A DNA stretch of 64,000 nucleotides from Bacillota bacterium (GTDB lineage: Bacteria > Bacillota > DSM-12270 > Thermacetogeniales > Thermacetogeniaceae): positions 1 to 64,000 of the forward strand of contig JABLXW010000001.1 of the NCBI GenBank assembly GCA_013177945.1. Direction: 5' to 3'. The notes below the pieces were generated by a model that saw only the letters and a list, made by a program, of their open reading frames with translations, was not told the origin of the DNA and did no database searches. The translations under genes were made by a program, and so were the position numbers. How positions within the stretch are numbered: position 1 is the stretch's first letter; every line of letters begins with the position of its first letter. Positions 1 to 64,000 of this stretch are shown in pieces.

Positions 1-190
1 CGGTTTTCCAGCCCGTTGCCTCTTTTTACCGGACTGTGGAGGAGTGGGCCGGAGACCCCCAGGGCCTGAACCAGGATATCGCCTGGTGCATTGCTCTTCC
101 TGAGTTCGAAGGGGTGATCGAGCCGCTTCTCTTTACCGCAAGTACGGCCCGAAGACTGCGGAAGCTTATTTGAAATCATTTCTCGCCTGA
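1..190 (+). pseudogene. Chimeric remnant: cobN internal fragment joined to 3' end of an unknown gene
   Basis: Bases 1-126 are identical to 29038-29163, inside the CobN-like gene, and read in the same frame from base 3. After base 126 the identity stops. The cobN frame runs on to a TGA at 171-173. A different frame starting near base 127 gives SLYRKYGPKTAEAYLKSFLA and ends at TGA 188-190, which looks like the C-terminus of some other protein that I do not recognise. The piece upstream of base 1 is outside the window, so the size of the cobN copy is unknown. It could be a real recombination scar or an assembly join. The divergence point coincides with the frameshift in the 29 kb copy. Confidence 0.7.
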
Positions 191-216
191 CAGATGTTTA
201 CGGGGGTCGAGGATCA

Positions 217-1821
217 TTGCGCATTTCTCTGAGCCAGCTTCTCACGCGGTGGTTTCTCGTGTTCGCCTTGCTGCCCGCAGCAGTCCTGGGATATGCATCT
301 TACAGGTACACCCTGGCCACCGCCGAGCACTTCTCCTCCCAGATCTTGCAGGTCGTCTGCCAGAAGGAGGCGGAAGTCGTGGCTCGCTGGCTGAGCGCCG
401 CGGCCGACAGGGCCCGGGAGGAGGCTGAAGGGGCCGCTTTGGGAGAAGCCCCGACCGGCCCTGAGCTTCTCTCGGTGCACCGGAAGATCGCCGGGTGCAG
501 GTCTCTGGCGTTTGCCGGGAGCAGCGGGAGGATTGTGGTTGTCCCGGCCTCAGGCGCACCCGCGCCGCGCGAGGAGATCGCGCGGGCGGTAGCTGCTCTC
601 AGGAGGTCGGGCCGCCCCCGTTTTTTTCTCCTCGATCCGATACAGAGAGGCATTCAACTGGTTTTCCCGGTAGGGACCGGGTTCCTGTGGGCCGATTTCG
701 ACGCCCGCCCCCTCGAGGCTCTGCTCCGGCCGGTGTTGGTGGGAACGGCTGCAGCCGGCCCTCCTTCGGAAAGCCTCTTTGATAAGCTTTTTCGGTTCCA
801 CTTCGGCTACCGCCCCCAGCTGCCCGAGCCCGGCGCCATCAGGTCGTACCTGCTGGCGGAACAGGGCGCGCTCGGCGCGGGGGCAAGTTCCCTCAACGCG
901 GAAACCGCAAAATTGATCAAGAAACAGGAGCCTGCGCCTGTGACCTACACAGACCAGCGCGGAGAAAAAGTTCTTGCGGCGGGGAAGCTGCTTCCGGACA
1001 GCGATTTCGTGCTTGTGGTGGAGGCGCAGAAAAGCGAAATCGCCCGGGGCGTTTCCTCCCAGGGGTTTAACATGGTCTTCCTGGCCGTTTTTTTAGTCTT
1101 AATGCTGAGCCTTCCCTTGAGCACCCTCGTCACGCGGAGGATCACAGAACCCCTGCGCCGGCTGGCCGGAGAGGCGAGGAAGATCGCGGACGGAGAATTC
1201 GGGCGCCGGATCGAGAACGACTGTCCCGGCGAAATCGGGCTTCTCGCCGACACCTTCAACGAGATGTCCCTGCGCCTCAAGGACTCCTACGCAAGGCTTA
1301 AAGAAATGGCCTACAACGACGAGCTGACCGGGGTTTGCAACCGGCGCTTTCTGCTGGAGCGGGCGCGGGAAGAGCTGGCGCGAGCGCAGCGCACAGGCCG
1401 GTCCCTCAGTGTGGTGATGGTGGACATGGACAACTTCAAAACCATCAACGACACTTTCAGCCACTCCTGCGGGGACACCGTGCTGCGGGAGGTGGCCGGG
1501 GTCTTGAAGAAAACGGCGCGCGCTTCGGATGTGGTCGGCCGCTACGGGGGGGACGAGTTCGTCGTCGTTCTCCCGGAAACGGGCAAGGAGGGCGCCCTCT
1601 CTTTTTGCGAGCGCGTCCTGGCGGCGCTGCAGGGCCGCTCGTTTGACGGCGGGAGGGTCAGGGCGATGGTGAGCATGGGGGTTTCCGCCTGGGAGCCCGA
1701 ACGCGGCCCTGCAGTTGATCTCGACCGGCAGCTCAACAGGCTCCTTCAAGAGGCAGACGACGCCCTGCTGGAGGCGAAGCGGAGCGGCCGCGGGCGCGCC
1801 TTGCTTCACGATCAGGCGTAA
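217..1821 (+). CDS. Membrane sensor diguanylate cyclase (HAMP-GGDEF)
   Basis: This protein should make cyclic di-GMP from two GTP at the inner face of the membrane. The 534 residues begin with a membrane segment at about 10-30, followed by an extracytoplasmic sensor region of about 250 residues with no recognised ligand motif. A second membrane segment lies at about 286-306 and a HAMP linker follows (TRRITEPLRRL onward). The GGDEF domain carries an intact GGDEF at 444-448. The RASD at 435-438 sits five residues before it, the standard place for the RxxD inhibitory site, so product feedback is likely. No EAL domain is present. The TTG start at 217 has GAGG about 5 bases upstream. The gene stands directly ahead of the pilus locus, whose PilB carries a c-di-GMP-binding type domain. 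Confidence 0.93.
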   Translation: MRISLSQLLTRWFLVFALLPAAVLGYASYRYTLATAEHFSSQILQVVCQKEAEVVARWLSAAADRAREEAEGAALGEAPTGPELLSVHRKIAGCRSLAFAGSSGRIVVVPASGAPAPREEIARAVAALRRSGRPRFFLLDPIQRGIQLVFPVGTGFLWADFDARPLEALLRPVLVGTAAAGPPSESLFDKLFRFHFGYRPQLPEPGAIRSYLLAEQGALGAGASSLNAETAKLIKKQEPAPVTYTDQRGEKVLAAGKLLPDSDFVLVVEAQKSEIARGVSSQGFNMVFLAVFLVLMLSLPLSTLVTRRITEPLRRLAGEARKIADGEFGRRIENDCPGEIGLLADTFNEMSLRLKDSYARLKEMAYNDELTGVCNRRFLLERAREELARAQRTGRSLSVVMVDMDNFKTINDTFSHSCGDTVLREVAGVLKKTARASDVVGRYGGDEFVVVLPETGKEGALSFCERVLAALQGRSFDGGRVRAMVSMGVSAWEPERGPAVDLDRQLNRLLQEADDALLEAKRSGRGRALLHDQA

Positions 1822-1848
1822 GTTTTCCGCAGCCGGCAGGAACCGGCT

Positions 1849-2095
1849 GCGCCTCGCGAAGCTGCTTTGAAAATTTCGAAAATTTGCGAATTTGGGATAA
1901 AAAAGGTAATTGCGCCATCCGGTTCGGGAATAATTTGTTGTTTTGGTGTTTTTTGGTCCAAAATGGCAGTTGAACTTTTTTTTGGAGGGATTTAGAATTG
2001 ACTAAACAGATGCAGACAAGCGAAAACCGCGAACTGCACCAGGAAGGTGAAAACCCACGAAGGGTAGTTCACCTTCTTTTTTTCGGAGAGAGGTG
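1849..2095 (+). promoter_or_regulatory. Conserved leader A with intrinsic terminator (pairs with leader B at 8283)
   Basis: This stretch is clearly homologous along its length to 8283-8536, though both are non-coding. The shared 3' part has a TGCAG/CTGCA stem, a conserved GCGAAAAC loop region, then a hairpin AAGGTGAA (2044-2051) / TTCACCTT (2068-2075) followed by seven T (2077-2083). That is an intrinsic terminator ending only about 10 bases before the next start codon, so it must be read through or switched off for the downstream gene to be made. I do not recognise the upstream part as a known riboswitch class. It does not match the c-di-GMP-I consensus as I remember it. Confidence 0.65.
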
Positions 2096-2293
2096 ATGAT
2101 GGGCAAGACCGCCACCAACGAGGAAGTGCTGGCGAAGGTAAGCGAGCTGTACCGGGAGCTTTTCTACCACAACGGTTTCGGGGAGATGCACATCGAGATC
2201 CGCATCCTGAAGAAGGGGCAGAAAGAGGTCATCATCCACTGCGGCAAGCAGTACCGGTATGTGGTGGACTACCCGGAAAAGGAATTATGGTGA
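2096..2293 (+). CDS. Small conserved-looking protein of unknown function
   Basis: This is a 65-66 residue protein beginning MMGKTATNEEVLAKVSELYREL and ending PEKELW, with no signal peptide, membrane segment or recognised domain. It looks like one amphipathic helix followed by beta strands. GGAGAGAGG lies immediately upstream, and GTG 2093, ATG 2096 and ATG 2099 are all possible starts. Its start lies just beyond the terminator of leader A, so it is the first gene controlled by that leader. In the homologous leader B the same MMGK start context leads into a prepilin gene instead. Function is unknown; the position between a diguanylate cyclase and pilin genes suggests a pilus-related or regulatory role, but this is inference. 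Confidence 0.6.
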   Translation: MMGKTATNEEVLAKVSELYRELFYHNGFGEMHIEIRILKKGQKEVIIHCGKQYRYVVDYPEKELW

Positions 2294-2663
2294 AAGGCGG
2301 AGGCGAGGAAGCGCGGCTCAGAAAAACCTGGGCGCCGAACGAGCCGCGGGGAGCCAGTGGCGCAACCGGCCGCTCCTTTAGAATTCGAGTAGGATTCGAG
2401 GGGGCGGCCTTTTTGGTGGAGGCCCGGGGCAGAAGCCCGGGGGCCTGCCCCGCAGAAGCGGGGGGAGCCAGCGGGCGGCGTTCAGCCCCGCCGGGGAGGA
2501 TCTTCGGGGGAGGTGAGAAGAGCCGAAAAAAGAGAGGGCCGCGGGGGAGGGCCCCGGGCCAGGCGTGTTCCGCACCTGAGCCTTCTTTAAGAGGGCGGTT
2601 CCGCGGGGGAACCCTTCTTAAAGCAAACGAAAATCTTCGAAAATCTTTAAGGAGGGTATTGAG
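2294..2663. other. GC-rich intergenic stretch
   Basis: This stretch holds no convincing gene. An open frame across it translates to Gly/Arg/Pro-rich low-complexity sequence without domain character. Several GC-rich inverted repeats are visible around 2425-2500, without a clear T-tract. The final bases provide the AAGGAGG ribosome site (about 2649-2655) of the pilin gene. Confidence 0.5.
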
Positions 2664-3596
2664 ATGCTGAAGAGGTTTAAGAGGTTTGCCGGCAACAGCA
2701 GCGGTTTCACGCTGCTCGAGCTGATCGTCGTGATCACCATCATGGGCTTCCTGGCGGCCATCCTTGCCCCCCGCCTGGCGCGGGTGAGCGACGCCGGCGT
2801 GGACATGCAGTGCGACCAGAACAAGCACCGCCTGACGGAGATCCTGGCCAGCTTTGTCCAGCAGAACAACCGCCTGCCGAACTACCTCGTGAACCTGGCG
2901 GTTAAGGACAAGAACGACAACTGGGACATCTCCTCCTGCGACAACGACCCCGACAACGGGCCGGAGTTCCTCTCCGAGGAGTTCAACGCGCACAACAACC
3001 TCGGCTTGTACAAACTGGGCGGTGACGATGTCAACGCATTGAAGGCCATGGGCATCAGCAACATCATCCTCTACAAGGATACGGGGCTCTCCGATCCCGA
3101 GAAGCGCTGGGAGAACTTGGGCGTCCAGTCCGTTACGACGTCCGTGTACCTCGCCATGGTCGGCGCGGGCGCGGGCGGACTGAGTTCCGGTGCGAAGTAC
3201 TCCGACCCCAGCCTGATCGGGCGCCTGCTGCTCGGCGTCGGGCCTGACTGCGAGCTCGTGAAGAAGGGCCTCATCACCAACGCCGGCATCTACGCCGACT
3301 CCCAGCGCAAGACGGACTACTACAAGTACGGCTACTACACGATCATCCTGCCGCGGCTTGCCTCGGGCGTTGAGTGGGTAGCGGCCAACGTGATCGACAA
3401 GGATCCCGACACACCTGGCATCCAGGTTGAGGCCTTCTTCGACGCCAACGATAACGAGAAGCAAGACACAGGCGAGCGCGTAGAAACGTTCACAGTCGAC
3501 GAAGAGCAGGACGTCTGGGACTTCTACGTGATGTGCCCCGAGGGCCACAAGTTCCACATCAGCATCGACGGCGAGCACGCCTGGGTGCTCCTGTAA
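2664..3596 (+). CDS. Type IV prepilin-like protein
   Basis: This is a 310-residue protein with a class III (prepilin) signal: a short basic leader, Gly14 then Phe15, Glu at position 5 of the mature form (FTLLE), and a hydrophobic helix of about 20 residues (LIVVITIMGFLAAILAP). Prepilin peptidase would cleave after Gly14 and the helix would pack into the pilus core. The C-terminal part is unusually long for a pilin (about 290 residues), rich in Asp, Asn and Tyr, and not recognised as a known pilin head. It may be a minor or surface-exposed pilin. The start is supported by AAGGAGG 8-9 bases upstream. A strong terminator follows. Confidence 0.85.
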   Translation: MLKRFKRFAGNSSGFTLLELIVVITIMGFLAAILAPRLARVSDAGVDMQCDQNKHRLTEILASFVQQNNRLPNYLVNLAVKDKNDNWDISSCDNDPDNGPEFLSEEFNAHNNLGLYKLGGDDVNALKAMGISNIILYKDTGLSDPEKRWENLGVQSVTTSVYLAMVGAGAGGLSSGAKYSDPSLIGRLLLGVGPDCELVKKGLITNAGIYADSQRKTDYYKYGYYTIILPRLASGVEWVAANVIDKDPDTPGIQVEAFFDANDNEKQDTGERVETFTVDEEQDVWDFYVMCPEGHKFHISIDGEHAWVLL

Positions 3597-3612
3597 AACA
3601 GTGGCGCAACCG

Positions 3613-3649
3613 GGGAGAGGGGCTTCGCCGCCCCTCTCCCTCCTTTTTT
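3613..3649 (+). terminator. Rho-independent terminator after the pilin gene
   Basis: A perfect 11-bp stem, GGGAGAGGGGC (3613-3623) with GCCCCTCTCCC (3630-3640), has a six-base loop and is followed by CC and six T. Confidence 0.9.
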
Positions 3650-3676
3650 AAACAAGCCTTGAGAGGAGCTGATCTC

Positions 3677-4996
3677 TTGTCCCCTACCGTGTGGCTGCAG
3701 GGCCTGCGGGAGCGGATCCCCCGGGCCGGGTACCTGGTTCTCTGGTTCCTTTTCGTCGTCTACCCCTTTCTCGTCGTCCCCCACGGCTACTCCCCCCTCT
3801 TCCTCGGCCGCCGGCTCCCGCCGGACTACTACTACTTCCCGCGCTTCGCGGTGCTCCTTGCCCTCGCCCTGGCGGCCCTCTGCATCCTCCTCAGGGAGCG
3901 GCCGCGGCTCAGGGGGGAGCGGGCGCTCGTCGCCCTCGGAGCGTTCCTCCTCTTCGCCTTCATCTCCACGGCGCTGGCGGCCTACCCGGCCGTCGCCTGG
4001 TGCGGCAGCCCCCTGCGGCGCACGGGCTTCCTGACGTACCTCGCCTCTTCCCTCCTCTTTCTCCTCGCCTCCACCACCCTCGACGAGGAGAAAACGGAGC
4101 GGCTCCTCGGCCAGGCGGCGGCAGCGGCGGCGCTCGTCTCCCTCCTCGCCCTGGCGCAGGGGTGGGGCCTCGATCTCGTGCCCCGCGACCTCTACCGGGA
4201 GCGCCTCCAGGGCTTCGGGACGATGGCGGCGCCCGGCTTCCTCGGGGCCTACGCCGCCTTCTTCCTCCCGGCCGCCCTGGCGCGCTGCCTGAAAGCAGGG
4301 AGGACCTCCCGGATTCTCTGGCTTCCTGTGGCCTGCGCCGTCTGCGCCGGGGTTGTGGCAAGCGAGGCACTCTTCGCCTGGCTCGCCGCCCTCGCCGGCC
4401 TCGTCCTCGTCGCCGCCTCCGCCTGGCGGAGGCCGGAGCGGCGCCTCCCCCTGGGTTTCGCCCTTGCTGCGCTCACAGCAGCCGCCTCCGGCCTCCTGCT
4501 TGCCAGGGGCGTCCCCTGGGCCGGCAGCCCCTCCCTGCTGGCCGTCCCTGTTCAGCCCGGGGGGCCCACCCTGGGGGAGCTGCTCTACATCGTCTGGCCC
4601 GCGTGCCTGCAGCTTTTTAAGTGCGCCTGGGACTTCGGGATCGGGCCCGACCACCTGGTCTACGCCGGGATCAGCACCCTGATGGGAGTTGTCGTGGACA
4701 AGGCGCGCAACATCTTCCTCGAGGTCGGCGTGACGATGGGGGCCTTTGCCCTCCTCGCCTACCTCGCTTTCTTGAGTTCCTTCTTCAGGCGCCCGCGGAG
4801 CGAGCAGGGCCTCCTCCTCCTCGCCATGGTCCTCGTCTACCTGGTCCAGGGGTTTTTCAGCGTGGAGGACCCCGTGCTCATGCCCCTCTTCTGGACCGTC
4901 CTGGGGGCGGTGCTGGCGGTGTGGAGGCAGGCCGCCCCGCAGGCGGCCGGGGAGGAGTGCCCTGCTGCCTCCGGCGCCCGGCCCGCGCCGGGCTGA
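3677..4996 (+). CDS. O-antigen ligase/Wzy-type polytopic membrane protein
   Basis: This is a membrane protein of about 440 residues with roughly ten or more hydrophobic segments. A stretch near the C-terminus (VVDKARNIFLEVGVTMG) resembles the O-antigen ligase / Wzy_C signature, with a large hydrophilic loop before it. Members polymerise or transfer lipid-linked glycans, and pilin O-oligosaccharyltransferases belong to the same superfamily. Placement among pilin genes makes pilin or surface glycosylation a fair guess, but the substrate cannot be read from sequence. The open frame extends back to 3533 into the pilin gene. I prefer the TTG at 3677, which has GAGAGGAG eight bases upstream and lies beyond the terminator. 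The Leu/Ala/Arg-rich, very GC-rich sequence creates many false frames here. Confidence 0.75.
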   Translation: MSPTVWLQGLRERIPRAGYLVLWFLFVVYPFLVVPHGYSPLFLGRRLPPDYYYFPRFAVLLALALAALCILLRERPRLRGERALVALGAFLLFAFISTALAAYPAVAWCGSPLRRTGFLTYLASSLLFLLASTTLDEEKTERLLGQAAAAAALVSLLALAQGWGLDLVPRDLYRERLQGFGTMAAPGFLGAYAAFFLPAALARCLKAGRTSRILWLPVACAVCAGVVASEALFAWLAALAGLVLVAASAWRRPERRLPLGFALAALTAAASGLLLARGVPWAGSPSLLAVPVQPGGPTLGELLYIVWPACLQLFKCAWDFGIGPDHLVYAGISTLMGVVVDKARNIFLEVGVTMGAFALLAYLAFLSSFFRRPRSEQGLLLLAMVLVYLVQGFFSVEDPVLMPLFWTVLGAVLAVWRQAAPQAAGEECPAASGARPAPG

Positions 4997-5043
4997 GCAC
5001 TGCTTGAAATTTTCATGAAATTTTCATGAAGGGAGAGGTCTTT

Positions 5044-5541
5044 ATGAAAAGGATTGCCGCAGCCCTGACTGCCCTTTTGCTCCTGCTCCTGGTGGGAGCG
5101 GCCCTTTTCCCCGTCCCGCCGGATGCAGGCGCCCACTCCGTCGGGCTGGTGGTCAAGGCAGGCGGGATGGACCTGACGGTAACCTTCGGCGGCGGGTTCC
5201 CGGCCGGCAACGCCGACGTAAAGGTCTACAGGGAGGACGGGACGCTCTGCCTGCAGGGGAGGGCGGACAGCGAGGGCAGGTTCCGCTTTGAGCCGAAGGA
5301 ATGGGGGAAAAAATGGGTGATCGTGGCCGAGCACTCCGGACACACAGGGGAGAGCGTTTTTTCCGGTGCGGGCGAAAAAAGCGGGATGGGATTGCCGCTG
5401 CCTTTAACGATCGGGGCGGGGCTCGGCTACCTCGTTGGTCTGGCGGGAATCGCGCTGGGCTACAGGGGGCTTAAGGCCGGCAGGGGCCCGCGCGGGGCGG
5501 GAGCGGCTCCGGCGGAAGGTCCGGAAGGCTCAGCGCAGTGA
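5044..5541 (+). CDS. Secreted/membrane-anchored NikL-like component (forward copy)
   Basis: The 165-residue product has a signal peptide (about 1-30), a small beta-rich extracytoplasmic domain with the pattern ADVKVYREDG...GRFRFEP typical of carboxypeptidase-regulatory/DUF4198-like folds, and a C-terminal membrane helix (about 119-140). The same layout is found in the protein at 7671-8108. In nickel ECF transporters such proteins (NikL) accompany NikMQO. ATG 5044 is chosen because GGGAGAGG precedes it by about 5 bases; an in-frame ATG at 5026 lacks this. The gene faces the reverse-strand Ni/Co transporter and its 3' end overlaps the end of cbiO by 12 bases, a convergent overlap. Confidence 0.6.
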   Translation: MKRIAAALTALLLLLLVGAALFPVPPDAGAHSVGLVVKAGGMDLTVTFGGGFPAGNADVKVYREDGTLCLQGRADSEGRFRFEPKEWGKKWVIVAEHSGHTGESVFSGAGEKSGMGLPLPLTIGAGLGYLVGLAGIALGYRGLKAGRGPRGAGAAPAEGPEGSAQ

Positions 5542-6255
5542 CAGGGAGTGCGGCCGCTCAAGGCCGTGCGCCTCCATGAGCGCCGCATTGCCCAGGATTT
5601 CTTCTGGTGCTCCGTCGGCGACGAGGCGCCCTCCGTCCAGCAAAATGGTGCGGTTGCAGACCTCCAGGATGAACTCCAGGTCGTGGGAGGCGACGAGCAT
5701 GGCCTCCTGCGCCGAAGCCCGGAGCAGATTGATCAGGCGCCGCCGGTAGCGGCTGTCGAGGTTTGCCGTCGGTTCGTCGTAAATCACGAGCCTGGGACGC
5801 ATCGCCAGCACCCCGGCAACTGCCGCCAGCCGCTTCTGGCCGCCGGAGAGATGGTGGGGCGGGCGGCCGGCCAGTTCTGTGATGCCGGTGAGGGCCAGGG
5901 CCTCCCGGACCCTGGCCTCCACCTCTTCCTTTGACAGCCCCAGATTGCGCGGGCCGAAGGCGACGTCATCCCAGACCGAGGGGCAGAAGAGCTGGTCGTC
6001 CGGGTTCTGAAAGACCATGCCGGCCTCGGGGCGGAATTCCCCGGGCACCACCGGTTTGCCGAAAAGGCGGATTTCCCCGGCCGCCGGTTTCAGCACCCCG
6101 CAGACCAGCAGGAAGCAGGTGGTCTTCCCCGCCCCGTTGGGGCCGACAACGCCGACCCGCTCCCCCGCCCACACCGTGAGGCTAAGGTCCTCCAGGACGG
6201 GAAGCCTGTTTTCGTAAGAGAAGGTCAGCCCTGAAACCTCCAGCACCGGCTCCAC
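5530..6255 (-). CDS. cbiO: Co/Ni ECF transporter ATPase (CbiO/NikO)
   Basis: This 241-residue ABC ATPase has Walker A GPNGAGKTT, the Q-loop region VFQNPDDQLF typical of ECF A-subunits, signature LSGGQKR, Walker B LVIYDEPTANLD and the switch His in ASHDLEF. It would power uptake through the T component (6271-7029) and the S component (7033-7671). The gene order L-M-Q-O on the reverse strand is that of nickel/cobalt ECF systems. It is the last gene of the operon. Cobalt and nickel versions cannot be separated from the ATPase alone. Confidence 0.93.
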   Translation of the reverse strand: MEPVLEVSGLTFSYENRLPVLEDLSLTVWAGERVGVVGPNGAGKTTCFLLVCGVLKPAAGEIRLFGKPVVPGEFRPEAGMVFQNPDDQLFCPSVWDDVAFGPRNLGLSKEEVEARVREALALTGITELAGRPPHHLSGGQKRLAAVAGVLAMRPRLVIYDEPTANLDSRYRRRLINLLRASAQEAMLVASHDLEFILEVCNRTILLDGGRLVADGAPEEILGNAALMEAHGLERPHSLSLR

Positions 6256-6270
6256 TACGTTACCTCCCCC

Positions 6271-7029
6271 TCAGCGCAGGAGCATTTCGGCGGCCGCGAG
6301 TCCTGCCGCCGCCAGCACGACCGCCGCGGACCAGGCCCAGTCGCGGAAATCAGCCTGAAACCCGTCCCGGAAGGAGGCAGGCCGGCCGTAGCCCCGCAAA
6401 ATCATCGCTTTAAAGACGCGGTCTGACTGCTCGTAGCTGCGGACCAGAAGCGTCCCGGCCAGCGAGGCGAGGGCGCTCAGGCTCCCCGGGCGGCGGCCGC
6501 GAAACCCCCGCAGCCTCATGGCCGTCTGCATCGTCTTCAGGTCGTCGCCGATTTCGTAGAGGTACCGGCAGGAGAAGAAGGTCATGTCGGCCAGGATGCA
6601 GGGCAGGCCGAGGGCCTGCATTGCCTTTACGGTGGTCAGAAAGGGTGTGGTGCCGAAGAGGACGGTCCCGACGGTCAAAATGCAGGCGAACTTGACCGCG
6701 ATTAAAAGCAGGGCGAGGCAGCCTTCCTCTCTTACGGCGAGGGACCCGATGTGGAAGAGGACGGTCCGGCCTGAGAGAAACGGCAGGATCACAGCGATCA
6801 TCAAAAGAAAGAAGCCCGGCAGGCGCAGCCGGCTCAGCAGAAAGGACAAAGGCAGCCCGGATGCAAGGTAAAGAGCGCCGCTGGCCGCCAGCAGCGCCGG
6901 CAAAAGGCGCAGGTCGCGCACAGAGGCGAAGGAGAAGATCAGGGCCATCAGGGCGACCAGTTTGTGCCTCGGATCCCAGCGGTGCAGGGGAGTGCTGAGG
7001 TTTGCGTGCGCGTCCAGACCGAGCTTCAT
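6271..7029 (-). CDS. cbiQ: Co/Ni ECF transporter T component (CbiQ/NikQ)
   Basis: This 252-residue membrane protein has five or so hydrophobic segments and the cytoplasmic coupling region ending MQTAMRLRGFRGR, matching the short Ala/Arg-Gly motifs by which EcfT subunits contact the ATPases. It lies 15 bases upstream of cbiO and 3 bases after cbiM, consistent with one transcript. Its role is to couple ATP hydrolysis to toppling of the S component. Confidence 0.9.
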   Translation of the reverse strand: MKLGLDAHANLSTPLHRWDPRHKLVALMALIFSFASVRDLRLLPALLAASGALYLASGLPLSFLLSRLRLPGFFLLMIAVILPFLSGRTVLFHIGSLAVREEGCLALLLIAVKFACILTVGTVLFGTTPFLTTVKAMQALGLPCILADMTFFSCRYLYEIGDDLKTMQTAMRLRGFRGRRPGSLSALASLAGTLLVRSYEQSDRVFKAMILRGYGRPASFRDGFQADFRDWAWSAAVVLAAAGLAAAEMLLR

Positions 7030-7032
7030 CCG

Positions 7033-7671
7033 TCAGCCCTCCAGGAGTTCAGGCTTCACCCGGTGGAGGAACAGAGCCACCAGCGCCGTAAAAGCACCTT
7101 CAATCACCATTAGCGGGACGTGGGCCAGGGTCAGTGCGATGATGCTCGCCCGCTGCGCCTCTACATCAAGGCCTGCCGGGATTGTTGTAATCAAAATGAT
7201 GAAGGCGGCAGCCGCCGCAAGCCCGACCGCCCCGGCACCGGCCAGGAATCCGAAGATGCCGGTTCCCACCAGGCTGTCCTTGCCGAAGATGCGGCGCAGC
7301 CGGAACAGGTGGTAGGCCAGGAACGCCGGTACTCCCATGATTGTGGCATTCACTCCCAGCGTCGTCAGGCCGCCGTGCTGAAACATCACTGCCTGGAAGA
7401 AAAGGCCGATGAGAACGGCAGGGAAGGCGTAATAGCCCAGCACCACCCCCAAAAGGCCGTTCAGGACGAGGTGGACGCTGGCAGGCGGCACCGGGATGTG
7501 AATCCAGGAAGCCACCAGGAAGGCGGCGGTAAGGAGCGATGCCTTGGGAATGCCCTCCCGCGGGTTCGCCTTCCGGCCGATTTTGCGCAGGGACCACCAG
7601 GCGGCTGCCCCGGCTGTGGCGTACCCGCCCAGGCAAACACCGGCACCCAGAATGCCATCCGGTATGTGCAT
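7033..7671 (-). CDS. cbiM: Co/Ni ECF substrate-binding membrane component (CbiM/NikM)
   Basis: The 212-residue protein begins MHIPDG, the hallmark N-terminus of CbiM/NikM. There the free amino group, His2 and further His residues form the square-planar Ni(II)/Co(II) site. Seven hydrophobic segments follow, with conserved His in the loop near HIPVPPASVHLVLNG. The start overlaps the stop of the NikL-like gene, so translation is coupled. The presence of a NikL-like partner rather than CbiN hints at nickel, but this is inference. Confidence 0.93.
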   Translation of the reverse strand: MHIPDGILGAGVCLGGYATAGAAAWWSLRKIGRKANPREGIPKASLLTAAFLVASWIHIPVPPASVHLVLNGLLGVVLGYYAFPAVLIGLFFQAVMFQHGGLTTLGVNATIMGVPAFLAYHLFRLRRIFGKDSLVGTGIFGFLAGAGAVGLAAAAAFIILITTIPAGLDVEAQRASIIALTLAHVPLMVIEGAFTALVALFLHRVKPELLEG

Positions 7672-8108
7672 CAGCCCTTCCTCCTTGAAAAAAACAGGGC
7701 GGTGCCGGCGAGTCCCCAGATGACGCAGGCCGCCATCAGGATGATTTGCAGCGGGGTAGAGCCGCTGCTCCCTGCTGCTGCACCCTCGCCCAGGGGGATG
7801 TCAATCACCCCGCCGTGGCCCGCCTGGTACACCTGCACATGCCAGGTCCCTTTCCTGGAAGGGTCGGGCGTGAAGGTAAAGCGCCCGTTCCCATCGCACT
7901 TTCCGGTAGCCCAGGGTGCGGAAGGGTTGCCCGGGGCGTAGACTGCTACCTCGCCCCCGGCTACCGGTTCGCCCGTGTCGAAAACAGCCGTAATCTCAAC
8001 CGCACTCCTGACCCGGTAGGCAATGTCGACCCCGTGGGCGAAAGCTGCTGCCTGCACACCCAGCATCAGGAGAGAGACAAGTGCAAGGATAATCAGCTTC
8101 CTCTGCAC
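7671..8108 (-). CDS. NikL-like extracytoplasmic component of the Ni/Co ECF transporter
   Basis: The 145-residue product has a signal peptide (about 1-24, ending AFAHG), a beta-sandwich domain with GEPVAGGEVAVYAPG and GNGRFTFTPD patterns, and a C-terminal membrane helix (about 117-138) followed by RRKG. His25, directly at the predicted mature N-terminus, may take part in metal capture, as proposed for NikL/NikN-type partners. It is the first gene of the L-M-Q-O operon, with a good CAGGAGG ribosome site, and follows an attenuator hairpin at 8149-8203. Confidence 0.75.
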   Translation of the reverse strand: MQRKLIILALVSLLMLGVQAAAFAHGVDIAYRVRSAVEITAVFDTGEPVAGGEVAVYAPGNPSAPWATGKCDGNGRFTFTPDPSRKGTWHVQVYQAGHGGVIDIPLGEGAAAGSSGSTPLQIILMAACVIWGLAGTALFFSRRKG

Positions 8109-8148
8109 AGCTATTCAAACCTCCTGAGGAAAAAGCTTAAATCCGCAC

Positions 8149-8203
8149 AAAAAAACCATGAACGCCGTCCTTCCTTCTGGAAGGCTAAGGCACCTTCATG
8201 GTT
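8149..8203 (-). terminator. Leader attenuator E1 of the Ni/Co ECF operon
   Basis: On the reverse strand, AACCATGAA (8203 to 8195) pairs perfectly with TTCATGGTT (8162 to 8154) and is followed by a run of T, about 40 bases before the first gene. An inner hairpin CCTTCC/GGAAGG is also present. The position, inside the leader rather than behind a gene, implies transcription attenuation. It shares the CCAYGAAGG 5' arm with four other hairpins in the window (18803, 22270, 35508, 59561). Confidence 0.8.
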
Positions 8204-8282
8204 GCCGCCGGTTATCTAATTCTTTTCTTGGCATTAGAATTCCTGCCGGGGAATGAATTTTTTTGCCGGCCTGCGGGCCCGG

Positions 8283-8536
8283 GTGCCTCACGAAGCTGCT
8301 TTCGAAAATTCGTGAATTCGGGATAAACAAGGTAATTGCGCCGTTTGATTGGGAAGCAATTTGTTATTGTGGTGTTTTTTGGTCTAAAACGACGGTTGAA
8401 CTTTTATTTGGGGGGATTTAAAATTACAATGTTAAACGCAGGCAAGGTGCTAAATGCAGACAGGCGAAAACTGGCGAACTGCACCAGGAAGGTGAAAACC
8501 CACGAAGGGGTGGTTCACCTTCTTTTTTTCGGAGAG
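8283..8536 (+). promoter_or_regulatory. Conserved leader B with intrinsic terminator
   Basis: This is homologous to leader A (1849-2095), including the 5' CGAAGCTGCTTT block, the GGTGTTTTTTGGTC block and the whole 3' structure. The terminator hairpin is AAGGTGAA (8489-8496) / TTCACCTT (8514-8521) with seven T at 8523-8529. Copy B carries about 25 extra bases before the TGCAG stem. The terminator ends just before the region of the next start codons. The same control logic placed before two prepilin-type loci suggests one shared signal. Confidence 0.65.
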
Positions 8537-8587
8537 ATGTGGATGATGGGTAAAGCCGTCCAGACCTGCACCCCCGGGAGGATCATT

Positions 8588-10165
8588 GTGGACGAAGCGC
8601 GCAGCATCTTGCCGGAACCCGGCGTGACGGGGGGGACCCGCGCTCTCCTTGTCTGCCTCTTCCGGCGCGGGAGGAGCAGGCAGGGCTTCCTCCCCGCCCC
8701 CGCGGGCTTCACCCTTTTGGAGCTCATCCTGGTCATCGCCATCATGAGCTTCCTTGTCGCCATTATCACTCCGCTCGTCGGCTTCGCAGACACCAACCAG
8801 AAGGTGCGGGCCACAAGGGAGAGGCTCGAGGAGGTCCGGACCGCCCTCCTGGGGCCGCGGGGCGCCTACGACGCCGAGGGTCTGCGCGTGGTCGGCGGCT
8901 ACGTGGGGGACCGCGACCGCCTCCCCCTCCTGCACAGGTCGATCTGGAACGACGTTTATAAGCGCTGGGACTGGCCGGACCGCGACAGCGCGAGCGTGGT
9001 GGAGGACAACTACGGGACGGGCCAGCCCCTCTCCCTCTGGGAGGAGGTCTACGCTGAGAAGGAAGACTGGAAGGGGCCCTACCTTCCCTGCCCCCGGGAT
9101 GAGTACCCCGACGACGCCGCCGGCCTGGACTGGAACAATCCGGCGGAAAAGCGCGAGTTCGAGATGCGCCAGACCGGGGGGAAGCTGGCGGACGCCTGGG
9201 GGCGCGCCCTCCTCTTCTGGAAGGAGGGGAGCGGCCCCGGCACCACCCTGTGGATCATCAGCGAGGGCCCGGACCGGAAGAGCGGCTGGCGGGACGCGGG
9301 TGGGAATCCTGTCCTGCCGGGCGACGAAAGGGTGGATCATTATGACCCTACGGCTCAGGAAAGTAAGGACGACGTCGTCCTCAAGATCACCCCCGAGGAG
9401 TGGTACAGCCCCAACAGGGCCGCCCGCGAGGAGAGGACGCGCCAGATCCTCGAGCGCATCAGGTCCGCCCTCCTCGGCCCCCCGGATGCCTGCGACGCCG
9501 CGGGGCGGCGGATCATCGGGGGCTACCTCGGCGACGTGGGGAGCTGGCCCAAGCTCTACAAGTGGGACGAGTCCCAGTCCAAGTGGGTGGAAGATGCCTT
9601 GGAGGGCCAGCCGCGCGGCCTGTGGGACTCGGGGTGCGCCCCCACGATACCCGACAGCGTGTACGGGTTTGCCTGGCGGGGACCCTACCTCACCAGACCC
9701 TGGGGCGAGGGGAAGGACGAGGTCCTGCGCGACGCCTGGGGGGAGCCGCTCAGGTTCACCCTGGAAGCCGGAGGCATCCTCACCATCGCCAGCGCCGGGA
9801 GGGACAAGAACTTCGATACCCCTGATGATATCAAGACGGTGATTGCCGCTTCGGCGTGGCAGGTGGCGGGGGTGGTCTTGCGCGGGAAGGTTGCCAACGA
9901 GACGGGAGATGGCGTGGATGTGGAGGTTTCCCTCTGCTACCAGCCGGAGGGGAAAACGGTGAGTTCCACTGTTTATGTTCCTCCGGGCGGGAGTTCGCCC
10001 TTCGTGCTGGAGGTGCCCTCGGGTGACTACACCTGCGGGGGAGCGCGGCTCGCCCGGGCCGTTCTCACCAGCACAGGCGAGGAAAAAAACCGGGCTGTGG
10101 TCTTCATCGGGGTTGGGGGGACGCAGTCCCCGGCAGAGGACAAGCTGGTTCTAACAATCCGCTAA
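8588..10165 (+). CDS. Prepilin-type protein with two tandem GspG-like head domains
   Basis: The 525-residue product has the class III signal AGFTLLELILVIAIMSF with the cleavable Gly and Glu5. After the helix, two related head domains follow each other. The first has RTALLGPRGAYDAEGLRVVGG and YVGDRD; the second has RSALLGPPDACDAAGRRIIGG and YLGDVG. Both then have WGPY/LPCPRDE-like and DAWGR/EPL elements like the GspG pseudopilin tail. A third, beta-rich C-terminal domain (about 430-525) resembles a carboxypeptidase-regulatory fold. The frame is open to 8336. I choose GTG 8588 because GGGAGG lies about 6 bases upstream; ATG 8537 behind leader B is also possible and would give a still longer leader peptide. 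Confidence 0.78.
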   Translation: MDEARSILPEPGVTGGTRALLVCLFRRGRSRQGFLPAPAGFTLLELILVIAIMSFLVAIITPLVGFADTNQKVRATRERLEEVRTALLGPRGAYDAEGLRVVGGYVGDRDRLPLLHRSIWNDVYKRWDWPDRDSASVVEDNYGTGQPLSLWEEVYAEKEDWKGPYLPCPRDEYPDDAAGLDWNNPAEKREFEMRQTGGKLADAWGRALLFWKEGSGPGTTLWIISEGPDRKSGWRDAGGNPVLPGDERVDHYDPTAQESKDDVVLKITPEEWYSPNRAAREERTRQILERIRSALLGPPDACDAAGRRIIGGYLGDVGSWPKLYKWDESQSKWVEDALEGQPRGLWDSGCAPTIPDSVYGFAWRGPYLTRPWGEGKDEVLRDAWGEPLRFTLEAGGILTIASAGRDKNFDTPDDIKTVIAASAWQVAGVVLRGKVANETGDGVDVEVSLCYQPEGKTVSSTVYVPPGGSSPFVLEVPSGDYTCGGARLARAVLTSTGEEKNRAVVFIGVGGTQSPAEDKLVLTIR

Positions 10166-10176
10166 TAGAGGTGGTT

Positions 10177-11640
10177 ATGTTGCTCTCAGTCCTGGCCCTT
10201 GAGCTCGACGGCCCGGTGCTCCGGGCCGTCGCCGTCCGGCGGGCCTTCCGCAGCTTCGTGGTGGGGGAGCACCTCGAGGCGGCCCGCCCGGAGGAAGGCG
10301 CCCCCCTCGCCCCCGAGGAGGCGCGCATGGTGGCAGCCAAGATCCCCGGCTGCCCGCGGGACGTTGTCGTCGTCACCCCCGAGGTGGAGATGGTGGAGGT
10401 CGTCATGGACGCCCGGCGGGTGCGGAAGATGAGCCCGGAGCAGCTGAGGGAGGCGGTGCGCTGGGAGGCCGAGCCCTACTGCACCCTGCCTGCTGCCGAG
10501 TGCCTCGTCGGCTACGAGCTGGGCCTGGAGACCTGGGAGGGGCAGCAGGCGATCTGGGTGACGATGTTTCCCCGCGCCGACTACCAGGCGCTCAAGCGCG
10601 CCCTGTCCGGGGCGGGCCTGAGGCTGAGGAGGGTCTACCCCCCGGACGTCTGCTTCGGGGCGGCGGCGGGGCGCTGGGACCCGGCGCCGGAAAAGATCGC
10701 CGTGGACGTGGGGCTGAAGGCTATCCGGCTCACCCTGGTTGCGGATGGGGAGAGCTGCTCCTACCGCGTCCTGCCCTACGGATTGGAAGCGCTCCGGCTG
10801 CACCTCGACGGCCTGCCCGACGAGGGGCTAACCAGCGCTCTGGCCGAGGTCTTTGAGGCGTGGGAGGGGCGCGGCCTGAAAGTGGTGCTGACCGGCGCGG
10901 GCGCGGGGGAGGCCGGGGTGGCCGATTTTTTCCGGCAGTTCTGCGCCGGGGCCGCGCCCCTGACCATTCCGGCAAAGAGCGGTGCAGCCTCCGCTGCCTT
11001 CGCCAGCGCGGCCGGCGCCGCCCTGCGGGAACTCTACCTTTCGGGGAAATGGAAGACGGTGGGCCCCACCGATGCCGTGAGCGCCCTCCGGCTGTTCCGC
11101 GAGCGGATTTACCTCTACCCCCTGCTCGCCTCAGCAGCAATCATCGCCTTTTTCCTCGGCCACTGGCTCTGGCTCGCGCACCAGACCGGGGTGGCGGAGA
11201 AGCAGGCGGCCGCCCTGAAGGAGGAGCGGGAGACCTTGAGTAAGCTGAAAAATGAGAGTGAGGAGCTGGAAAAAAAGTGCCGGCTCCTGCAGACCCAGCT
11301 CGACTTCCTCAGCAGGGGAGGGAGCGCCGAGCTTGCGAGCGCCGTAGACTTCTGGGCCGCCCTCGGCGCCGCCGCCCCGCCGGACCTCGCTCTGAAAGAG
11401 GTGAAGCCCGGTGGGGGCGGCCTCTGGCTGGTAGCAGGGGAGAGCGGAAGCGTGAAGTCCATCCGCGCCTTCGTCCTCGCCCTCCAGCAGGAGGTCTGGT
11501 GCAACTATGCCAGGATCGAGAGCATCGGGCGCACGGAAAAAACCGAGAAAACATCCTCCCCGGAGACCGGGCGGGAGGAGGAAAGAAAAGAGGTTGTCTT
11601 CAGCTTCAGCCTCAGGGTCGCGGTAAAGGAGGGGGCTTGA
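10177..11640 (+). CDS. PilM-PilN fusion (GspL-like pilus assembly protein)
   Basis: The first roughly 300 residues resemble the actin-like cytoplasmic PilM (VLALELDG, later AVDVGLKAIRLTLV). A membrane helix at about 311-333 (IYLYPLLASAAIIAFFLGHW), a coiled coil (about 335-375) and a small alpha-beta domain follow, as in PilN. In most bacteria PilM and PilN are separate; the fused form has the layout of GspL of type II secretion. It should link the cytoplasmic ATPases to the membrane assembly platform together with the PilO-like protein encoded next. ATG 10177 has GAGG five bases upstream; a GTG at 10171 is also in frame. Confidence 0.82.
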   Translation: MLLSVLALELDGPVLRAVAVRRAFRSFVVGEHLEAARPEEGAPLAPEEARMVAAKIPGCPRDVVVVTPEVEMVEVVMDARRVRKMSPEQLREAVRWEAEPYCTLPAAECLVGYELGLETWEGQQAIWVTMFPRADYQALKRALSGAGLRLRRVYPPDVCFGAAAGRWDPAPEKIAVDVGLKAIRLTLVADGESCSYRVLPYGLEALRLHLDGLPDEGLTSALAEVFEAWEGRGLKVVLTGAGAGEAGVADFFRQFCAGAAPLTIPAKSGAASAAFASAAGAALRELYLSGKWKTVGPTDAVSALRLFRERIYLYPLLASAAIIAFFLGHWLWLAHQTGVAEKQAAALKEERETLSKLKNESEELEKKCRLLQTQLDFLSRGGSAELASAVDFWAALGAAAPPDLALKEVKPGGGGLWLVAGESGSVKSIRAFVLALQQEVWCNYARIESIGRTEKTEKTSSPETGREEERKEVVFSFSLRVAVKEGA

Positions 11641-11656
11641 GAGGGGTGGCACTGCG

Positions 11657-12223
11657 GTGAAGCGCAGGCTCACGAGGTCCGAAAAAATTCTGCTCCTCAC
11701 AGTTCTTCTGGTGGGAAGCTTCTATTTCTACGTGAACAAGATTTATGATCCCTCCATGCGGGCCTTCGAAAAGAGCCGCCGCGAGGTGGAAAGCCTCCGG
11801 GCGGAGGTGGCCGGGTTGGGAACCGAGTGGTCGCTGCGGGGAAGGCTGGTCCAGGCGCGGAGGGAGGCCGGGAGCCTGGAGCAGGACGTGGAACGTCTGA
11901 TGGTTTTGAAGAAGGCCCGGACGGAGCGCGAGGCCACGCTCGTGCTTGCGGAGGTGCTGCACCTGGCCCTCGCGAGCGGGCTGGACGTCAGGAACCTGGC
12001 GTTCAAACAGGCCCGCGGGTCGGAGAGTGCGGTGCCTGCCCGGCCTGCGGAGGCGTTTTCGTGGCAGGAGTACGGCGTTGTTGTGGAAGGGAGCCACAAC
12101 GAGCTTGTGAGCTTCCTCTACCACCTTTCGGAGATTCAGAAGCTGGTGGTCCTGGAAAACCTGCAGGTGAAGGCCGGCAGCCAGCCTGGTCTTCTCGAAG
12201 CCTCCTGCATCCTGCTGATCTGA
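11657..12223 (+). CDS. pilO: PilO-like pilus assembly protein
   Basis: The 188-residue protein has a short basic N-terminus, one membrane helix (about 11-27), a coiled coil (about 35-85) and a C-terminal ferredoxin-like region (YGVVVEGSHNELVSFLYHLSEI) characteristic of PilO. It would dimerise with the PilN half of the preceding protein and align PilM with the pore or pilin. It starts with GTG 17 bases after the PilMN gene and ends 14 bases before pilT. Confidence 0.85.
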   Translation: MKRRLTRSEKILLLTVLLVGSFYFYVNKIYDPSMRAFEKSRREVESLRAEVAGLGTEWSLRGRLVQARREAGSLEQDVERLMVLKKARTEREATLVLAEVLHLALASGLDVRNLAFKQARGSESAVPARPAEAFSWQEYGVVVEGSHNELVSFLYHLSEIQKLVVLENLQVKAGSQPGLLEASCILLI

Positions 12224-12237
12224 GGAGGGAGCTTGAG

Positions 12238-13353
12238 GTGGCGTCAAGAGGCTCTACAGACCTGGCGAAAGACCGGGTCGGCCATATTGAAGAACTGCTC
12301 GAGGCTGCCAGGGAGCGAAACGCTTCTGACCTGCACCTTACGCCTTACAGCCCGCCGATTGTCAGGGTGGTGGGGGAGTTGCTCCCGCTCCCCTATCCCC
12401 CCCTGGCCCCTGAGGACACCAGGCGCCTTGCCCACCAGATTTTGACCCCGAGGCACCGGGAGGTACTCGAGGAGAGGAAGTCGGTGGACCTCGCGGTCGG
12501 GGTCGGGGGGCTGGGGAGGTTCCGGATCAACGCCTACTACCAGCGCGGCCACGTTACCGTGGCCATCCGGCGGCTGGCCGACGAGATTCCGGAACTGTCC
12601 ACCCTGGGCCTGCCGCCCTCGGTGGAGGGGCTGGCCGACCTCCCGAACGGGCTGGTGCTGGTGACCGGGACAACAGGGAGCGGGAAGTCCACGACTTTGG
12701 CCGCCCTGATCGAGAGGATCAACTCCACCTCGCGCCGGAACATCATCACCATCGAAGACCCTATCGAGTACGTGCACTTCAACCACCGGAGCATCATCAA
12801 CCAGCGGGAGCTCTACACAGATGTGCCGACCTTCGCCGAAGGGCTCCGGTCGGCCCTCCGGGCTGACCCTGATGTGATCCTCGTGGGAGAGATGCGGGAT
12901 CTGGAAACGATGCGGACGGCCGTCATGGCCGCCGAAACCGGGCACCTCGTCTTTTCTACCCTTCACTCCCGGGATGCCGTTTCCTCCATTACGAGGATCC
13001 TGGGTGTTTTCACCCCCGAAGAGCAGAACCAGATCAGGCAGCAGCTTTCCGTATCACTGCGGGCGGTTATCTCCCAGCAGCTGCTTCCCAAAAAGGACGG
13101 GTCCGGCCGCGTCCTGGCCTCGGAAGTGATGTTCGTCACACCGGCTATCAGCAATCTCATCCGTTTGGGGAAGCTGGAGCACATCGCCACTGCCATCGAA
13201 ACCGGGAAGAACTTCGGGATGCAGACGATGGAGCAGTCCCTGGAACTCCTCTATAAAAAGGGCCTCATCGACTACCAGACTGCTTTGAAAGGCGCCCGCA
13301 ACCCTTTGCTTCTCAAAGAAAAACTGGGGTCCTGCGGGCGGGGAGGTGTTTAG
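12238..13353 (+). CDS. pilT: Pilus retraction ATPase PilT
   Basis: This 371-residue hexameric ATPase drives pilus retraction and twitching. Walker A is GTTGSGKST (144-152). An Asp-box with ITIEDPIEYVH, Walker B VILVGEMRD and a His-box TGHLVFSTLHS follow. The C-terminal AISNLIRLGK matches the AIRNLIRE motif that sets PilT apart from PilB. GTG 12238 has GGAGGGA eight bases upstream; longer in-frame starts fall inside pilO. It abuts pilB with no gap. Confidence 0.95.
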   Translation: MASRGSTDLAKDRVGHIEELLEAARERNASDLHLTPYSPPIVRVVGELLPLPYPPLAPEDTRRLAHQILTPRHREVLEERKSVDLAVGVGGLGRFRINAYYQRGHVTVAIRRLADEIPELSTLGLPPSVEGLADLPNGLVLVTGTTGSGKSTTLAALIERINSTSRRNIITIEDPIEYVHFNHRSIINQRELYTDVPTFAEGLRSALRADPDVILVGEMRDLETMRTAVMAAETGHLVFSTLHSRDAVSSITRILGVFTPEEQNQIRQQLSVSLRAVISQQLLPKKDGSGRVLASEVMFVTPAISNLIRLGKLEHIATAIETGKNFGMQTMEQSLELLYKKGLIDYQTALKGARNPLLLKEKLGSCGRGGV

Positions 13354-14997
13354 ATGGCGCGCAGGAGGTTGGGCGAATTCCTTGTCAGCAAAGGGGTGCT
13401 CACCAGGGAAGCCCTCGGCGCGGCGCTGAAGGCCCAGCGCGCCACCGGGAAGAAGCTGGGAGAGGTGCTGGTCAGCCTGGGATTCCTCGAGGAGTCCCGG
13501 CTTGCTTCGCTGCTGGCGGAATTTTTCGGCCTCCCGCTTTTTTCACGCGATGAGATCAAACTGGCCCCGGAACTCCCTTCCCTGGTGCCCAGGCAGCTTG
13601 CCTTCAGGCACAGCATCGTCCCGGTGGCTTTAAAGAACGGTGAGCTCTTTATTGCCTGCACCCAACCCGTATCCAGCACGGTGCTGGAGAACCTGGGTCG
13701 CGTTACGGGAAAGCGCATCCAGCTCGTGCTCATGAAGCCCTCGGAACTGGCCGGCGCCCTCCAGATGGTTTACTCCGAGCAGCCTGGAGAGGAGGCTCCC
13801 GATGCTGAAGAAGCCTTCTCGCCGGAAGATCCCGGTTATGCCGTAAAGCTTTTGGACCACCTGATTTCCACCGCCGTTGCCAGGCGTGCCTCCGACCTCC
13901 ATCTGGAGCCTGACCGCGACCACCTCAGGGTGCGCCTGCGCATTGACGGCCTGCTCAAGACGGTAGAGCGGCTTCCGCTGGCGGCAGCGCCCCTCCTCAT
14001 TTCGCGCCTGAAGGTCCTCAGCAACATGAACATCGCCGAAAAACGCAGCCCCCAGGACGGCGGCTTTCTCTACGAACGGAACGGCCTCGCGATCAGCATC
14101 AGGGTTTCCACCCTGCCCTGCACGAAAGGGGAAAAGGCGGTTCTGAGGCTCCTCCCTCCCCATGACGAGGTCTTTGCCATTGAGGAGCTGGGCATGGAGG
14201 ACGATACACGCCAGGCCTTCCTGGAGATTTTGGGAGCGCCGCACGGCCTGATCCTGGTCACGGGGCCGAGCGGGAGCGGGAAGACTTTCACCCTTTACGC
14301 GGCCTTGCGGCGCCTCCGCTCGGAGACCGTGAACATCACCACTGTGGAGGACCCCGTAGAGGTGCAGATGCCCGGGATTACCCAGACCCAGGTCGACCAC
14401 AGCGCGGCCAAAAAATACGGGTACTGCATGGCACTGAGGGCGGTCCTGCGGCAGGATCCCGACATCATCATGGTGGGGGAGATCCGCGATGGGGAGACGG
14501 CCACCATGGCGCTCCAGGCGGCGCTCACAGGGCACCTCGTGCTCTCTACCCTCCACACCAACGACGCTCCGAGCGCCGTGGAACGCCTGCTCGACATGGG
14601 CTGCGAGCGGTACCTCGTGGCCTCCGCCCTGCGGGCGGTGCTCGCCCAGCGGCTCGTCCGCCTCGTTTGCCCTGAGTGCCGCGAGGCCTATACCCCGACC
14701 CCGGCTGAACTTCAGTCCCTCGGCATAGATCCGGGCAGCGGGTTTACCTGCTTTCAGGGCCGGGGCTGCGTTGTCTGTCACGGGACAGGCTACCGGGGCC
14801 GGACGGGGATCTTCGAACTGCTCCGGATCGATTCCAGGCTCCGGCGTCTTATCTCCGGCGGTGCCGATACCGGAGCCATCCGGGACTACGCCCGGAGCCA
14901 GCTCAAGATGCGGACGCTTCTTGAAGACGGGGTGCTGAAGGTGCAGAAGGGACTCACCACGGTTGCCGAAATCTTGAGGGTCACACGGGAGTGGTAG
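13354..14997 (+). CDS. pilB: Pilus extension ATPase PilB with MshEN c-di-GMP-binding domain
   Basis: This is a 547-residue ATPase. The N-terminus carries two tandem 24-residue motifs of the MshEN type (RLGEFLVSKGVLT... and KLGEVLVSLGFLE...) separated by five residues, the arrangement shown to bind cyclic di-GMP in MshE and related PilB proteins. The motor domain has Walker A GPSGSGKT (304-311), Walker B IIMVGEIRD and LSTLHTNDA. A four-Cys zinc motif lies at about 438-480 (CPEC...CVVC). It powers pilin polymerisation with PilC. The start follows the pilT stop directly, with GGGGAGGTG upstream. Confidence 0.95.
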   Translation: MARRRLGEFLVSKGVLTREALGAALKAQRATGKKLGEVLVSLGFLEESRLASLLAEFFGLPLFSRDEIKLAPELPSLVPRQLAFRHSIVPVALKNGELFIACTQPVSSTVLENLGRVTGKRIQLVLMKPSELAGALQMVYSEQPGEEAPDAEEAFSPEDPGYAVKLLDHLISTAVARRASDLHLEPDRDHLRVRLRIDGLLKTVERLPLAAAPLLISRLKVLSNMNIAEKRSPQDGGFLYERNGLAISIRVSTLPCTKGEKAVLRLLPPHDEVFAIEELGMEDDTRQAFLEILGAPHGLILVTGPSGSGKTFTLYAALRRLRSETVNITTVEDPVEVQMPGITQTQVDHSAAKKYGYCMALRAVLRQDPDIIMVGEIRDGETATMALQAALTGHLVLSTLHTNDAPSAVERLLDMGCERYLVASALRAVLAQRLVRLVCPECREAYTPTPAELQSLGIDPGSGFTCFQGRGCVVCHGTGYRGRTGIFELLRIDSRLRRLISGGADTGAIRDYARSQLKMRTLLEDGVLKVQKGLTTVAEILRVTREW

Positions 14998-15005
14998 GTG
15001 GGAGG

Positions 15006-16238
15006 ATGCCGTCCTTTTTTTACACGGCCCTGGATCCCCGGGGGAAAACCGTCAAAGGGACCATCAGCGGGGCGACCATTACCGAAGCCGCCAGGACCTT
15101 GAGAAGTTGGGGGCTTTCCATTACGGCCCTGGAGGAAGCCGGGGACCCGGACGAGGGGGCTTCCGCGCCGTCCCCGGACCTCCTGACCAGTCTCAGCTTT
15201 GTCACCCAGGCCGATGTTGTCCTGCTCCTAAAGCAGATGGCGGCCATGCTCAGAAGCGGGATTTCTCTTGTCCCTACTCTTTCCTTGCTGGAGCGGCAGA
15301 CCTCGCGGCGGAAGCTGAAGTTTATCCTCGCCCGCCTGCGGAGCGAAGTGGAGACGGGGAAGCCGCTGAGCGAAGCGATGGCGCTCTTTCCCAGGACGTT
15401 TCCGTCATTGTTGATCAGCATGGTCAAAGTGGGGGAGACCACGGGCCTCCTGGAGACCTCCTTAGAGCGGGTGACTGCTTTGTGGGAGGAAAAACTCGGC
15501 CTTTTCCGGCGGATTCTCTCCACCCTTATTTACCCGGCGCTGGTGTTCGCGGCCGCCCTGGGAGCAGTCGCTTTCCTCGTCGGCTACGTGGTTCCTAAAC
15601 TAACCCCTTTTGTCAAGTCGATGGGCGGAAAACTGACCTGGAACGTGGAGATCCTCCTTGCCGCCGGCGCCTCCTTCCCTGTCCTGGCCCCCAAAATCTT
15701 TGCGGGTGTCGCTTTGGTTGCGGGCCTTTTCGGCCTCCTCCACTACCTTCCGGGGCCCAGGTACTACCTCGACCTTGCCAAGCTCCGCCTCCCCTTAATA
15801 GGATCGGTCTTCACCTCCGCCCTCGTAGTCCATTTTGCCCGCACCTTTTCCCTGCTGCTGGAAAGCGGAGTGCCCGTTCTGGATTCGCTCCGGATTACGG
15901 AAGAAAGCGCGAGCAACTACGCAGCCAAAAAGGTGCTGCGCGAAATGGCGGAGCGCGTCCTCGAGGGCGAAAACCTTTCTGCTCCTTTGCTCAATGCCAC
16001 CAGGGTTTTTCCGCCCGTGGTCGGCACCTCCGTAAGGGTGGGGGAAGAAACCGGCGGCGTGGATACATCCCTCGCCATGGTTGCCAGGATGTACCAGGAA
16101 CTCTTGGAGGTGCGCCTTAAGCAGCTGGTAAACCTTATCGAGCCGGCTTTGATCATCTTTCTGGGGGGAATCGTGGCGTTCGTGGCATCGGCCATGATCT
16201 GCGCCATCATTTCGAGCTACGGCCGGCTCGCGGGCTAG
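15006..16238 (+). CDS. pilC: Pilus assembly platform protein PilC
   Basis: The protein of about 410 residues has two T2SSF repeats, each a cytoplasmic helical bundle followed by membrane helices (LLKQMAAMLRSGISLVPTL in the first, HFARTFSLLLESGVPVLDSL in the second), and a hydrophobic C-terminus. PilC sits in the membrane under the growing pilus and is turned by PilB/PilT. ATG 15006 is preceded by AGGTGGGAGG; GTG 14991 overlapping pilB is an alternative. It is the last gene of the pilus operon. No prepilin peptidase gene is visible in the window. Confidence 0.93.
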   Translation: MPSFFYTALDPRGKTVKGTISGATITEAARTLRSWGLSITALEEAGDPDEGASAPSPDLLTSLSFVTQADVVLLLKQMAAMLRSGISLVPTLSLLERQTSRRKLKFILARLRSEVETGKPLSEAMALFPRTFPSLLISMVKVGETTGLLETSLERVTALWEEKLGLFRRILSTLIYPALVFAAALGAVAFLVGYVVPKLTPFVKSMGGKLTWNVEILLAAGASFPVLAPKIFAGVALVAGLFGLLHYLPGPRYYLDLAKLRLPLIGSVFTSALVVHFARTFSLLLESGVPVLDSLRITEESASNYAAKKVLREMAERVLEGENLSAPLLNATRVFPPVVGTSVRVGEETGGVDTSLAMVARMYQELLEVRLKQLVNLIEPALIIFLGGIVAFVASAMICAIISSYGRLAG

Positions 16239-16455
16239 CAATCTCTCGAGTACCGGTGTCGTATTTCCGGTGTCTTCCACACTTTCATCCCGCCCCCCGA
16301 AGGAGACGGGTCTTCCCGCGCCGATTTGTCCGGTGGTCTCTTCGCCGGAGACGGTACACGCAACGGAAATCGCGCTTCTCTCTAGCTCAGGAAGGAAACG
16401 CTGCGATCGTTTTAACTTTCCTGCCGGGAAGCCTCTCCCGGAAGGGACGGACGGT

Positions 16456-16866
16456 TCACGGCTCCACCCGTGTGATGCCTTCGACCTTCTCGAAATCTCT
16501 GTCGTAAGAGTAGATCTCGCTCAACTTGCAGGCGATCATCTGGGCAGCAACAACAGCGTCGGTCCAGTCAATGTTTTTCTCTACGTAAAGTTGGAGGGCC
16601 CTCTTGGCAACTTTTTTGTTGGCGTGGCGCAGGCCGCGTAGGTTCAGGATTGGGGTGAGCAGCCCCCGGATCTGGCTCTTGGGCTGGTCGTAAAACTTTT
16701 CGAGGGTCCACACCACGTCCGCCAGGACGAGCTCGGGCAACCAGACTTCCTCGGCGCCGACTTCAGCCCGTTTTAGGAGTTCGGCACAACGGGTTGCCTG
16801 CTCCGGAACATCATCGGTCAAGAAGCGAAGAATAACGTTAGCGTCGAGCGCGCGCAACTTTTTCAC
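16456..16866 (-). CDS. PIN-domain toxin (VapC-like)
   Basis: The 136-residue PIN-domain ribonuclease has the conserved acidic residues in LDANVILRFL near the N-terminus, the central Glu in the LPELVLADVVW region, Asp in DWTDAVVAAQM and Asp in YSYDRDF. VapC toxins cut initiator tRNA or rRNA when free of antitoxin. The start overlaps the 3' end of the antitoxin gene by 29 bases, the usual coupled arrangement. Confidence 0.88.
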   Translation of the reverse strand: MKKLRALDANVILRFLTDDVPEQATRCAELLKRAEVGAEEVWLPELVLADVVWTLEKFYDQPKSQIRGLLTPILNLRGLRHANKKVAKRALQLYVEKNIDWTDAVVAAQMIACKLSEIYSYDRDFEKVEGITRVEP

Positions 16867-17089
16867 GGCTGCGTTCCTCCGCTACTTTGTGGCGGGCAGT
16901 CTTGAAATCCTGCGGCGCGTCCGCTTTAACGGCGCCCTTGAGCGTCTCGATTCCTCCTGCAGCTGGGACGATCCGGGCGGCATCTTTTTCGACCACAAAG
17001 CGGATGCGCGTCCCAGGGCGGAGGTTCAGCAGTTTTCTGACCTCGGCGGGCAAGGTGATCTGGCCTTTTTTTGAAACCTTGGCGAACAT
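16838..17089 (-). CDS. AbrB/SpoVT-type antitoxin
   Basis: The 83-residue protein opens with a swapped-hairpin AbrB DNA-binding domain (VSKKGQITLPAEVRKLLNLRPGTRIRF). A C-terminal tail, rich in Arg, Lys and Ala, presumably wraps the PIN toxin encoded downstream. It should repress its own promoter. The ATG is preceded by GGGAGG on the reverse strand. Confidence 0.9.
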   Translation of the reverse strand: MFAKVSKKGQITLPAEVRKLLNLRPGTRIRFVVEKDAARIVPAAGGIETLKGAVKADAPQDFKTARHKVAEERSREKVARARR

Positions 17090-17090
17090 T

Positions 17091-17160
17091 ACTTTACCTC
17101 CCAGTACAAAGTTTACCCTAAAGGATCATTGTAAAGCAAAAGTAAAAGTAAGTAAAGCGC
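17091..17160 (-). promoter_or_regulatory. Likely operator region of the first toxin-antitoxin pair
   Basis: Several ACTTTAC/GTAAAG half-sites in both orientations lie directly upstream of the antitoxin start (TACTTTACC near 17090, TGTAAAGC near 17130, AGTAAAGC near 17155). AbrB-type antitoxins bind such repeated short sites. This is inferred from position and symmetry only. Confidence 0.4.
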
Positions 17161-17241
17161 TTGGAGCAGAAATCGTGGGAGCGAACTTTTTGTGTTTTGG
17201 TCCACGTACTTGTCGCCATTCCTGGCGGGCTGCTGAGAATA

Positions 17242-17661
17242 CTAAAGAGCCGAAGGTATTTGGTCTAGCGGAAAGTGCTCTTTGCTGCACACCTCGATTA
17301 TTTCGGGGTCCCGCGTAACAATTTCGCCCCCCGTTTCCCTGGCCAATGCCAGGACAAAGGCATCAGCGTAGGAGATCTTGTATTTACCTTTTAGTTTTGC
17401 TGCCTCCCAAACACGCGCATTCGTTGCAGGAACTATCCGCCAGGGGAATGCCCTCTTTTTAACGTCTGATAAAAAGGAGACAGCATCTTCGCCTTGACCA
17501 CTCTTAACAAGGCGGTAAAAGATCTCACCGACATTAATGACTGAGATCTGGATCTCAACTGCCCCTTTTTCGGCTTCCTCCATGAGATGTTCGATATAAG
17601 AAGAACCGGGTTCTTCTTGCATCCAGCATAATACCGCATAGGCGTCAAATACCTTGATCAT
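17242..17661 (-). CDS. PIN-domain toxin (VapC-like), second pair
   Basis: The 139-residue protein has the PIN pattern: Asp in MIKVFDAYAVL, Glu in INVGEIFYRL, Asp in ISYADAFVLALA and Asp in EIVTRDPEI. It belongs to a different PIN subgroup from the first pair. The gene overlaps the antitoxin gene by 17 bases. The local sequence is less GC-rich than the pilus genes, as often seen for acquired toxin modules. Confidence 0.88.
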   Translation of the reverse strand: MIKVFDAYAVLCWMQEEPGSSYIEHLMEEAEKGAVEIQISVINVGEIFYRLVKSGQGEDAVSFLSDVKKRAFPWRIVPATNARVWEAAKLKGKYKISYADAFVLALARETGGEIVTRDPEIIEVCSKEHFPLDQIPSAL

Positions 17662-17902
17662 CCCGGGCCACCTCGAGCCTGTGCTCCTCCAGATGTTCTT
17701 CGAGCGCCCGCTTTCCTCTTAGCACGCCCCTCCAGCGGCGCCAGCCGGCTTCGGTTTCCTGATAAACAGGTTCAAGGACGATCTTTCTTCCCACCAGCTC
17801 TACTTTTAACTCCTCCCCAGGTTTCAGGGAAAGATGCTCCCTGATTTTTTTAGGGAGCACCAGTTGTCCTTTGGAGGATAAGCGGACAGTTTCCATAAGC
17901 AA
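17645..17902 (-). CDS. AbrB-type antitoxin, second pair
   Basis: The 85-residue protein has an N-terminal AbrB domain (VRLSSKGQLVLPKKIREHLSLKPGEEL) and a charged C-terminal tail for toxin binding. ATG 17902 or ATG 17896 could start it; the GGGGGC stretch upstream serves as a weak ribosome site. An inverted repeat at 17913-17931 lies just upstream. Confidence 0.88.
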   Translation of the reverse strand: MLMETVRLSSKGQLVLPKKIREHLSLKPGEELKVELVGRKIVLEPVYQETEAGWRRWRGVLRGKRALEEHLEEHRLEVARDDQGI

Positions 17903-17912
17903 AAGCCCCCTT

Positions 17913-17931
17913 TCTTACTCATATTGTAAGA
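17913..17931 (-). promoter_or_regulatory. Inverted repeat, probable toxin-antitoxin operator
   Basis: TCTTAC and GTAAGA form a 6-bp inverted repeat around a seven-base AT-rich spacer, 11 bases upstream of the second antitoxin start. This is the expected place for autoregulation by the AbrB-type protein. Confidence 0.45.
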
Positions 17932-18074
17932 CATCATGACTGGAGGAGCAACCTTTTCGTCTTGGCAGCAAACTCAATTGATCAATAACAAAGGAGAGGG
18001 GGGCAGGCCGACTCCCGGCAGGGCCTGCGACCATGTGGCGGGTGCAGAAGGGAAATTGCAGCCCCGGGGCCCAA

Positions 18075-18335
18075 TTAATACGGGCACGCGACAATGACGC
18101 CGGGGATAAAATCAAAGTGCTTTTTGTCCCTGGCAACAAGGGCTGCGTCCATATTCAATGCTGTTGCCGCGATAAGAGCGTCTATGGGGTTAGACCGGGG
18201 TTTTTCCGGTATTTAGCCAGGAGTTCCCCGGCTTTCCGCGCTATCTCTGAGTCTCCTTCAACTACCCCGTCCAACCCGTCGAACAGCGGGCCATCTTTTC
18301 CCCTGTTCGGCGGTAATCTGAGGCGCCGCGTATAA
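18075..18335 (-). pseudogene. Decayed PIN-domain toxin gene
   Basis: Reading the reverse strand in three frames recovers a PIN-domain protein. The pieces are VITVMELYAAPQITAEQGK, then DGPLFDGLDGVVEGDSEIARK with AGELLAKYRKN, then PIDALIAATALNMDAALVAR with DKKHFDFIPGVIVACPY, ending at TAA (18077 to 18075). At least two single-base frameshifts separate the pieces, one in a run of G (on + near 18186) and one near 18295. The N-terminal Asp segment was not found. It is a third, dead member of the toxin cluster. Confidence 0.7.
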
Positions 18336-18802
18336 TTCCATGACGGTGATCACATTGCCCACCGCTCCACATCCTGGCACTAGGAGAGTTTCAATCCGTT
18401 TCCTCAACCTGTCTTATCCGGGAAATCTGCTTTCACAAGAATGCACCGTTTCTATTTGGGACCTCGACGATCTTGGTTTGAACAAGTAAGGTTTCCGGGA
18501 GAGCCGTTCGTTTGTGGCAGAGGTTGCCTGCAGAAGCCTGCCAGGACGCGCGTTGAGGGAGACCCTATGTGCTATAGAAACTCGGGGTTATTCAGGAAGC
18601 GGAGCCGGCGCTGGGTTAAACCAGGGAAGAAGCCAGGGAAGAGGCAGCTTTTCAGAGCGCGGGCAGGAATTTTTGATCCTGCGCCGAAATAACAAACAAC
18701 AGGATAGCTCTGGAAGTAAGACCTGCCCGGAGGCAGGGATGAGAAGGCTTTTTTGATGACAAGGCTTTTGCGGTTCGGCGAAAAATAGGGGAGCACAGCG
18801 CA
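18336..18802. other. Intergenic stretch without a supported gene
   Basis: Short open frames exist here, but none shows domain character, codon bias or a credible ribosome site. The stretch ends in the leader of the FecCD-type permease gene. Confidence 0.4.
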
Positions 18803-18857
18803 GCCACGAAGGTTGCCCCCACCGAAAGGAGGGATATTCCTTCGTGGTTTTCTTTTT
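18803..18857 (+). terminator. Leader attenuator E2 before the corrinoid/iron-type permease
   Basis: GCCACGAAGG (18803-18812) pairs with CCTTCGTGGT (18839-18848) to give a 10-bp stem, followed by TTTCTTTTT. It lies about 150 bases before the permease start and not behind a gene on this strand. The layout is the same as E1, E3, E4 and E5. Confidence 0.75.
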
Positions 18858-19008
18858 GCCCGGAAGCTGGAATCTTCACCGATTGGTAGATTCTGAAGGA
18901 GGTGTTTTTGCTTTGCGGCGGTACTGTTTGGCTCTTACAGCCTCGGGGCGGCTCGGGGGCGCCTTTGTAATCCCCGGCTGCCCCCCGGGATAAAAGGGGT
19001 GGGGAAAT

Positions 19009-20139
19009 TTGGGCGTCTCCGTGACTACTGGAGAAGCCGCTGCAACCGGCAGGAGCGTTGACATCGCGCAGATCAGGGAGCTGTATACCCGCTATGCCGC
19101 GCGGAAAATTGCCCTCTTGGGAAGCCTGGTCTTGATCCTGGTTGGCATCGGGCTGTTTGCTACGGCAACCGGGGCCGCCGGGATCAGCGTGGCAGATGTC
19201 TGCCGCGTCATTGCGGCGAAGGTGGTTCCCGGCCTCCACGTAGTTCCCTCGAGCGACCTCGCAGAGACGGTGGTAATGGAGCTCAGGCTCCCCAGGATCC
19301 TTTTGGCTGCCCTTACGGGGATCAGCCTTGCCGGGGCCGGAGTGGTGATGCAGGGCATCCTGCGCAACCCTCTCGTCTGCCCGTATACCCTTGGCCTTTC
19401 CAGCGGAGCGGCCTTCGGAGCGGCTCTCGCCATCATCCTCGGGACGGGAATCCTGGGGGCCGGCTTCAGCGTGATAGGAAGGTACCTGATCGTGACCAAT
19501 GCCTTCGTTTTCGGATCCCTGACCATGGTCCTGGTGTACGGGGTGGCGCGGATCAAAGGCGCGGTTCCGGAGACTTTGCTGCTTGCAGGTGTGGCCTTCG
19601 GCTACCTCTTTCAGGCCGGAGTCTCCGCCCTCAAGTACATTTCCGAGCACGAAGCCCTCAAAGAGCTGGTCGTCTGGCTGATGGGGGGGCTGTGGGGTGC
19701 GAGCTGGGACACGGTCTCGATTCTCTTCCCTGTTGTGCTGGTCTGCCTGGGGCTGCTCGTCCGCTACGCCTGGGATCTCAACGTGCTCGGCGCCGGGGAA
19801 GACGTCGCCATGAGCCTGGGCGTTAACGTAGGGCGGCTGAGGCTGATGTCTCTTGGTCTCGCGACGCTTGTCTCCTCGAGCACCATTGCCTTTACCGGGA
19901 TCATCGGATTTATCGGGTTGATTGCCCCCCACATCTGCCGCATCCTCATCGGAGGCGATCACAGGTTTTTGATCCCCTGCTCCTGCCTCACAGGCGGCGT
20001 TCTGCTTTTGCTCGCCGATACTTTAGCCCGGATTGTGCTCGCGCCTGTGGAAATTCCGGTGGGAATCGTCACCTCACTGCTCGGCGCTCCCTTCTTCATC
20101 TACCTGCTCCTCAAGCGGAAGCGCCAGTGGTGGTCTTAA
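19009..20139 (+). CDS. FecCD/BtuC-type ABC permease
   Basis: The 376-residue protein has about ten membrane helices. FecCD family landmarks include LRLPRILLAALTGISLAGAG, GILRNPLVCPYTLGLSSGA, MSLGVNVGRLRL and the coupling region GIIGFIGLIAPHICRILIG. It would form the channel of an importer for corrinoid, siderophore or similar chelates together with the binding protein at 20921 and the ATPase at 22422. It has no cobalamin riboswitch of its own; an attenuator (E2) precedes it. TTG 19009 has AGGGGTGGGG upstream; GTG 19021 is an alternative. Confidence 0.9.
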   Translation: MGVSVTTGEAAATGRSVDIAQIRELYTRYAARKIALLGSLVLILVGIGLFATATGAAGISVADVCRVIAAKVVPGLHVVPSSDLAETVVMELRLPRILLAALTGISLAGAGVVMQGILRNPLVCPYTLGLSSGAAFGAALAIILGTGILGAGFSVIGRYLIVTNAFVFGSLTMVLVYGVARIKGAVPETLLLAGVAFGYLFQAGVSALKYISEHEALKELVVWLMGGLWGASWDTVSILFPVVLVCLGLLVRYAWDLNVLGAGEDVAMSLGVNVGRLRLMSLGLATLVSSSTIAFTGIIGFIGLIAPHICRILIGGDHRFLIPCSCLTGGVLLLLADTLARIVLAPVEIPVGIVTSLLGAPFFIYLLLKRKRQWWS

Positions 20140-20163
20140 GCAAGCAAAAAGCGAAGGGAGGCT

Positions 20164-20888
20164 GTGTTGATTGTGGTGAAAGCGAAAAATGCGATTGCGC
20201 ACTGTCTGGCTCTTGTTCTGGTTTTCAGCCTGGTCTTGGGGCAGCTTGCGCCTGCGCCCCGTCAGTCCAGGCAGCATCTAAGAGAATCACCATCACCGAT
20301 TCCCTGGGGCGAACGGTCAGGGTTCCCTGCCCGCCTAAGCGCATCGTGGTGGTTAATAGCGACGTGGCAGAGCTGATTTGTGCTTTTGGCTCGGGAGACA
20401 GCGTTGTAGGTGGATCAGATACTACCATAAATGATCCCATGCTGAAACCGAAACTAAAAAATGCGAAAGATGTCGGGAAGTCATTTACTCCTAATGCGGA
20501 AAAAATTATTGCACTGAAGCCGGGCATTGTTTTCGGTTATGGTAGTTTTCTTAAGCAAGAGATTGTTAACAAGATTCAAAAAGCAGGCATCCCCGTAGTT
20601 TTTTTGGACTGCTATAAGCTGGAAACTATGGCGCAGGATATCAGAACCCTGGGCAAAATTCTAGCCAAGACAAAGGAGGCTGAAGCGTATATCGCCGTTT
20701 TTGAAAGATACCGCAATTTTATCGAGAGTCGCACGAAAAAACTACCGGTTGCAAAGAAGCCTCTGGTGTACGCAGAAGGCTACACAGATTACAGCACCGT
20801 TAGCGGCGGGTCAGGCGGGGCCCAGATGGTGAATGCTGCCGGGGGAAGAAACATCGCCGGGGACTTACGCGTACCATGCAGAATTTGA
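20164..20888 (+). pseudogene. BtuF-like binding protein, frameshifted and truncated
   Basis: A signal peptide begins at GTG 20164 (AKNAIAHCLALVLVFSLVLG) behind GGGAGG. The mature part (ITITDSLGRTVRVPCPPKRI onward) continues in a different frame, so one frameshift lies near 20255-20265. The C-terminus stops early at 20888, right after the conserved GGRNIAGDL region, losing about 100 residues usual for this family. The closest relative in the window is the remnant at 58494. It is followed at once by an intact paralogue (20921), which has probably replaced it. Confidence 0.75.
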
Positions 20889-20920
20889 TGGCAGCAAAGA
20901 AAAATGAGGAGGGATTGGTA

Positions 20921-22000
20921 ATGAAAAAGAAATTAGTTTTAGCGCTGTTGGTGTTGATCTCTGCGGTCTTTTTATCCTTAGCTGCGGGATGTGGGCGAGG
21001 CGAACAACAGGTGCCCGGCGGGGCAGAAAGGGGCACCATCACCATTAAAGATTCCACCGGGAAGGAGATTACCGTTCCCAGAGGATTGAGCAGGATCGTG
21101 TTGCTCAATTCAGATGCTGCTGAAGCCCTGCGAATTCTCGGAGTTTCCGGGGATATAATTGCAGGGGTGAGCGATAGCGTCCGGGAGGATCCTTACCTCG
21201 GCCTGGAAGGTAAGCCTTCTGTAGGGAAATCCTTTACACCTAACATTGAAAAAATAGTCCAGTTAAAGCCCCAGGCCGTAATTACGTACGGCAAGTGGCC
21301 GGACACGAAGCTGGAGGAGAAACTGGAGCCGGTTGGGATTAGGGTGATCAGGCTTGATTTTTACAAGCCCGAAACTTATGACCGCGATCTTGCTGCTGCA
21401 GCTAAGATCTTCGGAAAGGAGAAAAGAGCAGAGACTTTCCTCAGTTGGAAGACCGAAAAAACAGCGGTTGTAACGGAGCGGGTGAAAAAATTAAAAGAAC
21501 AGGAAAAGGTCAAGGTGTACGGTACATGGTACTCTTCCTTCGAAAAAGGGGAATGGAAACCGTATGCCCAGGGAACAGCACTCCATCAAGGAATTGAGCT
21601 GGCGGGGGGCGTAAATATTGCCCGGGAACTCGAGGGTTATCCTGCCGTTAGTGCAGAGTGGGTGTTACAGAAAAATCCTGATGCAGCAGTATTTGGCGTT
21701 CTTGAAGAGAAAGGGCTGGGATATACCGCGGCGGGCTCCACTGTTGTGGCCGGATTAAGGAACAATGCTCTCCAGAACCAAATCTTGAGTAAAACAGGAG
21801 CAGGAAGAAAGGAAAGCGTTTATTTCCTCAATACTAAGTTGCTTGGCGGTGACAAGACGTACCTGGGCGCCCTCTATCTTGCCAAATGGTTCTACCCCGA
21901 GCTTTTTAAAGATATTGACCCTGATCAGGTGCTCCAAGAGTATTTCGAAAAGTGGTTAAGGGTTCCTTTTAAGGGGATCTGGGCATATCCGGAGCAATAA
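20921..22000 (+). CDS. BtuF/FhuD-type substrate-binding lipoprotein
   Basis: This 359-residue lipoprotein has signal LVLISAVFLSLAAGC with the lipobox Cys at about 24. The family 8 binding-protein fold shows ITIKDSTGKEITVP at the start, VGKSFTPNIEKIVQLKPQAV, and a C-terminal lobe with GGVNIARELEGYPAVSAEWVLQ. It would deliver a chelate, plausibly a corrinoid, to the FecCD-type permease. ATG 20921 has GAGGAGGGA upstream. The gene is clearly less GC-rich than its neighbours, which suggests separate acquisition or codon selection. Confidence 0.88.
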   Translation: MKKKLVLALLVLISAVFLSLAAGCGRGEQQVPGGAERGTITIKDSTGKEITVPRGLSRIVLLNSDAAEALRILGVSGDIIAGVSDSVREDPYLGLEGKPSVGKSFTPNIEKIVQLKPQAVITYGKWPDTKLEEKLEPVGIRVIRLDFYKPETYDRDLAAAAKIFGKEKRAETFLSWKTEKTAVVTERVKKLKEQEKVKVYGTWYSSFEKGEWKPYAQGTALHQGIELAGGVNIARELEGYPAVSAEWVLQKNPDAAVFGVLEEKGLGYTAAGSTVVAGLRNNALQNQILSKTGAGRKESVYFLNTKLLGGDKTYLGALYLAKWFYPELFKDIDPDQVLQEYFEKWLRVPFKGIWAYPEQ

Positions 22001-22269
22001 ACCGGGATGTACAAAACTATGAAGAATGTATAATGGAACCTGGGTTTGTCCATGAGTCAATGAATCTATCATCCAAAAATAAATTAAAGAAGGAATTTTT
22101 GTTAAATTAGCGAAGTCAAATTGATAAAAAGCCGGCCGAAGCCGGCATCCTGGCCGGACGCTCCGATCCTGCACGGGGTCGGAGAAGAATGCCGGGTTGC
22201 AGCATCTTCTTATTAAAAAGCGAACTGCAGGAAGCAGGTTTTACATAAGAATACGGCTTGGGAAAAGCA

Positions 22270-22325
22270 GGGCCATGAAGGTTCTTTCCTGCCGGGGGGC
22301 AGGTTAGGTTTTTATGGCCCTTTTT
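22270..22325 (+). terminator. Leader attenuator E3 before the ATPase gene
   Basis: GGGCCAT (22270-22276) pairs with ATGGCCC (22314-22320), enclosing a second hairpin CCTGCC/GGCAGG, and is followed by TTTTTCTTT. The 5' arm reads GGCCATGAAGG, like the other members of the set. It stands about 100 bases before the ATPase start. Upstream, 22120-22260 holds further inverted repeats (GCCGGC, CTCCGA/TCGGAG) but no gene. Confidence 0.72.
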
Positions 22326-22421
22326 CTTTCCTGCAGAACGTGCTCCTGGTTGGACATCAGGCAAGGCTTCGTAGCGGGAAGGGAGAAAGGGAAAAAACTT
22401 GTTGAAAGGAGCGAGGCAGAA

Positions 22422-23246
22422 ATGAAGCTGAAGGTAAAGGGAATCTGTTTTCGCTACAGAAGCCGGGAAGTGCTTCAGGACGTGGAGCTGGAGGCCAGGG
22501 CAGGGGAGATTCTTGCCATCATCGGTCCCAACGGGGCGGGCAAGAGCACCCTGCTCCGCTGCATCAACAGGATCCTGAAGCCGTATCTGGGGACCGTCTT
22601 TCTAGACGGCAAAGAACTTTTTCGCCTAAAGGCTCAGGAACGCGCCCAGATGATGGGCTACGTTCCCCAGGCGTCAGGCGAGGTTTTCCCCAGCACCGTG
22701 TTCGAAACCGTTTTAATGGGGCGCAAACCCCATCTCAGCTGGGGCGTGGGCAAAGGAGATCTCGAGGTGGTGGGAGCGGTTCTCGAGCGCCTGGGCCTTA
22801 TGGACTTCGCGGAGCGGTACCTGTCCGAGCTAAGCGGTGGTGAGAGGCAAAAAGTGCTGATCGCCCGCGCCCTCGCCCAGGAGCCGGAGGTCCTCTTGCT
22901 CGACGAGCCCACGAGCAACCTCGATGTGAAGCACCAGCTGGAAGTGCTGGAAATGGTGCGGGACGTGGCGAAGCAAGGAAAGTGCGTCTTGATGGTGATG
23001 CACGACCTGAACATGGCAGTCCGCTTTTCCGACCAGCTGCTGATGCTTAAAGGCGGCATTGTGTTTGCGGCGGGACACCCCCAGGCGGTTTTGACACCCG
23101 AGAACATCAGAGCCGTTTACGAGGTGGAGGCAATGATCATGCCGACGAGCCTGGGTCCTTATGTGATTACTGCAAGGGCAAGCAATGGTGCGGTGAACAC
23201 CGGAGAGGAGCACCGGCAGGTTGCGGCTTCTATGGGAATGCGGTAA
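22422..23246 (+). CDS. FecE/BtuD-type ABC ATPase
   Basis: The 274-residue ATPase has Walker A GPNGAGKST, signature LSGGERQK, Walker B VLLLDEPTSNLD and the switch His VMHDLNMA. It is the type that pairs with FecCD permeases. It lies apart from the permease gene (about 2.3 kb), behind its own attenuator, so the importer is encoded by at least two transcription units. ATG 22422 has AAGGAGCGAGG upstream; the open frame extends further 5' through the leader. Confidence 0.9.
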   Translation: MKLKVKGICFRYRSREVLQDVELEARAGEILAIIGPNGAGKSTLLRCINRILKPYLGTVFLDGKELFRLKAQERAQMMGYVPQASGEVFPSTVFETVLMGRKPHLSWGVGKGDLEVVGAVLERLGLMDFAERYLSELSGGERQKVLIARALAQEPEVLLLDEPTSNLDVKHQLEVLEMVRDVAKQGKCVLMVMHDLNMAVRFSDQLLMLKGGIVFAAGHPQAVLTPENIRAVYEVEAMIMPTSLGPYVITARASNGAVNTGEEHRQVAASMGMR

Positions 23247-23266
23247 GAGGGGGGCAAGCTTCGAAT

Positions 23267-25285
23267 ATGAATGAGAAGTTGCAAGAGAACAAATCCGTGC
23301 GGTATGTCTTTCCCTTTACGGCGCTGCTGGGGCAGGAAAAGATGAAAAAGGCCTTGCTCCTCAATGCCGTCAACCCCCGCCTGGGCGGTGTCCTCATCCG
23401 CGGCGAGAAGGGGACGGCCAAATCCACGGCCGTAAGGGCCCTCGCGGCTTTGCTCCCGGAAATTCCGGTGGTGCCGGGGTGCCCTTACCAGTGCGACCCT
23501 TACGAGCCCGAGAAGCTCTGTTTTCAGTGTGCAGCCCGGTATATCGCAGGCGGCTCTTTGCCTGTCGTCTGGCGCCGCGTCCAGGTGGTGGACCTCCCCG
23601 TATCCGCAACCGAAGACCGGGTGGTGGGCTGCCTCGACTTCGAGTATGCCGTCAAGCACGGGGGGCGCCGCTTTGAGCCGGGGCTCCTGGCCCGGGCGCA
23701 CCGGGGGATCCTCTACGTGGACGAGGTCAACCTTTTGGACGACCACCTCGTGGATATTCTCCTCGACGCGGCAGCCTCCGGAGTCAACGTTGTGGAGCGC
23801 GAGGGGCTTTCTTACAGCCACCCCTCGGAGTTTATTCTCGTGGGGACGATGAACCCGGAAGAAGGGGAGCTCCGCCCGCAGCTCCTCGACCGCTTCGGGC
23901 TCTGCGTCGAGATCACAGGCGAGACCGACCCTGCCATAAGGGTGGAAATCATCAGGCGCAGGGATGCCTTTGACCAGGACCCCCTGGGGTTTCTCGCCTG
24001 GTGGGAGCAGGAGGAGGAAAAGCTGCGCCAGAGCATCCTCGCTGCCCGGCGCCTGCTGCCTGGGGTGACAATTTCCCCGGAGCTGGAAGACCTGGTTGCC
24101 CGGGTCTGCACTGAGGCAATGGTGGCGGGGCACCGGGCGGACCTCATGATGACCGCAGCGGCGCGGACGCTTGCCGCCTGGTACGGGAGGCGGGAAGTCA
24201 CCACCGAGGATGTTTACGAGGCTGCGGAGTTCGTTTTACCGCACCGCAGGCGCGAGGTGCCGCCTCCACCCCCGGAGCCGGAACCCCCGGAGCCGGAAGA
24301 ACCCGAAGAGCCGGAGGAGCAGGAAGAAGAGAAAGAAGAAGAGCAGCAGGAGCAGCCTCCCCCTGAAGGGCAGGAAAGCCGGGAAGAAGAGCAAAAGGAT
24401 CTGCCCCCCCAGCCGGCTCCCCCTCGGGGTGCACCTGAAACCATCTTCGCGGTGGGAGAGCCCTTCCCTGTGCGCCGGATCAGCTTTAAGGTGAAGGGGC
24501 TGCTGAGAAGAGGTTCCGGGCGGAGGTCGCGGGGGCAGACGGCCACCAAGTCGGGCCGCTACGTTCGGAGCACCTTGCGGTGGGAGCGGAACGACCTCGC
24601 CTTCGACGCCACCCTGCGCGCCGCGGCCCCCTACCAGAAGCGGCGCAAACGGGACGGGGTGGCGGTCGTCATCGAGCTTGCGGACTTCCGGGAAAAGGTC
24701 CGGGAAAAGAGGATCGGCAACTTCCTCCTCTTCGTTGTCGATGCCAGCGGCTCCATGGGCGCCCAGCAGCGGATGGTGGAGGCCAAGGGAGCGGTTCTCT
24801 CTCTGCTCCTCGACGCCTACCAGAAGCGGGACCGGGTGGGGATGATCGCCTTCCGGGGCGACCGCGCCGAGGTCTTACTCCCCCCCACGAACAGCGTGGA
24901 GCGCGCCCAGAAGCTCCTGGCGGAACTGCCCACCGGGGGCCGCACCCCCCTTTCGGCGGGCCTGCTCAAGGCTTATGAGGTGGCGAAGGCCCACCTCTTC
25001 AAGGACCCCGACATCCGTCCCCTGCTCGTCATCATTTCCGACGGGAAGGCCAACGTGAGCCTGGGCGAGGAGCGCCCTTTAGCGGAGGCCTTCCGGGTCG
25101 CCGAACTCATTAAAGGGGAGCCTCGCATCAAGGCCCTTGTTGTGGATGTGGAAAATAACGGCTTCCTTTCCTTCGGTCTCGCCCAGCAGCTGGCAGCCGC
25201 ACTGGAGGGGGACTACTACAAGCTCCAGGACCTGCGGGCGGAGCGGCTGCTGGAGGCGGTGCACGGCGCCCTGGCCAGATCCTGA
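23267..25285 (+). CDS. Fused ChlI-ChlD type metal chelatase motor subunit
   Basis: The 672-residue protein joins an AAA+ domain and an integrin-like VWA domain. The AAA+ part has Walker A GEKGTAKST (46-54), Walker B ILYVDEVNLLDD and the sensor region GTMNPEEGELRPQLLDRFG. A four-Cys cluster (72, 76, 85, 88) may bind zinc or an iron-sulfur centre. A Pro/Glu-rich linker (about 345-405) precedes the VWA domain with its MIDAS DASGS (492-496). In Mg- and Co-chelatases the I and D subunits drive the large ChlH/CobN subunit, so this and the next ChlI should serve the CobN proteins at 28206 and 42930. Confidence 0.92.
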   Translation: MNEKLQENKSVRYVFPFTALLGQEKMKKALLLNAVNPRLGGVLIRGEKGTAKSTAVRALAALLPEIPVVPGCPYQCDPYEPEKLCFQCAARYIAGGSLPVVWRRVQVVDLPVSATEDRVVGCLDFEYAVKHGGRRFEPGLLARAHRGILYVDEVNLLDDHLVDILLDAAASGVNVVEREGLSYSHPSEFILVGTMNPEEGELRPQLLDRFGLCVEITGETDPAIRVEIIRRRDAFDQDPLGFLAWWEQEEEKLRQSILAARRLLPGVTISPELEDLVARVCTEAMVAGHRADLMMTAAARTLAAWYGRREVTTEDVYEAAEFVLPHRRREVPPPPPEPEPPEPEEPEEPEEQEEEKEEEQQEQPPPEGQESREEEQKDLPPQPAPPRGAPETIFAVGEPFPVRRISFKVKGLLRRGSGRRSRGQTATKSGRYVRSTLRWERNDLAFDATLRAAAPYQKRRKRDGVAVVIELADFREKVREKRIGNFLLFVVDASGSMGAQQRMVEAKGAVLSLLLDAYQKRDRVGMIAFRGDRAEVLLPPTNSVERAQKLLAELPTGGRTPLSAGLLKAYEVAKAHLFKDPDIRPLLVIISDGKANVSLGEERPLAEAFRVAELIKGEPRIKALVVDVENNGFLSFGLAQQLAAALEGDYYKLQDLRAERLLEAVHGALARS

Positions 25286-25339
25286 ACTTCTTTCAACTGC
25301 GTGATGGAGGGTTTTCTATAAAAAATTTTAAAGAAAGGA

Positions 25340-26494
25340 ATGGGAACAGATATGGAACAAGTTCCGGAACAGGCCGCAAGGTATGTTTATCCCTTTACGG
25401 CAATCGTCGGCCAGGATGAGATGAAGCTTGCCCTGATCCTCAACGCCATCAACCCCAAGCTGGCCGGGGTCTTGATCCGGGGGGAAAAGGGGACGGCGAA
25501 GTCCACGGCTGTAAGGGCCCTGGCCGCCCTCCTTCCGGAGAACGATGTGGTTGCGGACTGCATCTTCGGCTGCGACCCGGATGATCTCACCACCATGTGT
25601 GGCTCTTGCCGGGAGCGGCTTTTGCGGGGGGAGGGGCTTCCCAGGGCGAGGCGGAAAATGCGCGTTGTGGACCTCCCCGTGTCGGCCACCGAAGACCGGG
25701 TGGTTGGAACGCTCGACCTCGAGGAGGCGATCAAGAAGGGGGAGAAGCGCTTCGAGCCCGGGGTGCTGGCCGAGGCCAACCGCGGCATCCTCTACGTGGA
25801 CGAGGTCAACCTTTTGGATGACCACATCGTCGACGTGATGCTTGACTCCGCGGCGATGGGGGTAAACACCGTAGAGCGGGAAGGGGTATCCTTTACCCAC
25901 CCTGCCAACTTCATTCTCGTGGGGACGATGAACCCGGAAGAAGGGGAGCTGCGCCCCCAGCTCCTCGACCGCTTCGGGCTCTGCGTCCAGATTACAGGGA
26001 TCCTTGATCCCGCCCTGAGGGTAGAGGTGGTAAGGAGAAGGGTCGCCTTCGAAGAGGACCCCGCCGGATTCTGCGCCGCCTGGGAAGGTGAGCAGGAAAG
26101 GCTCAGGCAGAAGATCCTTGCAGCGAAGGGGCTCCTGCCGCGGGTGCAGGTGCCGGAGAAGCTCCTCTACCTCATCGCCGAGATCGCCATCGAAATGGGG
26201 GTGGACGGGCACCGCGCCGACCTCATCATGATGAAGGCCGCCAAGACCATGGCAGCCTTCGAGGGGCGGGAGGAAGTCACCGAGGAGGACATCAGGTCCA
26301 CGGCCGACCTCGCCCTGCGCCACCGGATGCGCCGCAGGCCCTTCCAGGAGATCGACCTCGACCAGAAGAAGCTGGAGGGGATCCTGGAACGGGGCGCCGT
26401 CCACACCCTCCCCCACGCCCACGTTCACGCCCATGCCCACAGCCACCCCCACGGGCACCACCACCACCCTTTTCAAGGCAAGCGCCCGGAGTAG
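25340..26494 (+). CDS. ChlI-type AAA+ chelatase subunit with His-rich tail
   Basis: The 384-residue AAA+ protein has Walker A GEKGTAKST (48-56), Walker B ILYVDEVNLLDD, and the same four-Cys cluster as its neighbour (74, 78, 87, 90). The C-terminus is unusual: residues about 355-376 contain 12 His in alternating order (HAHVHAHAHSHPHGHHHH), a likely Ni/Co-binding or storage tail. This supports cobalt or nickel rather than magnesium as the metal inserted by the linked CobN. The start is ATG 25340 or 25352; spacing to the AAAGGA site is poor for either. Confidence 0.9.
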   Translation: MGTDMEQVPEQAARYVYPFTAIVGQDEMKLALILNAINPKLAGVLIRGEKGTAKSTAVRALAALLPENDVVADCIFGCDPDDLTTMCGSCRERLLRGEGLPRARRKMRVVDLPVSATEDRVVGTLDLEEAIKKGEKRFEPGVLAEANRGILYVDEVNLLDDHIVDVMLDSAAMGVNTVEREGVSFTHPANFILVGTMNPEEGELRPQLLDRFGLCVQITGILDPALRVEVVRRRVAFEEDPAGFCAAWEGEQERLRQKILAAKGLLPRVQVPEKLLYLIAEIAIEMGVDGHRADLIMMKAAKTMAAFEGREEVTEEDIRSTADLALRHRMRRRPFQEIDLDQKKLEGILERGAVHTLPHAHVHAHAHSHPHGHHHHPFQGKRPE

Positions 26495-26521
26495 CGGGTC
26501 AGGCGTTGGGAGGGGCTGCCC

Positions 26522-27361
26522 TTGATTGAGATCCGGGGCCTTTGCAAGTATTACGGGCAAATCAAAGCCGTAGATCACCTTGATCTAACCATCCGGTCGG
26601 GGGAGGTTTTCGGGCTTTTGGGGCCCAACGGGGCGGGGAAAACGACGACCGTGCGCCTTCTCACGACCCTGGCGCGGCCTACGGCGGGGGAGGTTTTCAT
26701 CAACGGCTGGGAGGTGACCCGAAACGCCTCGCAGGTGAAGAAAGAGATCGGGGTCGTTCCCCAGCACATCAACCTCGACCAGGAGCTGACTGCCAGGGAA
26801 AACCTCGAGCTGCACGGGCGCCTGTACAGGATGCCGGCCCGGGAAAGAAGGGCAAGGATCCAGGAGCTCCTTGCCTTTGTGGGCCTCGAGGACCGTGCCG
26901 GTACACCTGTTGAGCATTTTTCGGGGGGAATGAAGAGGAGGTTGATGATTGCCCGCGCCCTGCTCCACAATCCCCGCGTCCTGTTTTTAGACGAGCCCAC
27001 CGTCGGCCTCGATCCCCAGGTGCGCCGCCGCCTCTGGGATTTAATCCGCAGCCTCAACGGTCAGGGGATCACGATCCTCCTGACAACCCACTACATCGAG
27101 GAGGCCGAGCTCCTCTGCCACCGGGTCGGGATCTTGAACAAGGGCAGGCTCATCGCCCTCGGCACACCCGAGGAGCTGAAGGCGAGGGTGGGCAAGGTTG
27201 TGGTGGAGGTGCCGAACCAGAACGCCACCGAATACCGGGTTTTCGAAAACCGGGAGCAGGCCCTCCGGTATGCGGCGGCGCTGGACCGCGATGTGGTGAT
27301 TAGAGAGGCCAACCTCGAAGACGTTTTCGTAGAACTGACGGGCCATAAAGTAGGTGACTGA
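26522..27361 (+). CDS. ABC-2 type exporter ATPase (DrrA-like)
   Basis: The 279-residue ATPase has Walker A GPNGAGKTTT, signature FSGGMKRRL, Walker B LFLDEPTVGLD and a C-terminal extension of the DrrA/NodI type (ATEYRVFENREQAL, EDVFVELTG). It pairs with the permease beginning one base after its stop. Such exporters move drugs, lipids or glycans out of the cell. Its placement between the chelatase motor genes and cobN is unexpected for a pure uptake locus. TTG 26522 has GGGAGGGG upstream. Confidence 0.9.
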   Translation: MIEIRGLCKYYGQIKAVDHLDLTIRSGEVFGLLGPNGAGKTTTVRLLTTLARPTAGEVFINGWEVTRNASQVKKEIGVVPQHINLDQELTARENLELHGRLYRMPARERRARIQELLAFVGLEDRAGTPVEHFSGGMKRRLMIARALLHNPRVLFLDEPTVGLDPQVRRRLWDLIRSLNGQGITILLTTHYIEEAELLCHRVGILNKGRLIALGTPEELKARVGKVVVEVPNQNATEYRVFENREQALRYAAALDRDVVIREANLEDVFVELTGHKVGD

Positions 27362-28096
27362 ATGCGGGATACTTACACCGTTTTCTGGCGTGACTTCTTG
27401 ATGCTTCGTAAGAGGTTCCTGCGGTTTTTTGCAGGAAGCATGGTGAGCCCCCTGCTTTATCTCACGGCTTTCGGCTGGGGTCTCGGGAGAAACATCCAGT
27501 TCGGGGGAACGAGCTACCTCGACTTCGTCGTGCCGGGCATTCTGGCCTTGAGCGCCATGAACGGAAGCTACAACGCCACGGGCACTTCCCTCAACATCAG
27601 CCGCCTCTACCACAAGACGCTTGAGGAGTTCCTGGTTTCCCCCATCAGCGTCTGGTCCCTCGTGCTGGGCAACGTGCTCGGAGGAGTTTTACGCGGCCTG
27701 ATCTCTGCGGCGATCATCCTTGTTCTGGCCTTTTTCTTCGGCGCCCGCATGCACCTCAACCTTTGGTTCTTTGCGGCTCTGTTTCTCACCTGTTTTCTCT
27801 TTGCCTCCCTGGGTCTGGTCGCCGCGATGCTGGTCAACTCCCACGAGGACATGGCCCGCTTCGGGACCTTTGTCATTCTTCCCATGAGCTTCCTGTGCGG
27901 GACCTTCTTCCGGGTGGAAAAGTTTCCGCCCCTTGTCGCCGGTTTTGTCCAGGTCCTCCCCCTCACCCACTCCGCCCTTGCGCTCCGGGCCGCGGCGCTG
28001 GGCGCGGAGTTTCCCTTCGCTTCTCTGGGGGTTTTGGCAGGGTACGCCGCGCTTTTCTTCGGCCTCGGGTTTTGGGTTACCTTGCGGGTGGAATGA
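27362..28096 (+). CDS. ABC-2 type exporter permease
   Basis: The 244-residue protein has six membrane helices, with the ABC-2 features VVPGILALSAMNGSYNA, EEFLVSPISVWSLVLG and a conserved FLCGTFFRVEKFP segment. It starts directly after the ATPase stop, so the two are translationally linked. No substrate can be read from sequence. Confidence 0.9.
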   Translation: MRDTYTVFWRDFLMLRKRFLRFFAGSMVSPLLYLTAFGWGLGRNIQFGGTSYLDFVVPGILALSAMNGSYNATGTSLNISRLYHKTLEEFLVSPISVWSLVLGNVLGGVLRGLISAAIILVLAFFFGARMHLNLWFFAALFLTCFLFASLGLVAAMLVNSHEDMARFGTFVILPMSFLCGTFFRVEKFPPLVAGFVQVLPLTHSALALRAAALGAEFPFASLGVLAGYAALFFGLGFWVTLRVE

Positions 28097-28205
28097 GGGC
28101 TTTCCGGCCGTGAGGGGGAGAAAAGTTCCAGGCTCATGCAAGCAAGAGCATGCAATCAAGAATCAGAGATCATCCGAAAAAAGTAGATGAGAGGAGGAGA
28201 GCAAA

Positions 28206-31200
28206 ATGAAAAAGATTGCGGCCGTCATGTGGCACAGCCACACAACCACGATGCGGCGGGCCGGAGAGCTGGTGAAGGATCTTCTCGACCTTTGCTGCTA
28301 TTCGGCCCGCTTTCTCGAGGAAGGAAAGGAGGATCTGGCGCGCGCTCTGGAAGACATAAAAGAAGCCGACCTCGTCCTTTTCTACCGCTCTACAGGTGAG
28401 GCCGTCTGGGAGGAGCTGGAGGCTGCCGCCAGGGAAGCCGGCAGGCCCCTTGTCTGCACGGCCCACGACCCTGCCCTCTGGCTCTCCTCGACGGTCGGCC
28501 CTGAAGTTGCGGCCAAATGCTATACTTACGTTGTTCAAGGGGGGCCGGAAAACTTCGCCCGGATGCTCCGTTATCTCGCTGCAGAGGTTCTTGGTGAAGA
28601 GGTTTCTTACGAAGAGCCGCTCACTTACCCCTGGGAAGGAATCTACCATCCTGATGCCCCCCATTGCTTCAGCAATGTGGAAGAGTACCTTGCCTGGTAC
28701 AGGTTAAAAGACGCCCCTGCTGTCGGCATCCTCTTTTCCCGGAGCCACTGGGTGAACGCCAACCTCGCCGTGGAAGACCTTCTCATCCGCCTCTTTGAGG
28801 AAAAGGGGTACAACGTGATCCCCGTTTTCTGCTACTCTTTAAAGGACGCGGAGCTGGGAACCAGGGGATCTGGGGAGGTGGTCCGGGATTGTTTCTTCGA
28901 CCGGGAGGGGAAGCCGCGCATTAAAGCCCTGGTCAAGCTCATCTCGTTCTTTCTCGAAGCCAGGACGAGATCCGACGACTTCCTGCAGGAGGGCGTGGCT
29001 GCAGCAGGAGTCGGCCTCCTGCAGCAGCTGGGCGTCCCGGTTTTCCAGCCCGTTGCCTCTTTTTACCGGACTGTGGAGGAGTGGGCCGGAGACCCCCAGG
29101 GCCTGAACCAGGATATCGCCTGGTGCATTGCTCTTCCTGAGTTCGAAGGGGTGATCGAGCCGCCTTCATCGCCGGGGCGAGGCGCGAAGGGGAGCTGGAG
29201 TTCCGGGAGCCCGTGCCGGAGCGCTGTCGGCGGCTGGTGGAGCGGGTGGCCAACTGGATCCGCCTGGCGGAAAAGCCGGTCCAGGAGCGAAAGGTGGCCT
29301 TTGTCCTGCACAACAACCCCTGCGCTTCGGTGGAGGCCACGGTCGGAAGCGGGGCCAACCTCGACACCCTGGAGAGCGTTGCGAGGATCCTGCAGCGGAT
29401 GCGGGAGGCGGGCTACGCGGTGGAAGCCCCTGCCGATGGCAAGGAACTCATTGAAACCATCATGAACCGCAAGGCCATTTCGGAGTTCCGCTGGACCACT
29501 ACAGATGAAATCATCAGCAAAGGGGGGGCGTTGAAGCTCATGCCCGTGGAGGAGTACAGGGAGTGGTTTGACACTCTCTCCTCCCGGGTGCGGGAGCGCC
29601 TCATTGAGGCCTGGGGCGCCCCTCCGGGGGAAGCGAAAAACGGCGTTCCGGCGGCGATGGTGCACGATGGCAAGATCGTGGTTACCGGAGTCCGGTATGG
29701 AAACGCGGTTGTCTGCGTGCAACCGAAGCGGGGCTGCGCCGGGGCGCGCTGCGACGGCCAGGTCTGCAAGATCCTGCACGACCCGGACATCCCCCCGCCC
29801 CACCAGTACCTGGCCACCTACCGCTACCTGGAGCGGGACTTTGGGGTAGATGTTATAGTGCACGTGGGCACCCACGGCAACCTCGAGTTTCTGCCCGGCA
29901 AAGGCACGGGCCTCTCCGGCGACTGTTATCCGGATTTGGCCATCGGCGCCATGCCGCACCTCTACATCTACAACGCCGACAATCCGCCCGAGGGAACCAT
30001 CGCCAAGAGAAGGAGCTACGCCACCCTGGTAGACCACATGCAGACGGTGCTCACCCAGGGGGGTCTCTACGACGAGCTGGCGGAGCTTGAGCGCTGCCTC
30101 GAGGAGTACGAGAAGGCCAGGGTAGCCGATCCGGCGCGGGCCCACACCTTAGAGCACCTCATTGTCGAGGAGATTAAGAAAACCAACCTGGATAAGCAGA
30201 TTCCCGTGGATGGGGGGCACGAGGAATTTGCCTCCATTGCCGAAAAGGCGCACGCCGTGCTTTCCACCATCCGGAACACCCAGGTCCAGGACGGCCAGCA
30301 CATCTTCGGCGAGCTGCCTCAAGGCGAACGAAGGATTGCATTTATCAACTCTATTCTGCGTTTCGATGCCGGCCAGGAAACATCTTTGCGCCGCGCCGTT
30401 GCTGCTTTAATGGATCTCGAGCTGTCCGAGCTTTTAGCCGATCAGGGAAAAATTTCTCTCCGTTTTGGGAAATCTTATGGCGCCCTGCTGGAGGAAATCG
30501 ATCAGGCATCTCGAGCCTTTATCGGGCACTTCTTAAAAGGCAAAGAGGTAGGCCCGGATTTGGCCCAAGAAGTTTTGGGAGACAAATTTATCCGCCCCCA
30601 GGCGCTGCCTTCTCTTAATGCGGTTTTGCCCAGGGTGCTTGACCTCGATGCCCGCATTGAGGCATCCCGGGAAATAGAATCCCTTCTCTCGGGCTTTGCA
30701 GGCAGGTACATTCCTGCGGGACCCTCCGGCCTGATTACGCGGGGCCGGGACGACGTGCTGCCTACAGGGCGCAACTTTTACTCCCTTGACCCCCACCGGG
30801 TGCCCACCCGGGCGGCCTGGGAAGTCGGGAAGCGCCTGGCGGAAAAAATTCTGGAAAAGCACCTCAACGAAGAGGGCCGCTACCCGGAAAATATCGCCCT
30901 CTACTGGATGTGCAACGACATCATGTGGGCCGACGGGGAGGGCCTGGGGCAGATGTTTTACCTTCTGGGGGTAAGACCAAGATGGCTGCCCAACGGCCGC
31001 GTGGCAGGCATTGAAGTGATTCCGCTGGAAGAGCTGGGGCGGCCGCGCATCGACCTGACCGTAAGAGTCTCCGGGATCACGAGGGACAACTTCCCCAACT
31101 GCATCGAGCTTTTGGATGAGGCGATCAGCGCCGTTGCTGCCCTCGATGAACCCCCAGAGCAGAATTTTATCCGCAAGCACACCCTCGCCCAGCTGGACGG

Positions 31201-32068
31201 GAAGGCGGACGAAAATTCCTGGCGGGAGGCGACTTTGCGCATCTTTGCAGCGAAGCCCGGCACTTACCAGGCGGGCGTCAATTTAGCCGTTTACGCCTCG
31301 GCCTGGAAGGAAGAAAAAGACCTCGCAGACGTTTTCGTCTACTGGAACGGCTACGCCTACGGCAAAGGCGTCTTCGGAAAAGAGGCTTTCAAGCAGCTCC
31401 AGTCCAACCTTCGCACCGTTGACATTACCTACAACAAGGTCGTCACAGATGAGAGCGACCTCTTTGTATGCTGCTGCTACTTCGGCACCCATGGGGGGCT
31501 GACGGCAGCGGCCCGGGTGGCGTCAGGCAGGGACGTCAAGACTTACTACGGGGACACGAGGGAGCCGGAGCACGTGGAGGTGAGGACGCTCGCCGACGAG
31601 ATCCGGCGGGTGGTGCGGACAAAACTTTTGAACCCCAAGTGGATCGAGGGTCAGAAGCGGCACGGCTACAAGGGGGCAGGCGACATTTCGAAAAGAGTGG
31701 GCCGGGTCTACGGCTGGGAGGCAACGACGAGAGAAGTTGATGACTGGATCTTCGACGACATCACCAGAACCTTTATCCTGGACGAAGAGAACCGCAAGTT
31801 CTTCGAGGAGCACAACCCCTGGGCGCTGGAAGAGATCGCCCGCCGGCTCCTGGAGGCCCACCAGCGCGGCCTGTGGAACGCCGACCCCGAGGTGCTGGAG
31901 GGGCTGAAGGAGTTCTACCTCGAGATCGAGGGCTGGATTGAAGAAAAAATGGGTGATGTTAAAGGGGACTTCCAGGGCGGCGCCATCGACATCCTCACCG
32001 CCGAGGAGGTGGCCGACTGGGGCGCCAAGATGCAGGAGATCAAAGCGAAACTCGGCAGCCCAAGCTGA
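28206..32068 (+). pseudogene. cobN: CobN-like chelatase large subunit, disrupted by one frameshift
   Basis: The frame from ATG 28206 runs in CobN family sequence to GVIEP at 29162, then goes out of frame. The protein resumes two bases shifted (FIAGARREGELEF... to stop 32068). Together they would give about 1287 residues, normal for CobN. Compared with GAG CCG CTC TTC ATC, two bases (CT) are missing after 29162. CobN/ChlH binds the tetrapyrrole and metal and is driven by the ChlI/ChlD subunits encoded upstream. If the frameshift is real the gene is dead and the intact paralogue at 42930 must serve; if it is a sequencing or assembly error the gene is intact. The break is exactly where the 126-base copy at the window start diverges. 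Confidence 0.88.
29038..29163 (+). repeat. 126-base segment duplicated at bases 1-126
   Basis: The two segments are identical over 126 bases, and the left copy runs off the window start, so the true repeat is at least this long. Identity ends at the frameshift site in this copy. Confidence 0.95.
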
Positions 32069-32119
32069 CCCCGAGGTTTGGTGCAGAAACAGGGAAGGTC
32101 TTGACTGGAGGCGTCTTGA

Positions 32120-33067
32120 TTGGCGAGTCTGGCCCATGTTGGCTTAAAAGAAGACAGTTGTTTCACTTCTGCAGTGCTTCCGGAGAAGGCCCGGTCTGGG
32201 GAGGCACAATACGCCCTGGAGGTGCGCAATGTTGTAAAGCGCTACGGCAGGGTTGCAGCCGTCAACGGGGTGAGCTTCAGCGTGGCTTACGGGGAGATCT
32301 TCGGACTGCTTGGCCCCAACGGGGCAGGCAAAACGACCACCATCCGGATGCTGACAACCTTGACGCGGCCCACCTCGGGCGAGCTTTACGTGGCAGGCTA
32401 CCAGGTGCGGAAAAATCCTGTTGAGGTTAAGAAGCAGATCGGGGTGGTGCCCCAGCAGAATAACCTGGAAAGGGAGTTGACGGGCCGGGAGAACCTCCTC
32501 CTCCACGCCCTCCTCCACAAGCTGCCGAAAAGCGTCCGGGAGCAGAGAATTGCCGAACTTCTCGCCTACGTGGGCTTGGACGGCTGGGCTGACGAGCGCG
32601 TCCAGAACTACTCGGGAGGGATGGCGCGGCGCCTGCTGATCGCCCGGGCGCTGGTGCATCAGCCCCCGATACTTTTTCTGGACGAACCCACCATCGGGCT
32701 CGATCCTCAGACGCGGAGGAGGATCTGGGATTTGATCCGCCTGCTGAACCGCGATTTGGGTGTCACCGTGCTCTTAACCACCCATTATATTGAGGAGGCA
32801 GAGAGCCTGTGCCACAGGGTGGGGATCATGGACCGCGGGAAGCTGATTGCCCTCGGGTCCCCAGGCGAGCTCAAGCAAAGCCTGGGCAGCTACTGCGTGG
32901 AGTTTTTAAACGAGCAGGGGACGGAGCGCCACTTCTTTGCAACCCGGCAGGAGGCGCGCGCCTTTGCCGGAACTCAGGATCGTGATGCTGTGGTCCGGCG
33001 GACCAACCTGGAAGATGTTTTCGTGGAGCTGACGGGACGTGAAGGAGGAGGGCTTACCTCTGGATAG
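32120..33067 (+). CDS. ABC-2 type exporter ATPase, second system
   Basis: The 315-residue ATPase is closely related in layout to the one at 26522: Walker A GPNGAGKTTT, signature YSGGMARRL, Walker B LFLDEPTIGLD and C-terminal NLEDVFVELTG. About 30 extra residues precede the conserved start VRNVVKRYGRV. TTG 32120 has GGAGG eight bases upstream. It follows cobN by about 50 bases and overlaps the next permease gene. Confidence 0.88.
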   Translation: MASLAHVGLKEDSCFTSAVLPEKARSGEAQYALEVRNVVKRYGRVAAVNGVSFSVAYGEIFGLLGPNGAGKTTTIRMLTTLTRPTSGELYVAGYQVRKNPVEVKKQIGVVPQQNNLERELTGRENLLLHALLHKLPKSVREQRIAELLAYVGLDGWADERVQNYSGGMARRLLIARALVHQPPILFLDEPTIGLDPQTRRRIWDLIRLLNRDLGVTVLLTTHYIEEAESLCHRVGIMDRGKLIALGSPGELKQSLGSYCVEFLNEQGTERHFFATRQEARAFAGTQDRDAVVRRTNLEDVFVELTGREGGGLTSG

Positions 33068-33848
33068 AGCGAATCCTGCCCGAACCATCGCGGCGCGGGC
33101 AGCGCGGTGCCTGGATTGGCTGCCGATTGTGCTGGCGCTGGGGATTATCTGGCGGCGGCGCTGGTGGCGCTTTCTCATCGGGGGGTTGAACCGGCCGCTC
33201 ATTTTCCTTGCCATCTTTGCCTGGAACCTGGGGAGTCCCGCGGCGCCTGCTGCCGGTAGTTATCTGGGCTTTCTCATACCCGGACTGGTGGTGATGGCGG
33301 CCGTATCGGCCAGCTACGCCGACCTCGTCAACTGGTTCACCTTGCGGAGAACCTATTACCGCATCCTGGACGAGTATTTGCTTGCACCGATTTCGAACGC
33401 TTCCCTCCTTGCAGGATATATTTTAGGGGCAGCAGGCAAAGGTTTTGCGACCGCTCTCGCGGTTTTTCTCGCGGCCCACCTCTTTGTTGAGGGGTTTCAC
33501 ATTGCGCCCTTGTTTTTCCTCCAGCTGTTCGTCGTCTGTCTCACCTTTGCCTGCCTCGCCGTTGCCGTGGCCATGGTTGCCGGAGGGGACAAAGACACGC
33601 TTCTCTTCACCAACTTAATCGTTTTCCCCATGACGTTTTTCTGCGGCACTTTCTTCCCCGTGGAAAGGCTGCCTGGTTTCCTGAAGCTCGGAAGCTGGTT
33701 TCTGCCCCTGACGGCGGCTACCTACAACCTGCGCGGCCTGGCTCTCACCGGAGCCAGCAACCTGAGCTGGCTGGGCCAGAGCCTGGGCTGGCTCGGAGCT
33801 TTTTACCTTCTTGCTTACTATTTATTCAAACTAAGGCGGGAGGACTGA
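33039..33848 (+). CDS. ABC-2 type exporter permease, second system, first permease
   Basis: This protein of about 270 residues has six hydrophobic segments and the ABC-2 pattern FLIPGLVVMAAVSASYADLVN, RILDEYLLAPISNASLLAG and FFCGTFFPVERLPG. The overlap with the ATPase gene suggests coupling. GTG 33039 is used, but GGAGGAGGG at 33043-33051 would fit a non-standard start near 33060. It is one of two different permeases, so this exporter may be a heterodimer. Confidence 0.85.
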   Translation: MKEEGLPLDRANPARTIAARAARCLDWLPIVLALGIIWRRRWWRFLIGGLNRPLIFLAIFAWNLGSPAAPAAGSYLGFLIPGLVVMAAVSASYADLVNWFTLRRTYYRILDEYLLAPISNASLLAGYILGAAGKGFATALAVFLAAHLFVEGFHIAPLFFLQLFVVCLTFACLAVAVAMVAGGDKDTLLFTNLIVFPMTFFCGTFFPVERLPGFLKLGSWFLPLTAATYNLRGLALTGASNLSWLGQSLGWLGAFYLLAYYLFKLRRED

Positions 33849-33850
33849 CC

Positions 33851-34606
33851 GTGATGCGGGTGCCCGCCTGGTATCCGATTATCTGGGAGGAACTGGTTTA
33901 CTGGCGCAGCAAGTTCTGGCTTTACCTTGTTACCTACATGCTCTCCCCCCTGATCTTCCTTTTATCCTTCGGCTTTGGGGTAGGGCAGAGGCTCCGGCTG
34001 GTGATGCCCGGCGGCATGAGCTACCTCGAGTTTCTCGTCCCGGGCGTAATCGCCCTTGCCCTTTTCAACAACGGTGTGACCTCGGTGACGGTGCGCATGT
34101 TTTACACAAGGCTCCACTACCACAGCTTTGAGGCCTACCGCGTGGCCCCCGTAGACACCTTTTCCCTCTGGCTCGGCTACACCCTGGCCGGGATGCTGCG
34201 GGGACTGCTGGCCGGGCTTGTGGTCCTGGGGATGGTTTTGCTCCTGGTTCCCGGCCTCCACCTCAGCTGGGGCTTCTTCGGGAGCATGGTGCTTGCTTCC
34301 TTTTGTTTCGGCAGCCTCGGGGTTCTCATCGGTTTGCTGCTGCGCTCTTTCGACGATCAGGCGCTGGCCAGCGAATTTTTTCTTGTTCCGATGACTTTCT
34401 TAAGCGGCACCCTGATCCCGGTGGAGCGCCTGCCGGGTCTGCTCCAGAAGCTCGTCTGGCTCTTCCCCCTCACCCCGGCGTCCCAGCTTCTGCGCGCCAC
34501 CCTTGCCGGGGCGGGGTTCCCCTGGGAGCCGGCTGTGCTGGTCGTGACCTGGACCCTCTCCTTCTTTTTCGCGGGCTGGCTCCGCCTGTGCAATTCAGAT
34601 GCATGA
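33851..34606 (+). CDS. ABC-2 type exporter permease, second system, second permease
   Basis: The 251-residue membrane protein has the ABC-2 elements FLVPGVIALALFNNGVTSVTV, EAYRVAPVDTFSLWLG and FLSGTLIPVERLPG. It starts two bases after the preceding stop with GGGAGGA upstream. It ends the 19-34 kb corrinoid/metal locus. Confidence 0.87.
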   Translation: MMRVPAWYPIIWEELVYWRSKFWLYLVTYMLSPLIFLLSFGFGVGQRLRLVMPGGMSYLEFLVPGVIALALFNNGVTSVTVRMFYTRLHYHSFEAYRVAPVDTFSLWLGYTLAGMLRGLLAGLVVLGMVLLLVPGLHLSWGFFGSMVLASFCFGSLGVLIGLLLRSFDDQALASEFFLVPMTFLSGTLIPVERLPGLLQKLVWLFPLTPASQLLRATLAGAGFPWEPAVLVVTWTLSFFFAGWLRLCNSDA

Positions 34607-34670
34607 ACAGGTCGCCAGAAAAAGTTCTCCTGATTGCTTGCAAACCTGTTCTTTTCTCAACGAATTTTGG

Positions 34671-35225
34671 TTAAAAAATCTGATCCAGATCCGCCTGGAG
34701 GCCTGGCAGAACCTTAGATTCGAGCCTTTCTCTTCCGGTTCTGGTAAAAAGGGCCGGTTGTTCTTCTTCGGCCTTCTCCAGGTCGAAGACCTCGATCGCC
34801 TGGGCGGCCGTGTTCACCAGCCAGAGCTCCCGCACGCCGCTCCGGGCATAGAGCTTTTTCTTGATCGTCCGGTCCCGTTCGGCTGTCCCCGGGGAGAGGA
34901 CTTCCACTACCAGATCGGGCGGTCCCTGGATGTTGGCTTCGGTGATGATCTGCCTCCGCGTGTGGGAAATAAACATCACGTCCGGCTGCACCACGTCGTA
35001 GGGTGAAAGAACCACGTCCAGAGGGGCTAAAAGCACTTCACCCAGTTGGTGTTCCTTAACAAAATTGCGTAAGATGTGTTCAATGTTGGCGGCTACCCTC
35101 TGGTGAATAACGCTTGGCGAAGGAACCAGGTAGAAATCCCCCCCGATGAGCTCTACCCTCCTGTCTTCCGGGAGCAGGCAGTAGTCCTGATAAGTAAACT
35201 TGAGGTCCGGTCTTGTTGCTTCCAT
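34671..35225 (-). CDS. Uma2-family (DUF820) putative endonuclease
   Basis: The 184-residue protein has the Uma2/PD-(D/E)xK-like pattern: LTYQDY-like start, LPEDRRVELIGGDFYLVPSPS, VVQPDVMFI, PPDLVVEVLSPGTAERD, IKKKLYARSGVRELWLVN. Members are common in cyanobacteria and some Firmicutes and are often mobile; the biological role is not established. A paralogue lies at 57260-57811. Both sit close to cobalamin riboswitches, but in the opposite orientation. Confidence 0.88.
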   Translation of the reverse strand: MEATRPDLKFTYQDYCLLPEDRRVELIGGDFYLVPSPSVIHQRVAANIEHILRNFVKEHQLGEVLLAPLDVVLSPYDVVQPDVMFISHTRRQIITEANIQGPPDLVVEVLSPGTAERDRTIKKKLYARSGVRELWLVNTAAQAIEVFDLEKAEEEQPALFTRTGRERLESKVLPGLQADLDQIF

Positions 35226-35605
35226 CTGGCATCACTCCCCGGTGCCATTATACAATCCGCTTTTCCACCGGTCAATCAGAACAGATTTCTGTTTTCCGGT
35301 CGGCAGGAGGGCAGGGAGGAGAAAGTTGAAGGTATTCCTTTACGCTCAGTGGTGTGCCAGTGGCCCGGGACCTTAAGGTTTGCCGGACAGGCTGAAATTT
35401 TTTGCTGGATGTTGAAGGATTTTTGACAGGCTTTGTCGTATAAATACTTTGTCGTGTAGAAACCCGGATAGAAAATTGTGGTGAATCGAAGCCTGGATGA
35501 TAATGAGGACCACGAAGGTCCCCGCCAGGAAGCAAGGGGCTGTAGCGTGGTTTTTTCTTTGGTTGAGGGTTGACCTGTACTTTTGTTTTTGAAAATTGAA
35601 TAATC
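35226..35605. other. Intergenic stretch with attenuator E4
   Basis: No gene is supported. The stretch contains the hairpin E4 at 35508-35556 and then a T-rich segment leading into the riboswitch. Confidence 0.5.
35508..35556 (+). terminator. Attenuator-like hairpin E4 upstream of riboswitch 1
   Basis: ACCACG (35509-35514) pairs with CGTGGT (35546-35551), with an inner CCCC/GGGG pairing, followed by TTTTTTCTTT. The 5' arm reads GACCACGAAGG, matching the E1-E5 set. It lies about 100 bases before the cobalamin riboswitch rather than behind a gene on this strand. Confidence 0.65.
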
Positions 35606-35923
35606 CGAAACAGGGTGCTCTTCCCGTTGAATTGAAAACGGGGGGCTAAAAGGGAAGTCCGGTGCAAGTCCGGCGCGGTCCCGCCACTGTGATGGGGAGC
35701 TGCCGTACATGAGGCCACTGCCCCGCACTCAATGAACATGATCGCGGATGTGCTGGAGCGGTTCAAAAATCTGATGTTCGCTCAAGGCGTTCGGGCGGAA
35801 AGGCAATTGAGTGCGGGGTGGGAAGGCGTGCGGCAGCCGTGAACCAGAGCCAGGAGACCTGCCCTGCTTCGCCCAACCATACCTGCCTACGCGGATAGGA
35901 AGGTTTTAATGTTTTCTAGTTCT
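35606..35923 (+). ncRNA. Cobalamin riboswitch 1
   Basis: Core elements are present: GGGAAGTCCGGTGCAAGTCC, GCGGTCCCGCCACTGTGA, GGGAAGGC and the B12 box GCCAGGAGACCTGCC (35849-35863). Between the CCACTG and GGGAAGGC segments is a long extra arm closed by CCCCGCACTCAAT (35721-35733) / ATTGAGTGCGGGG (35806-35818). This 98-base arm is nearly identical to that of riboswitch 2. It should turn off the operon at 35983-41484 when cobalamin is plentiful. Confidence 0.95.
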
Positions 35924-35949
35924 ACCCCGTCCAGGCAGGCGGGGTTTTT
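35924..35949 (+). terminator. Expression-platform terminator of riboswitch 1
   Basis: CCCCG (35925-35929) and CGGGG (35940-35944) form a stem followed by five T, between the aptamer and the first gene. Confidence 0.85.
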
Positions 35950-35982
35950 GCTTTTTCCGAAGCCAGGGAGAGTGAGTGAACT

Positions 35983-37668
35983 TTGAAAGAAGAAGTCAAA
36001 GCGGCGCTAATCCACGCCGCCGTCGCCTGGAAGGACAAGGAGCGCAACTTGAAGAAGCTGCTTGCCTTGACCGAAGAGGCGGCGCGTCAAGGGGCGAAAA
36101 TCATCGTGAGCCCAGAATTGGCCCTTTCCGGCTACTCTTTTCACAGCAGAAGCGAAATTGCTCCCTTAGCAGAAACGATACCTGGCCCTGCTACGGAGCA
36201 CTTTTCCGAGCTGGCCCGGCGGTACGGGGTTTACCTTGCCTTCGGGTTGCCGGAGCGCGACCTCAAAACAGGACTCCTGTACAATGCTGCCGTTTTCATC
36301 GGGCCCCAGGGGGAGATTTTGGGCCGCGCCCGAAAGCTTGCCCCGGCTTTTAAAGAAAACCTCTGGTCGGCCCGGGGCAACCTTCCGGTCCTGGTTCGCG
36401 AGACCGCCTACGGGAAGGTAGGAGTGATCATTTGCGCCGATGCCTACTGGTACAAGCCGGCCCGATTGGCCGCCCTGAAAAGGGCGCGGCTCCTGCTGGT
36501 GCTGGCAAACTGGCCGCCCCACTGCCATCCTCCGGAGAATTTCTGGAGGGCGCGCGCTCTGGAAAACGGGATCTATCTCCTGGCCTGCAACAGAACAGGA
36601 ACGGACAGGAACATGGACTGCACCCAGGCCCGCTCTTACCTGATCGATCCTGCAGGGTCGATCGTGCAGGAGTTCCGCGCTGATGAGGACGCTGTTTTCT
36701 ATACCGCAATCCCGCTGGAGGGAAGAACATTCCCTTCTGCCCCTGCCCAGGAGCGGCTGTTCGCCAGATGCCCGGAGCTTTACCTTGATGTTGCTCTTGA
36801 TCCCTTCTCGAGCCTTGAACCTGAAATGCTGCTGGGACTTCCCGCGCCCCAGCCCTTCACCGTAGCAGCTATCCAGTTCCGGCCCTTGCCCTTGAGGCCG
36901 GCCGAAAACCGGCAGATAATGGCTTCCCTCCTTGACAGGGCCTGCGAGGCGGCAGAGGAGCGCAGGCTGAAGCTGGACCTCGCGGTCCTTCCGGAGCTTG
37001 CCACAACTGGAGCACTCAAGGGTCGGGAGGAAGCCTCGCAAGGGGCCGAAGCAATCCCCGGACCCACTGCGGAGCTTCTGGCGCGCAAGGCGCAGGAGAA
37101 GCACCTGTACGTGGTGTGGGGAATGGCCGAACGGGATGGAGAATCGCTTTTCAACACTGCGGTTCTTGCCGGTCCCGCAGGTTTGCTGGGAAAATACCGC
37201 AAGGTCCACCTTTCTCCTCTGGATGCGGCTTGGGCGCGGGCCGGGGGAAACGAATTCCTCAGCTTTGACCTTCCCTGCGCCCGTGTAGGGGTTCTGCTGG
37301 GCAGCGACCTGCTGTTCCCCGAAAGTGCCGAGAGTCTCGCCAAGAGGGGTGCAGACATTCTCTGCGTCCCTGCCTTCTGGACGGCAAAGGAAACCCTTTT
37401 CCTCTGGGAGGCCAGGGCCGCCGAGCAGCAGTTGCATCTGGTAGTGGCAAACCAGTGGGGAGGGGAGGGAAGCTGCTGGGCAGTGGGGGAGAGCCTCATC
37501 TTCAGCTATGCCAGGCACCCGGAAAAGAGACAGAAAATCGCTGCCCCAGGTGCAGGGGACGAGTTCAAGATCTTGCTTTTGAGCCCTCTTGCCGCCAGGC
37601 AGAAGAGATTTTTAGAAATGGTGGATTATGAGCTGCTGCTGAGCAAGGACGACTGCCTTCAGAAATGA
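35983..37668 (+). CDS. Tandem carbon-nitrogen hydrolase (nitrilase), second domain catalytically degenerate
   Basis: The 561-residue protein is two nitrilase-superfamily domains in tandem. Domain 1 (about 5-275) keeps the catalytic triad: Glu45 in SPELALSGYSF, Lys118 in RARKLAP and Cys151 in VGVIICADAYW. Domain 2 (about 290-545) keeps Glu338 (LPELATTG) and Lys407 (GKYRKVHLS), but the Cys position is Gly440 (VGVLLGSDLLFPE), so it should be inactive. These enzymes cut amides or nitriles. Riboswitch control and the neighbouring BtuFCD genes suggest an amide of a corrinoid or its side chain as substrate; this is inference. TTG 35983 has GGGAGAG upstream. No signal peptide is present, so it is cytoplasmic. 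Confidence 0.9.
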   Translation: MKEEVKAALIHAAVAWKDKERNLKKLLALTEEAARQGAKIIVSPELALSGYSFHSRSEIAPLAETIPGPATEHFSELARRYGVYLAFGLPERDLKTGLLYNAAVFIGPQGEILGRARKLAPAFKENLWSARGNLPVLVRETAYGKVGVIICADAYWYKPARLAALKRARLLLVLANWPPHCHPPENFWRARALENGIYLLACNRTGTDRNMDCTQARSYLIDPAGSIVQEFRADEDAVFYTAIPLEGRTFPSAPAQERLFARCPELYLDVALDPFSSLEPEMLLGLPAPQPFTVAAIQFRPLPLRPAENRQIMASLLDRACEAAEERRLKLDLAVLPELATTGALKGREEASQGAEAIPGPTAELLARKAQEKHLYVVWGMAERDGESLFNTAVLAGPAGLLGKYRKVHLSPLDAAWARAGGNEFLSFDLPCARVGVLLGSDLLFPESAESLAKRGADILCVPAFWTAKETLFLWEARAAEQQLHLVVANQWGGEGSCWAVGESLIFSYARHPEKRQKIAAPGAGDEFKILLLSPLAARQKRFLEMVDYELLLSKDDCLQK

Positions 37669-37710
37669 TTTGGAAATAAATTTTAGAATTGAGGGAGGTT
37701 TGAATTTCTG

Positions 37711-38838
37711 ATGTTCAGGCGACTAAATAAGGTCTTTCTGGTCTTCATCCTGATCTCATCCCTTGTTTTGCTGGCGGGCTGCGGCAAGGGAAAGGGGGAA
37801 ACGGCAGCCGGTGCCGTTGAACTCAAGTATGCCACGGGATTCAAAATCGAACACCTGGCCGGGGGCTGCAAACGGGTCACCGATGGAGAAGGGAGGAAGC
37901 TGATCCTGGTCCCGCGGGGCCAGCGGCCGCCTTCAGGATACGGGAATTTACCTGTGGTTTACACGCCGGTCAGGCGGGTGGTAATCGGCTCCACCGCCCA
38001 GGCTGCCCTTTTGAGGCCGCTTGGGGAACTGGGAAGCATCATCGGTGTGACCACGGAAAAAGAGCACTGGCATCTCGAAGCGGTTAAAGAAGGGCTGGAG
38101 CAGGGGAGGATTCAACTGGTTGGCAGCGGGATGGGGCCGCTTGATTACGACCGGGTCGTGGCCTTGAGGCCGGACCTCGTCCTCATCTACACGGGAACCC
38201 CCGGCTCTTCTGAAACGCTCCGGAAACTGGAGGAGCTGAAGGTTCCTGTGGCGGTAGAGAACAGCCATCTGGAGCAGCACCCACTGGGGAGAATGGAATG
38301 GGTGAAGTTCCTCGCGGCCTTTTACGGGAAGGAGAAGGAGGCGGCCGAGTTTTTTGAAGCTGCTGCGAAGAGGACCGCAAAAATCGCCAGAGAAGCCGCA
38401 AGCGCAAAGGCGAAGCCCAAGGTCCTCTGGGGGAGCATCTACCAGGGAAAGGTATACGTGCCGGCCGGGGCTTCGTACGCCGCCAGGATGATCGAAATGG
38501 CCGGGGGCGACTACCTCTTTAAGGACCTTGCGGGAACGGGGAGCAGCACGGTGACGCTGGAAGAGTTCTACGCCCGGGGGAAAAATGCAGATGTTTACAT
38601 TTCCTCCACAATGCCCAACTACGGAATCACCTCCATCGCGAAGATCGTGGAGCAGGGAAAGGTTCTGAAAGACCTGCTGCCGGTGAAGGAAGGGAAGGTC
38701 TGGTGCTTCCAGCCCTGGTACTACCAATCACTGGACAAGACCGATGAAATGATCGCGGATCTTGCCGCCATTTTTCATCCTGAACTCTTTCCGGAAGTGA
38801 AAATTAAACATCATTTGCGACTTCCTGCAAGTTCGTAG
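37711..38838 (+). CDS. Corrinoid/chelate-binding lipoprotein (BtuF-type)
   Basis: The 375-residue lipoprotein has signal VFILISSLVLLAGC with the lipobox Cys at about 24. The family fold begins VELKYATGFKIEHL and continues with VRRVVIGSTAQAALL, GPLDYDRVVALRPDLVLIY and a C-terminal EMAGGDYLFKDLAG lobe. Riboswitch 1 and the FecCD/ATPase partners that follow make cobalamin or cobinamide the likely ligand. It is more diverged than the binding proteins at 20921 and 58494. Confidence 0.9.
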   Translation: MFRRLNKVFLVFILISSLVLLAGCGKGKGETAAGAVELKYATGFKIEHLAGGCKRVTDGEGRKLILVPRGQRPPSGYGNLPVVYTPVRRVVIGSTAQAALLRPLGELGSIIGVTTEKEHWHLEAVKEGLEQGRIQLVGSGMGPLDYDRVVALRPDLVLIYTGTPGSSETLRKLEELKVPVAVENSHLEQHPLGRMEWVKFLAAFYGKEKEAAEFFEAAAKRTAKIAREAASAKAKPKVLWGSIYQGKVYVPAGASYAARMIEMAGGDYLFKDLAGTGSSTVTLEEFYARGKNADVYISSTMPNYGITSIAKIVEQGKVLKDLLPVKEGKVWCFQPWYYQSLDKTDEMIADLAAIFHPELFPEVKIKHHLRLPASS

Positions 38839-38905
38839 GGCATAAAAATCTGCCGGGCCCGGCTTTTCGCAAGTCAGGCTCCCGCATGGGATGAGGTGAA
38901 TCCCG

Positions 38906-39940
38906 GTGGATGCTACCCGGCGCCGGACAGCACGGTTGTCTTTGAAGCTTTTCCTGTTTCTTCTGTTCGGGTGCCTGCTGCTCCTCTTCTTTATCTTAAA
39001 CATTGCCCTTGGTTCGGTTCGCATCCCCCTGGGGGAGGTCTGCAAAGCCTTGCTCCACCGGGAGGCAAACCAGGTCTACCAGAGCGTGGTTTGGGAGATC
39101 CGCCTCCCCCGCGCCCTTGCCGCCGTGTTCGGGGGAGCGGCCCTGGCCACCAGCGGGCTGCTTTTGCAGATCTTTTTTCGCAATCCCATCGTTGACCCTT
39201 ACGTCTTAGGGGTCTCTTCTGGCGCCACCCTGGTGGTTGCTCTCCTGATGCTTACAGGATTGGCCCTGGGAATAGGCGCGGCCCCGCCCTTTTTGCTGAG
39301 CGCCGCCGCCCTTGCCGGCGCTGCGGGGGTGGTCGGCCTGGTAGTGACCGTGGCGAGCCGGGTAAAAAACGTTGTCACCCTGCTGGTGATCGGGTTAATG
39401 ATCGGCTACCTGTGCAGCGCCGGAAGCAGCATCCTGATCGCCTTTGCCGAGAAGGAGAAGGTGCACGGCTTCGTCCTCTGGACCCTGGGCAGCTTCTCCG
39501 GCTTTTGCTGGGACGAAACGGCAGTCCTGGCGGTGGGTGGCATCCTTTTGCTGGGGGGATCTTATTTTCTCTGCAAACCGCTCAATGCACTGCTCCTGGG
39601 AGAAGATTATGCCCAGAGCATGGGGGTAAACATCAAAATGCTCCGGATTTTAATCGTCCTGTTCTCCAGCGGCCTTGCCGCACTGGTGACGGCTTTTGCG
39701 GGGCCCGTTGCCTTCATCGGCCTGGCGGGTCCCCACCTCGCCCGGCTTGCGCTGGACACTTCGGACAATAAGCTCCTGATCCCGGCGACGGTCCTGCTGG
39801 GAGGGCTGGTCGCCACCATGTGCGACCTGGCGGCCCGCCTCGCCTTCTCACCCGTGGAGCTGCCGGTCAGTGCCGTCACCGCTTTGTTCGGCGCACCCCT
39901 TGTGATCAGTTTGCTCCTGCGAAGGAGGACCAGCCTGTGA
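38906..39940 (+). CDS. btuC: BtuC-type ABC permease
   Basis: The 344-residue FecCD-family protein has about ten membrane helices, with IRLPRALAAVFGGAALATSG, FFRNPIVDPYVLGVSSGAT, SMGVNIKMLRIL and GPVAFIGLAGPHLARL landmarks. It lies between the binding lipoprotein and the ATPase in the riboswitch 1 operon, so corrinoid import is the likely role. GTG 38906 is preceded by GATGAGGTG. The stop overlaps the ATPase start by three bases. Confidence 0.92.
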   Translation: MDATRRRTARLSLKLFLFLLFGCLLLLFFILNIALGSVRIPLGEVCKALLHREANQVYQSVVWEIRLPRALAAVFGGAALATSGLLLQIFFRNPIVDPYVLGVSSGATLVVALLMLTGLALGIGAAPPFLLSAAALAGAAGVVGLVVTVASRVKNVVTLLVIGLMIGYLCSAGSSILIAFAEKEKVHGFVLWTLGSFSGFCWDETAVLAVGGILLLGGSYFLCKPLNALLLGEDYAQSMGVNIKMLRILIVLFSSGLAALVTAFAGPVAFIGLAGPHLARLALDTSDNKLLIPATVLLGGLVATMCDLAARLAFSPVELPVSAVTALFGAPLVISLLLRRRTSL

Positions 39941-41145
39941 ACGCGGTAATAAAAGCCTCGAAGCTGGCCGTGGGCTACGGCAGCAGGACGGTTGTCGAGG
40001 GTATTAACCTGGAGGCCTTAAAAGGACAGCTGATCTGTCTTTTGGGCCCCAACGGCTCCGGGAAATCCACCATCTTGCGCTGCCTGGCCGGGCTGCTGGC
40101 TCCCCTGAAAGGCGCGGTTTATCTTAAGGGCCGGTTATTATCTGCTCTGGAGTCGAAGGACCTCGCTCAGACCCTGGCTGTAGTCTTAACAGAGCGCCCT
40201 TCTCCGGGCCTGGTAACCGTCTTCGAGCTGGCGGCGATGGGGAGGTATCCCTACACCAGCTTTCTCGGGCGCCTCTCCGGGGAAGACAGGGAAAAAACCT
40301 GGGAGGCCCTGCACTTTGTGAATGCCCATGATCTGGCAGAGAGGTGCTTCGGCGAACTGAGCGATGGGGAGAAGCAGAAGGTGCTCCTGGCCCGGGCGCT
40401 GGTCCAGGACCCGGAGGTGATTGTGCTGGACGAGCCCACCACCCATCTGGACGTGAAGCACCGCCTGGAGGTGATGGCCATTTTGCGGCAGCTCACCAGG
40501 GAAAAGGGGATTACCGTACTCCTCTCCCTGCATGAAATCGACCTGGCCTTGAAGTACTGCGAAATGGCGCTCCTTGTGAAGGAGGGAAAGATCCTTGCCT
40601 GGGGGCCGCCGGAAGAGGTCTTGAGCGACGAAATGGTGGCCTCCCTTTACGATATGGAGTCTGCCCGGTTCAGCCACTGCCTGGGCGGCATTGAACTGAA
40701 GAGCGGCGGAGGGACAGGTGTCTTTGTCCTGGCCGGCGCCGGGAGCGGCGCCTCCCTTTACCGTCTGCTGAACAAACATGGCTTCAGCGTGGCAACGGGC
40801 GTGATTCACGAGAACGACATCGACTGCCACGTGGCCAGAGCCATGGGGGCATCTGTTGTCGGTGAAAAGCCCTTTGAAGAAATCAGCGCAAGCTCTTTGG
40901 AGTGGGCGGTTTTTTTCGGCCGGCAGGCCGCCTCCGTGATTGACGCCGGCTACCCGGTGGGGTCCCTGAACAGGCGCAACGTAGAGCTGACAAGAGAGCT
41001 ACTGGCTCAGGGCAAGGTAATCTACTGCCTGCGCAGCAGGGAGGAGGCAAAAGTTCTCTACGGGGCTGAGGCGGCGCGGCTGGTTTTCTGCTCCAGCCCC
41101 GTTGCGCTGGTGGAAATGCTGAACAGGCGGGAAGCAAATGAGTGA
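39937..41145 (+). CDS. BtuD-type ATPase with extra C-terminal domain
   Basis: The 402-residue protein begins with a normal ABC ATPase (Walker A GPNGSGKST, signature LSDGEKQK with Asp for the second Gly, Walker B VIVLDEPTTHLD, switch His SLHEIDLA). From about residue 250 it continues for some 150 residues into an extra alpha-beta domain with a GAGSGASLYRLLNKHGF opening that looks Rossmann-like. The ABC part would power corrinoid uptake; the tail may sense a nucleotide or corrinoid intermediate, but I know no function for it. GTG 39937 overlaps the btuC stop and has GAAGGAGGA upstream. Confidence 0.88.
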   Translation: MNAVIKASKLAVGYGSRTVVEGINLEALKGQLICLLGPNGSGKSTILRCLAGLLAPLKGAVYLKGRLLSALESKDLAQTLAVVLTERPSPGLVTVFELAAMGRYPYTSFLGRLSGEDREKTWEALHFVNAHDLAERCFGELSDGEKQKVLLARALVQDPEVIVLDEPTTHLDVKHRLEVMAILRQLTREKGITVLLSLHEIDLALKYCEMALLVKEGKILAWGPPEEVLSDEMVASLYDMESARFSHCLGGIELKSGGGTGVFVLAGAGSGASLYRLLNKHGFSVATGVIHENDIDCHVARAMGASVVGEKPFEEISASSLEWAVFFGRQAASVIDAGYPVGSLNRRNVELTRELLAQGKVIYCLRSREEAKVLYGAEAARLVFCSSPVALVEMLNRREANE

Positions 41146-41484
41146 GAGGGGTAGAAAAAGGGTGCTGATTCACGAAATGAGGAGCGGGGAAAAGGTTTTC
41201 CTGAGGGACGATACAATCATCGTCCGGTTTCCGGGGCCGCGCCGGGTGGTGAGCACCGCCAGGATCAACGGGGGCCACCGGGAAGACCTGCAGGCGGTTT
41301 TCAACCACCACATACCCGCTGACTGCAAAGCCGGGGAGCTTCCGGGAGGGAGCGCCGAAGGGTACCTCTTCCCTGGGCTTTCTCCAGCGGCCGGGAAAAG
41401 GACGCGGCAGCCTCCTTGCTCGGGGCCTTCGTTTCCGGCGTAAACAAGCTGATCGAAAACTCCGGCGCGGCCGCGCCGGAGTAA
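41138..41484 (+). pseudogene. Remnant of adenosylcobinamide amidohydrolase gene (cbiZ)
   Basis: The 5' part encodes IVRFPGPRRVVSTARINGG and AVFNHHIPADC, matching the N-terminal CbiZ pattern (STA.LNGG...N). The frame then degenerates. Another frame gives a plausible C-terminus, AAASLLGAFVSGVNKLIENS, ending at TAA 41482-41484. Only about 115 codons remain against roughly 200 or more in the family, so an internal deletion plus frameshift is likely. CbiZ cleaves the side-chain amide of adenosylcobinamide during salvage. The start overlaps the ATPase gene. A hairpin GGGGCCGCC/GGCGGCCCC follows at about 41489-41510. Confidence 0.6.
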
Positions 41485-41515
41485 AGAGGGGCCGCCTTTT
41501 GCGGCGGCCCCGAGC

Positions 41516-41707
41516 TTAGTGGCTGTGTTCATGGTCACCCGGGTGTTCGTGTTCGTGCTGGTGCTCGGCTCCCGATACGTGCTCGTGCTCGTGGCTGTGG
41601 GTGCAAACCCCGTGTTCGTGTTCGTGCTCGTGGACCAGATCGCCGTGGGAGTGAGCATGAGTGTGTTTAACCGCAGGATGGGTGTGTTCGTGGACATGCA
41701 ATACCAT
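41516..41707 (-). CDS. Small His-rich metal-binding protein
   Basis: The 63-residue product has 23 His, mostly in HEHEHEH and HTHAHSH runs, with many Glu between and a single Cys. Such Hpn-like proteins bind Ni, Co or Zn and act as stores or chaperones. ATG 41707 has GGGAGGAGG about ten bases upstream on the reverse strand, which supports a real gene. It lies between two cobalamin-regulated operons and echoes the His-rich tail of the ChlI protein at 25340. It converges on the cbiZ remnant. Low complexity makes homology calls unsafe. Confidence 0.7.
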   Translation of the reverse strand: MVLHVHEHTHPAVKHTHAHSHGDLVHEHEHEHGVCTHSHEHEHVSGAEHQHEHEHPGDHEHSH

Positions 41708-41834
41708 TATCCATAACCTCCTCCCTGAAGGTTTTACTGCCGTCCATCGGCAGCGTTTACCAATTTTTATTGTATATTCGGGAGGAAGAAAAAGTCAATC
41801 AAATTTTTGGCAAGCCAGCGCGGCTCTGGGGGAG

Positions 41835-42320
41835 TCAGGCTTCTGCTTTCACGTAACGCCCCCACTTCCAGTCGCGGACCACGAGAGGCTCCGCCTCGGG
41901 CCTCTGGACCTCGCCTCCCACAACCTCTCCGATGAAGATCGCGTGGTCACCGGCAGGGTGGGTGGCCGCTACCCGGCACTCGAGGTTGGCGAGGCAGTCC
42001 TCGAGAAGCGGAACCTTGACAGTTTTTCCAGGGAGGGTTTTCAGGCCCAGGGCCTTTACCTTGTCCACATCTCTTCCGGAGCGGCTGCCGCAGAACTGAG
42101 CGATCTCCGCCTGGTCGGCGGCGAGGATGCTGACGACGAATTCCCCGGAGGCGGAGACGAGTTCGTAGGTAAAGCGCTCCGGAGCAATCGAAACCATCAC
42201 CAGCGGGGGCTTGAAGGAAACCTGGCTCACCCAGGAAGCTGTCATGAGGTTGTGGCGGCCCTCATGAAAGCTCCCGATCAGGGTCACGGGCCAGGGAAGC
42301 TGGCGCAGGGCTGTTTTCAC
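41835..42320 (-). CDS. Flavin reductase-like FMN-binding protein
   Basis: The 161-residue protein matches the flavin reductase-like split-barrel family: MTASWVSQVSFKPPLVMVSI, ERFTYELVSASGEFVVSIL, and HAIFIGEVVGGEV. Members reduce flavins or act as FMN-dependent oxidoreductases. Next to corrinoid genes a cob(III)alamin- or iron-reducing role is conceivable but not shown. GTG 42320 has AAGGAGGTC upstream. Two direct repeats of ATTTACCACATT lie just upstream (about 42350-42375) and could be an operator. Confidence 0.85.
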   Translation of the reverse strand: MKTALRQLPWPVTLIGSFHEGRHNLMTASWVSQVSFKPPLVMVSIAPERFTYELVSASGEFVVSILAADQAEIAQFCGSRSGRDVDKVKALGLKTLPGKTVKVPLLEDCLANLECRVAATHPAGDHAIFIGEVVGGEVQRPEAEPLVVRDWKWGRYVKAEA

Positions 42321-42551
42321 ATTCCCGACCTCCTTAGCATTTTCTATTAATTTACCACATTTAATTTACCACATTCACGCCTTTACATCCAAGAACCAGT
42401 TTGCCTCGATGCCTGCAATAACTTAAGAGAAATCGTGCAGCGCCTGCGGCGATGATCGCCCTGCGGCTGGTGGCGGAGCATTTCCGATAGTTTCACAAGG
42501 TGGAAAGCAGGAGTTTGTGGAGGAACAGCGAATGGTTCTTTAAAAGTGAAT

Positions 42552-42860
42552 ATGGTCGGAATGGGTTGCCTTGTTTGCACAGGGCTGAAAAGGGAATCAG
42601 GTGAAAATCCTGAGCGGTCCCGCCACTGTGATGGGGAGTTTCCGTACATGAGGCCACTGCCCCGCACTCAATGAACATGATCGCGGACGTGCTGGAGCGG
42701 TTCAAAAATCTGATGTTCGCTCAAGGCGTTCGGGCGGAAAGACAATTGAGTGCGGGGTGGGAAGGCGTATGGTGACGATGACCCAGAGCCAGGAGACCTG
42801 CCCGTTCCATCTGGCCGTAACCTGCCTACGCGGATAGGTAAGGAGGTTTTAGTCTTTCTT
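42552..42860 (+). ncRNA. Cobalamin riboswitch 2
   Basis: Core elements are GGGAATCAGGTGAAAATCC, GCGGTCCCGCCACTGTGA, GGGAAGGC and the B12 box GCCAGGAGACCTGCC (42788-42802). The 98-base extra arm (42660-42757) differs from that of riboswitch 1 at only two positions, while the rest of the aptamer differs much more. It controls the cobN-radical SAM operon. Confidence 0.95.
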
Positions 42861-42867
42861 TCGAGTG

Positions 42868-42893
42868 AACCCCGTCGTGGCAGGCGGGGTTTT
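42868..42893 (+). terminator. Expression-platform terminator of riboswitch 2
   Basis: CCCCG (42870-42874) and CGGGG (42885-42889) form a stem followed by four T, before the cobN start. Confidence 0.82.
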
Positions 42894-42929
42894 CGATTTT
42901 CATTTGACCTGTTAAAGGGGGTAGCGCTC

Positions 42930-45900
42930 TTGGGCTTCAAGATTTTGTTTTGCACTGCCATCGAAGGGGAACTGGTTACCTTAAGCAGAGCCGTAAGGTC
43001 CCTGATCTCTGAACACGGCCCCGTGGTCGAGGTCATTGCCCGCTCGAGGCGGGAACTCCAAAGCGCCGAGAAAATCGAGGAACTCCTCAAGATCGTCCCC
43101 CGGTGCCACCTGATTCTGCTCCACCTGATGGGCGGCCCCGATTCCCTGCCTGGCTTCAATCTGCTCACAGGACTGGCCCGGGAGAAAAACATTCCTCTGG
43201 CTGTGTTGCCTTCAACAGGGGATAATGTTTCCGAGTTGTTGGCCCTGAGTTCGCTTCCAGCCGACGAATACCGCCTCGTCTGCTCATATGTCAGCTATGG
43301 CGGTGAAGCCAACCTCAGAAACCTCCTCCTGTGGGCGGCCAACCGCTTCCTCAGCAAGGGCCCCCCGGTAGAGGAGCCAAAACCCCTGCCCTGGGAAGGC
43401 CTCTACCACCCCGACTTCCGGGAGGAGAGCGCTCTTATGGCGTACCTGGAGGAAAAGATCAAAGAAAAGAAGAGACCTGTAATCGGGATCCTCTTTTACC
43501 AGAGCTACTGGGTGGCGGGAAACACGAGCTTCGTTGACGAGCTGATCCGGGAAATCGAAGGCCAGGGAGGAATAGCCCTGCCAGTTTTCCTCTACGCCAC
43601 GCGAAACGACGAACTCGGATGCCGGGGGATCGAGTGGGCGCTCGCAAATTATTTCACCAGAGACGGCCAGCCCCTGGTCAATGCCGTGGTGACCACCCTG
43701 ATGTTCTCGCAAACAATGGCTACCCCCACCATCAACCGCCCGGCAGGAGAAAACTTTTACCGGAAACTAGGCGTTCCTTTGATCAAGGCCATCATCTCGC
43801 TCACTTCCTGCGCGGAGTGGGAGGAGAGCCTCCAGGGACTCGGCCCTCTCGACGTGGTGATGAGCGTCGCCCTCCCCGAGTTTGACGGTGCCCTGATCAC
43901 CGTTCCCATCGCCACCCGTGAGGAAGAAGAGCAGGACCCCCTTACCGGAGCAACGTTGAGCAGGTACTTCCCGGTAGGGGAGCGGGTGAAAAAGGTAGCC
44001 TCTCTGGCCTTGCGCTGGGCAAAGCTCAGGCACAAGCCTAACCGGGAGAAAAGGGTGGCCATCATCCTCCACAACTACCCGCCCCGCAACGACCGCATCG
44101 GCTGCGCCTTTGGTCTGGACACCCCGGTTAGCGTCCATCGCCTGCTGCTGGCGCTAAAGGAGAGGGGGTACCGCGTTGAAGACCTTCCCGCCGACGGGGC
44201 TGCGCTGATGGAGAAGATCTTGTCCGGCCTCACCAACGAGCGGGGCTGGCTCGACCCCAGGGAGCTGGAACGCCGGGCGGCAGCGCGGGTAGAGCAGGAA
44301 ACTTACGAAAAATGGTTTGCCGCTTTTCCGGCCCGGGCCCAGGAAATGCTGGCAAGAGATTGGGGTGACCCTCCTGGGGAGGTTTTTGCTTATGGAAAGC
44401 ACCTCCTCGTGCCGGGCGTCTTCCTGGGGAACATCTTCATCGGCATCCAGCCCGTGCGCGGCTTTCTCGAAGACCCCTCTCACATCTACCACAGCCCGGA
44501 CCTGGCGCCACCTCATCACTACCTTGCCTATTACCGGTGGCTGCGGGACGAATTCAAGGCCGATCTCGTCTTCCACATCGGGAAGCACGGCTCCCTGGAA
44601 TGGCTTCCCGGTAAAGGGATCGGGCTTTCCCAAGCTTGCTTCCCGGACCTTGTCTTCCCGGATCTGCCTCACGTCTACCCCTATATTATCAACAACCCCG
44701 GCGAGGGAACCCAGGCCAAGCGGCGCTCCCACGCCTGCATCATCGACCACCTCATCCCCGTGATGACCAGGGCCGACACTTACGATGAGCTGGCCGAAGT
44801 GGAGGCGCTGGTTAAGGATTACCACACCGCCAAGACCCTCGACCCCTCGAAGCTCCCGGCCCTGCGCGGCCTGATCTGGGAGCGGGTGAAGGCTGTCCAC
44901 CTCGACCACGACCTCGGCATCTCCAGGGAAGAAGCCGGGAAAGACTGGGAGAGCTTCCTGGAGCGCCTCCATACCTACCTCTGCGAAGTCAAGGACACCC
45001 TGATCCGTGACGGGCTCCATATCCTGGGCCAACCCCCCGAAGGTGACCGGCTCGTGGAGATGCTGCTTGCCCTCACCAGGTTGCCAAACGGGCCGGTTCC
45101 CTCCCTGCGCGAGCAGGTGGCCGGGTACTTGGGACACGACTACACCTCTCTTTTGGAAAACCCTGGATATTTTTCAGGTGAGCATAACTGCACCTACGGC
45201 GAGATCCTGGAAGAGATCGACAGGAAGGGCCGCGCCCTTCTCAAGGCTTTCGCAAGGGAAAACTACGCCCGGGAAAAAGCGGTGGATGTCACGAGGCAGG
45301 TGCTGGGAAAAGAAGACGAGGGGATCGGCCGGGTGCTGGCATATGTTGCCGAAACTCTGGTCCCGGCTCTCAGGGCCACGGAGCAGGAGCTTGTCAATTG
45401 TCTTACGGCCTTAGAAGGGGCCTATATTCCGCCCGGGCCCTCCGGGGCGCCGACGCGGGGGATGGCCGAGATCCTCCCGACCGGACGCAACTTCTACTCA
45501 ATTGACCCCCAGGCAATCCCCACCCGGGCCGCCTGGCATACGGGACAGGCGCTTGCCGATGCTTTACTGGAACGGTATCGCCAGGCTGAAGGGAAGTACC
45601 CTGAAAACATCGGGATGGTGATCTGGGCCACCAACACCATGCGGACAGGAGGTGATGATGTTGCCGAGGCCCTCTACCTCATGGGAGTCCGCCCGGTCTG
45701 GGAGAAAAGCGGGCGGGTCAAGGGATTAGAAGTAATTCCCCTCGAGGAGCTGGGGCGGCCGCGCATCGATATCACCATCCGGGCGAGCGGGCTTTTCCGG
45801 GATGCCTTCCTCAACGTGATTCACCTTTTAGACCAGGCAGTAGAAATGGTTGCCTCCTTAGACGAGCCTGAGGAGCTGAACTTCCTGGCTGCCCACGTGC

Positions 45901-46691
45901 AGGCGGAAGTGGAAGAAAAGGTGGGGGCCGGGATGGAACCGGAACGCGCCCGGAGAGAGGCCCTCTGGCGGGTTTTTAGCGACCGCCCGGGGTGCTACGG
46001 AGCAGGTGTAAGCAACCTCGTCACTGCAAAAAACTGGAAGGACGAAAAGGACTTTGCTGAGGTCTACATCACCTGGGGAGGCTACGCCTACAGCAGGCAG
46101 GCCTATGGTGAAGATGCCCGGGAGCCATTCCGCCGGCGCCTGGCGACTTTAGAGGCAACCGTGAAGAACGAAGACACCCGGGAGATCGACATGTTTGACA
46201 GCGACGATTTTTACTCTTACCACGGGGGAATGGTGGCAGCGGTGAAGGCTGTGAGGGGCTCTTTGCCGGCCTCTTTCAGCGGCGACAGTTCCGACCCGGC
46301 GCGGGTGCGGGTCCGCACGCTTGGAGAGGAAGCCAGGTTCATCTTCCGGAGCAGGGTTCTCAACCCCAAGTGGATCGAGAGCATGAAGAGGCACGGCTAC
46401 AAAGGGGCGGGAGACCTCTCCCACCTGGTGGAGGTGGCCTTTGGCTGGGACGCCACAGCCGAAGTATTGGAGGACTGGATGTATGAGGAGCTGGCGCGCA
46501 AATATGTCTTCGACCCCGCCATGCAGCACTGGTTTAAGGAGGTTAACCCCTGGGCCCTGCAGAACATCACTGAACACCTGCTGGAAGCGATTGAGCGGGG
46601 AATGTGGCAGGCGGGCCGGGAAATGGCGGAGGCCCTGAGGGACATCTACCTGGACATAGAAGCAGAGCTAGAGGCCCGGACCGAGAGCTAG
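42930..46691 (+). CDS. cobN: CobN-like cobaltochelatase large subunit
   Basis: The protein of about 1253 residues is an intact CobN/ChlH family member, with FHIGKHGSLEWLPGKGIGLS, NNPGEGTQAKRRSHA, ILPTGRNFYSIDPQAIPTRA and LNPKWIESMKRHGYKGA blocks. With ChlI/ChlD partners it would insert cobalt (or another divalent metal) into a tetrapyrrole in an ATP-dependent way. No I or D gene lies in this operon; the sets at 23267 and 25340 may be shared. The open frame extends into the riboswitch; TTG 42930 with AAAGGGGG about eight bases upstream is the sensible start. It is paralogous to the frameshifted gene at 28206. Confidence 0.93.
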   Translation: MGFKILFCTAIEGELVTLSRAVRSLISEHGPVVEVIARSRRELQSAEKIEELLKIVPRCHLILLHLMGGPDSLPGFNLLTGLAREKNIPLAVLPSTGDNVSELLALSSLPADEYRLVCSYVSYGGEANLRNLLLWAANRFLSKGPPVEEPKPLPWEGLYHPDFREESALMAYLEEKIKEKKRPVIGILFYQSYWVAGNTSFVDELIREIEGQGGIALPVFLYATRNDELGCRGIEWALANYFTRDGQPLVNAVVTTLMFSQTMATPTINRPAGENFYRKLGVPLIKAIISLTSCAEWEESLQGLGPLDVVMSVALPEFDGALITVPIATREEEEQDPLTGATLSRYFPVGERVKKVASLALRWAKLRHKPNREKRVAIILHNYPPRNDRIGCAFGLDTPVSVHRLLLALKERGYRVEDLPADGAALMEKILSGLTNERGWLDPRELERRAAARVEQETYEKWFAAFPARAQEMLARDWGDPPGEVFAYGKHLLVPGVFLGNIFIGIQPVRGFLEDPSHIYHSPDLAPPHHYLAYYRWLRDEFKADLVFHIGKHGSLEWLPGKGIGLSQACFPDLVFPDLPHVYPYIINNPGEGTQAKRRSHACIIDHLIPVMTRADTYDELAEVEALVKDYHTAKTLDPSKLPALRGLIWERVKAVHLDHDLGISREEAGKDWESFLERLHTYLCEVKDTLIRDGLHILGQPPEGDRLVEMLLALTRLPNGPVPSLREQVAGYLGHDYTSLLENPGYFSGEHNCTYGEILEEIDRKGRALLKAFARENYAREKAVDVTRQVLGKEDEGIGRVLAYVAETLVPALRATEQELVNCLTALEGAYIPPGPSGAPTRGMAEILPTGRNFYSIDPQAIPTRAAWHTGQALADALLERYRQAEGKYPENIGMVIWATNTMRTGGDDVAEALYLMGVRPVWEKSGRVKGLEVIPLEELGRPRIDITIRASGLFRDAFLNVIHLLDQAVEMVASLDEPEELNFLAAHVQAEVEEKVGAGMEPERARREALWRVFSDRPGCYGAGVSNLVTAKNWKDEKDFAEVYITWGGYAYSRQAYGEDAREPFRRRLATLEATVKNEDTREIDMFDSDDFYSYHGGMVAAVKAVRGSLPASFSGDSSDPARVRVRTLGEEARFIFRSRVLNPKWIESMKRHGYKGAGDLSHLVEVAFGWDATAEVLEDWMYEELARKYVFDPAMQHWFKEVNPWALQNITEHLLEAIERGMWQAGREMAEALRDIYLDIEAELEARTES

Positions 46692-46711
46692 GGCTGCGGG
46701 AGCGGGGAACG

Positions 46712-47824
46712 ATGAGAGAAGAGATCAGGTGCCTGATCCTGCTGGTGACCCGCGACTGCAACCTGGGCTGCCGCTACTGCTACGCCCTGGGGGGTGAAAA
46801 GAAAGACTACATGACTTGGGAGACGGCAAGGCGCGCCGTGGACTACGTCGCCGTAAGAAGCCGGTCTTTCAAGATCCAGTTTACAGGCGGGGAGCCCCTG
46901 CTGCACTTTCCCCTGGTCAAGAAGATAATCGCCTACCTTGAAAACCACCCGGGATCTGTTACCTTTCAACTCCAGACGAACGGGACCCTGATCGACCGGG
47001 CGCTGGCGCGGGAATTAAAGAGGCTGAGGATCGGCCTGGGGGTGAGCCTCGACGGGCCTCCGGAGGTGAACGATAGCCTGCGCCCTCTTCCCGGGGGCAG
47101 GGGTTCCACCATTGCCGTGATCCAGGGCCTCCAGAGCCTCGCCGCAGAAGGAGTCAGGGTGGGCGTGACAGCTGTTTTGACCGATGAAAGCACCCGTTCG
47201 CTGCCGCGCCTTGTGGAGCTCGCTTCTTACCTGGGCAACGTCCACGGGATTTCCCTCGATCTCTTGCGCCCCCTGGGCAGGGGAGCCGATTCCGGGGTGA
47301 GGGCGCCTGATCTCGACCTGCTCGAAAGCCGGGTGCGGGCGGCTCTTCACCGTGCGGAGGAACTGGCGCAGCTGGGAGGCCCCCGCGTCAGGTTTCGCGA
47401 GGCAGAAAGGCTGCGCCGCCAGCTGCTGCAGGAGGTGACAAAGGAACATTACTGCTACGCAACAACGTGCCAGAGCATGGCGGTGGTGCCCGACGGCTCC
47501 GTGTACCCCTGTGCCTCCCTCAGCGGTCTGCAAGAGTTTTTCCTGGGGAACATTGAAGACCCCAATTTTTCCCTGGCCAGGGCCCTGGAGGCAAAGAAGT
47601 GGTTCAGGCAAAGGAGGGGGCTGCCTGCAGGGTGCAAGGGCTGCCCCCAAAGCGAGTTCTGCGGGGGAGGCTGCCTGGTGCGGGCCTACGCCCACAAAGG
47701 CCGGGTGGATCGCCCCTATGAGGGAGACTGCCGCTTGAAGAAAATCTTTTGGGAGTGGGTGAGGCCATCTGAGAAAAATTTCGGAAGGATGGGAGGATTT
47801 TCGGTGGGGACGGCGAAGATCTAA
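46712..47824 (+). CDS. Radical SAM protein with SPASM-type C-terminal cluster domain
   Basis: The 370-residue enzyme has the radical SAM motif CNLGCRYC (Cys16, 20, 23), FTGGEPLLHF for SAM binding, and a C-terminal Cys-rich domain (CYATTCQSMAVVPDGSVYPC, then CKGC and CGGGC) that should hold auxiliary Fe-S clusters. SPASM enzymes usually modify peptides or proteins. It starts 20 bases after cobN under the same riboswitch, so its role should be linked to corrinoid supply. I see no obvious precursor peptide next to it. The last codons are duplicated at 57981. Confidence 0.92.
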   Translation: MREEIRCLILLVTRDCNLGCRYCYALGGEKKDYMTWETARRAVDYVAVRSRSFKIQFTGGEPLLHFPLVKKIIAYLENHPGSVTFQLQTNGTLIDRALARELKRLRIGLGVSLDGPPEVNDSLRPLPGGRGSTIAVIQGLQSLAAEGVRVGVTAVLTDESTRSLPRLVELASYLGNVHGISLDLLRPLGRGADSGVRAPDLDLLESRVRAALHRAEELAQLGGPRVRFREAERLRRQLLQEVTKEHYCYATTCQSMAVVPDGSVYPCASLSGLQEFFLGNIEDPNFSLARALEAKKWFRQRRGLPAGCKGCPQSEFCGGGCLVRAYAHKGRVDRPYEGDCRLKKIFWEWVRPSEKNFGRMGGFSVGTAKI

Positions 47825-47849
47825 TATTAGTGTTTTGCCAAACTGAATA

Positions 47850-48125
47850 GTGCGGAACAGGTGACCCCGGGAGCAGCATCCCGGGGGAGAGGGAAGCCGG
47901 TGCGAATCCGGCGCGGTCCCGCCACTGTGTGGGGGATCCGTCTTGCAAGATGCCACTGTCCGGCACTCAATGCTGGGTTCGGCAAAAATGGTAACTACCC
48001 AGCTCAAGTTTTGAGCAGCAATTGAGTGCCGGATGGGAAGGCGCAAGGTCGGAGATGAACCCGAGCCAGGAAACCTGCCTGTTCGACGGACACTGTTGAT
48101 CTACGCGAGATAGGGAGGTGTCTCT
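47850..48125 (+). ncRNA. Cobalamin riboswitch 3
   Basis: Core elements are GGGAAGCCGGTGCGAATCCGG, GCGGTCCCGCCACTGTGTG, GGGAAGGC and the B12 box GCCAGGAAACCTGCC (48065-48079). The extra arm is closed by TCCGGCACTCAAT and ATTGAGTGCCGGA. It is a near duplicate of riboswitch 4 (58063). It controls the surface-protein and ECF transporter genes 48337-56967. Confidence 0.95.
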
Positions 48126-48156
48126 TATGCTCGGTGTTTTTGCTCGAGCGAGAGAC

Positions 48157-48184
48157 GCCCCGGTTCGCGTAGGACCGGGGCTTC
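48157..48184 (+). terminator. Expression-platform hairpin of riboswitch 3
   Basis: GCCCCGGT (48157-48164) pairs perfectly with ACCGGGGC (48174-48181). The T-tract is poor (TTC then A), so termination may be weaker than in the other three. Confidence 0.65.
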
Positions 48185-48336
48185 AAAATTGTAAGGGGGA
48201 TTAGGGAAAAGGGGCGGCCGGAAAAGATAAGGGGATGTCTTCTGTGCTATCAAGAAGTTGAAGCTCTCCGAGACGCGGCCTGGCAAGAACTACCTGGAAG
48301 TAGCTAGCTGAAAGAAAATGAAGGGAGGAGAGAAAA

Positions 48337-51300
48337 GTGTACCGGCGCCGGGGCGCGCTGAAAAGCTTGAGTCTGGTACTGGTTTTGATCCTGGCTGCCG
48401 CTTTTCTGGTACCGGCGGCAAATGCCGGCACCAGCGGGGCACCGGCTTCACTTGTCGACAGTGCCGTGCAGTTTTTATACAAGGAATACACCCAGAAGGG
48501 AATCGACAACTCGGAGTACGGGGTCGGCTCCTACGCTCTTTACGTCTTGAAGCAGGCCGGCGTTGATGTCAGTTCCTGGGTGTACAACGGTCAGAAGCTG
48601 GAAGATACCGTGGTGGATGCTGTTTACAAGGACCTGCAGAACGTGGACAATATCAAGGCCAAGACCCTGGCCCAGGACCTGGTGGCCGTGCAGGCACTGG
48701 GGCGGGGCGACCTGGTCGGCCAGCTGTTAGAGGTTTTAAAAAAGAGGCAGACCGAGAACGGCTTTGATAACAATCCTCTCAGCGACCTGTCGGCCTTCGA
48801 CCTGCTGGGCCGGGCGGGAAGGATTGACGTTTTAAACGCAGCCTACGCCAGGGACTATATTTTAGGCCAGCAGCTTACGGTCAGCGATGATGTTTACGGC
48901 GCCTGGGGCGGAAGCTGGACGGACAAGGAAGGCACACACTACTTTGCCGACTTCATGGCCACCGCCCAGGCGGTGCGGGCCTTGCATTACCTCGACCCCA
49001 CCGGGAGCGATCCCTCGGTCCGGGCAGCGATCTACAACGGCCTGGCCTGGATGCAGAAACAGCAGCAGGCCGACGGTAAGTTCGTGGCTAATTGGTGGGA
49101 GGACCCGGCCATTGACACCGCGGAAGTGGTCGTGACCTTAAAGGCACTGGGGAGGGATCCAGCTGAGTGGAAGAGCAGTGACGGAAAAACGGCCGTTGAC
49201 TACCTGCTGGAAAATGTCCTCAATCCTGATGGCAGCTTCGGCACCTCAGGGAACGCCATGGATGCCACCTGGGTGCTCAGTGCCTATAATTTGCTGAGTA
49301 CCCAGTTTTACATCAACCCCACGAATGTAATAAAGAACATTGGTGAAAAGCAGCAATTTTCGGCAGTCTGGCAGGATGCCTACGGCAACAAGTCTGACGT
49401 AACGCAGTGGGCCGCCTGGTCTGTGGCCGACAGCAGCATCGCCAGCGTCGACAACGGCGTTTACAAGGGCCTGGTCACAGCGCTCAAGGCCGGGCAAACA
49501 GTGGTCAGGGCCGTCTACAACGGGCTTACGGCCTCGGCGGCCCTGACCGTGGCGCCCTCAGGGGGACCGGGCGGCACTGCAACCACCTGCATGGTCGGGG
49601 TTGCCGTGGTGGGCAAGAATGGGGAACTCCTCTTTGGCCCGGGCTACGTGCTCCTCTCTAAAGAGGGCAGGTGGGGCCTGACCGCTCTCGGGGCGCTCCA
49701 TGCCACGGGTCTTCCCTACCGGCTCTCCGACAAGTGGGAGGGCTTCGTGGAGGAGATCGCCGGCCAGGCGGGCACCGGGATGGAGGGCTGGTGCTACACG
49801 GTCAACAATGCCATGCCCATGACTTCGGCCGACAAGTGCCAGGTGAAGGACGGCGATAAGGTGATCTGGTACTACAGCAAGGACATGAGCGCACCTGCCC
49901 CGAAGTGGGAGGACCTCGTAAACAAGGCTGCAGGTGCGATACCTGCTGAAGAAGCCCTGAAGAGCGTAGAAAACACCTTGTCCGACCTGCAGAGCGGCAA
50001 AGCTAGCGCCGGCCAGGCGGTATCCCGCCTCACGGAGTCCCTCGAGAAGCTTAAAGAATCCGAGGTTACTGAGGAGCTCAAAAGTAAGCTCTCCGAGGCC
50101 GCGCGCCTCCTCGTCGTGGCGCTGGCAAAGGTGCCTGAGAAGGCTTTAACATCTCAGGAAGAAGGAGAAAAAGTCAGCATCAAAATAGACGGCGAGATCC
50201 TGAAAGACCAGGTAGGTGCGCTCAAAAACGCCTCGCAGTTGGCCGCTAAGCTGCAGAAAATCGGTGTCTCCGAGGGCGCTGCTCTCGTTAAAGACGAGCT
50301 TGTGGTAGAGGTTCCGGATGCTTTTGCCGGCAGGAGCGAGCTGAGCACGGCCTTCCCCGCAAGCGCCGGCAGGGAAGTGGCTGAAGCCGGCCTCACCTTC
50401 GTTCTGCGGGAAAGGGAGGTCTCCCTCAGGCTGCCCGCGGAGGTCCTGAAGGCGGTGCTCGGGGTCTTTCCAGATGTGACCCAGGTGGAGGTTTCCGTCA
50501 AAAAAGTTGACAGCACCAAAGCTGGCTTCTTCGAGGGCGCCTCTCTGGTTACCAAGAGGGCGTTTGATCTCGAGGTCTGCGGGGTGACTCCGGAGGGGGA
50601 AAGGGGGAAACCGAGTGCCTTCCCTGAAAGACTTACAATTGCCTTCTCCCTTGAAGGAGTGGATCTCGGCAAGCTCGACTTGAGCAAGCTGGCAGTCTAC
50701 AGAAAGAAAAAAGACGGCTCCTGGGAATTCGTCGGGGGAAGCCTGAGCGCGGACGGGAAGTCCTTCACCTTTGAGACGGATCACCTGAGCCTCTACGCCC
50801 TCGCCGAGTTCTGGAAGACTTTCAAAGACACTGAAGACCACTGGGCGCGGGAGGCAATTGACTTCCTGGCAAGGAGGCTCATCATCAGGGGAGTGGGAGG
50901 TGACCGCTTTGCCCCGGACGAGAAGGTGACCAGGGCCCAGTTCGCCGCTCTCTTGGTGAAGGCGCTCGGGATCGAGGAAGGGCAGCCGGGCCTCCCGGTG
51001 TTTCAAGACGTTCCCTCCGACCACTGGGGCCGCGGAGCCGTGGAAGCAGCATTCAAGGCAGGGCTGGTTTCTGGCACGGGGAACGGGAGGTTCGAGCCCG
51101 AGAGGTGGATCACGAGGGAAGAGATGGCTGTGATGCTGGGGCGGCTCCTCGTGAAGCAGGGTGCAGCGGTGAAGCCGGACGCTTCCCAGGCGGCAGAGGC
51201 CCTCGCCAGCTACTCTGACAACGGCGCGATTTCTGCCTGGGCGAGGGAAGGAGTTGCCGCCTGCGTAAAGAGCGGCATCATCAGAGGCAGGTCCGCCTCC

Positions 51301-51384
51301 GAACTCGCACCCAAGGGCACTACCACCAGGGCAGAGGCTGTGGTTGTGGTAAAGAACCTCCTCCATTTTCTAAACAGGGTTTAG
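48337..51384 (+). CDS. S-layer-anchored transcobalamin/intrinsic factor-like protein
   Basis: This is a 1015-residue secreted protein with a signal peptide at 1-30 (ending VPAANAG). Residues about 35-315 contain alpha-alpha barrel repeats of the prenyltransferase/cobalamin-binding type (LNPDGSFGTSGNAMDATWVL). Residues about 325-406 look like a Big-2 bacterial Ig domain. Residues about 418-517 form a DUF4430 domain (VGVAVVGKNGELLFGPGYV...GWCYTVNN...VIWYYSKD). A helical and beta region follows to about 820, then three SLH repeats (about 828-1013) for cell-wall anchoring. Barrel plus DUF4430 is the domain pair that sandwiches cobalamin in transcobalamin and intrinsic factor. With riboswitch 3 upstream, surface cobalamin capture is the likely role. 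GTG 48337 has GGGAGGAG. Confidence 0.85.
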   Translation: MYRRRGALKSLSLVLVLILAAAFLVPAANAGTSGAPASLVDSAVQFLYKEYTQKGIDNSEYGVGSYALYVLKQAGVDVSSWVYNGQKLEDTVVDAVYKDLQNVDNIKAKTLAQDLVAVQALGRGDLVGQLLEVLKKRQTENGFDNNPLSDLSAFDLLGRAGRIDVLNAAYARDYILGQQLTVSDDVYGAWGGSWTDKEGTHYFADFMATAQAVRALHYLDPTGSDPSVRAAIYNGLAWMQKQQQADGKFVANWWEDPAIDTAEVVVTLKALGRDPAEWKSSDGKTAVDYLLENVLNPDGSFGTSGNAMDATWVLSAYNLLSTQFYINPTNVIKNIGEKQQFSAVWQDAYGNKSDVTQWAAWSVADSSIASVDNGVYKGLVTALKAGQTVVRAVYNGLTASAALTVAPSGGPGGTATTCMVGVAVVGKNGELLFGPGYVLLSKEGRWGLTALGALHATGLPYRLSDKWEGFVEEIAGQAGTGMEGWCYTVNNAMPMTSADKCQVKDGDKVIWYYSKDMSAPAPKWEDLVNKAAGAIPAEEALKSVENTLSDLQSGKASAGQAVSRLTESLEKLKESEVTEELKSKLSEAARLLVVALAKVPEKALTSQEEGEKVSIKIDGEILKDQVGALKNASQLAAKLQKIGVSEGAALVKDELVVEVPDAFAGRSELSTAFPASAGREVAEAGLTFVLREREVSLRLPAEVLKAVLGVFPDVTQVEVSVKKVDSTKAGFFEGASLVTKRAFDLEVCGVTPEGERGKPSAFPERLTIAFSLEGVDLGKLDLSKLAVYRKKKDGSWEFVGGSLSADGKSFTFETDHLSLYALAEFWKTFKDTEDHWAREAIDFLARRLIIRGVGGDRFAPDEKVTRAQFAALLVKALGIEEGQPGLPVFQDVPSDHWGRGAVEAAFKAGLVSGTGNGRFEPERWITREEMAVMLGRLLVKQGAAVKPDASQAAEALASYSDNGAISAWAREGVAACVKSGIIRGRSASELAPKGTTTRAEAVVVVKNLLHFLNRV

Positions 51385-51390
51385 GCATCC

Positions 51391-51451
51391 TGTTGATCCT
51401 TTCATCAACAGCCGGGGGACAGGCCCTTGCCCCCGCGGCTTGTCCCCCGGC
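51391..51451 (+). repeat. Two adjacent hairpins after the S-layer protein gene
   Basis: TGTTGAT/ATCAACA (51391-51410) is followed directly by a perfect 11-bp inverted repeat GCCGGGGGACA (51411-51421) / TGTCCCCCGGC (51441-51451). There is no T-run, so this may be a partial terminator or an mRNA stability element setting the ratio of the first gene to the transporter genes. The rest of 51385-51653 holds no gene. Confidence 0.6.
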
Positions 51452-51653
51452 GCATCTCCTCCCGCGTCCTGGCAATCGGGGAACTCTGGTCTTCGGCATC
51501 GTCCCTTGCCGCCTCTGCGGCGAGCTTGGGTTTTGACCTTTGCAGGGCCTTGAGCAACGGGTGAACGATTAAAGTCTTGAAGTGTTACAGTTTTGAAGCA
51601 TTAGAGGAGGCTGAAGCTATGGGTCTTCTTCAGAGGACAGGAGGGGGAATTGC

Positions 51654-52319
51654 GTGAAGCGACTCTACGTGGTGCCGCTTTTGCTGCTCTTGCTGGGCCT
51701 GCTGGTGCCGCTCTTCTACGCCTCAAAGGAAGACCGGCAGGGCCCGCCAAACTCTCCCGGGCAAACCAGAGTAGAAGTCAAAGAGGGCCCGGAGGAAAGT
51801 GCTTCCAAGACCGGACCCGTTAGCCAGAACGGTGCCGTGGCGCAAGCCCCGCCGAAGCACCTGCCGGGCGAGAAGACCGGGCAGGCAACAAAAGCGGTGC
51901 CGACCCAAAAGAAAACGGGAGAGGAAAGGAGCGAGGGGGTGTCTGACAAGACGCCAGGGGCCGCTGACGGCGCGGTTGCAGTAGGCGTTGCGGTGGTGGG
52001 AAAGGACGGCGAGCTCCTTTTCGGTCCTGCTGAGGTCAGGGTAGCAAAAGAAAGCACATGGGGCACCACCGCCCTCGGTGCCTTGGATGCCACGGGGCTG
52101 CCTTACACCATGTCTGCAAGGTTTCCGGACTTCGTGGAAGCGGTCGCCGGCCAGCGCAACCGCGGCCAGTCCGGCTGGATGTACAAAGTTAACGAGGAGG
52201 TCCCGCTGGTTGCCGCTGCCAAAAGGATCGTGAAGCAGGGGGACCGGGTGATCTGGTGGTACAGTCGAGACATGAGCCAGGCTTCCCCCCGGTGGGATGA
52301 TTTGGTAAGGAAAAACTGA
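51654..52319 (+). CDS. Membrane-anchored DUF4430 (transcobalamin beta-domain-like) protein
   Basis: The 221-residue protein has one N-terminal membrane helix (about 4-23), a polar Pro/Lys/Glu linker of about 80 residues, and a DUF4430 domain at about 107-215. The domain closely resembles that of the S-layer protein: VGVAVVGKDGELLFGPAEV, LGALDATGLPYTMSARFPDF, SGWMYKVNEEVPL, VIWWYSRDMSQASPRWDDLV. It has no barrel of its own. It may hand cobalamin from the S-layer to the membrane transporter, perhaps together with the barrel-only protein encoded next. GTG 51654 has GGAGGGGG upstream. Confidence 0.85.
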   Translation: MKRLYVVPLLLLLLGLLVPLFYASKEDRQGPPNSPGQTRVEVKEGPEESASKTGPVSQNGAVAQAPPKHLPGEKTGQATKAVPTQKKTGEERSEGVSDKTPGAADGAVAVGVAVVGKDGELLFGPAEVRVAKESTWGTTALGALDATGLPYTMSARFPDFVEAVAGQRNRGQSGWMYKVNEEVPLVAAAKRIVKQGDRVIWWYSRDMSQASPRWDDLVRKN

Positions 52320-52334
52320 AGGGAGTGCAAATTT

Positions 52335-53699
52335 GTGAAAAGAATAGCGTGTTTCCTGCTGGCGATTGCCTTTTGCGCGGCAGTTGCCTTTCCCGCATCT
52401 GCCTCGCCTGTATCCTCGCCTCAGGCCGGAGAAGCCCTGAAACGGGCAAAAAGCTACCTTCTGAAATTGGAGAAGGAGAGAGGAGTGCTTTCTCCCTGGA
52501 GCTACATAGCGCTGGCCGCGTCCGGTGAGAACCTCGGCGGCAGCCGCGTATCCCGGGCCTGCGAACTCCTCGGGAGCGATGAGGAATTGGCCTCCGGAGA
52601 GATGAACACCTACTGCCTGCTGGTCTTTACCTTGCTCGCGGCCGGGCAGGATCCCTTCAACTACCGCGGGAAAAACATTGTGGAGATCATCCAGCAGGCC
52701 CAGCTTCCCAGCGGCAAGTTCGCCGACAACGTAAAAACGGGCGGGGAGGACCTGGTCAACTCCCACATCTGGGCGGTTCTTGCCCTCAAAGCCGCCGGCG
52801 CCTCCGTGCCGGACCCCGAGGGGGCGCGCCGGTGGCTCGCCGGCCGGCAGCACGAAGACGGCTCTTTCTACTGGAACGCCCGCGACCGGAAAACCGCTGA
52901 TGTGGACTCCACAGGAATGGTTCTGATGGCCCTGGGCGCCCTGGGAGAGACGCAGGAAAGCCCGGTTGTCCAGAAAGCGGTCCGCTACCTGCAGAGCGTG
53001 CAGAAGGCAAGCGGCGGTTTTGAGTCCTGGGGGGCCGAGAACCCGGAGTCCTGCAGCATGGTGATCTTAGGGCTGCGCACCGTCGGGATCGATCCCCAGG
53101 ATCCGGCCTTCCGGAAGCCTGAAGGCGACCCCGTCACCGCCCTGCTCCGGTTTCAGCTGCCCGACGGCTCTTTTGAGCACATTGAGGGCGGGGGGGTGAA
53201 CGAGATGGCCACCCACCAGGCATTGATGGCCCTCGACGCCCTGCTTTCCGGGGAGATCTTCTGGACGCGGCTCAAGAGAAAGGCAGGGCTCGGAGGCAGA
53301 GAAGAGCTTTCTGTAAGGTTCCGGGTTGGGAAGAAGTGGTACGTGACCTCGCGGTCCGGGCAGGAGGAACGGCACGAGATGGATGCCGTCCCGTTCGTCG
53401 AAAGCGGCCGCACCTTCGTCCCCGTGCGCTACCTGGCGCTGGCTATGGGCGTGGCGGAGAGGGACATCCTCTGGGACGGCAAGAACCGGACGGTGACGCT
53501 CAGGCTCGGCAACACGGCCGTCAGGCTCACCGTCGGAAGCAGGACTCTCTACGTCAACGGCCGGTCGAGGGGGATGGACGTGGCCCCGGTCGTCCGGAAC
53601 GGCCGCACCTACCTGCCCGCGCGCTACGTGGCCGAGGCCTTCGGGTACAGGGTCGACTGGAACGAGTCCTTAAAAGAAGTCCTGATCACACTGCAGTGA
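52335..53699 (+). CDS. Secreted alpha-alpha barrel protein with copper amine oxidase-N-like domain
   Basis: This is a 454-residue secreted protein with signal peptide 1-24. Residues about 28-315 hold barrel repeats of the prenyltransferase/cobalamin-binding type (ARRWLAGRQHEDGSFYWNA, KASGGFESWGAENPESCSMV, LPDGSFEHIEGGGVNEMATH). Residues about 340-454 match the copper amine oxidase N-terminal-like domain (VPFVESGRTFVPVRYLALAMG twice), a wall-associated module of Firmicutes unrelated to catalysis. It has the alpha part of a transcobalamin but no DUF4430, the reverse of the gene just upstream. The two may act together. GTG 52335 follows the previous stop by 15 bases. Confidence 0.82.
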   Translation: MKRIACFLLAIAFCAAVAFPASASPVSSPQAGEALKRAKSYLLKLEKERGVLSPWSYIALAASGENLGGSRVSRACELLGSDEELASGEMNTYCLLVFTLLAAGQDPFNYRGKNIVEIIQQAQLPSGKFADNVKTGGEDLVNSHIWAVLALKAAGASVPDPEGARRWLAGRQHEDGSFYWNARDRKTADVDSTGMVLMALGALGETQESPVVQKAVRYLQSVQKASGGFESWGAENPESCSMVILGLRTVGIDPQDPAFRKPEGDPVTALLRFQLPDGSFEHIEGGGVNEMATHQALMALDALLSGEIFWTRLKRKAGLGGREELSVRFRVGKKWYVTSRSGQEERHEMDAVPFVESGRTFVPVRYLALAMGVAERDILWDGKNRTVTLRLGNTAVRLTVGSRTLYVNGRSRGMDVAPVVRNGRTYLPARYVAEAFGYRVDWNESLKEVLITLQ

Positions 53700-53714
53700 A
53701 GGAGAAGCAATAAA

Positions 53715-54623
53715 ATGCTTGACCGCTTATTCTATGAGGACAGGGATGTATTGCTTCAGGACCTCCACACCGTTGCCCTGCTGGGGTACCTGGGAGTGCT
53801 CTTTGTCCTGGCTCTGCTCTTCTCTCACCCCCTCTATCTGCTGGCCGTCCTGGCGGCCGGGGCGCTCGGAGTGGCGGCCGCCGGGGCCCTGGAAAAGTGG
53901 GAGTTTTACCTGAAGTTCGGCCTCTGGATGGCGCTCCTGATCATGGTCCTCAACCCCCTCGTCTTCCACGCTGGAAAAACCGTCATCTGGCAGGCCGGGC
54001 CGGTAAAGGTCTGCCTCGAGGCAGTGTGCTATGGTGCCGCCATGGGCGTGAGGCTGCTCGCCGTTTTGACGGTCTGCTGCCTCGGGAGCGCAACCGTCCA
54101 CCCCGACAAGTTGCTCGCCCTTTTTTCCCGCTTCGCCTATAAGTCTGCCCTCGTGGCCGCCCTTGCCACGAAGATGCTGCCTGCTGCTGCCAGGGACCTG
54201 GCGAACGCCCGGGAAGTCCTCCAGGTGCGGGGTGTGGACTTCGAGGCGGGAAGTTTCAGGGAGAAGCTGAAAAAGCATTCGTGGCTGTTCGACATCCTCC
54301 TCGTTTCTTCGCTCGAAGGCGCCCTTCAGATTGCCGAGGCGATGCAGGCACGGGCCTTCGGCAGCGGGCCGCGGTCCTGCTACAGGCGAGAGCTGGCGCG
54401 GCCCCGGGACGCAGTGTGCCTCGCCGCGAGCCTCCTCGCCCTCGCTCTTTCTGCTTACGCCAAGGCTTCCGGTTCTGGGGATTACACCTACTACCCCCGG
54501 CTGGCGCCCCTGGCCGACGGCTCTTCCCTCATCCTGCTTCTGGGCATTCTGCTGGCCCTTTCGGTGCCGGCAATCTTGAGTTGGGGGTGGAAGCATTGGC
54601 CCTGTTTAAGATCGAAGATCTGA
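53715..54623 (+). CDS. ecfT: ECF transporter T component
   Basis: The 302-residue membrane protein of the EcfT/CbiQ family has hydrophobic helices in the first 120 residues and the last 60, and a cytoplasmic coupling region with the two short motifs (REVLQVRGVDFEAG and AEAMQARAFGSGPR) that dock onto the ATPases. It is the energy-coupling scaffold between the fused ATPases (54596) and the S component (56275). ATG 53715 has GGAGAAGC eight bases upstream. Its 3' end overlaps the ATPase gene by 28 bases. Confidence 0.9.
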   Translation: MLDRLFYEDRDVLLQDLHTVALLGYLGVLFVLALLFSHPLYLLAVLAAGALGVAAAGALEKWEFYLKFGLWMALLIMVLNPLVFHAGKTVIWQAGPVKVCLEAVCYGAAMGVRLLAVLTVCCLGSATVHPDKLLALFSRFAYKSALVAALATKMLPAAARDLANAREVLQVRGVDFEAGSFREKLKKHSWLFDILLVSSLEGALQIAEAMQARAFGSGPRSCYRRELARPRDAVCLAASLLALALSAYAKASGSGDYTYYPRLAPLADGSSLILLLGILLALSVPAILSWGWKHWPCLRSKI

Positions 54624-56302
54624 CCTACTCCTACCCGGACGGAGACCGCCCGGCCTTGAAGAACATCAACCTGGAGATCGAGGAAGGAGAACTGCTGCTG
54701 GTAGTAGGGGGTTCGGGCTCCGGGAAATCCTCCCTGGCGCGCCTTCTGGCAGGGCTGGTTCCTCACTTTTACGGGGGAAGGCTGGAAGGCAGGGTGCTCT
54801 TCAGGGGAAAGGACCTGCGGGAACTCGACCCGCGCCTTTTGGCTGCTCGCGTGGGTGTTGTTTTCCAGGACCCTGAAAAGCAGCTGGTCATGACTTCTGT
54901 GGAGGCCGAGATCGCCTTCGGCCTGGAAAACCTTGGCCTGCCGCAAGAAGAGATGTCCCGCCGCATCGCGGAAGTCACGGGTTTTCTTGGTCTTTCATCC
55001 CTGAAGGAAGAGTTCACTGCCAGCCTTTCGGGGGGCCAGAAGCAAAAAGTAGCCCTCGCGGCGGTCCTGGCGATGCAGCCGGAGGTTCTCATTCTAGACG
55101 AGCCGACCTCGCAGCTCGATCCCGTGGCCGCTGAAGAGTTTTTCCACCTCGTGGAGCGCCTCAACAAGGAGATGGGGTATACTGTAGTCCTGATCGAGCA
55201 GCGCCTGGAAAGGTGCTTCCACCTCGCCGACCGGCTCGTGGTGATGGAAGAAGGAGAAGTCCTCAGGTGCGGTCGGGTAGAGGAGGCGGCGCGGTGGCTG
55301 GTCGAAAACCGCCTTCCCTTTATCCCTCCTGTGGCCAGGTTTTTCGCCTCTCTGGGCGCGCCCGCCCTGCCCCTCACGGTAAAAGAGGGGCGGAGAGAAC
55401 TGAGAAGGCTTCTCGAGGACATCCCCCTCTCCGCGGGGCCCGGACCCCGAGAGCTTCAAGCGGTTCTGCCCCGGAAGAAGGAGCCCCAAGCCCAGGATCT
55501 GGTTGAGCTGAAGGGCGTTTGGTTTACTTACCCGAACGGCAGGGAGGTTCTGCGAGGGGTGAGCCTCGAGGTGCGGGCCGGGGATTTCGTGGTGATCATG
55601 GGGGAAAACGCGGCTGGCAAGACCACCCTCCTGAAAAACATGGTGGGGCTGCTGAAGCCGGGGCGCGGTAGGGTTCTTCTTTTGGGCAGGGACACGCGCG
55701 CTGTTTCCCTGCCGGAGCTGGCGCGCGGTGTCGGCTATCTTTCTCAGAATCCCAACGACTACCTTTTCCAGGACACGGTGGAAGACGAACTCCGCTTCAC
55801 CCTCGACAGCCTCGGTCTCGAGGACAACGGGGTGGTCGACGCCACTCTGGAAAGGCTCGGGTTGATTGCTCACCGGAAAGCCAACCCCCGCGACCTGAGC
55901 AGCGGGGAGCGCCAGCGGGTGGCGCTGGCCTCTGTGCTTGTGGCGCGGCCGCGCCTTTTAGTTCTCGACGAGCCGACGAGGGGTGTTGACTGCCGCCTGA
56001 AAAGAGAGCTCGGGCTTTTCTTAACGGCGCTTGCCGGAGAAGGCGTGGGCGTGGTGGTAGTAACCCACGATGTGGAGTTCGCGGCGGAGTACGCCAGGCG
56101 CGTGGTCGTGATCAGCGGCGGCAGGGTAGTCTGCGAGGGCTCCAAGCACGAGGTTCTCGGGGGTTCCCTTTTTTATTGCCCCCAGATGGCGAGGCTGTTC
56201 AGGGGCTACGTCGAGGGTGTGCTCACCGTAGAAGAAGGAATCGAAAAACTCAGCAGGAAAGGGGTTTTCGGCCGGTGTCTGGCGGTAAAGGCAGGCTCCT
56301 GA
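54596..56302 (+). CDS. ECF transporter ATPase with two fused ABC domains
   Basis: The 568-residue protein carries both ATPases of an ECF module. The first has Walker A GGSGSGKSS, VFQDPEKQLV, LSGGQKQKV, LILDEPTSQLD and EQRLERCF; the second has Walker A GENAAGKTT, LSQNPNDYLF, LSSGERQRV, LVLDEPTRGVD and VTHDVEF. Fusion fixes a one-to-one ratio. TTG 54596 has GGGGGTGG upstream and lies inside ecfT. The open frame extends further 5', but that part is only ecfT in another frame. Confidence 0.93.
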   Translation: MALFKIEDLTYSYPDGDRPALKNINLEIEEGELLLVVGGSGSGKSSLARLLAGLVPHFYGGRLEGRVLFRGKDLRELDPRLLAARVGVVFQDPEKQLVMTSVEAEIAFGLENLGLPQEEMSRRIAEVTGFLGLSSLKEEFTASLSGGQKQKVALAAVLAMQPEVLILDEPTSQLDPVAAEEFFHLVERLNKEMGYTVVLIEQRLERCFHLADRLVVMEEGEVLRCGRVEEAARWLVENRLPFIPPVARFFASLGAPALPLTVKEGRRELRRLLEDIPLSAGPGPRELQAVLPRKKEPQAQDLVELKGVWFTYPNGREVLRGVSLEVRAGDFVVIMGENAAGKTTLLKNMVGLLKPGRGRVLLLGRDTRAVSLPELARGVGYLSQNPNDYLFQDTVEDELRFTLDSLGLEDNGVVDATLERLGLIAHRKANPRDLSSGERQRVALASVLVARPRLLVLDEPTRGVDCRLKRELGLFLTALAGEGVGVVVVTHDVEFAAEYARRVVVISGGRVVCEGSKHEVLGGSLFYCPQMARLFRGYVEGVLTVEEGIEKLSRKGVFGRCLAVKAGS

Positions 56303-56967
56303 TCGTGTCCGCGGCCGGGGTCCTTGCCGTGGCTTTGCTGGCCCTGACGGTTTCGAAGAGGGATTGGGGTTTCTTGTGCGTTGCCTTCGTGTGCGGTGCC
56401 CTTGCCTTTTGGTACTGGTGCTTCGAGCGGAGCACGGCCTCCTCCCGGGAGGTAGGGGTGGTCGCCGTCCTCGGAGCCATCGCCGCCGTCGCCCGGGTGC
56501 CCTTCGCCGCCCTGCCGGGTATCCAGCCCGCCACTTTCCTGATCATCGCCGCAGGCTTCGTCTTCAGGCCTCTTGCAGGCTTCATGGTGGGCGCGACTGC
56601 GGCTTTTGTGTCCAACTTTTTTCTCGGCCAGGGCCCCTGGACCCCCTGGCAGATGCTTGCCTGGGGCCTCGCGGGAGCAACTGCGGGGTGGCTGAAGACC
56701 GCTTTCCCCCGCCACGGGCGCCTCATAGCAGCCCTTTTCTGCTTTGCCTGGGGTTACCTGTACGGGTGGATCATGGACTTCTGGTTCTGGACCGCCTTTA
56801 TCAATCCCCTTACCTGGAAGTCTTTTCTGGCAACGTACGCCGCCAGCTTTTGGTTTGATACCTTTCATGCGCTGAGCAACGCGGGTTTTTACCTGCTGCT
56901 TGGATCCCGGGTAATTAAGGTGCTCGAACGCTTTCAGAAAAAAATTCACCCAATTTACCGCTGGTAA
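56275..56967 (+). CDS. ECF transporter S component, probably for cobalamin
   Basis: The 230-residue membrane protein has about six helices. Its ECF-S features are a small-residue helix GVVAVLGAIAAVARVPFAAL, LPGIQPATFLIIAAGFVFRP and MVGATAAFVSNFFLGQGPWT, the pattern used to dock S components on EcfT. Cobalamin is inferred from riboswitch 3 and the transcobalamin-like neighbours; B12-specific ECF S proteins (CbrT group) are known in Firmicutes. GTG 56275 overlaps the ATPase gene; GTG 56305 is also possible. A fragment of a related 3' end lies at 59124. Confidence 0.82.
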   Translation: MSGGKGRLLIVSAAGVLAVALLALTVSKRDWGFLCVAFVCGALAFWYWCFERSTASSREVGVVAVLGAIAAVARVPFAALPGIQPATFLIIAAGFVFRPLAGFMVGATAAFVSNFFLGQGPWTPWQMLAWGLAGATAGWLKTAFPRHGRLIAALFCFAWGYLYGWIMDFWFWTAFINPLTWKSFLATYAASFWFDTFHALSNAGFYLLLGSRVIKVLERFQKKIHPIYRW

Positions 56968-57069
56968 TATAAAATTAAGGATAAAACACTGGACAACAAA
57001 TTATCAAGGAGTATGGTACATTATTGTCAACTAAATACTTTTTGGCCCGGGTTCCCCTGCCTGAAGCAA

Positions 57070-57186
57070 GGGATAAAAGGGAATCAGGTGAAAATCCTGG
57101 ACGGTCCGGCGTTTTCGTTAAACCCACTGTCTCTTTTCCTTTCTGTATCCGGCAGAGTTTTGCCGGAGTTTTTTTGGCCCGAAAAA
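57070..57186 (+). ncRNA. Degenerate cobalamin riboswitch half plus terminator
   Basis: AAAAGGGAATCAGGTGAAAA and TCCTGGACGGTCC match the first half of riboswitch 2, but the CGCCACTGTGA segment is reduced to CCCACTGT after an unrelated insert, and no B12 box follows. A terminator CCGGCA (57149-57154) / TGCCGG (57161-57166) with seven T comes next. Bases 57118-57186 recur at 59270-59338 with one mismatch. It is probably a dead riboswitch. Confidence 0.6.
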
Positions 57187-57259
57187 GCGTACGGTACGGG
57201 CGCTGATTGTGGAATTTAAAAAGTCAGGAAGCTGGCTCAAAAATGCCTAATGATTGTCC

Positions 57260-57811
57260 TTATGCAAATACATCCTTGCCCTTAATGTTAAGGCCGGGCA
57301 AAAGGTGAGGCTGCCAGCTATCCTCTTCGCCGTAAACCCCGGTTTTTACGTAATCATTGTCCTTCCACAGGTACACCGTCACTTTTCGGGCGTCGGGGTC
57401 CACAATCCAGTATTCTTTGACGGCATGGCGGGCGTACAGCTTTTTTTTCAGATCAAGGTCTCTTTCGGCGGTAGCAGGCGATAAAATCTCGATGATCAGG
57501 TCAGGTGCTCCTTGAATGTTATTTTCCCCTACAATCGAGAGGTTCTCGCGGCTCACGAAGAGCACATCCGGCTGCACCACATCATGGCGGCTGAAAAGCA
57601 CATCGAACGGCGCTTCGTAGACTTCTCCCAGGCCGTGGGCTTTGGCGAATGACCATAAAATGGTAGCCAGATTTAAACTTATCTTCTGATGCGCCCGCTT
57701 GGGGGAAGGAGTCATGAAAAGTTCGCCTCCGATAATTTCATACCGCCTGTCTTCAGGCAAAAGCAGATAATCTTCGTAGGTAAACTTGAGGTGCTCAGGG
57801 ATGGAAGACAT
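57260..57811 (-). CDS. Uma2-family (DUF820) putative endonuclease
   Basis: The 183-residue paralogue of the protein at 34671 has LKFTYEDYLLLPEDRRYEII, VVQPDVLFVSRENL, APDLIIEILSPATAERDLDL and LYARHAVKEYWIVDPDA. The PD-(D/E)xK-type residues (Asp in QPD, Glu in IEIL, Lys in DLKKK) appear intact. It sits inside a rearranged stretch next to a duplicated riboswitch, which fits a mobile habit. No partner gene is visible. Confidence 0.88.
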   Translation of the reverse strand: MSSIPEHLKFTYEDYLLLPEDRRYEIIGGELFMTPSPKRAHQKISLNLATILWSFAKAHGLGEVYEAPFDVLFSRHDVVQPDVLFVSRENLSIVGENNIQGAPDLIIEILSPATAERDLDLKKKLYARHAVKEYWIVDPDARKVTVYLWKDNDYVKTGVYGEEDSWQPHLLPGLNIKGKDVFA

Positions 57812-57980
57812 TAAACCACCTGCCCTTTTACATTCCGTGCCGTTTCTATCTTCAGTTTACACCAGGCGGGTGGTGGCTGGCAAGGATTCGCAAATAAAGT
57901 AGGGTCGCCATAAAAAATATGGCATAGCCATTACCCATTTTTCCGCACTAAGCCAAGGCCAATTTGGCACGCACAGATAA

Positions 57981-58050
57981 AATTCGGAGGGATAGAAGGA
58001 TTTTCGGCGAAAACGGCGAAAGATCTAAACTAAGAATTTTGCAGAGCAAT
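57981..58050 (+). pseudogene. 3' end remnant of a radical SAM gene copy
   Basis: This stretch matches 47782-47845, the final codons of the radical SAM gene and the bases after its stop, continuing without a break into the duplicated riboswitch. It shows that the duplication carrying riboswitch 4 included the end of that gene. Confidence 0.55.
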
Positions 58051-58062
58051 TTTGCAGAACTG

Positions 58063-58340
58063 AATAGTACGGAACAGGTGACCCCGGGAGCGGCACTCCC
58101 GGGGGAGAGGGAAGCCGGTGCAAATCCGGCGCGGTCCCGCCACTGTGTGGGGGATTCGCCTTGCAAGATGCCACTGTCCGGCACTCAATGCTGGGTTCGG
58201 CAAAAATGGTGACAGCCCAGCTCAAGTTTTGAGCAGCAATTGAGTGCCGGATGGGAAGGCGCAAGGTTGGAGATGAACCCGAGCCAGGAAACCTGCCTGT
58301 TCAGCGGACACCGTTGATCTACGCGTGATAGGGAGGTGTT
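58063..58340 (+). ncRNA. Cobalamin riboswitch 4
   Basis: This is a near duplicate of riboswitch 3: GGGAAGCCGGTGCAAATCCGG, GCGGTCCCGCCACTGTGTG, GGGAAGGC and B12 box GCCAGGAAACCTGCC (58283-58297), with the same extra arm. All core elements look intact, but the gene it controls (58494) is only a fragment, so it may now be an orphan. Confidence 0.95.
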
Positions 58341-58375
58341 CTTGATGCTCAATTTGCTTTCTTTGAGCGTAATAC

Positions 58376-58404
58376 CCCCCGGTCCCCCGTAGACCGGGGG
58401 TTTT
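58376..58404 (+). terminator. Expression-platform terminator of riboswitch 4
   Basis: CCCCCGGT (58376-58383) pairs with ACCGGGGG (58393-58400), followed by four T. Confidence 0.85.
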
Positions 58405-58493
58405 CATTTAACGGGGCTTTAAGTTGCTTCCCGGGCAGAAACGAATTGAAATACGAAGGAGAATACCAATACAACTGGAGGTTAAGTAGACCT

Positions 58494-58938
58494 ATGGAAG
58501 CGAAAAGCAAGGTTATTTATGCTTATGGTCTCATCCTGGTGTTGATTTTCACCCTGGGCTTAGGTCAGCTTGCCCTTGCCCCGGCGATTCAGGCAGCAGG
58601 AATTAAGGAAAGACGAATTACCATTACCGACTCGACAGGCCGTTTGGTCCGGGTTCCCTGCCCGCCCAGGCGGATTATTTCTGTTAACGGCAACGCCTCG
58701 GAGTTGATTTGCGCCTTTGGGGCAGGAAAGAAGATTATTGGAATTTCTGATACAACTAATTTTCCTCCGCAGCTAAAGGATAAGGCAAAAGTAGGAAAGG
58801 TCATGACACCCAGTATAGAAAAAATCGCGGCATTAAAACCTGATCTCTTCATTGCATACGGAAGCGGCATGGCGCTTAAACAGGAGATCGTAAGCAAGCT
58901 GCAGAAACTTGGCATTCCTGTCGTGCTCCTGGACTGCG
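58494..58938 (+). pseudogene. 5' half of a BtuF-like binding-protein gene
   Basis: ATG 58494, behind ACTGGAGGT, begins a signal peptide (VIYAYGLILVLIFTLGLGQL) and the N-terminal lobe (ITITDSTGRLVRVPCPPRRI, VGKVMTPSIEKIAALKPDL, QKLGIPVVLLDC). It is closest to the broken gene at 20164. After LLDC at about 58936 the sequence switches to an unrelated gene, and the frame ends at 59009. Over half the protein is missing, so it cannot be a working binding protein. Confidence 0.8.
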
Positions 58939-58939
58939 G

Positions 58940-59131
58940 GGTGAACTCACGCCAGGAATGGCCGAAGCCATCGCAAAAAACAGAGCCAAAAAGATTCTTT
59001 TGCCCTTGACTCCTGTCCAGGTAAAAGTGGTGGGGATGGAAGAAGAGGCGGAAACCAAACCTTTAAATCACCTGGTGGCAAGGCTGGTCGCAAGGCTGGA
59101 AGAGATTGCGGAGCGTGAAGCTGGTAATTAA
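58940..59131 (+). pseudogene. 3' fragment of a DUF3842-family gene
   Basis: In the frame ending at TAA 59129-59131 the sequence reads GELTPGMAEAIAKNRAKKIL, then LPLTPVQVKVVGMEEEAETK and a helical end. This resembles the C-terminal part of DUF3842 proteins (GEITP.MAEAI..S.AKKILIP). The N-terminal nucleotide-binding-like half is absent. It is fused directly to the btuF fragment. Confidence 0.6.
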
Positions 59132-59213
59132 GGTGCTCGAACGCCCTCAGAAAAAATTCTCCCAGACCTGCCCGGGCTGCAAGGCATCTTTAACCTTCCC
59201 AGGAAGAGGGTAG
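59124..59213 (+). pseudogene. 3' fragment resembling the end of the ECF S-component gene
   Basis: Bases 59124-59163 closely match 56911-56950, encoding VIKVLERPQKK against VIKVLERFQKK in the S component. The frame runs to TAG 59211-59213. It overlaps the end of the DUF3842 fragment, marking a second junction in this mosaic. Confidence 0.5.
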
Positions 59214-59237
59214 TGCCAGGTTACAATGCTTTATTGC

Positions 59238-59268
59238 CTCCAGCCTCTCTTTCGGGGCTGGAGTTTTT
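59238..59268 (+). terminator. Rho-independent terminator in the decay zone
   Basis: CTCCAGCC (59238-59245) pairs with GGCTGGAG (59256-59263), followed by five T. Confidence 0.88.
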
Positions 59269-59269
59269 A

Positions 59270-59338
59270 TTAAACCCACTGTCTCTTTTCCTTTCTGTAT
59301 CCGGCAGAATTTTGCCGGAGTTTTTTTGGCCCGAAAAA
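59270..59338 (+). repeat. Second copy of the 69-base terminator module
   Basis: This copy is identical to 57118-57186 except for one base in the loop. It contains CCCACTGTCTC, a CCGGCA/TGCCGG stem and seven T. Each copy lies downstream of an S-component-like 3' end. Confidence 0.9.
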
Positions 59339-59560
59339 TTAAAGAATGTCCGAAAGCAACTGGTTCTGCTGAGTCAAAAAGCACAGCAGGTGGCCGGGAA
59401 AAAGTTGTGACTTAAAAAGAATTAAAGAAGGAATTCAGGGAATGATGTCGTATCCATTTTACAATAATGGAGCTGAGGGTGGCAGGAGCCGCCGGTTTCT
59501 CTCACCATTAAAGTTAACGCCCTAAAAAGGGCGGACGGTATTTTGGTTTGTTCATCTTCA

Positions 59561-59620
59561 GGCCACGAAGGCCTTGGCACCTCGCCGAAGCGGGGTGAGG
59601 GTTTCCGTGGCCTTTTATGT
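59561..59620 (+). terminator. Leader attenuator E5 before the peptide/nickel-type importer
   Basis: GGCCACG (59561-59567) pairs with CGTGGCC (59606-59612), enclosing CACCTCGCC/GGGGTG pairings, and is followed by TTTTATGTTTT. It stands about 30-90 bases before the first permease gene. The 5' arm GGCCACGAAGG matches the E1-E4 hairpins. Upstream, 59460-59540 has further hairpins (GCCCT...AGGGC) but no gene. Confidence 0.75.
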
Positions 59621-59648
59621 TTTGCTTAACCCGGGAGTGTGCTTTTAA

Positions 59649-60587
59649 TTGGGCCGTTACCTGGCAAAGCGCCTTCTTTACCTCATCCCCGTGATGCTGG
59701 GGGTATCCATCGTCACCTTCGGGCTGATCAACCTGGCGCCCGGCGACCCGGCAGAGTTGATCCTGCGCTCCGGCGGGGTGGAGCCGACCAGGGAAGCTGT
59801 GGAGGCCCTGCGTGAAGAGCTGGGCCTGAACGACCCGGTATACATTCAGTACGGCCGGTGGCTGTGGAATGCGGCGCACCTGGACCTGGGCAAATCTTTT
59901 CGTACCGGGCGGCCCGTGGCGGAAGAAATTCTCTCCCGCTTTCCGGCCACCCTGGAGCTGACCTGCGCGGCCATGGTCTTCATGATCAGCCTTGCCCTGC
60001 CGGCAGGGATTTTATCCGCCCTTTACCGCCGTGCCTTTCTAGACCACTTGAGCCGCCTCTGTGCTCTATTAGGGGCTTCGCTGCCCGGCTTCTGGCTGGG
60101 GCTCGTGCTCATCTACTTATTCGCAGTGAAACTCGGGCTGTTGCCGGTAATGGGCCGGGGCGGGTGGAGGCACCTCGTGCTTCCGGCGGTAGCCTTAGGG
60201 TTTGGGCTGGCCGCCGTCTACGCCCGGATTTTGCGGGCCGGCATGCTGGACGTGCTAGGGCAGGATTACATCAGGGTGGCCCGGGCCAAGGGGCTGAAAG
60301 AAAAGTGGGTGATCGGGCGCCACGCCTTGAAGAACGCTCTTTTGCCCGCGGTGACGTTACTGGGCATGAGCTTCGGGCACCTTTTGGGGGGAGCGGTAAT
60401 TGTGGAAACCATCTTTGCCTGGCCGGGCGTGGGGAAGTTTGCCGTTGATTCCATCTTCAACCGGGACTACCCGGTGATCCAGGGGTATGCCCTTTTCATG
60501 GCCGTGGTTTTCGTGCTGGTGAACCTCCTGGTGGATGTGTCTTATGTCTTCTTGGATCCCCGCGTCCGCCTGGAAAGGGGGAAGTAG
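59649..60587 (+). CDS. Peptide/nickel-type ABC permease (DppB/NikB family)
   Basis: The 312-residue permease has six membrane helices. Family marks are the N-terminal LAKRLLYLIPVMLGVSIVTF and LINLAPGDPAE, and the coupling segment DYIRVARAKGLKEKWVIGRH. It pairs with the DppC/NikC-like gene three bases downstream. The leader attenuator shared with the Ni/Co ECF operon hints at nickel, cobalt or a metal chelate as cargo rather than dipeptides; this is inference. TTG 59649 has GGGAGTG about ten bases upstream. Confidence 0.92.
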   Translation: MGRYLAKRLLYLIPVMLGVSIVTFGLINLAPGDPAELILRSGGVEPTREAVEALREELGLNDPVYIQYGRWLWNAAHLDLGKSFRTGRPVAEEILSRFPATLELTCAAMVFMISLALPAGILSALYRRAFLDHLSRLCALLGASLPGFWLGLVLIYLFAVKLGLLPVMGRGGWRHLVLPAVALGFGLAAVYARILRAGMLDVLGQDYIRVARAKGLKEKWVIGRHALKNALLPAVTLLGMSFGHLLGGAVIVETIFAWPGVGKFAVDSIFNRDYPVIQGYALFMAVVFVLVNLLVDVSYVFLDPRVRLERGK

Positions 60588-60590
60588 CCG

Positions 60591-61520
60591 GTGGGCATCT
60601 CGAAAAATTCTGGTGCTGGGGTTGCTGGTTACCATATTGCCGGGAAAACAAAAGGTTCTGCAGGAGCTGGCTCGCCTGGAGTGCTGGTCGCCGCGCTGGA
60701 AAGACTTTGGCAAGACAAACTGGCTCTTTTGGGGCTGGTGATCATCCTGGCCGTGTTGGCCGTGGCAGTCTTTGCGCACTATATTGCGCCCAACGACCCA
60801 GTAAAGGTGGATCTGGCGCAGCGTCTTGCACCGCCCGGCGCGCAGTATCCCCTGGGCACCGACCACCTGGGGCGTTGCCTTTTGTCGCGGTTGATCTATG
60901 GCACGAGGGTTTCCCTGGCCACGGCAGCTCTGGCCCTGACGGCGATCATTCTCATCAGCATTCCCCTGGGCACGCTGGCAGGCTACTGCGGAGGGCGGGT
61001 GGACAACGCCATCATGCGGGTTGTTGACGTGCTGCTGGCCTTTCCGGGCCTGATCCTGGCGCTGGTTATCGCCGGGACGCTGGGGCCGGGGCTTTTAAAC
61101 GTGATGCTCGCGCTTTCTGCCGTCTGGTGGGTGGGGTACGCCCGGGTCATCCGGGGGATGGTCCTTTCAGTGAAAGAGAAGGAGTTCGTCCTGGCGGCCC
61201 GGGCCTGCGGCACCTCCGAACTGGGCATCATCACCCGACACATCCTGCCCAATGTGCTCTCACCGGTGATCGTCCTGGCCACGCTGGACATGGGCAAGCT
61301 GATCCTGGCCATTTCCGGGCTCTCCTTCCTGGGCCTTGGCGCCCAGCCGCCCACGCCGGAGTGGGGGGCCATGCTGAATGACGGCCGCCCTTACATGCAG
61401 GTGGCGCCCCAGCTGATGATCTACCCGGGTCTTTGCATCATGACGGTAGTGCTGGCCTTCAACCTCCTGGGTGACGGGCTCAGGGACGCCCTGGACCCGC
61501 GGGGGACCACCGGGCTTTAA
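60591..61520 (+). CDS. Peptide/nickel-type ABC permease (DppC/NikC family)
   Basis: The 309-residue permease has an unusually long soluble Gly/Ala-rich N-terminus (about 45 residues) before the first helix (LALLGLVIILAVLAVAVFAH). The YPLGTDHLGRCLLSRLIYG motif follows, with the coupling segment EFVLAARACGTSELGIITRH. The order B-C-D-F then binding protein matches Nik/Dpp operons except that the binding protein comes last. GTG 60591 is used. Confidence 0.92.
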   Translation: MGISKNSGAGVAGYHIAGKTKGSAGAGSPGVLVAALERLWQDKLALLGLVIILAVLAVAVFAHYIAPNDPVKVDLAQRLAPPGAQYPLGTDHLGRCLLSRLIYGTRVSLATAALALTAIILISIPLGTLAGYCGGRVDNAIMRVVDVLLAFPGLILALVIAGTLGPGLLNVMLALSAVWWVGYARVIRGMVLSVKEKEFVLAARACGTSELGIITRHILPNVLSPVIVLATLDMGKLILAISGLSFLGLGAQPPTPEWGAMLNDGRPYMQVAPQLMIYPGLCIMTVVLAFNLLGDGLRDALDPRGTTGL

Positions 61521-61568
61521 GCTCTCAAAGGAGTGTTTTTTAAGGAAGACAGAGGGGGCTTTGCACGG

Positions 61569-62561
61569 ATGTCTTCTGCTTCTGTTCTGACGGTGAAAAA
61601 TCTCTCCACCCATTTTTACACCCGCTACGGCGTGATCAAAGCCGTAGATGGGGCGAGTTTTACGGTGGCGGCGGGGAAGACCCTGGGTCTGGTGGGGGAG
61701 AGCGGCTGCGGCAAGAGCGTTACGGCCCTGTCCATCCTGCGCCTTATTGAGCCGCCGGGAAGGATCTGCTCCGGCGAAGTCTGGTTAAACGGCTACGACC
61801 TGCTAAGACTCCCCTCAAGGCAGTTGAGGCAGGTGCGGGGCAGGGAAATAGCACTGGTTTTCCAGGACCCGCTGACCTCCCTGAACCCGGTTTTAACCAT
61901 CGGCACCCAACTCGCCGAAACTATTGTCTCCCATCAAGAGACAACCTGGGCCGAAGCGCGGCAGCGGGCGGTGGAGCTTCTTGCCCGCATGGGCCTGCCC
62001 GACCCGGAAAGGCTCATGCGCCTATATCCATTTCAGCTTTCCGGGGGTATGCGGCAGCGGGTGATGATGGCCATGGCGCTCTCCTTGCGTCCGAAGGTTC
62101 TGATTGCCGACGAGCCCACCACTGCCCTGGACGTCACCCTCCAGGCCCAGATCCTGGCGGAGCTGAAGCAGCTGCAGGAGGAGTTGGGGATGGCGATCAT
62201 TCTCATCACCCACGACCTGGGGGTGGTCGCGGCCATGGCCGATGAAGTGGCGGTGATGTACGCCGGATCGATCGTGGAGCGCGGCCCGGTGGCAGAAGTG
62301 TTTGACCGTCCCGCCCACCCCTACACCCGGGCTTTGCTCCGCTCCGTGCCGCGCCTGGATAGAGAAGAACTGGTGCCGGTTGAGGGACAGCCGCCGTCGC
62401 TTCTAAATCTCCCGGCCCATTGCGCCTTTCTCCCCCGCTGCCCGCAGGCGGGCGCAGAATGTTGGGGGGATAAACCCGGATCGCGGGAGATCGGGCCGGG
62501 TCATACGGCAGCCTGCCACCGCTTTTCCTGGAGCCGATTGAGGGAGGCGGGGTGCGGGTGA
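61569..62561 (+). CDS. Peptide/nickel-type ABC ATPase (DppD/NikD family)
   Basis: This ATPase of about 330 residues has Walker A GESGCGKS, signature LSGGMRQRV, Walker [12 protein letters not shown], switch His ITHDLGVVA and the family C-terminal Cys motif ([14 protein letters not shown]). ATG 61569 has AGAGGGGG upstream; the frame opens at GTG 61533, which lacks a usable site. It overlaps the next gene by ten bases. Confidence 0.93.
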
Positions 62562-63517
62562 GCCTCTTAGAGGTAAGGGAACTGGTGAAGCACTACGCAG
62601 GAAAAAGGGGGATATTTGCGGGTCATCGGGAAAAGGTACGGGCGGTGGACGGCGTCTCTTTCTCCCTGGCCCGGGGAGAGACCCTGGGCCTGGTGGGGGA
62701 GAGCGGCTGCGGCAAGAGCACCCTGGGGCGGCTGGTGGTGCGGCTGGAAGAACCTACGGCCGGGAAAATTCTTTTTGCTGGCGAGGAGATCACTGCCTGG
62801 ACGGGGAGAAAGCTGCGAGAGCTGCGCCGCCGGGTCCAGATCGTCTTCCAGGACTCTTATTCCTCGCTCAACCCGCGCCGGACGGTGGGGGCAATCATTG
62901 AGGAACCCCTGGCCAATTTCGGCGTGGCGAAAGAGGAGCGCCGGGAGCGGGTGCGTGAGCTTTTAACGCTCGTCGGCCTGGAACCTGGGGATGCGCCAAA
63001 ATACCCGCACGAATTCAGCGGGGGCCAGCGCCAGCGCATCAACATCGCCCGAGCGCTGGCCTTAGAGCCGGAACTGATTGTCTGCGACGAGCCCGTTTCC
63101 AGTTTGGACGTCTCCATCCGGGCACAGATCTTGAATCTGCTGCGGGAGCTGAAAAGACGACTCAATCTATCGTACCTCTTCATATCCCACGACCTGGCGG
63201 CGGTGAAGTATCTTGCCGACCGGGTGGCGGTGATGTACCTGGGCAAGCTCGTGGAGATCCTGGCGGCAGAAGGCCTCGTATCACAGGCCCGCCACCCCTA
63301 CACCCGGGCGCTTCTACAGGCGGTGCCGGAACCCGACCCGCGGCAAAGAACCGGCCAAAAACCGGTGGTGCGGGGCGAGCCGCCCGACCCGGCGAATCCC
63401 CCGCCGGGCTGCCGCTTTCACCCCCGCTGCCCGCAAGTTCGCGGCGTTTGCCGGAAAGAGGAGCCCGTTCTGAAGGAGGTGGGGAAGGGTCATCTGGTGA
63501 GGTGCCATTTGAGTTAG
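62552..63517 (+). CDS. Peptide/nickel-type ABC ATPase (DppF/NikE family)
   Basis: The 321-residue ATPase has Walker [10 protein letters not shown], signature FSGGQRQRI, Walker B LIVCDEPVSSLD, switch His ISHDLAAVK and the C-terminal Cys motif (CRFHPRCPQVRGVC). It is the second ATPase of the importer. GTG 62552 has GGGAGGCGGG just upstream; GTG 62558 is an alternative. Confidence 0.93.
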   Translation: MRVSLLEVRELVKHYAGKRGIFAGHREKVRAVDGVSFSLARGETLGLVGESGCGKSTLGRLVVRLEEPTAGKILFAGEEITAWTGRKLRELRRRVQIVFQDSYSSLNPRRTVGAIIEEPLANFGVAKEERRERVRELLTLVGLEPGDAPKYPHEFSGGQRQRINIARALALEPELIVCDEPVSSLDVSIRAQILNLLRELKRRLNLSYLFISHDLAAVKYLADRVAVMYLGKLVEILAAEGLVSQARHPYTRALLQAVPEPDPRQRTGQKPVVRGEPPDPANPPPGCRFHPRCPQVRGVCRKEEPVLKEVGKGHLVRCHLS

Positions 63518-63579
63518 CGTACCTTTCGTAACGATCCGGGTGTACAAAGGGCGATAACTGGAGAAAGGGGTGCAGAAAC

Positions 63580-64000
63580 GTGAAATATTTAAAGCAAATA
63601 GTGTCTTTCTTGGTCATCATAATGTTGGTTGCCGGGTCTACGGGTTGTGGTGGGCAACAAAGGGAAGGTCAGGTAAGCAAAAAGGAATTAGTTGTGGGCG
63701 TTGGAGCTGATGGTTATAGCCAGAGGGACAGCGAGTTAGGAATTTATCCGCTAAATGCCAATATTTGCGAGCCATTAATTAGACTAACGCCTGAGTATCA
63801 ATTAGAGCCACTTTTGGCCACCAAATGGGAATATAAGGGGAACAATACTTGGCGCTTTTACCTGCGTAGAGGCGTAAAGTTCCATAACGGTGAGGACTTT
63901 AATGCTGCAGCTGTAAAGTACACTTTGGAGAAAGGTATTAGCCCAAGTGGAAAATCCATGCTGAAAATCGAAGGGGATGCTGTCAAAATAATTGACGATT
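63580..64000 (+). CDS. Peptide/nickel-type binding lipoprotein (family 5), cut by window end
   Basis: The first 140 residues are visible. The lipoprotein signal is VSFLVIIMLVAGSTGC with the lipobox Cys at about 23. The family 5 start reads ELVVGVGADGYSQRDSE, ICEPLIRLTPEYQLEPLLAT and TWRFYLRRGVKFHNGEDFNA. It would capture the cargo for the importer encoded upstream. The sequence is distinctly AT-richer than the permease and ATPase genes, as with the binding protein at 20921. GTG 63580 has GGAGAAAGGGG upstream. Confidence 0.92.
   Translation, partial: MKYLKQIVSFLVIIMLVAGSTGCGGQQREGQVSKKELVVGVGADGYSQRDSELGIYPLNANICEPLIRLTPEYQLEPLLATKWEYKGNNTWRFYLRRGVKFHNGEDFNAAAVKYTLEKGISPSGKSMLKIEGDAVKIIDD

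Follow-up and report, generated by a model that had tools for sequence, protein, structure and literature searches.

The 47.8-57.0 kb segment of the analyzed window (the whole 64,000-nucleotide stretch) is very probably an operon with which a monoderm anaerobe scavenges corrinoids (vitamin B12-type compounds). It comprises a cobalamin riboswitch followed by genes for an SLH protein, a DUF4430 protein, a barrel protein, EcfT, a fused double ATPase (EcfAA') and an S component, all on the plus strand (Table 1). Computation established which genes and domains are present, the structural class, the riboswitch, the homology of the S component and the conservation of the unit. The RF00174 covariance match, Pfam, profile searches and predicted structures confirmed the inventory of genes and elements in the first-pass annotation, including every domain that it listed; it had overlooked Big_2 in the gap between the barrel and DUF4430 of the SLH protein, and Cu_amine_oxidN1 in the third protein. 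A search of the 2.7-Mb genome itself revealed two DUF4430 domains, both at this locus.

Table 1. Features of the putative corrinoid scavenging operon (window coordinates)
Feature	Position	Strand	Evidence
Cobalamin riboswitch aptamer RF00174, operon head	47842..48096	+	cmscan 109.8 bits, E 1.3e-26
Candidate expression platform	48101..48184	+	inverted repeats I1 and I3
Secreted S-layer (SLH) protein	48337..51384	+	Pfam, profile, AlphaFold/Foldseek, orthologues
SLH protein: signal peptide	N-terminal		
SLH protein: alpha/alpha barrel	~48427-49281	+	profile and structure
SLH protein: Big_2 (Ig-like)	~49300-49548	+	Pfam
SLH protein: DUF4430	49675-49881	+	Pfam E 6e-13
SLH protein: three SLH domains	~50818-51384	+	Pfam
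Strong hairpin after the SLH gene, before the DUF4430 gene	51411..51451	+	15-nt arms, 11-nt loop
DUF4430 protein, N-terminal hydrophobic segment	51654..52319	+	Pfam DUF4430 9e-14
Secreted alpha/alpha-barrel protein with C-terminal Cu_amine_oxidN1, without DUF4430	52335..53699	+	Pfam
EcfT, CbiQ-type transmembrane coupling subunit, CbrV-like	53715..54623	+	Pfam CbiQ E 2e-12
Fused EcfA-EcfA' double ATPase, CbrU-like	54597..56302, start estimated	+	two ABC_tran; TIGR04520
CbrT-like S component	56275..56967, start estimated	+	6FNP_A match

Riboswitch and ECF importer

The aptamer heading the operon exceeded the curated RF00174 threshold of 31.5 bits more than threefold, and six cobalamin riboswitches above cut-off were found in the genome. 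The candidate expression platform contains a GACGCCCCGGT/ACCGGGGCTTC hairpin, the loop side of which (TCGCGTAG) could alternatively pair with the upstream CTACGCGA; the terminator scan found no T-run terminator in this platform. Together with the riboswitches at homologous loci, the RF00174 match supports the initial proposal that the locus is regulated by B12. The hairpin that follows the SLH gene is possibly an attenuator or processing site, and its strength means that a single transcript for all genes is not assured.

Pfam assigned CbiQ/EcfT, two ABC_tran domains and an ECF S component to the three distal genes; the ATPase ORF opens at 54281 and the S-component ORF at 56176 in their longest forms, the true starts probably lying near 54597 and near the GTG at 56275, respectively. 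The ECF_ATPase model TIGR04520 was above cut-off in EcfAA'. CbrT was the best solved relative of the S component (6FNP_A, E 2e-9 with the single sequence and 3.9e-22 with the profile), the second-best PDB match being 4HZU_S (0.02 and 0.38, respectively). This match, nearly exclusive to 6FNP within the PDB, supports the suggested B12-specific importer, and a CbrT-homologous S component accompanied by a T subunit and two ATPase domains is what an ECF-type B12 transporter comprises. By homology, the module is thus predicted to be a CbrT-type B12 importer. ECF-CbrT of Lactobacillus delbrueckii likewise combines a homologous S component with EcfT and two ATPase domains (6FNP; PMC5997447), whereas the module described here is dedicated, has its ATPases fused and is accompanied by extracellular capture proteins.

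It is very improbable that the module supplies B12 synthesis with cobalt or another metal and that the surface proteins beside it are unrelated S-layer proteins. CbiQ/CbiO-type subunits do take their name from cobalt transporters, and cobalamin riboswitches also govern cobalt uptake (PMC3766115), but the operon shows no CbiM/CbiN-type subunit, ECF genes are accompanied by DUF4430 and barrel proteins phylum-wide, and the top structural matches of the surface protein are transcobalamins. The CbrT-like S component was the reason for rejecting the cobalt-transporter reading.

A more serious alternative, although still a distinctly less probable one, is that the operon serves to salvage not complete B12 but incomplete corrinoids or a precursor of B12 (cobinamide, cobyrinate or a lower-ligand base). 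Broad specificity is a feature of haptocorrin-type binders. In addition, CbrT binds and transports both cobalamin and cobinamide, and BtuF also accepts cobinamide (PMC5997447). The host genome encodes CbiG and CbiC, and its gene content suggests that the host is able to make corrinoids; with a second, BtuCD-like corrinoid-type importer under riboswitch 1, the two systems could divide the work between them. Given these biosynthesis genes and the BtuCD-like transporter, corrinoid uptake by the present operon would be supplementary. Precursor salvage is made less likely by the resemblance of the S component to CbrT, and a link to a CblT-type (lower-ligand) component was not seen; the sequence does not separate cobinamide from cobamides.

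Surface proteins and the transcobalamin-type fold

The barrel of the SLH protein, which Pfam left unnamed, was confirmed by profile and by predicted structure. AlphaFold models were compared with 350,542 PDB chains using Foldseek. For the predicted SLH ectodomain, transcobalamin and haptocorrin filled the first eight places and intrinsic factor took ranks 13 and 15; the best 15 matches of a homologue without Big_2 were all transcobalamin, haptocorrin or intrinsic factor. The SLH protein thus carries an alpha/alpha barrel and a transcobalamin-type beta domain in one chain that is structurally closest to the transcobalamin/intrinsic factor family, and on these computed models it is assigned to the transcobalamin-type structural class. 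Of the transcobalamin-like pairing proposed initially, the two domains and their top PDB matches were recovered and the docked arrangement was not: unlike in cobalamin-bound transcobalamin, barrel and beta domain are undocked in both models, which are unliganded chains (overall rmsd 20-26 Å). In this protein and roughly half of its homologues, Big_2 is interposed between barrel and DUF4430; the docked geometry was not found in the predicted structure of the homologue without Big_2 either. Profile searches of PDB sequences returned no transcobalamin chains and so showed no direct sequence similarity to the animal proteins, and the DUF4430 profile gave weak beta-grasp matches only. A viral structure library yielded no significant match and plasmids no match.

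Like animal transcobalamin, haptocorrin and intrinsic factor, the SLH protein is a single secreted chain in which an alpha/alpha barrel on the N-terminal side is joined to a DUF4430-type beta domain on the C-terminal side; unlike them, it has the interposed Big_2, an SLH anchor, split extra copies in the operon and models without the docked ligand-sandwich geometry. Its proposed surface anchoring is supported by the three SLH domains and by the presence of SLH domains in 40 of its 41 named homologues, which are fused barrel-DUF4430 proteins. The N-terminal hydrophobic segment of the second protein is probably a membrane anchor. In the third protein, Pfam identified a squalene-cyclase/prenyltransferase toroid (8e-10) and Cu_amine_oxidN1 (6e-34). 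The DUF4430-only and barrel-only proteins may together form a two-chain (split) transcobalamin.

Conservation of the locus

The link between DUF4430 and B12 regulation suggested by the first-pass annotation was recovered in all three sets of genomes. Contigs were scanned for DUF4430 with a narrow alignment. Within the class, 39 of 55 DUF4430 matches had a cobalamin riboswitch on the same strand at most 10 kb upstream (expected number, 1.2). An even sample of the phylum provided 28 DUF4430-bearing genomes outside the class, with a same-strand cobalamin riboswitch upstream in 24 (~0.2 expected) and an ECF gene adjoining DUF4430 in 25. Two of the four exceptions (G071 and G080) are without a cobalamin riboswitch anywhere in the genome, and in at least five genomes of the sample the sole riboswitch found was the one heading the DUF4430 locus. 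In named genomes, a riboswitch was upstream at 42 of 56 loci, all riboswitch matches (60/60) being on the strand of the gene; of the 14 loci lacking a riboswitch, 12 start less than 800 bp from the sequence end. EcfT followed within 3 kb downstream of the DUF4430-only protein in 52 of 56 cases, which together with the adjoining ECF genes of the phylum sample supports conservation as a unit, and a separate barrel gene was present at 31 of the 56 loci.

These patterns bear on the possibility, which we consider unlikely, that the transcobalamin-like fold serves another role (cell-wall polysaccharide binding or adhesion) and that its B12 link is a regulatory coincidence. The alpha/alpha barrel is common to terpene cyclases and glycosidases, and beta-grasp domains bind many ligands. 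In Collinsella, some DUF4430 proteins lack a riboswitch, a barrel and an ECF gene nearby, and the domain by itself therefore does not imply B12. However, coincidence is hard to credit given the riboswitch and EcfT frequencies above and an archaeal coupling to BtuCD-type genes. Archaeal BtuCDF-type loci (Methanogenium, Archaeoglobaceae; L128, L146) resemble the present one in that a B12-type importer adjoins the paired DUF4430 and barrel genes, but they carry BtuC/BtuD/BtuF-like ABC genes instead of ECF genes. In Methanogenium, DUF4430 and barrel domains lie beside BtuC and BtuD homologues, and a barrel is fused to a BtuF-like protein, unlike in the present operon.

Proposed pathway and relation to known systems

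For corrinoid scavenging we propose the following pathway, in which corrinoid binding by the surface proteins and the direction of relay are inferred. Low intracellular adenosylcobalamin would allow the riboswitch to permit expression, as expected because the RF00174 family behaves so. At the S-layer, corrinoids would be bound by the SLH-anchored protein, which has both transcobalamin-type domains; near the membrane, the anchored DUF4430 protein would receive them with the aid of the separate barrel protein; and the ECF module with its CbrT-type S component would import them using ATP. The chances are about even that an S-layer transcobalamin feeds an anchored split transcobalamin that loads the ECF S component, the capture module being also attached to archaeal BtuCDF-type transporters. 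ECF transporters are understood to take substrate directly through the S component, so loading that depends on extracellular proteins would be a different mechanism.

The novelty initially claimed for this combination was overstated. Burroughs et al. (2007, Biol Direct 2:4; PMC1796856) describe transcobalamin-like SLBB proteins of Gram-positive bacteria, with a fused toroid and with CbiO/CbiQ in the operon, as predicted scavengers of B12 or its precursors, with examples from Desulfotomaculum and Moorella and with Desulfotomaculum reducens and Syntrophomonas wolfei in the architecture/neighbourhood figure; dedicated CbrUVT B12 transporters have also been annotated already (PMC6593275, PMC8123684). 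The present operon shares with those systems the fusion of an extracellular SLBB (DUF4430) domain with an alpha/alpha toroid, and it likewise unites this protein with another SLBB paralogue, a CbiO-like ATPase and a CbiQ-like protein. The text of that paper mentions neither a riboswitch nor S-layer anchoring, its passages on these operons name no S component, and it states that such bacteria are usually without key B12 biosynthesis genes, a tendency from which the present host departs. The present analysis adds the riboswitch link, the CbrT-type S component, the SLH anchoring, the quantified conservation and the archaeal BtuF-like barrel fusion beside BtuCD. In Bacteroides, BtuG/BtuH (DUF4465) likewise capture B12 at the surface ahead of a transporter (PMC6143338, PMC13398666), but are described as having unrelated domains and as acting in Gram-negative hosts ahead of outer-membrane transport.

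The literature searched, which includes a minority of subscription journals, contained no experimental report of a bacterial transcobalamin, and the 2007 prediction has apparently never been tested in the laboratory. The proposal that Gram-positive bacteria were the source of animal transcobalamin and intrinsic factor builds on that prediction. The ligand assignment is strengthened greatly by the riboswitch, the CbrT-type S component and conservation across the phylum, and experiments on cultured species, e.g., of Moorella, Desulfofundulus and Syntrophomonas, can now test the idea directly. If the relay is true, it would widen the view of how ECF transporters are loaded with substrate, and monoderm anaerobes would have a counterpart of the Bacteroides surface B12 capture system.

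Predicted riboswitch-headed operon and its surface proteins

The six-gene content assigned by the first-pass annotation to the region 3' of riboswitch 3, in a genome of 2.7 Mb, agrees with our domain searches, which identified a protein with SLH and DUF4430 domains, a small DUF4430 protein with a hydrophobic N-terminal segment, a secreted barrel protein, EcfT, a fused double ATPase, and an S component. The gene domains were thus described correctly, but the annotation overlooked a Big_2 domain between the barrel and DUF4430 of the SLH protein, the Cu_amine_oxidN1 domain carried by the third protein, and a strong intergenic hairpin, which possibly sets different expression levels for the surface and membrane parts. 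No U-run terminator was detected downstream of the aptamer in a terminator scan; the hairpin 3' of the aptamer is a plausible expression platform.

Coordinates of the operon elements, other riboswitch loci in the window, and archaeal loci
Feature	Position	Description
Cobalamin riboswitch 3	47842-48096	Six same-strand genes downstream
Hairpin 3' of aptamer	48154-48184	Loop able to pair with upstream segment
Strong hairpin	51411-51451	15-nt arms; between SLH and DUF4430 genes
Weak riboswitch match	57036-57254	Just 3' of S component gene; sub-threshold, 29 bits
Riboswitch 4	58059-58314	Near-identical to riboswitch 3; few differences over aptamer
Truncated frame	58446-59009	After riboswitch 4; resembles start of BtuF-like protein, ends early
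Riboswitch 2 locus	42546-47824	CobN-type chelatase overlapped by SPASM radical SAM peptide-maturase-like gene
Riboswitch 1 locus	35596-41145	Nitrilase-like gene, candidate binding protein, BtuC/BtuD-like genes
Archaeal loci	L128:7242-13187; L146:8708-14038	DUF4430 and alpha/alpha-barrel genes by BtuC/BtuD/BtuF-like genes

A confident AlphaFold model of the SLH protein ectodomain (mean pLDDT 89; 28 homologues in the alignment) was compared with 350,542 PDB chains. The eight top matches were transcobalamin and haptocorrin, and intrinsic factor appeared at ranks 13 and 15. For a homologue without Big_2 (pLDDT 91), ranks 1-15 of the PDB fold search were all transcobalamin, haptocorrin, or intrinsic factor. 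Searches with sequence profiles alone did not recover animal transcobalamins. The TM-scores were modest (0.35-0.48) and the overall rmsd was 20-26 A for these models of unliganded chains, because the two domains do not pack together in the way seen in ligand-bound transcobalamin. The proposed transcobalamin likeness was borne out by the top fold matches; the ligand-clasping geometry did not appear in either model.

The closest solved relative of the S component was CbrT of ECF-CbrT (6FNP; E 2e-9 with a single sequence and 3.9e-22 with a 24-sequence profile), the next-ranked match being much weaker in both searches. Transport of cobalamin and cobinamide by CbrT has been demonstrated (PMC5997447), and CbrUVT is an established annotation for B12 importers (PMC6593275, PMC8123684).

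Conservation of the riboswitch and importer link

In the class sample (20 genomes, all of one family), 39 of 55 DUF4430 matches have a cobalamin riboswitch on their own strand no more than 10 kb upstream, compared to 1.2 expected. The link of DUF4430 genes to B12 regulation also held in an evenly drawn phylum sample of 101 genomes, where DUF4430 was found in 31, 28 of them outside the class. A same-strand cobalamin riboswitch precedes a DUF4430 gene in 24 of these 28 genomes (~0.2 expected by chance, as estimated from riboswitch density), and an ECF gene is present at the locus in 25, in one by a weak S match only. Two of the four exceptions carry DUF4430 on short contigs; in the other two (G071 and G080), no cobalamin riboswitch was detectable anywhere in the genome. 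The DUF4430 locus is headed by the sole riboswitch found genome-wide in no fewer than five cases (G025, G034, G046, G075, and G083).

A riboswitch lies upstream at 42 of 56 named loci, which come from Moorella, Desulfofundulus, Pelotomaculum, Syntrophomonas, Thermosediminibacter, and others; 12 of the 14 loci without one start <800 bp from a sequence end. EcfT occurs in 53, a barrel-DUF4430 fusion in 48, and a separate barrel protein in 31. SLH domains are present on 40 of 41 fused proteins. EcfT lies within 3 kb downstream of 52 of 56 DUF4430-only proteins, often immediately adjacent, and most of those inspected start with an uncleaved-looking hydrophobic segment.

Riboswitch-linked surface proteins are greatly expanded in G016 (loci L059-L067), a relative from the same family with 26 cobalamin riboswitches and 13 matches to DUF4430, some of which fall in open frames >2,000 aa.

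In Methanogenium, a DUF4430 protein and a barrel fused to a BtuF-like binding domain adjoin genes best matching BtuC and a corrinoid ABC ATPase, and in an Archaeoglobaceae locus a BtuF-like protein is encoded after the DUF4430/barrel pair; these archaeal family assignments are top-scoring matches, yet below curated cut-offs. Judged by gene neighbourhood, the putative capture module thus appears with two unrelated B12-type importers, ECF and BtuCD-type, which argues for a corrinoid ligand. Neither a cobalamin riboswitch nor barrel or ECF genes occur near the Collinsella DUF4430-repeat proteins (L135-L148), which may bind a different ligand; the domain alone is therefore not diagnostic.

Neighbouring riboswitch loci

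The similarity of riboswitches 3 and 4 suggests a recent duplication, and the weak match after the S component gene is probably a decayed riboswitch copy. The chelatase/radical SAM pair behind riboswitch 2 recurs in L038; L050 also has the radical SAM gene. From its gene content, the riboswitch 1 locus is a predicted second corrinoid-type import locus, whose candidate binding protein had no NCBIfam match at 1e-15.

Earlier prediction and proposed function

The first-pass annotation overstated the novelty. Burroughs et al. 2007 (PMC1796856) described the same clade: in Desulfotomaculum an alpha/alpha toroid joined to an SLBB domain, in Moorella fusions with an Ig fold, and further an SLBB paralogue as a second protein and operons with CbiO-like and CbiQ-like genes. 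They proposed that such proteins scavenge B12 or its precursors and that animal transcobalamin was acquired from such bacteria. The present system is therefore a well-supported case of a predicted kind rather than a new kind. Their description leaves the riboswitch unmentioned. The present analysis adds numbers for the riboswitch link, a CbrT-type identity for the S component, anchoring through SLH domains, an anchored DUF4430 protein encoded upstream of EcfT, and, in archaea, the fusion to a BtuF-like domain.

Most likely, low B12 would derepress the riboswitch, the SLH protein would capture corrinoid at the S-layer and pass it to the anchored DUF4430 protein, which the separate barrel protein may complete to give a split transcobalamin, and the CbrT-type ECF transporter would import it. 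Since corrinoid synthesis genes are present in the genome, together with the BtuCD-like pair under riboswitch 1, the capture/ECF system would supplement synthesis and might be devoted to one particular corrinoid.
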